Assembly: GCA_031268145.1 (NCBI GenBank)
Contig: JAIRXS010000021.1
Location: forward strand, 1-39,881
Source: Candidatus Endomicrobiellum siamense
GTDB taxonomy: Bacteria; Elusimicrobiota; Endomicrobiia; Endomicrobiales; Endomicrobiaceae
Direction: 5' to 3'
DNA length: 39,881 nt
Shown here: piece after piece, positions 1 through 39,881 of the stretch
Layout: each line of letters begins with the position of its first letter
Position numbering within the stretch: position 1 is the first letter of the stretch
The notes under the pieces: model-generated
What the model saw: only the letters and a program-made list of their open reading frames with translations
What the model was told of the DNA's origin: nothing
Databases searched by the model: none
Program-made: the position numbers and the translations under genes

Positions 1-466
1 TACCAAGTAATAAAAGCTGGAGATGAACATTTGAAGTTTGTATTTTTAACAGGTGTTTCACAATTTTCAGGACTATCAATATTTTCAGGATTAAATAATT
101 TAGAAAATATAACAATGAGCGAAGAGTTTTCAAGTATATGTGGATACACTATAATTTACATATAACAAAGAAGCATATTATCATTCATTCTTTTTAGTGA
201 CCTGCAGACTAGTAGGGTTTGATGTAGAGGCAGAAGTACATACAAATAAGGGTAGGATAGATGTTGCGTTGAAAAAAGACAATATAGTGATAATAGTGGA
301 AATAAAATATGGAGAAGATAAATCGATAGAACTTTTGTTACAAGAAGCTATATCTCAAATAAAAGATAAAAAGTATTATGAAAAATATATAGGTAATGAA
401 GTCATATTATTGGCATTGACTTTTGGTAGAAACAAAGAAATTGCTTGTAGGCTTGAGAACATATAA
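1..466 (+). pseudogene. Remnant of AAA-ATPase-like / PD-(D/E)XK nuclease protein (DUF1703 type), left end cut by window
   Basis: Two pieces of one family are seen in different frames. Positions 1-165 (frame 1) encode the end of the AAA-ATPase-like domain, with the recognisable words [19 protein letters not shown] and ICGYT, and stop at 163-165. From about 168 a second frame reads EAYYHSFFL, then a C-terminal PD-(D/E)XK nuclease-like domain (NKGRIDVA, IVEIKYGED, KKYYEKY) to the stop at 464-466. In intact relatives these two blocks are separated by well over 100 residues, so an internal deletion plus frame change has joined them. The GTG at 197 opens an 89-residue frame but lies inside the domain and is unlikely to be a real start. 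Intact members are common, often multi-copy accessory proteins of uncertain function. The reading as a pseudogene is firm; the family name comes from motif memory. Confidence 0.8.
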
Positions 467-510
467 AGTTATTTTTTGGAGACTGTAAAAAAGTTTTATT
501 TTTAGCTATC

Positions 511-548
511 AAGAAAGGCAGCGGAGTAAATACTCTGCTGCCTTTCTT
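511..548. terminator. Strong 17-bp hairpin between decayed genes, possible bidirectional terminator
   Basis: Arms 511-527 and 532-548 are complementary over 17 pairs, with one G-T pair, and enclose a 4-base loop. No T-run follows on either strand, so it is not a textbook intrinsic terminator. It lies between the end of a plus-strand pseudogene (466) and the end of a minus-strand one (570), which is where a convergent terminator would sit. It could instead be a copy of a dispersed palindromic repeat. Confidence 0.5.
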
Positions 549-569
549 ATGTGTGAAATTTGAAAAAAT

Positions 570-672
570 TTATTTAAACCTAAAACCAACATAAATTGTT
601 ATCGTTTGGAAATCTGCATCAAGTTTTTCCATAAACACTCGCCTTATCGAAAAGCTTATATCTGACAACTAC
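570..672 (-). pseudogene. C-terminal remnant of an outer-membrane beta-barrel protein
   Basis: Too short to stand out as an ORF. Reading the minus strand, one frame gives VVVRYKLFDKASVYGKT and then a stop; a neighbouring frame continues DADFQTITIYVGFRFK and stops at 572-570. Alternating polar/hydrophobic residues and a last strand ending in aromatic-x-aromatic plus a basic residue are typical of a porin-like barrel C-terminus. The two pieces read as one barrel end with a frameshift between KT and DA. It sits just downstream of another broken barrel gene (735-1441), so it may be the last trace of a tandem paralogue. A 9-bp inverted repeat (552-560 / 685-693) brackets it. Confidence 0.55.
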
Positions 673-734
673 TCAAAACTTTAGAATTTCACATATTAAC
701 TCCAACATTGGCTCTCTATAATTAAACAATATAA

Positions 735-1441
735 TTAGAAAGCGTAAAATCTTACCGCAAGCGCCCCCTGAAATCCTAACTCCCTTTTAAAATAAAGACT
801 ATCATCCTCCTCACTAAGTTTACATTTAATTTCCGAACCTATTGTGTATTTTAAGTCAAGCAACAAACCTAAAAGTTTGCTAGATCTGTATTCCAATCCT
901 GCAGCTATGTGCGGTGACACTTTGCTTTTGTCAAGCTCCTTTTTATTATTATCCATATTATCCACAAACATCCATTTCAGATTCATAAAAGTTGCCCCAG
1001 CACCACCAAATACCGAAAATTTAGACTCTTTAAATTCGTATTTATAGTAAACCGTTACAGGGATTGACTGCATCTTGTTTTTAAATGGCTTTTCTAACAC
1101 TAACCCTTTTGAGTTCATTTTTGTAGTAAGAGTAAGAGTATCATGCCAATTATAGCCACATCTTACGCCTAATAATTCATTTTCACTTATTAGTGGAGAC
1201 TCATAACCCACATTTCAAGTCCGTAAAAAGTCTTTGGCTGAGAAAGATCTATGCTAACGTTAATGTCGTCCGAACTCTCCTTTTTTAGTTCATCTCCTAC
1301 ATTTTTAAGATTATCACTACCAGCCATACCTACAATACCTCCAACATAAAAACCCTCCAAAACTTCCAAGACTTCTGCCCTTGCCACGCCGCAAAAAGCA
1401 AAAAACATTAACAGCGACAGTAAAACCTTTTTCGTAAACAT
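735..1441 (-). pseudogene. Outer-membrane beta-barrel (porin/OmpA-like) protein, frameshifted
   Basis: Two overlapping minus-strand frames are the halves of one secreted barrel protein. The first (1441-1190) has a basic start, a hydrophobic signal peptide ending in ARA and a first strand (EGFYVGGIVG). It runs to FYGLEM at about 1211 and then leaves frame. The second (1211-735) goes on GYESP, then LLGVRCGYNW, VTVYYKYEF, FSVFGGAGATF, HIAAGLEYR and the barrel-like end LAVRFYAF. Removing two bases (a TG duplication in ATGTGGG near 1208-1213) restores one 234-residue protein. The start also looks damaged: AAGGAG directly abuts the ATG at 1441, while six bases further on ACG AAA AAG stands where ATG AAA AAG would be ideally spaced. 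That suggests the true start mutated from ATG to ACG. Likely a dead gene unless the frame change is programmed. Confidence 0.75.
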
Positions 1442-1686
1442 CTCCTTTTTGTTTTAATATCTTTACAAACAGCAGTCATAGTACATCCTTTCTTCAGACG
1501 TACTTCAGTCCGTAAAGATCAGAATCTTTAATGCCCCTTTGCAGTCCTTTTACTACTCCATGTTTTACCTTCTTTACTGATTTACATTTTGGACATATTT
1601 TCTATTCCTCTTTCATTTCTATTCCTCTTTTTTTACATAATCCCTCTCTCCATTCTATTTTATATCATATATACTTGTTTAACAAT

Positions 1687-1841
1687 GCCATCAAACATTG
1701 TTCCTTAAAAAAAGAATATAATAAAGCGTATAAGGCGTTGGACGATTGATCAAACATAGGACTTAATGCCCGTAAGGATCACAATCTCCAACGCCTATAG
1801 GTAATTGCTTGATGGGTTGCTCCTTACTTAAATTTGATGGC
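1687..1841. ncRNA. Candidate structured RNA or nested palindromic element
   Basis: Nested complementary segments are visible. The outer 9-bp arms are 1687-1695 and 1833-1841. The inner 10-bp arms are 1733-1742 and 1787-1796, continued inward by a 5-bp stem (gattg with caatc) and a short ctta/taag stem. A separate hairpin has arms 1681-1687 and 1696-1702, which overlaps the outer arm and so could be an alternative fold. This could be a small RNA, a leader with two conformations, or a decayed palindromic repeat. The strand is not determined and I match it to no known RNA family. Confidence 0.35.
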
Positions 1842-1901
1842 TTATTATACTTACTTTTGTAAAAAAATTCAAGCATAAATAACAGCATAAAAAACAAAGA
1901 C

Positions 1902-1931
1902 TTTACTGGTGCACAAAAAAAATAATAGAAT
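1902..1931 (+). promoter_or_regulatory. Possible sigma70-type promoter of the DUF4097-like gene
   Basis: TTTACT (1902-1907) and TAGAAT (1926-1931) are 18 bases apart, upstream of the gene starting at 1973. The -35 match is weak, and chance matches are common in DNA this AT-rich. Confidence 0.35.
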
Positions 1932-1949
1932 GTTTTTTATTAAAACATT
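1929..1949. promoter_or_regulatory. Perfect 8-bp inverted repeat just before the DUF4097-like gene
   Basis: AATGTTTT (1929-1936) and AAAACATT (1942-1949) flank a 5-base spacer. The element overlaps the candidate -10 and the likely transcription start, a suitable place for an operator or a 5' hairpin in the message. Confidence 0.35.
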
Positions 1950-1972
1950 ATTTAAACTAGGGAGAAACTTAT

Positions 1973-2605
1973 ATGAAAAAATTCTTTGTTCCTATACTCC
2001 TTCTTGTTTTTTCTTGTTATTTATTTGCCGAATCATATTTATTCCCAGCAAAAGACATTAAAGAAATAAACATCGTTATAAATAACGGAACATTAAACAT
2101 AAAATCTACAAATGCTAAAGATATAGTAATAGACATTAGTCCAAATAAGTCACCAAATACAGATAGGCAAATATCTGTTAAAGATAAAGAATTAAATGTC
2201 TATTTAATTGATTCTGAAATTACGGATAAAACAATAATTAATATGAGTGTCCCCAAACAATCCAATTTAGAAATTAATTCCATAGTAGCAAATATTAATA
2301 TTTACGATGTTTCTGGAACATTAGATTTAGATGCTACAACTGGAAATATAAACATAACAAATTTTAATGGACAACTTGAAATAGACAGTATCGACACGAC
2401 TGTAAAAGCAAGTGGAATATTTAAATATATAGATATAGAAAATACTAGAGCAAATATAACAGTAACTCTTAATAAACTACCTTCAAATTATAATTACAGT
2501 ATTAAAGGTGGAGGCAATATATTATTCAATGCAGCTAAAGGGATAAACAAAGCCAACATATCTATTGACTCTCACGAATTTGATGGCACTTTTACACTAA
2601 AATAA
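1973..2605 (+). CDS. Secreted DUF4097-like beta-solenoid/adhesin-type protein
   Basis: A 210-residue protein starting with a clear signal peptide (MKK, then a hydrophobic stretch ending near LFAES). The rest is short repeating beta-strands with a regular pattern (INIVINNGTLNIK, GTLDLDATTGNINI, NFNGQLEID, GGGNILFNAAKG). This is the pattern of DUF4097 proteins, putative secreted or surface parallel-beta proteins of unknown role. A good ribosome site (AGGGAG) precedes the ATG at 1973. It is a lone plus-strand gene between a decayed region and the pfp operon that converges on it. The frame is intact, in contrast to its left-hand neighbours. Family assignment is by pattern; the specific function is unknown. 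Confidence 0.65.
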   Translation: MKKFFVPILLLVFSCYLFAESYLFPAKDIKEINIVINNGTLNIKSTNAKDIVIDISPNKSPNTDRQISVKDKELNVYLIDSEITDKTIINMSVPKQSNLEINSIVANINIYDVSGTLDLDATTGNINITNFNGQLEIDSIDTTVKASGIFKYIDIENTRANITVTLNKLPSNYNYSIKGGGNILFNAAKGINKANISIDSHEFDGTFTLK

Positions 2606-2720
2606 AAAGTCTATGTTAATGGCACTTTAATAAATTCAAAAAGACATATTCCATCATTGATGTTAACAAGTGAATAAAGCTTATAAATATAGTTGCTCAA
2701 AACATTAAAACATGGTTATA

Positions 2721-2755
2721 TAGCGATTGATTTAAGACATAAGTTCTCATCGCTA
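2721..2755. repeat. Inverted repeat between convergent genes
   Basis: TAGCGAT (2721-2727) and ATCGCTA (2749-2755) form a 7-bp stem with a 21-base loop in the gap between two convergent genes. On the minus strand the T-run precedes rather than follows the stem, so it is not a standard terminator for pfp. Confidence 0.3.
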
Positions 2756-2769
2756 AAAAAATTCCTTAC

Positions 2770-4449
2770 TTATTTTTTTGTATGTTCATATTGTAAAGTT
2801 TTTGTAGTCATTTCTGTAATGTCTTTAGGGCCAAAATATTGTACAGGACCAGGAAAAAGATATTCTTCGTTAAGTGCCCACTTATTTCTATTTTTAACAA
2901 ATTCTCTAAAGGGTTTACCTTTCAAATCCACTAAAGCTTTTTGTATAACAGGCTTTTCTTTACCGCTTCTTTTTTCAATGTTCATCATCATTGGTAAAGA
3001 GAGGCCGCCGCATTCCCACTCTTTTGTAGACAAGGAGAGATTTTTTATATAAGACATATACCCTGTAAAACCATTAAGCAACAACATTGCTGCATTATAA
3101 CCTAAAGCATATGTATAGTTTGCGTCAAAGTTAGACGGCATTCCACAGCGACCTTCATAACCAAAAAAATGAGAAATACTTGCAAACTTGCCATTATATT
3201 TATTTTCTTTTTTTAACTCTAAAAGTTTTTTGCTCACCATTTCTATTAATAATTTTTCTGTTTCAATTAATGACACTGCAACATTACCGTGCGGATCTCT
3301 TTCTGACATAAACTGAGAAGCAATACCTGAAGGAAGCTCTGCCATTAATGTAGATAATTTTTTAGACAGTCTTTTACAAACAAATTGTTTTTTATCTTCC
3401 ATAGAACATAATTTAGAAAACTCATCTTTGTTTTCTGCTAAAATATCGTTTAAAGTCGAAATTAGTTCTTTTATCTCAGGAATAAACTCTATAACTCCTT
3501 CTGGCACTAAAATAACGCCAAAATCTTTTCCTGCTTTAGAACGTTTTATTATAACTTCTACAATATTATTAACGACATTAGAAAGAGTCATGTTTTTAGC
3601 TAAAATTTCTTCACCAATTAAAACTATGTTTGGTTGCGTTTTAAAGCCAACTTCTAAAGTAATATGAGAAGCACTTCTGCCCATAAGACGCACAAAATGC
3701 CAATATTTACGCGCTGAGTTTGCATCTCTACAAATGTTACCAACAAGTTCTGAATAAATTTTTGTAGCTGTATCAAAACCAAAAGAAGTTTCTATATATT
3801 TATTTTTTAAATCTCCGTCAATTGTTTTGGGTATACCTATAACACATTTGTCCATGTTTTCTGCTTTAAGATATTCTGCTATCATTGCTGCATTCGTGTT
3901 TGAATCGTCTCCCCCAACAATTACAAGGGCATCAACAGCACATATTGAAAGATTCTCTTTTGTAGAACAAAACTGTTCGGGATCTTCTATTTTTGTACGT
4001 CCTGATTGAATATAATCAAATCCCCCTGTGTTTCTATAATCGCAAAGAATATTTTCTGTAATTTCTTGATATTTATTCTTTAAAATCCCAGAAGGACCCC
4101 CTAAATAACCTATCAAAGTATTTTTCTTATTTGTTTTTTTCAATCCATCAAAAAGGCCAGCAATTACATTGTGCCCCCCAGGAGCTTGACCTCCAGAAAG
4201 TACAACCGCAACTTTAACAGTCTTCTTTTTAAGTGCTTTGTTTTTTCCTTTTTTAAACGTAACTATAGGCAAACCATAAGTGTGTTGAAATAACTCTTTA
4301 ATTTTTCCATGATCTGCAACTGATTTAGTTGGTTTTCCCTTTACAACAACTACACTGTTTAATCCATTTTTTAAAACTTCAGGTAGCAACGGCTTAAATT
4401 TTGCTCTTTCAATTTGTAATTCTGAAAAGTTAGATTGTTTTTTTTTCAT
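2770..4449 (-). CDS. pfp: Pyrophosphate-dependent 6-phosphofructokinase (long form)
   Basis: Phosphorylates fructose 6-phosphate using pyrophosphate in cytoplasmic glycolysis; the reaction is reversible. At 559 residues it is the long PPi-PFK class (plant/spirochaete type) rather than the roughly 320-residue ATP enzyme. Seen: SGGQAPGGHN near residues 85-94, LGGPSGI near 116-122, GGDDSN at 179-184 and PKTIDGDL at 207-214, followed by the LMGRSASHITLE segment. The second Asp of GGDD is the residue linked to pyrophosphate rather than ATP use. It is the last gene of an LPS-core glycosyltransferase operon, overlapping the upstream GT9 gene by 4 bases (ATGA). PPi-based glycolysis suits an energy-limited fermentative anaerobe or symbiont. 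Confidence 0.92.
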   Translation of the reverse strand: MKKKQSNFSELQIERAKFKPLLPEVLKNGLNSVVVVKGKPTKSVADHGKIKELFQHTYGLPIVTFKKGKNKALKKKTVKVAVVLSGGQAPGGHNVIAGLFDGLKKTNKKNTLIGYLGGPSGILKNKYQEITENILCDYRNTGGFDYIQSGRTKIEDPEQFCSTKENLSICAVDALVIVGGDDSNTNAAMIAEYLKAENMDKCVIGIPKTIDGDLKNKYIETSFGFDTATKIYSELVGNICRDANSARKYWHFVRLMGRSASHITLEVGFKTQPNIVLIGEEILAKNMTLSNVVNNIVEVIIKRSKAGKDFGVILVPEGVIEFIPEIKELISTLNDILAENKDEFSKLCSMEDKKQFVCKRLSKKLSTLMAELPSGIASQFMSERDPHGNVAVSLIETEKLLIEMVSKKLLELKKENKYNGKFASISHFFGYEGRCGMPSNFDANYTYALGYNAAMLLLNGFTGYMSYIKNLSLSTKEWECGGLSLPMMMNIEKRSGKEKPVIQKALVDLKGKPFREFVKNRNKWALNEEYLFPGPVQYFGPKDITEMTTKTLQYEHTKK

Positions 4450-5384
4450 TTTTCCACTCCTGGTCTTTTATATAAAACCGCGTTAATAATATCTTCTGGA
4501 TTTATAAGGTTAATATCTTCTTTTTTTATAACAACATGTTTATCAATTGGCATTGGTCCAACCTGATAAGGGTCTGTATAACCAAAAACTGCAACACATT
4601 TTGTACCAACCGCTGCAGCTAAGTGCATAGCACCGGAATCTATCCCTAAAAATAGACCACAGTTCTTTAAAAAAGCAGCGGTATCTAAAATGCCTCCTTG
4701 AGCGATAAATAATTTAGGTTTTATTTTACATTTTTGCGCAATATCTTCTAAGCTTTTTTGCTCCCACTTTGCTCCAGAAAGAACACAATTGAAACCATTG
4801 TCAGACAAAATATCTATAACTTTAATCCACTTACTATTTTCTAGACATTTATCTTGCCTCTTTTTACTTGCTCCAACAGAAATAGCAACTGTTTTTGAAG
4901 AATTTAAATTGTTATCTTTAAGCCATTTTATCACATTATTTATATTTTCTTGAGGAATTTTTAATATATGCGTATAGTCTTCTTGTATATTTTTTAAACC
5001 AAGCGCTTTTCCTAACTCTCTATTATTAAATAAAGATGGCACGCCAACTCTTTCTACTTTTTTTGTTAAAAGAAAGCTTAAAGAAGCAGTTTGAAAACCA
5101 ATTCTCTCTTTTATTTTAGAAAAAAATGCTCGTAACAAAGAACTTGGAGATTCTGAAAACAAAACAGCTTTATTAAATTTTTTCCTTTTAATAAATTTAA
5201 TACTACTATTCTTTTTATCTAAAACGCCATCAACTAAACCTGACCCTACCAAAAGAGGTGCCAATCCATCGCTAATTAAAGAATAGTTTTGTGAATTTAA
5301 CTCTTCTCTTGCAACTTTTAAGATCGGCAAAGAAAAGAGCAAGTCCCCTAATTGATTCATATGAAAAAAAATTATTTTATCCAT
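4446..5384 (-). CDS. Glycosyltransferase family 9 (heptosyltransferase-like)
   Basis: A 312-residue GT-B fold enzyme of the ADP-heptose:LPS heptosyltransferase family, expected at the cytoplasmic face of the inner membrane adding a sugar to LPS core. N-terminal motif HMNQLGDLLFSLPIL near residues 8-22 is the family's acceptor-side loop with the catalytic-type Asp. The C-terminal GIDSGAMHLAAAVGTKCVAVFG segment near 245-270 is the nucleotide-sugar site. Its start lies 13 bases inside the end of the preceding GT9 gene and its end overlaps pfp, so coupled translation is likely. The actual sugar and acceptor cannot be read from sequence. Confidence 0.85.
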   Translation of the reverse strand: MDKIIFFHMNQLGDLLFSLPILKVAREELNSQNYSLISDGLAPLLVGSGLVDGVLDKKNSSIKFIKRKKFNKAVLFSESPSSLLRAFFSKIKERIGFQTASLSFLLTKKVERVGVPSLFNNRELGKALGLKNIQEDYTHILKIPQENINNVIKWLKDNNLNSSKTVAISVGASKKRQDKCLENSKWIKVIDILSDNGFNCVLSGAKWEQKSLEDIAQKCKIKPKLFIAQGGILDTAAFLKNCGLFLGIDSGAMHLAAAVGTKCVAVFGYTDPYQVGPMPIDKHVVIKKEDINLINPEDIINAVLYKRPGVEK

Positions 5385-6301
5385 TTTAGTGTCTCTTTAA
5401 AAACTGTATCAGAACTTACAGATTTTATATCTTCTGGATTTTGTTCATTTACAAGTAAAGAAAATTTACCTATATACGGAGATGTTTCCTTCATATCAGA
5501 CATTCCAAAAATAAAAATTGATGGAACATTTAGAACAGAAGCTAAATGCATAGGGCCTGTATCTGCGCCAACTGCAACGCGCGCTTTAATTAAAATGCTT
5601 GCTAGCTCTTCTATATTTGTCTTACCGCATAAATCTATAATATCATTTGACTGCATTTTTCCATAATCGTTCTTTGAACCTAAAACAACAATATTTAAGT
5701 CAGGATATTTTTCTTTTAACAAGAAAACAAGTTTTTGATAATTTGAAACGCCCCAATCTTTACCTTTGCCTCTTGCAAAAGGTAAAAAAACAATAAAATT
5801 ATTTAAAATTTCATTGGAACTTATAATGTTTCCTGCATTTACACTAATTTTTAAATTTACTTTAGGCTCAAATGTTTTGTTTGTTAAATAGGAAACTATT
5901 TCTAAATTTCTAAGAGTAGCATTAATTTTTGCTTTTTTGGGATATATTTCTTTAATTAAAATATTGCTGAATTCTTTCATCCCAGAAACACCAACTTTTA
6001 TTTTTGATTTAGAAAATTTTGCAAGAAACGCGCTCCTTAAAAGGCCTTGTAAATCTATTGCTATATCATACTCTTTTTGCCTAACTTTTTTTAAAACATC
6101 AACAAAACCTTTCAACCCTTTTTTTTTATCCCAAGTAATAACTTCGTCTATATCTGTACAAATTTTTGGTAAAAGTTCCCAATTATCAAAAACAACCCAA
6201 GTTAATTGACAACCTCGATAAGCTTGTTTTAAAGCGTTAGCGCAGGGCAAAGCTTGTACTATATCTCCAAACGAGCTAGGTTTAACAATTAAAATTTTCA
6301 T
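5372..6301 (-). CDS. Glycosyltransferase family 9, heptosyltransferase I-like
   Basis: A 309-residue GT9 enzyme. KPSSFGDIVQALPCANAL near residues 7-24 matches the WaaC-type opening, IDLQGLLRSAFLA near 101-113 is a family motif, and GADTGPMHLASVLNVP near 244-259 is the donor-binding loop. By position, directly downstream of a gene carrying a second heptosyltransferase domain, it probably adds an inner-core heptose to Kdo2-lipid A. It begins 3 bases after the end of the acyltransferase-GT9 fusion and overlaps the next GT9 gene by 13 bases. I leave the symbol blank because several GT9 paralogues here make exact assignment unsafe. Confidence 0.85.
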   Translation of the reverse strand: MKILIVKPSSFGDIVQALPCANALKQAYRGCQLTWVVFDNWELLPKICTDIDEVITWDKKKGLKGFVDVLKKVRQKEYDIAIDLQGLLRSAFLAKFSKSKIKVGVSGMKEFSNILIKEIYPKKAKINATLRNLEIVSYLTNKTFEPKVNLKISVNAGNIISSNEILNNFIVFLPFARGKGKDWGVSNYQKLVFLLKEKYPDLNIVVLGSKNDYGKMQSNDIIDLCGKTNIEELASILIKARVAVGADTGPMHLASVLNVPSIFIFGMSDMKETSPYIGKFSLLVNEQNPEDIKSVSSDTVFKETLKWIK

Positions 6302-6303
6302 TC

Positions 6304-7968
6304 TTATAAATCTAATTTCTTTTTTATTATTTCAAACACTTCTTTAACAGTTATATCTTTCATACAGATTACTTCTTTGCAATTTCTATTACGACAAGGT
6401 TGGCAAGGTACTTGATGTTGAATAATAGTAGTATTGCCCTTATATGGACCTGTGCGTTTAGCATTTGTAGGTCCTAAAATAGCAACGGAATTAACATTTA
6501 AAGCAGTAGCTATATGCATCGGACCAGCTTCATTGCCAACAAAAATTTTACACATGGATAAAAAAGCGCACAACTCTTTTAACGTAAATTTATCTGTCAT
6601 ATCTGTTATTTTAACACTAGAATCTCTTATTATTTCTTCATTTAAGCCTTTTTCGCTACTGCCGCCTTCCTTTCCACCAACTATAACAATATCTAATTTC
6701 AATTCATTTTTTAGTTTACCCGCAAGTACTGCAAACTTATAACTATTCCATCTTCTAGAAACCCACCCACCGCCTGGATGAATTCCTACAATATTTTCCA
6801 AATTTACATGCTCTTTTAATAATTTTTCTTTAACACTTTCAAAACTTTCTTTAGGTATATATATAGGATACTTTATTTCTTTTTTACAGCCTAAATATTT
6901 TGCAACCTCAAAGTGGCGCTGGACGCAATGTTTGTTTGAAGAAGATTTAATCTCTTTTGAAAATAACCAAGAAAATTCTCTCATCCCATTTGTAGAAGAA
7001 GACGCTAATTTAAAATGAGCATTTGCAAGCTTTACAAGCAAAGCCGACTTGGCAAGACCATGCAAATCTATACTTAAATCAAACTTTTCTTTTCTTAAAG
7101 TTTTCATTAATTGCCTATAATATTTAAAAGAAATTTGTTTTCTATCCCAAACAGAAATATTTTCTAAAATAGGATTGCCTTCTAATATTTCAAAACATCT
7201 TTCATCTACAATCCAACTTAATCTTGCATTAGGATACCTTTCTTTTATTGCATTAAGCACAGGCAAAGAAAATATTATGTCTCCTATTCTACTAGGCTGT
7301 ACAATTAAAATTTTAGGAGCTGGGTGGTACTCTAAATACTTTAATATATCTTTACCCCAATAGTACTCATTTGTAAATTTAGACAACTTATTTAACTTAC
7401 TTTCAACTTCTTTAGTTTTTTCTTCTATATTGTCATTACTTTCTATATAAATTGGTTCTCCATATATTTGTACTGTTTTTGAAAAAGGCAAAGGTATTAT
7501 TGTTTTATCCCAAGCCTTTTTTAAAACTATTTTATATTTTGGAGAGCAGTTTATAGGAAGCAGAGGCATGTTTGTTTTTTGCGCTGTATATACAACACCA
7601 GACTTAAGTTTATGATAAGGACCTTTTGGGCCATCAGAAGCAAAAGCAAGAGAATATCCATTACGAGCATATTTTATAATTTCTATTAAAGCACGCCCTC
7701 CTCCTTTACTAGAAGAACCTCGCACTGTCAAAAAACCAAACTTTTTTAATAGATCAGCTAACATCTGGCCATCTTTGGATAAGCTTACCATTATAACTAT
7801 ATTTCTATTTTGGTTAGACATTAACATAGGGAACGAATTCCCATGCCAAAAAGTATAAATTGAAGGTTTTAGATAATGAAAATTATCATTTAGAGATATT
7901 TTCCTTAAAGTCTTATCTATAACTTTAGAAATAAATGTAATAAATTTTATAAAAATTCTATCTATCAT
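6304..7968 (-). CDS. Fusion of DUF374 lysophospholipid acyltransferase-like domain and GT9 heptosyltransferase
   Basis: A 554-residue two-domain protein. Residues 1 to about 200 match the DUF374 branch of the LPLAT acyltransferase superfamily: FWHGNSFPML near 40-49, LSKDGQ near 63-68, VRGSSSKGGGRAL near 82-94 and SDGPKGP near 111-117. Residues from about 218 to the end form a complete GT9 unit opening with ILIVQPSRIGDIIFSLPVL and holding GNEAGPMHIATALNVNSVAILGP near the end. It sits between waaA and two GT9 genes, so it should act on nascent lipid A-core; the acyltransferase half may acylate a lipid A-type intermediate. Its start overlaps waaA by 11 bases. No frameshift or linker damage is seen, so the fusion looks real. 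Which acyl chain or sugar is moved is unknown. Confidence 0.82.
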   Translation of the reverse strand: MIDRIFIKFITFISKVIDKTLRKISLNDNFHYLKPSIYTFWHGNSFPMLMSNQNRNIVIMVSLSKDGQMLADLLKKFGFLTVRGSSSKGGGRALIEIIKYARNGYSLAFASDGPKGPYHKLKSGVVYTAQKTNMPLLPINCSPKYKIVLKKAWDKTIIPLPFSKTVQIYGEPIYIESNDNIEEKTKEVESKLNKLSKFTNEYYWGKDILKYLEYHPAPKILIVQPSRIGDIIFSLPVLNAIKERYPNARLSWIVDERCFEILEGNPILENISVWDRKQISFKYYRQLMKTLRKEKFDLSIDLHGLAKSALLVKLANAHFKLASSSTNGMREFSWLFSKEIKSSSNKHCVQRHFEVAKYLGCKKEIKYPIYIPKESFESVKEKLLKEHVNLENIVGIHPGGGWVSRRWNSYKFAVLAGKLKNELKLDIVIVGGKEGGSSEKGLNEEIIRDSSVKITDMTDKFTLKELCAFLSMCKIFVGNEAGPMHIATALNVNSVAILGPTNAKRTGPYKGNTTIIQHQVPCQPCRNRNCKEVICMKDITVKEVFEIIKKKLDL

Positions 7969-9226
7969 ATAATTTATTTTCTATTGTTTGTATTGTAAAA
8001 GCAACGGCTCCCTTTTGACTATCTACAACCTTTATAGCTTGTTGCCCCATGATTTTTAACATTTTGTGGTCTAATATAAATTTCTTTATTTTGTCAGCTA
8101 AGTCATTATAGTCTTGCACTATAAAAGCTCCGCCATTTTTTACAAGAGTTTCTGACTCTGTTAGAAAATTATCCATATAGTTCCCAAAAATAACTGGTTT
8201 TGCAAGACCAGCAGGCTCTATTGGATTATGCCCCCCCATATCAACCATAGATCCACCAACATAACAAAGATCTGAAATAGAATATATTTCTTGCAATTTT
8301 CCGAAAACATCAACCAAAATAAAATTATTTTTTAATTTTTTGGAGGAAAACAAACTATATTCTATATTTTTATTTTCAAGAATTTTTATTATATCTTTTA
8401 ACCTTGTAAGATGCCTTGGAGCAAGAAAAAACTTTACATTTTTAAACTCAAGTCTAATTTTATTGTATACATCTGTAATAATTTCTTCTTCACCTTCTCT
8501 TGTACTGCCAGCTGTAAAAATAAAATCTTCTTCTTTTAAAAATAAGGCAGCCCTTTGAAAGTTTACAGAAAAATCTCTATCGTATTTTATATTTCCTGAA
8601 ATTATAATTCTATTTGTGTCTTTAGTCAGCAAAGCTTTAAATCTGTCTGCATCTTCATTGCTTCTTGCAATAATAGTAGAAATTAAACTTACAAATTTTT
8701 CCCAAAAGAATCTTAAATTCTTATAAACTCTAAAAGCTTTTCGCGACATTCTACCGTTTATAGTAACAACCTTAACATTCTTTTTATAAGCCGTGTATAA
8801 CAAAGTAGGCCAAAGTTCAGTTTCTACAATTATAATTATATCTGGGTTTATTGTATTAAATGCTTTAAGCACTATAGGATAAATATCAATAGGAAACAGA
8901 AAAACTGCACTCGCTTTATTAATTTTTTCAGCGTAATCTCTACCAGTTTTAGTAATTGTAGTTAATATTATATTATTATCAGACTTTAAATTATCTAAGA
9001 TAGGTTCAACAGCACGCACCTCGCCAAGAGATGCACAATGCAACCAAATTGTAGGTTTGTTGTTTCGTTTTATTAAATTTTTATAAAACGCAAATCGTTC
9101 AAATATTTTGTAAAAACATTCTTTTCTATACTTTCTGCTAAACATCATAATTACAATAAGTATAGGCAAAAATATTACAAATAAAATATTATATATAACA
9201 AGATATATTTTTAGCATTTTTATCAT
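7958..9226 (-). CDS. waaA: 3-deoxy-D-manno-octulosonic acid (Kdo) transferase
   Basis: Transfers Kdo from CMP-Kdo to lipid IVA at the cytoplasmic side of the inner membrane, the first LPS inner-core step. At 422 residues it has normal WaaA length. Seen: one N-terminal membrane anchor (about residues 7-28), CASLGEVRAVEP near 64-75 with the catalytic-type Glu at 69, ETELWP, NGRMS, and GGHNPIEPAGLAKPVIFG in the C-terminal half for CMP-Kdo binding. It is the first gene of a run waaA - acyltransferase/GT9 - GT9 - GT9 - pfp and follows a terminator-like hairpin. No clear Shine-Dalgarno site precedes the ATG at 9226; a second in-frame ATG lies three codons later. The presence of waaA shows the organism makes Kdo-containing LPS. 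Confidence 0.93.
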   Translation of the reverse strand: MIKMLKIYLVIYNILFVIFLPILIVIMMFSRKYRKECFYKIFERFAFYKNLIKRNNKPTIWLHCASLGEVRAVEPILDNLKSDNNIILTTITKTGRDYAEKINKASAVFLFPIDIYPIVLKAFNTINPDIIIIVETELWPTLLYTAYKKNVKVVTINGRMSRKAFRVYKNLRFFWEKFVSLISTIIARSNEDADRFKALLTKDTNRIIISGNIKYDRDFSVNFQRAALFLKEEDFIFTAGSTREGEEEIITDVYNKIRLEFKNVKFFLAPRHLTRLKDIIKILENKNIEYSLFSSKKLKNNFILVDVFGKLQEIYSISDLCYVGGSMVDMGGHNPIEPAGLAKPVIFGNYMDNFLTESETLVKNGGAFIVQDYNDLADKIKKFILDHKMLKIMGQQAIKVVDSQKGAVAFTIQTIENKLYDR

Positions 9227-9264
9227 TACAACTTAAATAAAATGGATATACTATAAACATCTTA

Positions 9265-9299
9265 AAAAAACTCTTATACAAATTATTTAAGTGTTTTTT
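9265..9299 (-). terminator. Terminator-like hairpin with flanking A/T runs
   Basis: Arms 9265-9276 and 9288-9299 pair over 12 positions with one mismatch around an 11-base loop, and a run of seven T follows on the minus strand. It begins in the last codons of the MetH-activation-like gene and is placed to end the sec operon before waaA. Being A/T-symmetric it could work in both directions. The stem is AT-rich, hence weak. Confidence 0.5.
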
Positions 9300-9862
9300 T
9301 GTTTTTTCTTAGAGGGTATCCAATATAACAACCCGCAAGAAGAATACTTAGGGTCAAGTTTTCCAGATACTATATTCACATTAATTTTTTCAATAGGGAT
9401 TATTTTTGCAAACTCGCCATATACACTATTATCCAACTCTTCTTCTCTTGAAATTTCACATCCTTCGTATTTAGCCTCATTTACAATAAGTCTCTGGACA
9501 AAACTTCTTGATTGCTCTAAAGCATCAACCGCTATGGCAGATACTATTGTAGAAGTATATTCTCCAAAAGCAGTTCTATTTAGGTTACATTCTTCTTCAA
9601 TATTACTTCCTATAGTTATAAAAAACACGCTACAAGCCACATATTTAGATAACACCGCATTTTTTTCAAATAGCGGAAAAGATTCTTTTGAGAAGGTATC
9701 ATAAACAACTGATGGATGTAAAAATTTAGAATATATACGACAACCACGCTTTACATTTTCTTCAAATTCTAAAGAAACTTCAGAAATATTATTAAGCTTT
9801 TTTATTACTCTTAAAATTTCCTTTATACATAGATTAACTTTAAAGTTTCTTATTTTTCTCAT
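9287..9862 (-). CDS. Methionine synthase (MetH) activation-domain-like protein
   Basis: A 191-residue protein resembling the stand-alone B12-dependent methionine synthase activation domain found in some anaerobes. That domain binds S-adenosylmethionine and helps re-methylate oxidised cobalamin. Seen: the hydrophobic FFITIGSNIEEE segment near residues 80-91, then alternating helices (IVSAIAVDALEQ near 106-117) in the expected order. The R-x-x-P-G-Y signature that contacts SAM in E. coli MetH is not recognisable, and the C-terminal third is short and Lys-rich. It may be a diverged, repurposed or weakened member. Its ATG shares one base with the secF stop (TAATG), so it is translated with secF. 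Assignment is tentative. Confidence 0.5.
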   Translation of the reverse strand: MRKIRNFKVNLCIKEILRVIKKLNNISEVSLEFEENVKRGCRIYSKFLHPSVVYDTFSKESFPLFEKNAVLSKYVACSVFFITIGSNIEEECNLNRTAFGEYTSTIVSAIAVDALEQSRSFVQRLIVNEAKYEGCEISREEELDNSVYGEFAKIIPIEKINVNIVSGKLDPKYSSCGLLYWIPSKKKQKNT

Positions 9863-10803
9863 TATTTCTTCTTAGAATTAACTACACCTTGTTTAAGCGC
9901 CATTTTCAATCTATTATTCCTTCTTACTTCCCATTCATAAACTAAAGGAGTACACAAGAATATTGTAGAATATACGCCAAGCACTGTGCCTATTACCATT
10001 ATATAAGCAAATGTGTGTATAACCTCTCCCCCGAAGAAAAACAAAGAACTTGCTACAATAAATACAGTTAGAGAAGTTACAACTGTCCTTACTAAAACTT
10101 CATTTATACTTTTATTTATTATATTTCCAAAAGTTTCTTTTGAACTAAATCTTAAGTTTTCTTTAATTCTATCAAATAAAACTATTGTATCGTTTATCGA
10201 ATAGCCTGCAACAGTAAGTAAAGCAGCTACTACTGTTATATTAACTTCTTTATTTGCTAAAATCACAAATCCAAAAGAAATAACAACATCGTGAATAATA
10301 CCCAAAACTGAAGCAATCCCCCACAAGCTAGATTTAAATCTAAAAGCAATATATACAATCATACCTATAAATGCAAAAAAGAATGCATATAAAGCTTGTT
10401 TTGAAAGGTATTTCCCTACACTTGGACCGACATATTCTATTCGTTCAACTTTTATATGGTTATTAGGAAACTTGTTTTGAATAGATTCTTTTATATTTTT
10501 TTCAAACTCTTCTTGAGACTCAAGATTTGTCTTTGCTCTTATCATAATTAAGTTTTCTGAAGTTTGAAGTTCAAAAGAGGTTATTTTAACATCTTCTATA
10601 GCATTACGGACATCTTGCAAATCAGTTATTTCTTTTTCAAAAGAAATCTGCATCAATATACCGCCAGTAAAGTCTATACCGTAGTTAGGACCCCCTCTAT
10701 AAATGAAAGCTGCTATTGTTATAACTAAAAAAAGAGCAGAAACTAAAAAAATTTTTTTTCGGTTACCTATAAAATCTATATGTGTGGATTTAAAGAATTG
10801 CAC
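9862..10803 (-). CDS. secF: Protein translocase subunit SecF
   Basis: An inner-membrane partner of SecD that uses the proton-motive force to help pull proteins through SecYEG. At 313 residues it has normal length. Seen: an N-terminal membrane segment, the GIDFTGG motif near residues 40-46, a periplasmic domain to about 125, and five further membrane segments with GYSINDTIVLFDRIKEN near 198-213, the RND-type signature of SecF. It follows secD by 15 bases in a yajC-HD-secD-secF order and overlaps the next gene by one base. Confidence 0.95.
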   Translation of the reverse strand: MQFFKSTHIDFIGNRKKIFLVSALFLVITIAAFIYRGGPNYGIDFTGGILMQISFEKEITDLQDVRNAIEDVKITSFELQTSENLIMIRAKTNLESQEEFEKNIKESIQNKFPNNHIKVERIEYVGPSVGKYLSKQALYAFFFAFIGMIVYIAFRFKSSLWGIASVLGIIHDVVISFGFVILANKEVNITVVAALLTVAGYSINDTIVLFDRIKENLRFSSKETFGNIINKSINEVLVRTVVTSLTVFIVASSLFFFGGEVIHTFAYIMVIGTVLGVYSTIFLCTPLVYEWEVRRNNRLKMALKQGVVNSKKK

Positions 10804-10818
10804 TTTAGCCCCCAGTAC

Positions 10819-12246
10819 CTATATTTTAATTTTTAATAAAAAATTCTCTTTAAATAAAAACTCATATATCAGTTTTGTAATTGATATAGCTGTAAACATA
10901 CTTATTATTAGACCTATAGATAAAGTAACAGCAAAACCTTTTATAGGCCCTGAACCAAACTGAAATAAAAAAACTGCCGCTATAAGAGTTGTAAAATTAG
11001 CGTCAAAAATTGTCCAAAATACTTTTTGATAGCCTGCGTCTACTGCAACTCTAGTTGTTTTTCCTGTTGCCAACTCTTCTCTTATTCTTTCCAGGATAAG
11101 AACATTGGCATCTACTGCCATTGCAAGAGTTAAAGCAATACCAGCTACTCCAGGAAGTGTAAGCGTAAACCGAAAATATACCATAACTGCCATAAGTATA
11201 ATTAAATTCAAAGCAAGCGCAATATCAGCAATAATTCCAGATGTTTTATAGTAAACAAGCATAAAAACAAAAACTATAACAACTCCTACTAAAGACGACA
11301 TAAAACCTTTTTTTATTGAATCATCGCCTAAAGATGGTCCGACAGTTCTCTCTTCTATAACTTTAACAGGAGCTGGGAGAGCGCCTGCTCTTAAAACAGT
11401 TGCTAAAAGTCTTGCGTCTTCGGCATTAAAACTGCCCTCTATTACTGCCTTACCATCTGGAATTCTATTTCTAATTACAGGAGCAGACTGTACTATACCA
11501 TCAAGTACTATAGCTAGATTTCTTTCTCTATTTCTATCTGTAACATCTGCAAAAACTCTACCGCCTTCTTTACTAAACTCTATAGAAACCACAGGTTGCC
11601 CAAATTGTCCGCCAAATTCAACTTTAGCATTTGTAAGAGCTGCGCCTGTTAGAAGAGCTTTATCCAAAACATAATAGCCATCGCCACTCTTACCTTCAAA
11701 AATAGAAGAACCTTCTGGTAAAATACCTTCTATTTCAGGATATTTTGAAGAGTTTTCCCTGTATTGTGCTGGCTTTATCCCACTACTTGTAAGCAAATCT
11801 AAAGCTTTAAGTGCTTCTTGACTATTGTTTACTATTCTAAACTCAAGCAAAGCTGTTTTTCCTATTAAATCTTTTGCGGCTTTAGGATCTTTTATTCCTG
11901 GAAGTTGTATAAATATCCACTTATCACCTTGTTTTGCTATCATAGGCTCTGTTACGCCAAATTGATCAATTCTATTTCTGATAATTTCTGTTGCTCTATC
12001 AACAGCATCTTTAAGTTTTATATTCTCATCTAATTTAGACGTATCTACTTCTAAAAGGAGATGTGTTCCTCCTTTTAAGTCTAATCCTAATTTTAAAATT
12101 TTACTTAGAATTGGGTCTTTAGATTGCTCAGCCTGTTCTTTTGAATCTTTAGACATCATAAACCAATTTATAGACGGCCACAAAACCCACACAGAAAAAA
12201 CTAGCAGTAATACAGTAATCCATAGCTTCCAGTTAATTTTATTCAT
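10819..12246 (-). CDS. secD: Protein translocase subunit SecD
   Basis: An RND-family subunit of the SecDF complex in the inner membrane. The 475 residues contain an N-terminal membrane anchor, KLGLDLKGGTHLLLEVD near residues 52-68, the periplasmic P1 head, the ERTVGPSLGDDSI motif before the second membrane segment, and AMAVDANVLILERIREE in the fourth. Length fits the compact SecD of separate SecD/SecF systems. Its ATG shares one base with the stop of the HD gene upstream (TGATG), so translation may be coupled to that frameshifted gene. Confidence 0.95.
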   Translation of the reverse strand: MNKINWKLWITVLLLVFSVWVLWPSINWFMMSKDSKEQAEQSKDPILSKILKLGLDLKGGTHLLLEVDTSKLDENIKLKDAVDRATEIIRNRIDQFGVTEPMIAKQGDKWIFIQLPGIKDPKAAKDLIGKTALLEFRIVNNSQEALKALDLLTSSGIKPAQYRENSSKYPEIEGILPEGSSIFEGKSGDGYYVLDKALLTGAALTNAKVEFGGQFGQPVVSIEFSKEGGRVFADVTDRNRERNLAIVLDGIVQSAPVIRNRIPDGKAVIEGSFNAEDARLLATVLRAGALPAPVKVIEERTVGPSLGDDSIKKGFMSSLVGVVIVFVFMLVYYKTSGIIADIALALNLIILMAVMVYFRFTLTLPGVAGIALTLAMAVDANVLILERIREELATGKTTRVAVDAGYQKVFWTIFDANFTTLIAAVFLFQFGSGPIKGFAVTLSIGLIISMFTAISITKLIYEFLFKENFLLKIKI

Positions 12247-12927
12247 CAGAGTAATTTCCTCTCATTTATTATTAACTCAAATGTACAGTTTAAAAAGTTT
12301 GCGACTCTTCTGCTCATAAGCATTCTAGGCATAAATATTTCAAAATATTCCATAACATTTGAAATTTGCGTATCAATCGTAAGACGAAGTGCTATTATCT
12401 TTTTTTCTTTGTTAACGTTTAAAAATGATCTCTCAACAGCATAATTGACCCTATCATGTATATCATATTTTAAGATATTTTTATTTCTAACTCTTGTCTT
12501 ATGAACATCTGACTTATCTGCTAGAATTAAGGCAGCAGCTATTGGGTTTACTGGATCACCAACTTCTTCCTCGTGGTTCCCTATTGCAGCAATTATTAAA
12601 GCTATTTCTTCAGGAGTAGCTCTCATGTCCTTAAGTATTCTCATAACCATCAACGCTGCAGGCTGACCATGATCATGCCTATTTATAACATTACCAATAT
12701 CATGAATATAGCCGGCAATTGCTGCAAGTTCTTGTATTCTTTTAGGATAATCAAGACTGCGTAAAATATTTTCTGTAATAGAAGAAATTAAGCTAACATG
12801 TCTTAAGCCATACTCTGTATAACCCATTATACCTAAATTGTCGTTAGCAGCCTTAATAAATGAATTTACTATTGGTTTTTTTTACATCTTCAAGTGTTAA
12901 GCTAGAATATTTATTTCCATCATGCAT
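12246..12927 (-). pseudogene. HD-domain phosphohydrolase, frame broken at an A8 tract
   Basis: The long open frame (12827-12246, 193 residues) starts abruptly at MGYTEYG, inside the usual N-terminal region. Upstream, the same frame continues in to PIVNSFIKAANDNLGI, and a second frame supplies the expected beginning from an ATG at 12927 (MHDGNKYSSLTLEDVKK). They meet at eight consecutive A on the coding strand (plus 12876-12883). Seven A would give one 226-residue protein, closely parallel to the truncated paralogue at 14563-14757. The HD site is intact: RH near the start, YIHDIG, NHEEE and ADKSD. So the enzyme part is preserved while the 5' end is shifted by one base. RNA polymerase slippage on A8 could restore part of the product, or internal initiation could be used. 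Natural substrate unknown. Confidence 0.72.
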
Positions 12928-12982
12928 TATAAACTCACACTAAATAAATTGACACAAAATAGACAGCGGTTGAAAGTAAAAT

Positions 12983-13372
12983 TTACTTAACTACTTCTGG
13001 AACTTTAGTATCATTGTTTTCTGTCTCTTTTGTCACTACAGTAGATATAGATTGTCTTGCAACTTGTACATATACGCCATTTGCAATTTTTAATTCGACA
13101 ATATTATTATCTCTAACAGCACTGACCGTAGCATATATGCCGCCTGCAGTAATAACTTTGTCATCTTTCTTTAAAGAATTTAAAAGTTTTTGGTGCTCTT
13201 TAGCCTTTTTTTGCTGAGGCCTTATTAAAAATAAATAAAAGAACACAAAAATAAGAATAAGCGGCATAAATCCGCTAAAAGACATTCCAGCCACACCTGC
13301 TTCAGCACAAACAACAGAGGGCAATAAAAGCAAATTAAATAAAAGTACTAATAAATTAACTGACTTTCTCAT
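12983..13372 (-). CDS. yajC: Preprotein translocase accessory subunit YajC
   Basis: A small inner-membrane protein that joins SecDF at the Sec translocon. Of 129 residues, an N-terminal hydrophobic stretch (about 7-22, signal-like, ending VVCAEA) is followed by the main membrane segment and the hallmark FLIRPQQKKAKEHQ near residues 48-61. DKVITAGGIYATV follows near 71-83. It is slightly longer than typical YajC because of the extra leading hydrophobic stretch. It sits between tgt (14 bases upstream) and the HD/secD/secF genes, the classic tgt-yajC-secD-secF order. Confidence 0.92.
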   Translation of the reverse strand: MRKSVNLLVLLFNLLLLPSVVCAEAGVAGMSFSGFMPLILIFVFFYLFLIRPQQKKAKEHQKLLNSLKKDDKVITAGGIYATVSAVRDNNIVELKIANGVYVQVARQSISTVVTKETENNDTKVPEVVK

Positions 13373-13386
13373 TTTTCATTCTTCCT

Positions 13387-14517
<1,131 letters not shown>

Positions 14518-14562
14518 TTATAAAAGCTTGTCCTTGTTGATATACAACCTCAAAATTACACT

Positions 14563-14757
14563 TTAAAACATTGCTTGCTTTCTTTGGTCATATCCCAAGT
14601 TTTTCAAAATTTGTTCAGCAATATTTGCAGAATATAATGCATGTCCAAAACCATGCTCTTTATACCCCATGGCAGCAAAAGCATAATCTGCATGTTTTAA
14701 ATATGTTTGCACTTCTATATTATTTTTAATTTCTTCAAAAGTTAATATCTGTCCCAT
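14563..14757 (-). pseudogene. Truncated HD-domain protein, N-terminal fragment only
   Basis: The 64-residue frame aligns with the N-terminal part of the HD protein at 12246-12927 (shared AMGYKEHG / IMGYTEYG and ILKNLGY / ILRSLDY). It ends at a stop just where the HDIG motif should begin, so the catalytic core is missing. The fragment lies directly before tgt, while its fuller relative lies after yajC. This suggests a duplicated HD gene, with this copy now lost. TATAAT sits only 6 bases before the ATG, so any transcript from it would be nearly leaderless. Confidence 0.7.
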
Positions 14758-14830
14758 GTAATCATTATAACAAATTTATATACAAAACATACATTACCAT
14801 CGATGATATGTCTGCAATTATATCGCTTTC

Positions 14831-15550
14831 TTAATCCCTTGCAAGAGTCAAAACATAAACGTTCTTTGCTCCAGAGCGTTTTAATACACCAGCACAAACA
14901 GATACTGTTGAGCAAGTAGTGGCAATATCGTCAACTATCAAAATTGTTTTATTTTTTATTGTATTTTTATTTTTTATGGTAAAAGAGCTTTGTATATTCT
15001 TTTTCCTTTCAAATTTAGATAGCTTAAACTGAGGTTTTGTAACTTTTCCTCTTAATAAAACATTTTTTAACATAGGAATTCCTATATTAACTGAGACCTC
15101 TTGCGCCAACAGTTCCGCCTGATTATAACCTCTTTTTATTCTTCTAAAAATATTTAAAGGAACTGGTATAATAAAATCTGCAGTTCTTAAAAAGTTATAT
15201 TCTTTTATTAAATTACTCATCTCAAAAGCAAAATCTTTATATAAAAAAATTCTATTTGAATATTTAAATTTTAAAACTAATTTTCGTAAATTACCTTTGT
15301 ATAAATAAACTGCTCTCAATTTATCAAAACTATATGCTTTTAAATCTTTTTTACATACATAACATAAACTTTCTTCACTATCTAATGAAATACCGCATTT
15401 ATCACATATATTGCCTTTTATTTTGCTAAAAGATTCTTTGCATTTATCACAAACTTTATATTGTGATATAGCTTCCAAATCTTTGCCGCACAAACAACAA
15501 GTAATAGGATATATAAAATTAATTATTCTTAATAATATTTCTTTTATCAT
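14831..15550 (-). CDS. comF: ComF-family phosphoribosyltransferase-like protein
   Basis: A 239-residue protein with an N-terminal zinc-finger region: Cys pairs at about 18/21, 34/37, 49/52 and 63/66. A type I phosphoribosyltransferase fold follows, with the PRPP-binding loop ILIVDDIATTCSTV near residues 206-219 and the family motif RGYNQAELLAQ near 140-150. ComF-type proteins are linked to DNA uptake and processing in competent bacteria, but the family is widespread and its biochemical role is unsettled. It starts 10 bases after the stop of the giant SprA-like gene, so it is probably co-transcribed; that pairing may be fortuitous. Confidence 0.85.
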   Translation of the reverse strand: MIKEILLRIINFIYPITCCLCGKDLEAISQYKVCDKCKESFSKIKGNICDKCGISLDSEESLCYVCKKDLKAYSFDKLRAVYLYKGNLRKLVLKFKYSNRIFLYKDFAFEMSNLIKEYNFLRTADFIIPVPLNIFRRIKRGYNQAELLAQEVSVNIGIPMLKNVLLRGKVTKPQFKLSKFERKKNIQSSFTIKNKNTIKNKTILIVDDIATTCSTVSVCAGVLKRSGAKNVYVLTLARD

Positions 15551-15560
15551 TTTTTAAATA

Positions 15561-18500
15561 TTAAAATTGAAAAGTTAGCTTGCTTAAAGCAGAAATATCT
15601 TGATAATTTAAACTTTTGTTATATCTAAATTCAAATCTATCCCAAATAAGACCAAAAATAAATCTAAAATATTTTGATACTTCATAATCTGTATTTAATG
15701 AAACACCATAATTTGTATTATTATCTTTTTCTACATTAACATGAGACTGTTGGTCTATATATTTAAGATTAGAAGTAAAAATAATTCTATTTCTTAAAGG
15801 AATAAATATTTTTATAATTGGTATTTTTAATCCTCCTGGAAATAACGTATCCAAATTTATTTGCCCCAAATAAGTATTTTTGTTTACATTAGAAACATAC
15901 ATTCCATAAGCATTTTTTTGCCAATTATGCTCATTTTCATATCTTATAGAAAATCTCCATTTACCTAAATCAAAAGCTCCTTGACAAGCATATTTTTTGC
16001 CATTACCATTATAAAGTATGTTATAGGTAAGATAATCATTTTCTTGAGAATCTGTATTATCTAAAGCAAAATACAAATCAAAAAATCTTATAAATTTAAA
16101 TCTATATTCTAGACCACATAAAAGACTATCAGAATAAGATATTCCATAAGTTGTCATATGTTTATTTCTATACTTAGCATTTAACTGAGTATCACTTAGA
16201 AAATTTTCACCACGAAAGAGTTTTTCTGTTTTAGATACTCCTACAAGAATATCTGGCCAAGTTAAAGTGCATATATTGCGTCTTGTCCCTGTAATATATG
16301 AATTTTCATTTCCTTGCGTATAAGTATAATTAGTCGTAAAAGTATTCAAAGGTAAGAGATATCCTTTAAAAGAAAATATTTCAAAAGGCATGTATTTTCC
16401 AGAAAAACGAATATCGTCTTTATTTAAAATTGTTTTAACAATATAAGAATTACTGGAATAAAAAGGTTCCAAATCCATTAAAAGATTGTTTCTAACCCAA
16501 AGTTTGTCCATAACTAAACCCACAGATTTAAAATCTTTATCTACTTTATCGTAAGAATCAGAATCTTGTAGTCTATAATAAGTTGAAAAACTTAAACTTT
16601 TAACTAAGGCTACATCCGTAATATCGCGAGCATTTAAATTCCAAGAAACCTCACCAATACCGTTTCTCTCTATATATTTTTTTTGGCCTGGTATTGTTAA
16701 AGTCGCCTGCGATGTGCTTAAGTTTATATCATAATTTTCTTTTGTATTAATGCTATATATACAAGACGGACTAAACCAATTTATAAACCCTAAAACTAAA
16801 CTTGCTCCTACAGTTTGGTTTAAAGTTTTATCGTATTCAATTGATGTAGTAAAATCATTATTTTTCTCTTTTACCATGTTTAAGGTATAAGCTGGCAAGA
16901 AAGCAAGTCCATCAAAAAATTTAAAAGGTAATTTGAAAGCAAACATATTAGATTGTTCTAATGTATGATATTGATTAATAGCTAGGTATTCATTAATTTT
17001 ATCCAATCCTAAAAACGAGTCAGATTCCAGTATTGGAGTGGAAGGATAAACTCTATAATAAGAATTTATTGTTTTTACATTGGCATTAATATTTGTTGGC
17101 AACAAAAAAACTTTAATAGGATTGTTATAGATCATATCACCTGACAAAGTTTCTCTATCTTCTAATCGACTAATTTTAGAGGTATCTATAATAGACCTGT
17201 CATATTTTGCAGATATTTGTGGTAAATTTGTCCCTAAATTTAAATTAGTTTGAGTGTAACCAGTATAGGTTATTACTCTACCTTCTTCATTTAACGAAAT
17301 TAAATTAGATCTATTTTCTATTACTTCTGGCGTTATTGTACATATTCTTGAAATTCCTGTTTTAATAGGGAAAATGTTTATATCCTCTTTAGGTTTAAGA
17401 CCTTCCAAACTAATATATGCATCTTCTTCAATCAAGTCTCTATTATATACACCTGCTGCAAGATTTTGAAAATTCCTATTTATAGATTTTTTAGATCCCC
17501 CAACAGAAACTGCACCAAACCCAGATGTCCCATTCCACTTAACGTCACCTGCTGTTTTGTATGCTTTACCTACTATTTGTTTACTGCCAATTACGTGCAA
17601 TTCTTTAAACCAAAGCTGGTGATCACTCCCTACAGAATTTGACTTAACACCTAATACAAATTGAGAAATCCTATTTAACGACGGGTTTCCAACTATTGTT
17701 ATTTGACCTTCAGGTTCGGAGCTTACCCAAAAAGCATTTTTTCCAAAACCAGATTGATTAATTTTAATAACCTTCCAGTCCTGCCATGTAATATCATTAG
17801 TAATTACAGTTTTATACTCAAAATAATTGTTATCATTTCCACAAGCTCTAAATATTATTTCATCTCCTACTTGAGCAAAACCCAAAGCAGGCTTTGCATA
17901 AACCATAAAACATATACTGTCATATTTAGATATATCTAAGCTATCTCCAATATAAACGGCCTTTGCAAGTAAAGGCTCTTTTGTAATAAATGTATTATAA
18001 GAAAACTTTAAAGCATGTTCATCTTTTTTAACTTGTTCATTTATTCCATATAAATCTAAATAATATCTACTGGTTAGAATTGACTTGTATTCTTGATCGT
18101 ATCTTCCTATAGAAGAAATACTAAAATTATCTGTATTAAAACCTGTCTTTTCCCACTTATTTCCCACTATAGAAATCTTACCTATAACAATTTTACCGGT
18201 ATCTCCACCTGCATTTGTTTGTTTCATCCTGACACGTAAAATTCTTATATTTTTCCAATTTGCTCTACTTGCATCATTTATATTCAATGGAATTCTAACT
18301 TGTTTCCAACCGTTAGCGTTTTGTTTGATTATACTAATGCTTGAACTTGAAAGACTATAACTTCCTGCGACATCTTCTAAAATGTCTAATACGCCGTTAC
18401 CATTGAGATCTTCTGTGTCAAGCTTTCCATTATGAGCGCCTATCAAAGACTCTGTACCGTCAACATTATGAAATTTTCGTCCTGTGTCTTTCCAAGGACT

Positions 18501-20870
18501 TAAGATACCTGACCCATCAACATCTTCAGTATCTAAAACGCCACATCCATCAGAATCTTCATTAATACATGAAGCACAATCTATCACCATTTCATGCATA
18601 TTAGAAAAGTTATCTTTTATCCATACTTCAAGATATAATTTTTTAGAAAAGTCTACACCATCCCAATTTTGACAAATCTTTTGAGCAAAAGCTATTTGAC
18701 TTCTATACCTAACATCGTAATTTAATTCTAAAACCAATTGCTTTTGTCCGTCAACTAATTCTAAAGATGAGTCTATTTCTTTTATATCTATTTCATAACT
18801 ATTCCAAGATAAATCGCTTAACATTCTTCTTGTTGTAGGATATTTATCTGCACTGTGAAACCAGCTGTCTTCCAATAAAATAGCTAAATCTTCTCTAACA
18901 GAATTATCCATAGAATCTATTAAAGCTTTGTTTATAGTATTTTCATTATAAACACTTAAAGCATATTCAGCAGATGCATTAATCTGCATATTTAATGTAT
19001 CTACATTCAACCCATCAATTTTAAAGTCACCTTCACCTACACTAAGACTTGTAGGTGAATTTCTTATATCTGGCAAAACTGTACTTTTAGACATAAAATT
19101 ATGCAAGATACTTGCACCTATTGAAATATTTTCTGTAAGATTAAATTTACTACTTGCACCAAGAAGAATACTTTCTGCTTGCGCGCCTAGGAAAGAATAA
19201 TCATAAGATACATCTATTATAGAGTTTTCTTTAATTATATTTTCATTTTTTATCGTTAAAATACCTAAATCATAATCTAAAATATAATCTACGGCAGAAT
19301 TTAGAGTAACTCCATCAATAATAACTTTTTCAGATTTAGGAACAATATTTGGCCTTAACATTACTATTTTTACATTATATTGATACTCTGTTTCAAAATT
19401 ATATTTATGCTCATTAGTTAGGTATAAAGAATCATGCAAAGTTTCAGACAATCTAAAAATACCATTCTCAAAATCAACATCAATATTTGCAGCATACCCT
19501 GGTCTAGTAGGATATATCGGTACATCTTTGCCACCTTCAATAGTGTTAGGAATGTTGCCATTTAAATCTTTAATCGCAAGTAAAAAATTACCTCTTCCAT
19601 TGTCTCTTATTATTTTTAAATTACCTAAATTGTAAAAAGTTTTAATTTCCGTAGTGATGTTTTGAGTATCATTAATATCTTTAATAATCAAAGGGCTTAT
19701 TGAAAGAGACGTACCGTCTTCAAAATCATAATTTACGGCTACAACATCGCCTTTTGATATGGAGTTTTTAAAAATAAGCACCCCTGTATTATAGTCAACA
19801 GTAAAATCTTGTCCCGCAACAAGAAGAACAAAATTCCCTCTATAAGAAAAACCGCCTGTAGTATTTAGATCATAAAGAAGAGTATCTGAAGTAATAGAAA
19901 AATTATATTTTGGATTTAATTTTTGGTAAGCAATATATACTTTAACTGTTCCATTCCTTATTTTACGAACATCTCCATTTTTTAAAAGAGAATAATATTT
20001 TAATTTTATATAAGAGGTATCCGCTATTATTTTTCTTTCTAGCTGTGTGTTTCCTACAAATCGTTTAACTTCAGAAAGTCCTTTAGTTTTACTAAAAAAA
20101 GTATTAAGACCTAAATTTTTATAGCGAGCAGCAAGTTTTAATCCAAACAATTCTTTATTGTATCCTGTAAACTCTGTTGTTGGAAGAGATACTTCTATAT
20201 CACCAAACGCAGCTTGCTGTATAAATTCTTTGGGGCTACCTGTATAAACTAAAGATATATCTTTTTTTTCAGCCTTATCATCATAATCAATATTGACATT
20301 AAATCTATTGCCAATCCCTCCAATAACTTTCATCTGCATCTCTTGTTCCATTTTAAACATTGAAGAATTTTGCCGTTTGCCATCTTCTTGAGTATCATAA
20401 AGTCTTTGAGAATAATTAAAACCTATAAATTTTCTTCCTGTAATTGATAAGCTTGATTTAAATGGTAATTTTATTTTAGATAAAGAATCAGATGAAACAA
20501 GAACTGTATTTGAGCTGGAAGCAACAACATCTTTTAACTGCCAGCTATTTTGAGAGTATTTTATATTGCTGTTTCCTTTTTTTTCTAAATAATCTAAAAT
20601 TTCTTTCCCTGCAATTTCTTGAACAGACTCTGGTAATTCAATTTTGTTACTTGGCGAAAAATAATCTTCTGATATTATTGCTCCAGATGGTTCAATAGCA
20701 TCAATATTTTTAAATATATTGTATTTATCAAATTCAGTGTAAATTTCACCTTTATCAGTTCCAAGCACAGAACGATCATTTTTAATGTCCTCGGAATTTG
20801 CTATGTATGATAAAGCGATCAATAGACAAAATGTGAAAATAAAAAAATTAATTTTTTCTAAGAGTTTCAT
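15561..20870 (-). CDS. Giant SprA/Sov-like outer-membrane protein (type IX secretion translocon-like)
   Basis: A 1769-residue secreted protein with an N-terminal hydrophobic signal (about 7-25). Residues about 135-275 strongly recall the start of SprA: LSITGRKFIGFNYSQR, NIDYDDKAEKKD, YTGSPKEFIQQAAFGDIEVS, LFGLKLAARYKNL and TFFSKTKG. Long strings of amphipathic beta-strands follow, and residues about 765-830 carry acidic DTEDVDGSG and DTEDLNGNGVLD segments like those in SprA. The last 600 residues are more barrel strands, ending in aromatic LTFQF. SprA is the giant outer-membrane barrel through which type IX cargo leaves Bacteroidota cells; those proteins are usually above 2000 residues, so this is a compact version. 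It lies 6 bases after a PorV-like gene and after a gene with a T9SS-type C-terminal domain. The open frame is intact over 5.3 kb. Homology is by motif recognition; secretion function is inferred. Confidence 0.72.
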   Translation of the reverse strand: MKLLEKINFFIFTFCLLIALSYIANSEDIKNDRSVLGTDKGEIYTEFDKYNIFKNIDAIEPSGAIISEDYFSPSNKIELPESVQEIAGKEILDYLEKKGNSNIKYSQNSWQLKDVVASSSNTVLVSSDSLSKIKLPFKSSLSITGRKFIGFNYSQRLYDTQEDGKRQNSSMFKMEQEMQMKVIGGIGNRFNVNIDYDDKAEKKDISLVYTGSPKEFIQQAAFGDIEVSLPTTEFTGYNKELFGLKLAARYKNLGLNTFFSKTKGLSEVKRFVGNTQLERKIIADTSYIKLKYYSLLKNGDVRKIRNGTVKVYIAYQKLNPKYNFSITSDTLLYDLNTTGGFSYRGNFVLLVAGQDFTVDYNTGVLIFKNSISKGDVVAVNYDFEDGTSLSISPLIIKDINDTQNITTEIKTFYNLGNLKIIRDNGRGNFLLAIKDLNGNIPNTIEGGKDVPIYPTRPGYAANIDVDFENGIFRLSETLHDSLYLTNEHKYNFETEYQYNVKIVMLRPNIVPKSEKVIIDGVTLNSAVDYILDYDLGILTIKNENIIKENSIIDVSYDYSFLGAQAESILLGASSKFNLTENISIGASILHNFMSKSTVLPDIRNSPTSLSVGEGDFKIDGLNVDTLNMQINASAEYALSVYNENTINKALIDSMDNSVREDLAILLEDSWFHSADKYPTTRRMLSDLSWNSYEIDIKEIDSSLELVDGQKQLVLELNYDVRYRSQIAFAQKICQNWDGVDFSKKLYLEVWIKDNFSNMHEMVIDCASCINEDSDGCGVLDTEDVDGSGILSPWKDTGRKFHNVDGTESLIGAHNGKLDTEDLNGNGVLDILEDVAGSYSLSSSSISIIKQNANGWKQVRIPLNINDASRANWKNIRILRVRMKQTNAGGDTGKIVIGKISIVGNKWEKTGFNTDNFSISSIGRYDQEYKSILTSRYYLDLYGINEQVKKDEHALKFSYNTFITKEPLLAKAVYIGDSLDISKYDSICFMVYAKPALGFAQVGDEIIFRACGNDNNYFEYKTVITNDITWQDWKVIKINQSGFGKNAFWVSSEPEGQITIVGNPSLNRISQFVLGVKSNSVGSDHQLWFKELHVIGSKQIVGKAYKTAGDVKWNGTSGFGAVSVGGSKKSINRNFQNLAAGVYNRDLIEEDAYISLEGLKPKEDINIFPIKTGISRICTITPEVIENRSNLISLNEEGRVITYTGYTQTNLNLGTNLPQISAKYDRSIIDTSKISRLEDRETLSGDMIYNNPIKVFLLPTNINANVKTINSYYRVYPSTPILESDSFLGLDKINEYLAINQYHTLEQSNMFAFKLPFKFFDGLAFLPAYTLNMVKEKNNDFTTSIEYDKTLNQTVGASLVLGFINWFSPSCIYSINTKENYDINLSTSQATLTIPGQKKYIERNGIGEVSWNLNARDITDVALVKSLSFSTYYRLQDSDSYDKVDKDFKSVGLVMDKLWVRNNLLMDLEPFYSSNSYIVKTILNKDDIRFSGKYMPFEIFSFKGYLLPLNTFTTNYTYTQGNENSYITGTRRNICTLTWPDILVGVSKTEKLFRGENFLSDTQLNAKYRNKHMTTYGISYSDSLLCGLEYRFKFIRFFDLYFALDNTDSQENDYLTYNILYNGNGKKYACQGAFDLGKWRFSIRYENEHNWQKNAYGMYVSNVNKNTYLGQINLDTLFPGGLKIPIIKIFIPLRNRIIFTSNLKYIDQQSHVNVEKDNNTNYGVSLNTDYEVSKYFRFIFGLIWDRFEFRYNKSLNYQDISALSKLTFQF

Positions 20871-20876
20871 TTACAA

Positions 20877-22628
20877 TTACTCTAATTTATTCTTTGTAGT
20901 TTTATTCAAAGCAATCTTTGCTTTCTTATGATTTGGATTTAGTCTTAAAGCAAGTTCCCACATTCTACTTGCTTGATAATATTTACTTTGAGCATATAAA
21001 ACAAGTCCCTCTCTATATTTTTCGTCTGCAGTGACTTCATCGTACTTAATATCTTCTTCCAAAGAATTATTGTTAGTATTTGCTAACAACATATTATTTG
21101 ACAATTCAAAAACACATTTATTTATGTACTCTTTTGCTTTATTATAAATCTCTACTGATTTTGAAAAATTATTCTTACTTATAAGCTTTTTCAAAGATTC
21201 CATTTTTTTAATACAATACACCCATTGTTTTAAGTTATAAAATTCTATACCTTCTTTTAAAAGTTGCTGAGCTTTAAAAATTAATTCTTTTTCCATTTTT
21301 TCAAACTTTTGCAACTTTAAAATCGTATTTATTTTATCTTGATATTCCAAAACATCTGCTTTACCCCCACTAAAAGCTATATACTTTGTCCACTCTTGCA
21401 AAGCCTCTCTATAGTTCATATTATAATATTCGATATAAGCTTTTGCATAATATTTGTCAGCAAAATTAAGATTTTGATCTTTAGCGTTACTTCTCATCAA
21501 CTTAATAATCTCATTATAAAAATGATGTGAAGACTCAAAATTTTGGTAAGCAACAATAATTTTTGAAAGTTTATCTGTAGCTTTTAAATATTCCTTATTA
21601 CTATACAATTTCTTTGCTTTTTTAAATTCTTGTTGAGCTTTTTTTATAGAAGAGAGTTCTTCATTTAATACTTTTTTTGCCTCTTTTAATAAAGCGTCAG
21701 ATTTTTGACCCCATCTATATGTCAACATAAACCTATTTATCAAATCTATCTCGCTAAAATCTGCAGCGTAATCTATTGTAAACATATAAATATCTGCGCC
21801 TGCTCCAAATGTAATATGCCTACTATAATATCCGGTACGTAAAGCATACTTTTCTGCAAAAATATAAGATACTCCTACACAAAAATCAGCAAAAGAGTCT
21901 TCATGTTTTAAATCTACATAAACATTAAATGTATCCTTTGATGTAAATCTGTAGTATATCGGAAAAACAAAAGCAGAACTAACCCTATAAATTAAAGGAA
22001 TTTCATCATATTCAGAATCAAGTTTAAATTTATTTGAAATAAAATTTTGCATAGAAAAAGCAGTTTTTATTTTTATTTCATCTGTTAAAAAGATTTCTTT
22101 TGCAAGTCCGAAATCGCAAGAGTATGCAAAACCTTTTTTTAAATACATATCAAAATATAGATATTTAATGTTTAATCCATATGTAACAGCAAAACCTTCT
22201 AAAAAACCTGAAAAAGCAATAATATTATTCCAACTATTTACAGAAATACTTTCTTCTAACGAGTAAATAGTTTCTCTTACTTCAATATTGCCACTAGCCA
22301 AATTAGAAGCAGAAATCCCAAGAAAAAATCTTTTGCCCAAATTAAAAGCAAAACTAGCAGAATTATAAGAAGAACCTTCAAATAAGTTAAACCTAGAGAC
22401 AGATACGTAATTTCCATTAAACAAAGACATTAAAGATGGATTATATTGCAAAACTGATGGATCTCTATTAGCACAAAAAATAGTTTCTCCAGCTCCAAAG
22501 GCAACAACACTTGGCCCATGAGATAAAAAATGTTTTCTTCTGCCAGAGTATCCATACATTACTTCAGTTTGAATTACTAATAACAGAAATATAAAAAATA
22601 TTATTATTTTATTATAAGTATCCTGCAT
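20877..22628 (-). CDS. PorV/PorQ-like outer-membrane barrel with C-terminal TPR region
   Basis: A 583-residue protein with a signal peptide (about 8-27), then a FadL/PorV-type barrel to about 305. The family's opening pattern is present: a Gly-rich first strand (VVAFGAGE), an NRDPSVLQYNPSLM segment equivalent to the usual asn-pro plug motif, then regular strands such as FFLGISASNLASGNIEV. From about residue 315 it turns into charged helices with TPR-like repeats; the last, YREGLVLYAQSKYYQASRMW then ALRLNPNHKKA, is a clear TPR. In type IX systems PorV receives cargo from the SprA pore and hands it to the cell surface, and PorQ-type relatives do similar work. The start overlaps the upstream CTD gene by 25 bases. 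The barrel-TPR fusion is unusual; the TPR part could bind a periplasmic partner. Confidence 0.68.
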   Translation of the reverse strand: MQDTYNKIIIFFIFLLLVIQTEVMYGYSGRRKHFLSHGPSVVAFGAGETIFCANRDPSVLQYNPSLMSLFNGNYVSVSRFNLFEGSSYNSASFAFNLGKRFFLGISASNLASGNIEVRETIYSLEESISVNSWNNIIAFSGFLEGFAVTYGLNIKYLYFDMYLKKGFAYSCDFGLAKEIFLTDEIKIKTAFSMQNFISNKFKLDSEYDEIPLIYRVSSAFVFPIYYRFTSKDTFNVYVDLKHEDSFADFCVGVSYIFAEKYALRTGYYSRHITFGAGADIYMFTIDYAADFSEIDLINRFMLTYRWGQKSDALLKEAKKVLNEELSSIKKAQQEFKKAKKLYSNKEYLKATDKLSKIIVAYQNFESSHHFYNEIIKLMRSNAKDQNLNFADKYYAKAYIEYYNMNYREALQEWTKYIAFSGGKADVLEYQDKINTILKLQKFEKMEKELIFKAQQLLKEGIEFYNLKQWVYCIKKMESLKKLISKNNFSKSVEIYNKAKEYINKCVFELSNNMLLANTNNNSLEEDIKYDEVTADEKYREGLVLYAQSKYYQASRMWELALRLNPNHKKAKIALNKTTKNKLE

Positions 22629-23779
22629 CGTTCAGTCTCTGTTTTATCGTCGTATTTTTTAGTTAAAATCGCTATATAACTACCATTATAAAGAGTTCTT
22701 CCAGAATTATCTTTTCCATCATATTTTATATTCCCAGTAGAATTTCCATAAAAAAAAGATCTATCCGACTCCCAAACAAGATCACCATATTCAGAATAAA
22801 TATTTATTTGAGCAATACCATCCCCATGCATAGGAAAAACAAAGTCAGTCTCTGCACATAAAGAAGGATTAAACGGATTAGGCGCGTTATAAAACTTGTC
22901 CACCACCCCTCCTGTAAAAAAAGAAAACATCTCAGTTTCAAGAGATATTCCAAACTTATTTTTTATAACCATATACCAATAATATTTCTTTTTATGCTTA
23001 AGTTTTGACATGTTGTGTGATAAGCAGTTAATGTAAGGACTTTGTTCAATTTTTTTCAGTTCAGACTTGTTTGATTCAAGTCCTAAGTATAACTCATAAG
23101 ACAGTTTATCATCTTTTTCATCAGTATCTACATTCCAAGAAAAGCATATATTATCTGGAAATTCTTCAAATTCCGAACCTGGTAATTTTTTAATAAAATT
23201 ATAAGGTCTGCTAGTAACATGCCAACTTCCTTTTACCTCAAACAATTTGCTCTCATCATATTTATTTGTAGTTATGTACTTGTATTCATAACTACCTTTT
23301 TCTAATTTTAAAGTATGAGTATACAAAGCTTTATATTTATCTGTAAAACTACTTCGTATAGTCATTGAATATTCTTTAGTTGAATTGCCAGGAAACTTCA
23401 ACAAAATTTTTGGATACCCTTCTCGAGGAGCGTTGTTTACTATATCGTTGTGTATTACACTAAAAAAAACATCCTCTTCATCATAAATGGAAATGGATTC
23501 ATTCTGATGTTGTGGAGTTAAAAGTTGAAATTCTAAAGAAGGTTCATAATCAAACTCTTCAAAATACAAATTTGTAACCTCTATATACCTTCCATTAACC
23601 CCCGCAGATATTTTAGTACAAAAAGTGCAAAGAATACTGTCTACATGAAAAAAGTCACATGACATAAAGAAATTGTTGTAATTAGCAACTTGATTGTTTA
23701 AATTTCTAAAAAATGCTTCTGAGATTTTTGAAACAAAAATAAATAAAACAATGGATAGCAAATAAATAAAATTTTTCAT
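22604..23779 (-). CDS. Secreted protein with FN3-like domain and FlgD/T9SS-type C-terminal domain
   Basis: A 391-residue protein with a signal peptide (about 1-22), a beta-rich N-terminal region including a C-x2-C pair (LCTFC) near residues 51-55, and a fibronectin-III-like domain around 205-290 (ICFSWNVD, LSYELYLGLES, YYWYMVIKN). It ends in a FlgD-Ig/type IX sorting-like domain from about 293: NAPNPFNPS, then INIYSEYGDLVW, IKYDGKDNSGRTLYNGSY and a terminal basic strand (RCRILIIK). In Bacteroidota and related phyla this kind of C-terminal domain sends proteins to the type IX translocon, which fits the PorV-like and SprA-like genes immediately downstream. It could be a cargo or a fixed component. 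The same domain also occurs in proteins of phyla without proven type IX secretion. Confidence 0.65.
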   Translation of the reverse strand: MKNFIYLLSIVLFIFVSKISEAFFRNLNNQVANYNNFFMSCDFFHVDSILCTFCTKISAGVNGRYIEVTNLYFEEFDYEPSLEFQLLTPQHQNESISIYDEEDVFFSVIHNDIVNNAPREGYPKILLKFPGNSTKEYSMTIRSSFTDKYKALYTHTLKLEKGSYEYKYITTNKYDESKLFEVKGSWHVTSRPYNFIKKLPGSEFEEFPDNICFSWNVDTDEKDDKLSYELYLGLESNKSELKKIEQSPYINCLSHNMSKLKHKKKYYWYMVIKNKFGISLETEMFSFFTGGVVDKFYNAPNPFNPSLCAETDFVFPMHGDGIAQINIYSEYGDLVWESDRSFFYGNSTGNIKYDGKDNSGRTLYNGSYIAILTKKYDDKTETERCRILIIK

Positions 23780-23805
23780 AAAATTAAACTCTCTTATTTA
23801 AAGAT

Positions 23806-25737
23806 TTAATTTAAAATTTTACTATCGTACCACTTATCTTTCACAGTCAAATCATAGATAACTTTTTCTATAGAGAATAGTAATTTCTCACTTTCTTGAA
23901 CTAATGGTTGTATATTATTTTTATAGTCGTAGCTAAAAATTTTATCATTATTTAACAAATAAATTTGTTCTCCTTCATAAGAAAGAAAAACAAATCTATT
24001 CTTTGTTTTAGAAAACAAACTTTTTCCTAAGGAAGAGTATGGAGTGTTTATGTTTAACACATCTATTATTGTAGGTATTACGTCAATCTGACTTGCAAGT
24101 TCAATATTTTTTTGAGGTTTAAACAATTTCGGACAATATATTATTGCTGGTATTTTAAATGTTTTATCTACTTTTGTTTTTTCTAAAAATCCGTTAACTC
24201 CGCCAACGCCATAAGCTTGATGATCAGCAAGCATTATAAAAATTGTCTTATCAAACCATTTTTCTTTTTTTGCTTTTTTAAAAAATCTGCCTAATGCATA
24301 GTCAGAATAATATAATCTGTTTAAATATCCAGTTTTTTCAGTACCATCTTCAGGATACTTTTCAAGAGATTTTAAAATTGTTTTTACATAAGGGATATGT
24401 GTAGTTGTAGTAAAATAAAATGCAAAAAATGGATTTTTTAATTCTTGGATTTTTTCCATAAAAAATTCCAATCCCTCTATATCATAGCCTTTGTTTATCT
24501 TTAAATAATCATGATAAATTGGAATATTTTGCTTACCATATGACTCTTTAAAACCCAAATAATTTGCTATTGCTATAGCATTGTCAGACTCTCTTTTATC
24601 GCCTTGAACAAACACATTATCATATCCATTTTTCTCTAATAAAGCAGGGAGTCTTGTTTGTCCACAATTTTCAAGGCCTTGTCCAAAATATAGCATACCT
24701 TTCACATAAGGGACACTTAAGAAAACTGACATCAATCCCATTATACTTCTTTGCCCATTAGCATAAAATTTGTCAAATACTATCGATTGAGCAGCAAGTT
24801 CATCAAAATTAGGTGTAACACCATACTTTGTCCCAGAAAAAAAATCTATATAATCTTTCTGCCAACTTTCAAGCAAAATAACCACAACACTATATCTACT
24901 CCCTAACACATTAAATTTAATTCTCTTTCTCATTAATGGATAATTTTGGTCTATAAAAACTTCTTCTCTTGCGTCTAAAAGATTATTTTTTACAATATCA
25001 AGCGCGCTTTGATAAGGAATATTTATCTTGTTTGGTATATTTCGCGAGCTTACACTTTTTAGAGAAGTAAAAACACCGTTTAGCTGCAACTCTCCAGAAA
25101 TTTTACTCTGATAATATGCATCTGTAATAGAAAGAATCCTTTCTTGAAAACCGCCTCTAGCAAAAACTACTAATATAAAACCTATTCCAAAAACTATAAA
25201 TAAATTTAAAACATTATTTTTCTTTAAGTAGCAATAATTTTTATTTACAAATTTAAATGAAAAGTAAAATAATACAACAGAAAATAATATGATTGTTAAA
25301 GTAACAAAAAAATAATCTTTAAAAGCTAAGCTAAAAAAATAGCTGAGATGATTTTTAACTAATAAAATTTCTGTAGTTAAATGCTTATTAAAAAATTTAA
25401 AATTAATTACATCGCCTGAAAGTAATAATATATTAATTAAAATAAAAATGTTTAGAAAAGAACAATTAATCTTTAAGAATTTTTTAGAATTTATAGGAAT
25501 ATTTATTAAAAATAAAAAAATTCCACAAGACACAGAAATCGCAAAAACGTCAAAACGGAACCCAAATAAGAAAGAATACAAAATTTCAAGATCAGATAAG
25601 TGGCTAAAAAACTTATAGTTTGCACACAACAAAGTAACTCTAAATACAAAAAAAACGGCAAGCAAAGTCAAAATGTATATAGCTGTTAATTGTAGCCTGA
25701 ACAAACTTTTATTATATTTGATCAATTTAACTTCCAA
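23806..25737 (-). CDS. LtaS-like alkaline-phosphatase-superfamily phosphotransferase (sulfatase fold)
   Basis: A 643-residue inner-membrane enzyme. About five membrane segments lie in residues 15-200, then a periplasmic sulfatase-fold domain: VVILLESW near 276-283 (metal-binding Glu), NGQRSIMG near 317-324 with a Ser in the nucleophile position that is Thr in Staphylococcus LtaS, and MLADHQ near 500 with the Asp-His metal ligands. The family moves phosphoglycerol or phosphoethanolamine onto envelope glycans or lipids. In a Gram-negative, LPS or periplasmic glycan decoration is more likely than lipoteichoic acid. It directly abuts the YdjC-type gene and precedes the CTD-protein gene by 26 bases. 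Substrate unknown. Confidence 0.8.
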   Translation of the reverse strand: MEVKLIKYNKSLFRLQLTAIYILTLLAVFFVFRVTLLCANYKFFSHLSDLEILYSFLFGFRFDVFAISVSCGIFLFLINIPINSKKFLKINCSFLNIFILINILLLSGDVINFKFFNKHLTTEILLVKNHLSYFFSLAFKDYFFVTLTIILFSVVLFYFSFKFVNKNYCYLKKNNVLNLFIVFGIGFILVVFARGGFQERILSITDAYYQSKISGELQLNGVFTSLKSVSSRNIPNKINIPYQSALDIVKNNLLDAREEVFIDQNYPLMRKRIKFNVLGSRYSVVVILLESWQKDYIDFFSGTKYGVTPNFDELAAQSIVFDKFYANGQRSIMGLMSVFLSVPYVKGMLYFGQGLENCGQTRLPALLEKNGYDNVFVQGDKRESDNAIAIANYLGFKESYGKQNIPIYHDYLKINKGYDIEGLEFFMEKIQELKNPFFAFYFTTTTHIPYVKTILKSLEKYPEDGTEKTGYLNRLYYSDYALGRFFKKAKKEKWFDKTIFIMLADHQAYGVGGVNGFLEKTKVDKTFKIPAIIYCPKLFKPQKNIELASQIDVIPTIIDVLNINTPYSSLGKSLFSKTKNRFVFLSYEGEQIYLLNNDKIFSYDYKNNIQPLVQESEKLLFSIEKVIYDLTVKDKWYDSKILN

Positions 25738-26436
25738 TTATTTTAGGTCTGCAAAAGAAATTATTTCTATATTTTTTTCTTCTATTTTTCTTTTAAGCTC
25801 AGGGTCTAAACACCTTGCAGTATCATATGTTCTCCAGATTTCTCTAAAACCGGGGTGCATCATAACTTCGCCTACTGCATAATCTGAATCCAAGTCAAAC
25901 TTGTCTATAAGAAAATAAGGATACTTTACACAGAAATGTTTCAAAATTGGAATTAAAACTTCTTTCTCTAAGTTCTTATAAAAAAATTTACTTTTATCAT
26001 AATATCCATTATAAAACCTTATAGGAACTTGTAACTCCTTAGCTTTAGCAACCACTATAGGCAAAACATCAGGATGCATATGAGCATGGTGATGACTATC
26101 TAAATGAGTTAAAGAAAAACCTGCTTTTAAAAATTTATCTACCTGTTTATTTATCTCATCTTTTATTTTGATTTCCATAGACTTAGTAATTTTTACAAGT
26201 CTTTTATAAAATCGGTTTTGTTCTTTCATCATAAATATATAATCTAAATCTATATGAAGACCTGTTTTTAAAGTAGGATTTTCTTTGATAAGCTTACACG
26301 CCAAACCAAAAGCATGCCTATAAACCATAATAGTTGTAGATGAAAGTATGCCATACTTATGAGCTATTATAGTGGCATTTGTATTTTCTACATTTCTCCC
26401 AAAATCATCTGCATTAACTATAAGTCTTTTTTTCAT
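25738..26436 (-). CDS. YdjC/ChbG/HpnK-family carbohydrate deacetylase
   Basis: A 232-residue metal-dependent deacetylase-like protein. Seen: NADDFG at residues 8-13 with the metal-binding Asp pair, GLHIDL near 59-64, and THLDSHHHAHMHP near 113-125 with the metal-ligand histidines. Known relatives remove acetyl groups from N-acetylated sugars (chitooligosaccharide, or the hopanoid glycan HpnK branch). Between a GT2 gene and an LtaS-like phosphotransferase gene, it probably edits a surface glycan during synthesis. It ends exactly where the next gene begins, so expression is coupled. The specific sugar cannot be determined. Confidence 0.85.
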   Translation of the reverse strand: MKKRLIVNADDFGRNVENTNATIIAHKYGILSSTTIMVYRHAFGLACKLIKENPTLKTGLHIDLDYIFMMKEQNRFYKRLVKITKSMEIKIKDEINKQVDKFLKAGFSLTHLDSHHHAHMHPDVLPIVVAKAKELQVPIRFYNGYYDKSKFFYKNLEKEVLIPILKHFCVKYPYFLIDKFDLDSDYAVGEVMMHPGFREIWRTYDTARCLDPELKRKIEEKNIEIISFADLK

Positions 26437-26460
26437 ATAAAATAACTCCCTTTCCCTTGT

Positions 26461-27300
26461 TTAGTTGCTAAAAGGGTACAAGCTAGAATAAATTTTTTTT
26501 AATCTTTTTATAAGTTTATTTTGCATAAAGTGTTTATGAGGCTGATGAAACATAAAACCACATCTTTTATATTTGTCTTTAAATAGAAGATATTTTATCA
26601 TTTCAGACTGGCGTTTTATAACAATAGGCATAATTTCATTAATTATTTTTTTATTAAAGTCTGATATAGGAACAAAATTTGAAGAAAAATCTATAGATTT
26701 TTCACTACAATTTTGCCCATCAAACCCTATATGCTGAACGTAGCTGTTTTTTGCCACTAGGAGCCTAACACATTTTTTGATTAAAAAAGATGACAACTTA
26801 AAATCCATAGAGCGCGGCGCAACTTTTTGTTTTAACACAAAACTTTTAAGTAAGTCTTTTGACACGCATATTCCAGCAAAACCAACATCTTGCTTATATA
26901 CATATTCCCCGTCAAAATAAATATCTCTATGAAGATCAGAGTTATACATGCTTAAAAAACCATCAGTCTTTTTAAATGCAGAATATATATATTTGATTGT
27001 ATCTGGTCTTAATAAGAGATCTGAATCGCAAATAAATAAAACATCATTATTTGTATTTAAAAAATCAAGCATAATTTGATAATTATTTCTATCTGCTCTT
27101 AAGTTTTTAGGTCTAGTAACAATATCTGCATTTAAGCCTGCAAAAGCCTGTCTTAAGTAAATTTCATCAAATTCCGTGCTGGAATCATTAAACACTCTGA
27201 TAAAAGTTTTATCAAGATCATCGCACTCTTTTAAAGATTTAAGCATTATTTCAAGATATTTTTTTCTATTATAAACTGGAATTGCAATCATCAACTTCAT
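26461..27300 (-). CDS. Glycosyltransferase family 2
   Basis: A 279-residue GT-A fold glycosyltransferase. MIAIPVYNRKKYLEIMLKS opens the nucleotide-binding half, NDSS near residue 38 follows, and CDSDLLL near 91-97 is the metal-binding D-x-D. No membrane segment is seen, so it is cytoplasmic or peripheral. It starts 8 bases after the upstream GT9 gene ends and is followed by a deacetylase gene 24 bases on. The set looks like a glycan-assembly module; donor and acceptor are unknown. Confidence 0.8.
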   Translation of the reverse strand: MKLMIAIPVYNRKKYLEIMLKSLKECDDLDKTFIRVFNDSSTEFDEIYLRQAFAGLNADIVTRPKNLRADRNNYQIMLDFLNTNNDVLFICDSDLLLRPDTIKYIYSAFKKTDGFLSMYNSDLHRDIYFDGEYVYKQDVGFAGICVSKDLLKSFVLKQKVAPRSMDFKLSSFLIKKCVRLLVAKNSYVQHIGFDGQNCSEKSIDFSSNFVPISDFNKKIINEIMPIVIKRQSEMIKYLLFKDKYKRCGFMFHQPHKHFMQNKLIKRLKKIYSSLYPFSN

Positions 27301-27308
27301 AAAAACCT

Positions 27309-28415
27309 CTATAATAGCTTTTCTACTGCATTTAAAATGTCATTATTAGATATATTTTCTATATCATTTTCTGTCCCACTTTTAATATTTAAAGATATAC
27401 TAATAGCATTTTTATTATTAGGTCCCCAAATTACATTTATTTTTTCTGATATTTTTGAATAATCTAAATACAAAGCAACTGTCTTTTTATTAAAAGCAGA
27501 CGCTATATGCACTATAGAAGTGTCAGGAGTAATAATAATATCAGAGTATCTTATTAAACTAGCGCTGCTTAAAATGGAGTTGAATGAACAAATAAAAATT
27601 TTATTATTTTTTAAAGCATGCAATTTTTTCCTATTTTTTTTATTACAAATTACAAAAATACTACAATCAAATTTTTTCTCTAAATCAGAAATTAAAGATT
27701 GCAACTTATTAAATGAAAAACTTCTATGTTTGCTCGCTGCAAAAGGATTTAAAACTATATTATACCTTGTGGTAGACTTTTTTAATAATTCCTTTGCTGT
27801 GTTATCTTCTAAATCGCTAGTAAACACATCATAATTTAAATTTTGATTATCAATTTTGAAAAATTTTAAAACATATTCATAGCGTTTTGTAATATGTTCA
27901 TTAAAAAAATCTTTATCTATTGATAAATCATAAATATTATATAAATTTTTATAAAAACCTATTAAAACATTAACAGCAACAATACGTAAAATAAGCATAG
28001 GTATAAAGCAAAGTCCGAAAGTATAAAAATCTATGCCTAAAGAAATGTGTTGTCTTCGTAAATTAATATATACTGGCAAATCTCTTAAAAAATTGCCGCT
28101 TATTATATAAGTTAAATCAACATTTTTATTATACTTTAAAATCTCCGCATTATTTTTACCACACAAAACTATAATTTTAATATCAGGATAATGTTTTTTT
28201 ATTTCTCTAAAAATTAATGTAGAAATAACCATATCGCCAATTTTATCGTCATTTCTGAAAACCAAAATTGATTTAATATTCTTAGCATCAAAATCAAATA
28301 TATTAGATTTTCTATATTTTTTATCTAAAATCTTTTTTGCAATATTCTTGCGCAAAGACTTTATCTGTTGCTTAACATAGCGGATCATTAACTCTATATC
28401 CTTGTTTTGCTTCAT
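27309..28415 (-). CDS. Glycosyltransferase family 9
   Basis: A 368-residue heptosyltransferase-family enzyme. A basic N-terminal extension of about 45 residues precedes the family opening IKSILVFRNDDKIGDMVIST, near residues 47-66. VLNPFAASKHRSFS and ITPDTSIVHIASAFNKKTVALY in the C-terminal half form the donor site. The ATG at 28415 has no obvious ribosome site; an in-frame ATG at 28388, preceded by an AGGA/AGAG-rich stretch, is an alternative start that shortens the protein by nine residues. It follows metK by 18 bases and precedes a GT2 gene. It probably adds heptose or a related sugar to core or O-chain. Confidence 0.8.
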   Translation of the reverse strand: MKQNKDIELMIRYVKQQIKSLRKNIAKKILDKKYRKSNIFDFDAKNIKSILVFRNDDKIGDMVISTLIFREIKKHYPDIKIIVLCGKNNAEILKYNKNVDLTYIISGNFLRDLPVYINLRRQHISLGIDFYTFGLCFIPMLILRIVAVNVLIGFYKNLYNIYDLSIDKDFFNEHITKRYEYVLKFFKIDNQNLNYDVFTSDLEDNTAKELLKKSTTRYNIVLNPFAASKHRSFSFNKLQSLISDLEKKFDCSIFVICNKKNRKKLHALKNNKIFICSFNSILSSASLIRYSDIIITPDTSIVHIASAFNKKTVALYLDYSKISEKINVIWGPNNKNAISISLNIKSGTENDIENISNNDILNAVEKLL

Positions 28416-28433
28416 GCTTAGGCAAACTATACT

Positions 28434-29597
28434 TTACTGGTCAATATATTTATGAAATTCTTCAACTTTATTTAAATTTTCCCAAGGAAACTCGTTCCTG
28501 CCAAAGTGCCCATAAGAGGCTGTTTTAGCAAAAATAGGTTTGTGAAGCTGCAAATATTCTGCAATGCCCCTTGGAGCAAGAGGAAAGATTTTTCTAACAA
28601 CAGGTTCTATTTTAAATCCAGGAATTTTACCACTACGATGTGTATCTACCATAACTGAAACAGGTTCTTTTACACCAATAGCATAAGCAAGTTGAACAGT
28701 ACACTTTTGTGCAAAACCAGCAGCTACTATATTTTTTGCTATATGCCTTGCCATATAACAAGCACTTCTGTCAACTTTTGTAGAATCTTTTCCAGAAAAA
28801 GCACCGCCACCATGAGCAGCCATTGCACCATAAGTGTCTACTATTATTTTCCTTCCTGTGAGCCCAGTATCAGCTGCAGGTCCGCCAATAATAAATTTTC
28901 CAGTAGGATTTATATAAATCTTAGTACTTTCATCTATTAATTTACCTAAAATCGGCTCTATAACATAATCAAAAATTTCTTTTTTTGCTTTTTCTATTAT
29001 ATGCTTACCAGTTTTATCTAAAATTGTTTCGGTGTGTTGAGTAGACAAAACAACTGCACTTATCCTTTTTGCCTTCCAATTAGTGTACTCTACAGTAACT
29101 TGAGTTTTACCATCTGGTCCTAAATAGGGCAAAATATTTTTTTTTCTGACATGAGCAAGTCTCATGGAAAGTTTATGAGCTAAAGTTATGGGAAGAGGCA
29201 TGAGCTCCGGAGTTTCTTGACAAGCAAACCCTATCATTAAACCTTGATCTCCTGCCCCTCCATTGTCAACTCCCATGGCAATTTCAGGAGATTGGGTGTT
29301 TATCGTGTCCATTATTGCGCACGTGTGATAATCAAATCCAAACGAAGATCTATCATAACCTATCTTTTTTATTGCACCCTTTATAATTTCTCTTGTATTA
29401 ATTTTTGCCGTTGTTGTAATTTCTCCTCCGACAATAAGAAGACCTTTAGATATAAAAGTTTCACATGCTACTCTAGCTTTTGAATCTTGTTCTAAAATAG
29501 CATCTAAAATAGTGTCTGAGACTATGTCACACACTTTATCCGGATGTCCTTCCGTAACAGATTCAGATGTAAACAAATAACCACTTTGATTTGCCAT
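28434..29597 (-). CDS. metK: S-adenosylmethionine synthetase
   Basis: Makes S-adenosylmethionine from ATP and methionine in the cytoplasm. The 387-residue length is standard. Seen: TEGHPDKVCD near residues 14-23, NGGAGDQGLMIGFACQ near 111-126 and the signature GGGAFSGKDSTKVDRSACYM in the C-terminal third. A strong AGGGGAC ribosome site precedes the ATG at 29597. It is flanked on both sides by sugar-nucleotide and glycosyltransferase genes, so it seems carried inside an envelope operon. Confidence 0.97.
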   Translation of the reverse strand: MANQSGYLFTSESVTEGHPDKVCDIVSDTILDAILEQDSKARVACETFISKGLLIVGGEITTTAKINTREIIKGAIKKIGYDRSSFGFDYHTCAIMDTINTQSPEIAMGVDNGGAGDQGLMIGFACQETPELMPLPITLAHKLSMRLAHVRKKNILPYLGPDGKTQVTVEYTNWKAKRISAVVLSTQHTETILDKTGKHIIEKAKKEIFDYVIEPILGKLIDESTKIYINPTGKFIIGGPAADTGLTGRKIIVDTYGAMAAHGGGAFSGKDSTKVDRSACYMARHIAKNIVAAGFAQKCTVQLAYAIGVKEPVSVMVDTHRSGKIPGFKIEPVVRKIFPLAPRGIAEYLQLHKPIFAKTASYGHFGRNEFPWENLNKVEEFHKYIDQ

Positions 29598-29622
29598 AAA
29601 GTCCCCTTATAACAGAAAATTT

Positions 29623-30660
29623 TTATGCTATTACAGTTTTTTCTTCCATTATTATTGAATCAAATAACGTTATTTGATTTGTAATTAATATATTACTACC
29701 AACAATCGTGTTTATTAGTTTTACATTTTCACCTATTTTTGCAGCTTCCCAAATTACAGCTTTTTCTATTAAACTATTTTCACCTATTTTAACATTACTT
29801 GATATGACACTATAAGGTTTTATATTTGCTCCTGCCTTTATTACAACTTTATCTCCAATATAACAAGGTCCTTGTATTTTAGCAGTTTTATCTATTTTAG
29901 CACTTGAAGATATATACTTATCACCTGAGTTTTTATCAATATCTAAGTCTATTTTAACTTTGCCATCTAAAACATCAAAAATGCCTTTTTTATATTCAAA
30001 TATATTTCCAATATCAGTCCAATATTCGTCCATACAATATCCGTAAATTTTTTCTCTTTTTTGCATTAAAAGAGGAAACAAATCTTTACTAAAATCAAAA
30101 AACTTATCTTTTGGTATAAAATCAAAAATTCTAGGTTCAAATATATAAATGCCTGTGTTTACTTCGTCATTAAAAACATCTCCCCAATACGGTTTTTCCA
30201 CAAAAGATTTAATTTGTCCTGTTTTATCTGTTACAGCTATACCATATTCAAACCTTAAATCTATTTTTTTTAACACTATAGTTGCAATAGATTTTTTTTG
30301 TCTATGAAATTCTAAAGCTTTTTTAAGATTAATATCAGTTAAACCATCACCAGACATGACAACAAAAGTCTCGTCAAAAAAAGATTCGTTTTTTTTAATA
30401 GCGCCTGCAGTACCTAAAAGCTTTTGTTCGTGAGAAAATTTTAAATCTATGCCAAGTTTATTATTTTTAAAATAGTTTGTTATAACTTCACTGCGATAAT
30501 GCACGTTTACACAAGCACTATTAAAACCATATTTTAAAAGATGCAAGAATGTATAATATAAAGCTGGTTTGCCTAAAATAGGAACCATTGTCTTAGGAAC
30601 ATCTGTAGTAAGAGGTCTAAGCCTTGTGCCAATCCCAGCAGCTAAAACAAAAGCTTTCAT
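29623..30660 (-). CDS. Sugar-1-phosphate nucleotidyltransferase with left-handed beta-helix tail
   Basis: A 345-residue enzyme that activates a sugar phosphate to an NDP-sugar. The N-terminal AAGIGTRLRPLTTDVPKTMVP is the Rossmann-like NTP-binding loop; VMSGDGLTDI near residues 98-107 carries the metal Asp, and FVEKP near 152-156 is a family motif. From about 250, hexapeptide repeats of Ile/Val-rich steps (IQGPCYIGDKVVIKAGANI) form a left-handed beta-helix. This resembles mannose-1-phosphate guanylyltransferase or HddC-type heptose activators. The latter is attractive given five GT9 domains nearby, but this is inference. It overlaps the epimerase gene by 4 bases. Confidence 0.82.
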   Translation of the reverse strand: MKAFVLAAGIGTRLRPLTTDVPKTMVPILGKPALYYTFLHLLKYGFNSACVNVHYRSEVITNYFKNNKLGIDLKFSHEQKLLGTAGAIKKNESFFDETFVVMSGDGLTDINLKKALEFHRQKKSIATIVLKKIDLRFEYGIAVTDKTGQIKSFVEKPYWGDVFNDEVNTGIYIFEPRIFDFIPKDKFFDFSKDLFPLLMQKREKIYGYCMDEYWTDIGNIFEYKKGIFDVLDGKVKIDLDIDKNSGDKYISSSAKIDKTAKIQGPCYIGDKVVIKAGANIKPYSVISSNVKIGENSLIEKAVIWEAAKIGENVKLINTIVGSNILITNQITLFDSIIMEEKTVIA

Positions 30661-31586
30661 TTGTTTAAAGCCTCCTTAAAATAGTCCATAGTAATTTTTA
30701 TACCTTTATCCAAACTAATCTTAGGGGTCCAACCTAAAATTTTTTTTGCTTTATTGATATTTAAAAAGCTTTTAAATAACTCACCATCTCTTTTGGGTCT
30801 ACGTATAGCTTTCTTTTTATATCCGTTAACTTTGCTCATAAGATCTACTAGTTTATTAACAGAAGTAGGTTTAGCTGTGCCTATATTTATAATTTCATTC
30901 TTACCATTTGCTAAAGATCTAATATTTGCATCTACAGCGTCAGAAACAAAAACATAGTCTCTTATTTGTTTGCCGTCTCCAAAAACTATAATTTCTTTAT
31001 TTTTAAGCATTCTCTGTGCAAATATTGCAACTACGCCTGCTTCGCCATGAGGGTCTTGCCTTGGTCCAAAAACATTTCCATATCTTAAAATTGTGTATTC
31101 TAAACCATATATCTGAGAATAAAATTTTATATAGTTTTCCACTGAGTTTTTTGCAATACCATATGGAGAAAGAGGACTTGGCATTGAGTTTTCTTTCGGA
31201 GCTACAGATTTACATTCTCCATAAATAGTGCCTCCTGAAGAAGCAAAAATAATTTTCTTAGCTTTTGTTTGCACACATGCACTAAGAATATTAATTGAAC
31301 CTAAAATATTTACATTTACATCAAAAATAGGATCTGTAATAGACTTTCTTACATCAATTTGCGCTGCATGATGTATTACAGCCTGAGGTTTTTCTTGTTT
31401 AAATATATTTATAACTTTTTTTTGATCACAAATATCTGCCTTATAGAATTTAGCTTTTTTATTTACATTTTCCTTTCTTCCAGAAGACAAGTTATCTAAA
31501 ACAATAACTGAATACTCCTTTTCAATTAAAGTATCTACAATATTAGAACCTATAAAACCTGCTCCGCCTGTTACTAAAATTTTCAT
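30657..31586 (-). CDS. NAD-dependent sugar-nucleotide epimerase/dehydratase (extended SDR)
   Basis: A 309-residue extended short-chain dehydrogenase. Seen: TGGAGFIGS near residues 6-14 for NAD binding, SSGGTIYG near 116-123, the catalytic Tyr142-x3-Lys146 in PYGIAK, and RYGNVFGPRQDP downstream. This matches UDP-glucose/UDP-GlcNAc 4-epimerase-like enzymes, but ADP- or GDP-sugar epimerases look alike. It overlaps neighbours by 4 bases on each side (GT9 upstream, nucleotidyltransferase downstream), so the three are translated together and should feed the same glycan. Confidence 0.87.
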   Translation of the reverse strand: MKILVTGGAGFIGSNIVDTLIEKEYSVIVLDNLSSGRKENVNKKAKFYKADICDQKKVINIFKQEKPQAVIHHAAQIDVRKSITDPIFDVNVNILGSINILSACVQTKAKKIIFASSGGTIYGECKSVAPKENSMPSPLSPYGIAKNSVENYIKFYSQIYGLEYTILRYGNVFGPRQDPHGEAGVVAIFAQRMLKNKEIIVFGDGKQIRDYVFVSDAVDANIRSLANGKNEIINIGTAKPTSVNKLVDLMSKVNGYKKKAIRRPKRDGELFKSFLNINKAKKILGWTPKISLDKGIKITMDYFKEALNK

Positions 31587-32785
31587 TTATTTGCCTTTCT
31601 TAAAGTATTTTTTATAATCTCTGCAATAAAACTTGACTTGATTGATTGCATACAAATTGGAGTTTTAAACCCGCGCAAACATCTTTCAAACCATTTGTTT
31701 ATTGTAAAACAATCTCTACAAACATTAGATATGATATTTACATTCTCATCATATCCAACATATTTAGCACTTGAAGGACCAAAAAGAACTACAGACTTAG
31801 TGTCTAAAGCCTTGGCTATATGTACACAACCACAATCTGTATCTATATGAAGTGAAGAGTATTTAATAACAGAACAAAGCTCATCAAAAGATGTTTTGCC
31901 TACTAAATTGATATCTACATACGGCATACATTCGCTTGCTAAACCTATCTGAACTATTTTATATTCAGGCAACATATTTTTTACTTCTTTAAATAATTCT
32001 ATCCATCTGTTTGTTTCCCAAAGATGTGTAGCTGGCAGCATTTGACCAGGAACATAACCCTTATCACCCCAACCATGTTGAAAAGTTATATATTTACTGT
32101 TTTTATTTAAGCTAAATTTAGAGATATCCTGCTCTTTAAAATTTAAAGGCAACGAAATTTTTTTAAAATCTTTGATACCAGCAGTTAGCTTGGCTACATT
32201 GTTAAAATTTAAATCTTTTTTTAAAGCTTTCTTTTGAAAAAAGTACTGGCTATCAAAACTAAATAAATCAGTATATTGTTTTTTTATAGTTTCAAAATCT
32301 TTTTTAAAATTTATTAATGTATTAGTTTTTGATGAGTTTATAGTTAAATCGCAAATGCCGCTTGTAACATTATCACTAGAAAAATAATCTATTATTATGT
32401 CATACTTATTTTTAGAAAGGCCTATAAAATATCTGCCAAAAATAAACCTTATATTTTTTAAATCAGAAAAAAAATATCTATACCTCTTACCATATAAATC
32501 AACAACAGCATCTGGAAACATTTCTAAAATATCAAAAAAAGTATCTTTTTGCCTTAAAACATCTCCTATTCCGCCAGCAATTAGTATTGCAATATATACT
32601 TTTGACATTTTATTCCTAGAAGCAAAAAACTTCAAAGAACTAGGAAAACTTTTTAATGTATCTTTTAAACTTCTCCTGAAGGAAATGTATTTTTTGTTCC
32701 ATGGAATTTTCTTACTTAAATCTGATATCTCTAAATCAGCCTCTTTTAATGATTGAGTATCTTCAGGGCCACAACATATAATCAT
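31583..32785 (-). CDS. Glycosyltransferase family 9, diverged
   Basis: A 400-residue frame whose family region starts near residue 60 with VYIAILIAGGIGDVLRQKD and holds IDTDCGCVHIAKALDTKSVVLFGP near the end, then a Cys-rich tail (CRDCFTINKWFERC). The first 58 residues are not typical of the family. ATG codon 59 (at 32611) has AGGA five bases ahead and may be an internal or the true start. The annotated ATG shares one base with the recA stop (TAATG), which favours coupled translation from 32785. The acceptor sugar is unknown. Confidence 0.75.
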   Translation of the reverse strand: MIICCGPEDTQSLKEADLEISDLSKKIPWNKKYISFRRSLKDTLKSFPSSLKFFASRNKMSKVYIAILIAGGIGDVLRQKDTFFDILEMFPDAVVDLYGKRYRYFFSDLKNIRFIFGRYFIGLSKNKYDIIIDYFSSDNVTSGICDLTINSSKTNTLINFKKDFETIKKQYTDLFSFDSQYFFQKKALKKDLNFNNVAKLTAGIKDFKKISLPLNFKEQDISKFSLNKNSKYITFQHGWGDKGYVPGQMLPATHLWETNRWIELFKEVKNMLPEYKIVQIGLASECMPYVDINLVGKTSFDELCSVIKYSSLHIDTDCGCVHIAKALDTKSVVLFGPSSAKYVGYDENVNIISNVCRDCFTINKWFERCLRGFKTPICMQSIKSSFIAEIIKNTLRKANK

Positions 32786-33858
32786 TACTTATTCTCTTTT
32801 TTTGAATTTTTATAAGTCTTTTCTTTTAGATTAGAAATTTCTGATTTATTTTCTTCAGATTCCTGCAAACCAAAAGCTTTTGCTCTTATTTTTGACTCTA
32901 TTTCATCTGCGATGTTGGAATTTGCTGCTAAAAATATTTTTACATTTTCTCTGCCTTGTCCAAGCCTTTCGCCTTTGTAACTAAAGAAAGCACCCGCTTT
33001 TTCTATTATATTGTCATTTACTCCCATGTCTATTAGATAACCAAATTTATCTACACCCTGTCCGAAAATTATTTCAAACTCTGCTTGTTTAAACGGTGCT
33101 GCAACTTTATTTTTTACTACCTTTACCCTTACTCTATTTCCTAAAACTTCATCTCCTTTTTTAACAGACTCTATTCTTCTAATATCAAGTCTTACAGAAG
33201 AATAAAACTTCAAAGCAAGACCACCTGGGGTCGTTTCAGGACTTCCCCACATAACTCCTATCTTCTGTCTTAATTGATTTATAAACACTATAGATGTTTT
33301 CGATTTTGAAATATTAGAAGTAAATTTTCTAAGAGCCTGACTCATAAGTCTAGCTTGAAGTCCTACAAAAGAATCTCCCATTTCCCCTTCAATCTCAGCT
33401 TTTGGTACAAGAGCAGCAACAGAATCTACAATTATAATATCTACTGCTCCAGAACGTATAAGTTTATCTGCAATTTCAAGACCTTGTTCTCCAGAATCTG
33501 GTTGAGATATTAAAAGATTATCTATATCCACACCTATTTTTTTTGCATAATCTGGATCCATTGCATGTTCTGCATCTATATATGCTGCTATTCCACCAAG
33601 TTTTTGAGTTTGCGCAACCATGCATAAAGCAAGCGTGGTTTTCCCAGAAGATTCTGGTCCATAAATTTCAATTATTCTACCTCTAGGAATACCACCAATC
33701 CCTATAGCAATATCCAAAGGAAGAGCACCTGTAGATATAGACTCTACATTTTCTTTTGCGTGTTTTTCACCAAGTCTCATAATTGCTTCTTTGCCAAAAT
33801 CTTTTTCAATCTGAGATAGCGCCAAATCTAAAGCTTTAAGTTTTTCGTCTTTTACCAT
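32785..33858 (-). CDS. recA: Recombinase RecA
   Basis: A strand-exchange ATPase for recombinational repair. I chose the ATG at 33858 because GGAGG lies just before it; the frame stays open to an ATG at 33882, but that would add eight atypical residues and place the ribosome site inside the gene. This gives 357 residues. Seen: Walker A GPESSGKT at 67-74, [15 protein letters not shown] for Walker [22 protein letters not shown] for loop L2, and an acidic then basic C-terminal tail. It heads a run recA-GT9-epimerase-nucleotidyltransferase-metK, unusual company for a repair gene. No clear SOS operator is seen in the 88 bases before the next upstream gene. Confidence 0.97.
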
Positions 33859-33946
33859 ACTTCCTCCAAAGGTATATAACATATAATTTTTTAAAATTAT
33901 ACATTAAACTATCAATGTCTATTTTATATTAATTATTTTAAATCGA

Positions 33947-35248
33947 TCATATTCTTATAACTTTATTAGATTTAATATTCTTAAAAACATTTCTTGTATC
34001 TATAATAATTTTGGCATTTTTTAAAACTTTTTTATAATCCACATCTGAATGATCTGTAACTATTACAACAACATCAAATCGACTTAAATTATTAAGATTG
34101 TTTAAAGAAGTCAAATTTTTGCCACATCCACAACTTTTTATAGCAGGCACATGAATATCATAATAAAAAACATTGGCCATTTTTTCTATTAATATATTTA
34201 TAATATCTATAGCTGGCGATTCTCTAGCATCAGACACATCTTTTTTGTAAGCTATACCTAAAATTAAAATCTTTGAATTTTTTAAAACTTTAGACTTTAC
34301 ATTTAAAGTATCTTGTAATTTTGAAACGACATAACTTGGCATTTTAGCATTTAAGTCTCCTGCTAAATCTATAAATCTTGAATAAAAATTTATAGTTTTA
34401 AGTTTCCACGACAAATAATGAGGATCCAATGGTATACAATGACCACCTATTCCAGGTCCTGGATAAAAAGGCATAAACCCAAATGGTTTTGTTGATGCCG
34501 CATCTATAATCTCCCAAACATTAAGATTTAACTTGTCGCACATTAAAGCAACTTCATTTACTAAAGCAATATTTACTGCTCTAAATGTATTCTCTAAAAG
34601 TTTTACCATTTCTGCAACTTGAGTAGAAGAAACTTTATGAACTTCTGTAAAAGAAGAATAAACTTTTGCAGCAAGATCAGTACATTTTGCACATATACCA
34701 CCAACAACTTTTGGAGTGTTTCTCATATCAAATTTTTTATTTGATGGATCTATTCTCTCAGGACTAAAAGCTAAAAAGAAATCTTTTCCTACAACTAGAC
34801 CTGTCTCTTCTAGCATTGGAAGTACTAACTCTTCTGTAGTGCCAGGGTAAGTCGTAGACTCTAATACAATAAGTTGCCCTTTTTTTAAAGTCTCTTTAAC
34901 ACATTTTGCTGATTCTAATATATACGAAACATCTGGATCTTTAGACTTTCTTAAAGGCGTCGGTACACAGATAATTAACACGTCCATTTTAGAAAGATTC
35001 TTAAAATTCGAGTCGGCAGAAATTCTTCTAGTTCCAAGCAATTCTTTTAAATTCTTAGAACTTATATCATCAATATAGGACTTTCCGCTATTTATCATTT
35101 TAACTTTAGACTCGTCAATTTCAAAGCCTGTAACACTAAAACCTTGTTTTGCAAGTTGGCAAGATAAAGGCAAGCCCACATACCCTTGTCCTATAATACC
35201 TATTTTTGCATTTTTAGAATCAATTTTTTCAAGCAGATTTTTATACAT
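33947..35248 (-). CDS. UDP-N-acetyl-sugar 6-dehydrogenase (WbpA/WecC family)
   Basis: Oxidises a UDP-HexNAc to the uronic acid in two NAD-dependent steps. The 433-residue length is normal. Seen: GIIGQGYVGLPLS near residues 17-29 for NAD, ESTTYPGTT near 130-138, KLLENTFRAVNIALVNE near 216-232 with the catalytic Lys and Asn, Cys271 in GPGIGGHCIPLDPHYLS, and GIAYKKDVSDARESPA in the C-terminal domain. By motif it fits the WbpA (UDP-GlcNAc 6-dehydrogenase) branch best. Together with the epimerase and nucleotidyltransferase genes nearby it points to a surface polysaccharide with acidic amino sugars. It has its own promoter candidate with a palindrome. Confidence 0.88.
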   Translation of the reverse strand: MYKNLLEKIDSKNAKIGIIGQGYVGLPLSCQLAKQGFSVTGFEIDESKVKMINSGKSYIDDISSKNLKELLGTRRISADSNFKNLSKMDVLIICVPTPLRKSKDPDVSYILESAKCVKETLKKGQLIVLESTTYPGTTEELVLPMLEETGLVVGKDFFLAFSPERIDPSNKKFDMRNTPKVVGGICAKCTDLAAKVYSSFTEVHKVSSTQVAEMVKLLENTFRAVNIALVNEVALMCDKLNLNVWEIIDAASTKPFGFMPFYPGPGIGGHCIPLDPHYLSWKLKTINFYSRFIDLAGDLNAKMPSYVVSKLQDTLNVKSKVLKNSKILILGIAYKKDVSDARESPAIDIINILIEKMANVFYYDIHVPAIKSCGCGKNLTSLNNLNNLSRFDVVVIVTDHSDVDYKKVLKNAKIIIDTRNVFKNIKSNKVIRI

Positions 35249-35277
35249 ATATCCTCATTAAAAATATTTTAGTTTTG

Positions 35278-35306
35278 ATTATATAATTTTTGACATACTT
35301 TGTCAT
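35278..35306 (-). promoter_or_regulatory. Promoter of the nucleotide-sugar dehydrogenase gene, with palindrome
   Basis: On the minus strand ATGACA (35306-35301) and TATAAT (35283-35278) are 17 bases apart, near consensus. The -35 overlaps a perfect inverted repeat, TGACA-N5-TGTCA (35291-35305), positioned where a repressor would block polymerase. The gene starts about 30 bases downstream. Confidence 0.6.
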
Positions 35307-35323
35307 TAACTAGATACTCTTTT

Positions 35324-36799
35324 TTAACTTGTTTGTGATTTTATTGCTATATTATTTATTGCATTAATCAAAAATTGATGTATGTAAATCATTGCAACAG
35401 TATCTTTTGCACAATATTTCAATAAATTTTCTCTTGTTTTTTCTATTTGTTCTTTATCATACATACCTAGCGCCATAAACGCAAAAGAAGCTGCTGCATC
35501 ACCTCCATCACCTATTTCTAAATCCAAGTAGGTTTCCTTGGGTATTAGCACAGGTAAAACCTTTTTTATAGAGCTACGTCCATGAAAATTCAAATTATAA
35601 TAGTTCTTTTTTAAAATTAGCTCCAAATCAACTATTCGCTCAGCTATCTTGTTTAAGCTGCCACTTAAATCTTCAAACAAATTTATAAGTTTTAGTATAG
35701 ATACGCGCTCCGAGTTTGAATAAGTTATAATACTGCCATTTTGTTTTAAATATTCAATAAGTTGTTGCGCAATTTCTCTACGACAATCTCTTGTATGGTC
35801 TGCAATATAGTCATAATGATTTAATATATTTCCCTTCGCATCTGTTTTATCCAAAGAAAATTGCGTTAGTATTTGAGTGTGTGGAGCAATGTTAGGGTAT
35901 AAAGGAATTATTGTTGTCACAGATTCAAAATCAAGATAATAATAAGGCTGTTTTATACTATTTAATTCATCAAATAAAGTATCAGAAATATAATTTATGT
36001 TGGTTAAAACACTATTTTTAACTATTTTTTGCATTTGAGTAAGCTCAAAATCATTTGGAACTTTGTCAATTGTGTCTACTTTAAGCGATATTAGCCCTTC
36101 TATACCAGGAATAGATAGTCTTGGCAAGTCAAAAATATGATTTTTAAGATTGTTACCCATACAAGTATCAAACACAGGGCAATTCTTACAACTTCTCTTT
36201 AAGTACGGTTCTGGCATCTTTTCAGAATTTATATCGCTTAATGCTTGGTTATAAATAGAAAAGAACTCTAAAAGCTTAAGTTCAACTTTTTGTGTAGAAT
36301 CTATCTCTTCAAAAAGGCTGTCTATTTGCATACCCAAACGATAATCACTTGATAAATGTAATATGCTATATTTGGATATGGTTATATTTGCTTTTGATAA
36401 AATCATAGCGGTAAAAGCTATATCATTTGTATATTTTGCTTTATATTTACTACCAGATTTAACTTCAAATAAATGCCACGAGTTTTGGTCAACTCTTTTT
36501 AATATATCTGCTTTTGCATAATATCCTTCAGCTAGAAAATATGCATTACAAATTGCAGATGTCTTACAATCTGTAACAAACTTGCTTGTTTGCAAAAAAA
36601 CATCACTATCGTTATTTTTTTGTACAATAACTGAATCCTTAAAAAGTTGCCGTGCTTTTTGCTTAATAACTTTACTTTCATATATAAGAAAATCGTTGTT
36701 TAAACCTGTGAGTCTTGGTATTTTATTTCTTTTTGTAAGCCAACCAAGTGTAGGACAACTCAGATAGTTTATAAAAACAGCTTTATTTATATATTCCAT
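35324..36799 (-). CDS. Cas4-like PD-(D/E)XK nuclease fused to DUF2779 (DEDD exonuclease-like) domain
   Basis: A 491-residue protein of two nuclease-like modules. The first 215 residues resemble the Cas4/RecB type: LFEVKSGSKYK near 107-117 provides the E-x-K, and Cys15 plus C-x2-C-x5-C near 202-211 could hold an iron-sulphur cluster as in Cas4 and AddB. From about residue 285 the DUF2779 region begins with YYYLDFESVTTIIPLYP (D-x-E motif) and closes with YCAKDTVAM near 462-470 (a late Asp), which is DEDD exonuclease-like. It probably acts on DNA in repair or defence; the biological role is not established. There is no CRISPR array here. It starts 9 bases after the PHP gene ends. Confidence 0.78.
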   Translation of the reverse strand: MEYINKAVFINYLSCPTLGWLTKRNKIPRLTGLNNDFLIYESKVIKQKARQLFKDSVIVQKNNDSDVFLQTSKFVTDCKTSAICNAYFLAEGYYAKADILKRVDQNSWHLFEVKSGSKYKAKYTNDIAFTAMILSKANITISKYSILHLSSDYRLGMQIDSLFEEIDSTQKVELKLLEFFSIYNQALSDINSEKMPEPYLKRSCKNCPVFDTCMGNNLKNHIFDLPRLSIPGIEGLISLKVDTIDKVPNDFELTQMQKIVKNSVLTNINYISDTLFDELNSIKQPYYYLDFESVTTIIPLYPNIAPHTQILTQFSLDKTDAKGNILNHYDYIADHTRDCRREIAQQLIEYLKQNGSIITYSNSERVSILKLINLFEDLSGSLNKIAERIVDLELILKKNYYNLNFHGRSSIKKVLPVLIPKETYLDLEIGDGGDAAASFAFMALGMYDKEQIEKTRENLLKYCAKDTVAMIYIHQFLINAINNIAIKSQTS

Positions 36800-36808
36800 A
36801 TGCAGATG

Positions 36809-37657
36809 TTAATTTAATCTCTTAACTATTTTTAAATTATTCAAAACACAATAAGGTACTTTTATTCTACCAATAAGAGGAGCTTCCTTTCTAAATGGTC
36901 CATGGCAATCGGATCCTCCCGTTACAATAAGATTGAATTCTTTTGCTAATTCTAAAAACTTTTTTACTAAACCATCTGTGTGTTTTATATGCCAAACTTC
37001 TATTCCACCAAGACCCCTATCAACAAGTTTTTTAAACATATTCTTATCATTATAATGCATATAATAAGGATGCGCCATAACAGACACTCCACCAACGCTT
37101 AAAATAAGGTCTATTGCTTGTTCTGCACTCATATAATGCTTAGAAACATATGCTGGTTTATCGTAAGATAAATACTTTTGAAAAGCTTCTTGAGTACTAT
37201 TAACAAAACATTCTTTAACTAAAGCTTTAGCAAAGTGAAGTCTTCCTATAGATTGGCTTTCTATATTTTTTATAAAAGTTTCATCTTTCAAAACAATATT
37301 GTTTTCTTTTAATTTAGTTAATATTTTTAATGCTCTGTTATAACGCGACTGTCTAAAGATTGACAAAATTTTTTGAAGTTTCTCTGATTTATAATCTATA
37401 AAATACCCCAAAATGTGCATTTCATTTTTTTGCAAATCATTTTCAACCTGGCAAGAAAGTTCTATTCCAGATATAACTTCAATATTATTTTTCTCAGCAA
37501 TATCTAAAGCTTCATCAATCCCACTTATACTATCGTGATCTGTTATACTTATAGCAGACAATTTTACCCTAGACGCATACTCAATAACTTCTCTTGGCGA
37601 AAAAGTCCCATCAGAACAATTTGTATGAATATGCATATCTATAAATTTTTGATTCAT
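36809..37657 (-). CDS. PHP-domain phosphoesterase (YciV/TrpH-like)
   Basis: A 282-residue PHP metal-dependent phosphoesterase. Metal-binding motifs are present: DMHIHTNCSDG near residues 7-17 (His9, His11), TDHDS near 39-43, and later HILGYFID, MAHPYYMHY and GGSDCHGP. Relatives of the YciV/TrpH type hydrolyse 3',5'-nucleoside bisphosphates or trim short RNA 5' ends. It lies 9 bases downstream of the broken PhoH gene and 9 bases upstream of the Cas4-like nuclease gene. Both neighbours act on nucleic acids, so a role in RNA or DNA turnover is a fair guess. Confidence 0.85.
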   Translation of the reverse strand: MNQKFIDMHIHTNCSDGTFSPREVIEYASRVKLSAISITDHDSISGIDEALDIAEKNNIEVISGIELSCQVENDLQKNEMHILGYFIDYKSEKLQKILSIFRQSRYNRALKILTKLKENNIVLKDETFIKNIESQSIGRLHFAKALVKECFVNSTQEAFQKYLSYDKPAYVSKHYMSAEQAIDLILSVGGVSVMAHPYYMHYNDKNMFKKLVDRGLGGIEVWHIKHTDGLVKKFLELAKEFNLIVTGGSDCHGPFRKEAPLIGRIKVPYCVLNNLKIVKRLN

Positions 37658-37666
37658 TAATTTTTA

Positions 37667-38438
37667 CTACAATAGCTCTGAAGATAAAGCAGCTAAAGTA
37701 CTCCTCTCGCTTTTTGAAAAAGTTATATGCCCAAAAATCTCTTGGCCTCTAAATCTTTCTACTAAATAACTGAGTCCGTTAGAAGATGCATCTCTTAAAG
37801 ATAAGATAGGAATTATTGGTCTAGCTATATAAAGTCTTCTAAAAACTTTCTCCTCTACAACTTTTTGTAGCCCGCAAGCAAGAGCAAGTATTGTTTTTCC
37901 AGCACCTGACAAACCTATTAATGTCACAAGCTGAATATCATCATTATTACATAGCAACAACTCTATAGCAAACTTTTGTTCTGTATTTAATGGTTTTAAT
38001 CCCCAAGGCTGAGCCTTTTGATGAAAAATTTGTAACAAAACATTATCTTTTTTTGAATATTTTGTTAAAGCGCTTTTTGAAGAACCAGCTTCATCCTTTA
38101 AAACAATAAACTCATTAGGATAAAACCTTTCCTGCTGTTCTAAAACTAAACGTCCATCTTTATAAAATTTATCTATTTTGTCAGAACTAACTTTTACTTC
38201 TCTCCAGCCTGTATAAAGTTCGTCTATTTTTATCTTAGACGTTTCATAATTTTGAGCTTGTAAACCTAAAATTTCAGCTTTAATTCTTAAATTGACGTTT
38301 TTTGTTATAAAAAATACGTTTTCTCCTTTTTTATTTAAACACAAAGCCACTTGCAATATTTGGTTGTCAGGTTTTTGCGCTAAAAAGCCAGAAGGCAAAT
38401 CCACATCGTGATGGTTCATTTCTATTTAATGTTTTCAT
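37667..38438 (-). pseudogene. PIN-PhoH ATPase (YlaK/PhoH2 type) with two deletions
   Basis: The 250-residue frame beginning at 38419 lacks two essential parts. Its start, LPSGFLAQKPDNQILQVAL, is the last part of a PIN domain; the first 90 or so residues with the metal Asp are gone. The original start survives as ATG AAA ACA at 38438, behind a good AAGGGGAC ribosome site, but is now out of frame. Walker A (GLSGAGKT near 169-176) is intact and RPIIP follows near 200-204. The next residues jump to DASSNGLSYLVERF, which normally comes over 100 residues later, so the Walker B/DEAQN region is missing. Relatives have about 430-450 residues. The junction is in frame, so a shortened product could be made but should lack ATP hydrolysis. 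Confidence 0.82.
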
Positions 38439-38619
38439 ATTAGTCCCCTTTATATTTTAATCTCGTCTATTTAACTTTATTCTCTATTATTATGTAAGTT
38501 AAACTACAATCGCGTTAACATCATTCAAATACACTTTATATCTCTTGCTCAATCTTTTTTATATACGTAGTATTTTATAACATATTGTAAAGTATTTACA
38601 ACTTATGCGCAACAATAAT

Positions 38620-38648
38620 TTGTGCGGACATACATTTTTTTGTAAAAT
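38620..38648 (+). promoter_or_regulatory. Candidate promoter of glyQS
   Basis: TTGTGC (38620-38625) and TAAAAT (38643-38648) are separated by 17 bases, about 40 bases before the glyQ ATG. The rest of the gap between the PhoH remnant and glyQ (38439-38619) shows no gene or recognised RNA; no T-box features were seen. Confidence 0.5.
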
Positions 38649-38689
38649 GCGTTTTTAAGCTTATTGCATGAAGTTTACACGAGGATTAT

Positions 38690-39535
38690 ATGAATTTCCA
38701 AGAAACTATTTTTACATTGCAAAAATTTTGGGCAAAACAAGGTTGCTTAATATGGCAACCTTATGACTTAGAAAAAGGAGCTGGTACATTTAATCCTGCT
38801 ACATTTTTGCGTTCTTTAGGAACAAAACCTTGGAATGTAGCTTACGTAGAACCTTCACGAAGGCCAACAGATGGCAGATACGGAGAAAATCCAAATAGAT
38901 TACAACATTATTATCAGTTTCAAGTAATTATGAAGCCTGCCCCTAAAGACATACAAAAAATCTATTTGAACAGTTTAAAAACTATAGGTCTAGATCCAAA
39001 AAAACACGACATAAGATTTGTTGAAGACGACTGGGAATCTCCAACACTTGGAGCCTGGGGACTCGGCTGGGAAGTATGGATTGACGGTATGGAAGCTACA
39101 CAATTTACATATTTTCAGCAAGTTGGAGGCATATCGTTAAACCCAATATCAATTGAAATTACATATGGTACCGAACGCTTAGCAATGTATGTGCAAAAAA
39201 AAGATAATGTTTATGATTTACAATGGAATGATGAACTAACATATGGCGATGTACACAAAGAAGATGAAAGACAATGGTCGCACTATAATTTTGAGCATGC
39301 CGACATCAACATGTTAAAACAACATTTTATAGATTGGGAAAAACAAGCGCAAGAACTTAGCAAAAAAGATTTCCCTCTTCCCGCTTACGATGCCGTAATG
39401 AAATGCTCCCATTTATTTAATTTATTAGACGCTAGAGGAGCAATTTCTGTGTCTGAAAGAGTTGGATATATTTTAAGAGTACGCACAATTGCAAGAATAG
39501 TAGCAGAAAAATATTTAGAAATAGTTTCTAAATAA
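38690..39535 (+). CDS. glyQ: Glycyl-tRNA synthetase alpha subunit
   Basis: Catalytic subunit of the alpha2beta2 bacterial glycyl-tRNA synthetase that activates glycine. At 281 residues it is normal for GlyQ. Seen: [17 protein letters not shown] near residues 10-26, [19 protein letters not shown] near 51-69, HYYQFQV, and [19 protein letters not shown] near 126-144. These are the characteristic class II synthetase motifs of this subunit. GAGG precedes the ATG at 38690. It is followed 14 bases later by glyS. Confidence 0.97.
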
Positions 39536-39549
39536 TATACGGAGTTATA

Positions 39550-39881
39550 ATGAGTACTGTTAATACAAAAACTGCTTTGCTTGAAATAGGCACAGAGGAA
39601 ATTCCTACGTCTTATATTAATCCTGCATTAGAACAAATTAAACAGTTTACAAATAAAACCCTTGCAAGCTATGGCTTAATTTTTAGTAATATAAAAACTT
39701 ACGCCACGCCTAGAAGATTTGTCTTAATTATTGACGAACTTTGCGAGAAAAGTAATGATACAAGTGAAGAAATTTTAGGACCTTCTATAAAAGCAACAAA
39801 AGACCTTAATGGCAACTTTACAAAAGCTGCTTTAGGATTTGCTGCAAAAAATGGTACTACCGCAGAAAAACTTAAAACAAA
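39550..39881 (+). CDS. glyS: Glycyl-tRNA synthetase beta subunit, N-terminal part (cut by window end)
   Basis: The frame opens at ATG 39550 (GGAG nine bases upstream) and runs off the window after about 110 codons. It begins with the GlyS signature ALLEIGTEEIPTSY near residues 9-22, then TYATPRRFVL near 49-58 and EILGPSIKATKD near 74-85, and continues AALGFAAKNG. These match the N-terminal region of the beta subunit, which is needed for tRNA binding. It is in operon with glyQ. Confidence 0.95.
   Translation, partial: MSTVNTKTALLEIGTEEIPTSYINPALEQIKQFTNKTLASYGLIFSNIKTYATPRRFVLIIDELCEKSNDTSEEILGPSIKATKDLNGNFTKAALGFAAKNGTTAEKLKT

Follow-up and report, generated by a model that had tools for sequence, protein, structure and literature searches.

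Introduction

Does a compact set of three genes on a contig of Candidatus Endomicrobiellum, predicted to encode a SprA-like protein, a PorV-like barrel and a protein with a C-terminal sorting-type domain (CTD), represent the core of a type 9-like export system, and if so, what would power it? The type IX secretion system (T9SS) is called exclusive to Bacteroidota in the accessible portion of one account (PMC12618676), is placed in the FCB superphylum in that of a second (PMC11205867), and is regarded in the available sections of a third as a system that other FCB phyla may have but that the remaining bacterial phyla lack (PMC11285876). A 2016 survey, in the part of its text that is available, recorded T9SS in 60 of the 97 Bacteroidetes genomes covered and nowhere outside that clade (PMC4793230), and the TXSScan predictions in the accessible part of PMC12483993 include a T9SS for a Bacteroidales symbiont, with none reported there for Endomicrobiellum mixotrichae. 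The main study of the genus describes genome reduction with partial loss of envelope functions, and its available main text contains neither the word secretion nor the words type IX (PMC11257099); the accessible portions of PMC7031533, PMC12204202, PMC8542988 and PMC8857248 likewise do not describe such a system.

The DNA analysed here (the window, 39,881 nucleotides) forms contig C39 of genome G000, which comprises 47 contigs and 1.26 Mb at a completeness of 94.9%. Its closest named relatives are Candidatus Endomicrobiellum, which bears out the probable Elusimicrobiota origin proposed by the first-pass annotation, made from the letters alone.

Results

Organization of the locus

All the genes lie on the minus strand, where that of the CTD protein (23779-22604) comes first and is followed by those of the PorV-like protein (22628-20877), the SprA-like protein (20870-15561) and ComF (15550-14831); the features discussed below are as follows.

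22604..23779, minus strand: predicted secreted protein of 391 aa with weak Ig-like matches and a T9SS/FlgD-type CTD; candidate cargo or anchored partner (CTD model, hhalign, gene order)
22607..22891, minus strand: segment of the CTD-protein gene covered by the CTD model match and hhalign
20877..22628, minus strand: putative PorV-family outer-membrane barrel with a C-terminal TPR region, 583 aa; candidate shuttle (NF033709, hhalign, TPR_1)
15561..20870, minus strand: putative SprA/Sov-type outer-membrane translocon, 1769 aa, with a signal-peptide-like start and F as final residue
14831..15550, minus strand: ComF-family gene directly 3' of sprA (TIGR00201, 1e-34)

The annotation had described three consecutive genes that overlap or nearly touch, and the reading frames are exactly of this kind: a 25-bp overlap joins the CTD gene to the PorV gene, and a gap of 6 bp separates the latter from the SprA gene, a geometry that suggests coupled expression of the trio. 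Both the 25-bp overlap and the gene order are identical in all six trio loci (window included). When the window is compared pairwise with five trio loci, dN/dS is low for all three genes (0.12-0.14 for the SprA-like protein, 0.17-0.20 for the PorV-like protein, and 0.15-0.23 for the CTD protein), as expected under purifying selection and in agreement with the annotation's proposal of a selected system. A hydrophobic stretch near the N-terminus is seen in all three proteins and, among complete ORFs, in 43 of 47 for CTD proteins and 50 of 53 for PorV, although the measure is crude and 519 of 1104 other ORFs pass it as well.

The region preceding the trio (23806-35248) carries, on the same strand, a surface-polysaccharide-like run with genes for an LTA-synthase-like sulfatase, YdjC, one GT2 and two GT9 glycosyltransferases, and a nucleotide-sugar epimerase and dehydrogenase, with RecA and SAM synthetase interspersed. 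It is largely present in three related loci (L027, L028, and L029) within their extent, and in L104 the gene upstream of the trio is merely 308 aa long. This run could be the source of a glycan anchor.

The SprA-like protein

The SprA model TIGR04189 matches the 1769-aa protein with an E-value of 4.9e-36 (123.5 bits, short of the curated cut-off of 200) and matches all 15 SprA-like members, but no place in 40 genomes, with pieces scored separately, is above the cut-off, and no SprA model in Pfam matches any of the 15. A phage tail-tube model is also matched by ten of them (best 9.7e-07). At a permissive threshold of 1 the SprA model gave one match in the 14 control genomes, in Thermus composti, and at 0.001 it gave none. 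Single-sequence searches of the PDB were uninformative, returning a chance-level match for the SprA-like protein and only TPR proteins for the PorV-like protein, and alignment profiles were therefore needed. With a profile of the 15 SprA-like rows (A1), Flavobacterium SprA is the sole PDB match, with an E-value of 4.3e-30 distributed over three collinear stretches.

The protein was modelled with AlphaFold as two overlapping 1200-residue pieces, each of which aligns with SprA over about 1000 residues, whereas the non-SprA barrels in the structure-match lists align over only about 200-410 residues; the rmsd to SprA is large (6.6-10.4), and the pTM values are 0.61 and 0.53. The protein is thus a significant sequence homologue of characterised SprA, and the two pieces predict the same fold along the chain. 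Neither finding that would have spoken against the annotation, a lack of profile or structural similarity to SprA or a predicted structure without a single giant barrel, was obtained from these two partial models. We also note that the C-terminal residue is F in 83 of 86 SprA-like ORFs, with some genomes counted twice.

The PorV-like and CTD proteins

The PorV model NF033709 matches the 583-aa protein with an E-value of 2.6e-16 (60.1 bits), below its cut-off of 90, and two other places in the same genome score 103.4 and 90.6 bits. The barrel occupies residues of about 33-303, and there is a weak TPR_1 match (0.0062) at 535-567. No PorV was among the PDB matches of a profile built from the trio clade alone (five rows). 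When 12 PorV proteins of relatives and of the window's own genome were combined into a profile, it matched F. johnsoniae PorV (6h3i_F) at 1.1e-31, with TodX next at 7.8e-06, and the window's PorV clade aligns with this profile by hhalign at 97.8% probability over residues 25-287, the barrel. The protein is thus predicted to contain a PorV barrel, as the annotation had supposed. In a tree from which sequences under half coverage were left out, the window PorV does not group with the sprA-linked PorV proteins of other families, and PorV and sprA may thus have come together anew in the trio.

The CTD of the 391-aa protein is weak when taken alone (CHU_C 0.0075, with 16.8 bits against a cut-off of 27; FlgD_ig 0.16; and a FlgD model 0.31). 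A CTD model seeded solely from other families of the class finds it at an E-value of 2.2e-6 among 1356 ORFs, with the match extending to the last residue, and hhalign against a CTD profile of 17 proteins gives 98.2% probability. This 17-protein profile matches PorZ (5m11) best in the PDB at 2.3e-11, followed by FlgD at 4.9e-05 and PorU (6za2) at 0.012, and it also matches the CTDs of cargo caught in the translocon (8glk_D, 0.0028, and 8glj_D, 0.055). Another CTD protein of the same genome, of 487 aa, scores 34.1 bits with PF18962, above the cut-off of 27. The annotated FlgD/T9SS-type CTD is thus homologous to T9SS CTDs and lies at the very C-terminus. FlgD CTDs and T9SS CTDs resemble each other, so a CTD match by itself would not prove export. 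In the accessible text of PMC11257099, flagellar machinery is reported to be missing from genomes of this phylum, and this argues against the domain being of flagellar origin.

Distribution and pairing of the genes

A scan of named genome contigs gave 216 relatives of the SprA-like protein. Among the best 80 of these, 78 are labelled as Elusimicrobiota groups and two (L133 and L136) only as bacterium, and the closest are Endomicrobium and Candidatus Endomicrobiellum. A SprA-like gene is present, mostly as a single match, in 180 of 198 phylum genomes with completeness of at least 80%, and in 150 of 157 with completeness of at least 90% and contamination of at most 5%. The 18 genomes of the 198 that lack it all belong to the window's family (11 of its own genus and seven of other genera). 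In one Endomicrobium MAG (L132) the sprA-like gene is divided among four ORFs and is apparently decaying.

In a set of 40 genomes (that of the window and 39 relatives), 27 have PorV matches and 26 have CTD matches. Outside the genus there are from 8 to at least 41 PorV matches and from 7 to 78 CTD matches per genome, and inside the genus 0 to 8 of each. The first-pass annotation had presented the three genes as the system, and they stand as its core, but the matches to PorV and to CTDs, which run from several to dozens in a genome, make the system larger than this.

Among 24 genomes of the same genus, PorV is present in all ten with SprA and in one of 14 without (p 5.6e-6), and CTDs in nine of ten and one of 14 (p 7.2e-5), these p values being uncorrected for shared ancestry and one genome (G019) counting as SprA-positive by a fragment. 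When only those at least 75% complete are considered, the corresponding figures are eight of eight against one of nine for PorV, and seven of eight against one of nine for CTDs. There are two exceptions: G012 keeps SprA and PorV with no CTD match, and G017 has four PorV matches, one CTD match and only three partial SprA matches.

PorV genes also tend to lie next to CTD genes. In 20 regions of seven related genomes, picked from the PorV list ahead of any CTD search, 23 of 26 PorV ORFs have a direct same-strand neighbour that ends in a CTD, as against five of 96 other ORFs (Fisher 5e-17), with the reservation that the CTD model was seeded, by C-terminal motif and not by position, from ORFs of these regions and may favour matches there; one of the three unpaired PorV ORFs sits at a region edge. 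In the window and 20 sprA regions, eight of 11 PorV ORFs are paired with a CTD against a background of three of 260. The PorV model missed the PorV proteins of L027, L073, L075, and L104, of which those compared are 73-74% identical to that of the window, so PorV counts are low both here and in the sprA neighbourhoods below. In the window's genome itself the PorV model matches six times, spread over five loci, and the CTD model eight times; apart from the trio there are two PorV-CTD pairs, so that a CTD gene is close by at three of the five PorV loci. In one of these two pairs the CTD protein is an S8 subtilase, 455 bp from its PorV gene. From this pairing, one shared translocon appears to serve many dedicated shuttle-cargo pairs.

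Searches for a motor and for PorU

The annotation saw no GldKLMN-type motor in the window and left the energy source in doubt, and that doubt holds as far as the models reach, with no credible GldL, GldM or GldN in 40 genomes. That the T9SS is nonetheless complete, its GldKLMN-type motor and PorU sortase having diverged beyond the reach of the models, is an unlikely alternative that deserves some weight: SprA itself falls below its own cut-off, so short membrane proteins like GldL could escape, the GldN model matched none of the 40 genomes and no control and is uninformative alone, and none of the control genomes is known to carry a T9SS. Against this, the best GldL match is at an E-value of 0.002 with none of 40 genomes over the cut-off, and nine of 14 controls match too; GldM matches only two of 40 (0.05 and 0.1), neither over the cut-off, as compared with two of 14 controls. 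The PorU model matches 23 of 40 genomes, with up to about 14 candidates per genome scored, but also five of 14 controls, and those among the matches listed are confined to positions 836-1094 of the 1095, for the most part to the last hundred, with none credible before the C-terminal region. Their position at the model end fits PorU's own CTD, and the 17-protein CTD profile covers residues 1060-1153 of the 1156 in PorU (6za2). Because neither a motor nor the peptidase part of PorU was recognised, the evidence reaches a SprA-PorV-CTD core and not an intact T9SS.

Some of these PorU-model (CTD) matches lie in giant frames, at G035:C1:132138-132428 (19358 residues), G029:C31:31009-31302 (17970 residues), and G027:C6:90200-90490 (17343 residues), the last with a PorV gene a few kb away (L176).

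That release is driven instead by TolQ-TolR with TonB/TolA is improbable. In the window's genome the search for MotA/ExbB-type proton channels gave a single MotA_ExbB match, which lies within a TolR-TolQ-TonB cluster, and in the related G026 (L173) TonB, TolB, a 909-aa TPR protein, TolQ and TolR form one run, in which the TPR protein matches PorW/SprE at 2.9e-33. However, the TolQ family does not co-occur with SprA in the genus (seven of ten genomes with SprA and 11 of 14 without, p 0.67), and G008, which is 94% complete, has SprA, PorV and CTD matches and none of this family; on these grounds TolQ-TolR is not supported as the motor. The SprE reading of the TPR protein is also rejected, because its PorW/SprE match is below the cut-off, the YbgF and BamD models fit better, and a neighbour of the cluster in the window's genome has an autotransporter domain. 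There (L167:8817-15564, G000:C9), TolR-TolQ-TonB is followed by a 692-aa protein with no family match and the 973-aa protein with this domain.

Gene order around sprA

In the window and the best 80 of the 216 loci, the direct upstream neighbour of sprA is LptF/LptG in 43 of the 67 sources with an upstream neighbour (Pfam LptF_LptG was confirmed in L024 and L035), ComF is directly 3' in 54 of the 70 with a downstream neighbour, and, of the 48 loci that hold five genes on the upstream side, 20 include a PorV or CTD gene among them. Many relatives have lptG-lptF transcribed away from sprA-comF, and PorV and an M6-peptidase-CTD gene often follow further out. In L084 and L086, the large ORFs that precede sprA give no match to the SprA-like model. 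The compact trio is confined to one Endomicrobiellum clade (six tips, support 1.0), in which it is a derived gene order, and the three-gene unit of the annotation therefore holds within this clade but not elsewhere.

The divergent lptF/lptG genes, together with the absence of LptD from all Endomicrobiaceae reported in the accessible text of PMC11257099, would suit a SprA-like barrel that builds the envelope, for example by LPS delivery, with PorV and CTD genes as mere neighbours sharing no pathway with it, but this is very unlikely given the SprA match in sequence and fold, the presence or absence of PorV and CTD genes together with sprA, and the position of PorV, not lptF/lptG, next to sprA in the window clade.

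An HExxH motif is present in 20 of 21 CTD ORFs of the 24 loci showing a PorV or CTD gene, a set without the trio loci, L089, L093, and L129 (15 of 16 with twice-fetched genomes counted once), and Pfam Peptidase_M6 in ten of the 11 distinct ones that were tested, the eleventh, which lacks HExxH, being a kelch protein downstream of sprA. These sprA-linked M6 metallopeptidases, which carry their own CTD and are often beside PorV (e.g. L035:13992-15635 and L123:3642-5417), could act in the role of the PorU sortase. The window clade has no M6 peptidase gene at the locus, and in its place is the 391-aa protein, with no recognised peptidase.

Discussion

We propose that the SprA-like, PorV-like and CTD proteins are probably the translocon, shuttle and cargo core of a type 9-like export system, a reading computed from the SprA homology and structural match, the PorV relationship, the CTD homology, gene order, joint presence and pairing. 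As predicted from sequence, the trio is probably a SprA-PorV-CTD export module outside Bacteroidota; no GldL, GldM or GldN was recognised that would supply its energy.

PorU is a C25 peptidase. The relatives' exported, CTD-bearing peptidase beside PorV near sprA resembles the PorU/PorV attachment partners, but it is an M6 metallopeptidase with a putative processing role, and it is absent from the window's trio. The likeness to the Bacteroidota T9SS, as seen in F. johnsoniae (6h3i, 6h3j, 8gl6, and 8gl8), lies in the homology and shared fold of SprA over most of the chain, in PorV-family barrels, and in a CTD matching those of PorZ, PorU and cargo. The differences are the phylum, the unrecognised GldL, GldM, GldN and PorU peptidase part, a SprA of 1769 aa rather than 2403, and the presence of mostly one SprA match alongside several to dozens of PorV. 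Adjacency of a shuttle gene to its own cargo gene is also a feature of Type B CTDs, although there, according to the accessible part of PMC12618676, the shuttles are PorP/SprF-like and it is Type A cargo that needs PorV, whereas the paired shuttles here are of the PorV family. The window CTD may be of either type, with the CTD profile nearest to PorZ and FlgD and the window's own best T9SS domain being CHU_C at 0.0075.

By homology with F. johnsoniae, Sec would export all three proteins, and the SprA-like protein would form a giant barrel with a lateral gate at which a PorV-type shuttle docks. The cargo CTD would bind shuttle loops within the pore, and the shuttle-cargo complex would then exit sideways to the surface, where the shuttle may hold the cargo. 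In F. johnsoniae, loading of cargo onto SprA-PorV is energy-free and removal of the loaded shuttle requires the motor, and Type B carriers anchor their substrates, as stated in the available sections of PMC10994853. With GldL, GldM and GldN unrecognised, release would depend on an unrecognised motor, or would be made cheap by single use of each shuttle with its own cargo; the many cargo genes with a PorV of their own would suit one-way shuttles that stay with the cargo at the surface. A tentative extension of the core reading, which we hold to be plausible but somewhat doubtful, is a long-diverged T9 branch with a shared SprA, dedicated PorV-cargo pairs, M6 peptidases for PorU and no GldLM, and with shuttles that are otherwise powered or one-way.

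No description of an elusimicrobial SprA, PorV or T9SS was found in the literature searched (preprints and most subscription papers excluded), and within that literature the SprA-PorV-CTD core is new outside Bacteroidota. Its presence across the sampled Elusimicrobiota, and its absence from many reduced endosymbiont genomes, revises the picture of T9SS as restricted to Bacteroidota or FCB. It also offers a natural comparison for the contribution of the GldLM motor, and a possible exit route for many elusimicrobial surface proteins, very large ones included.
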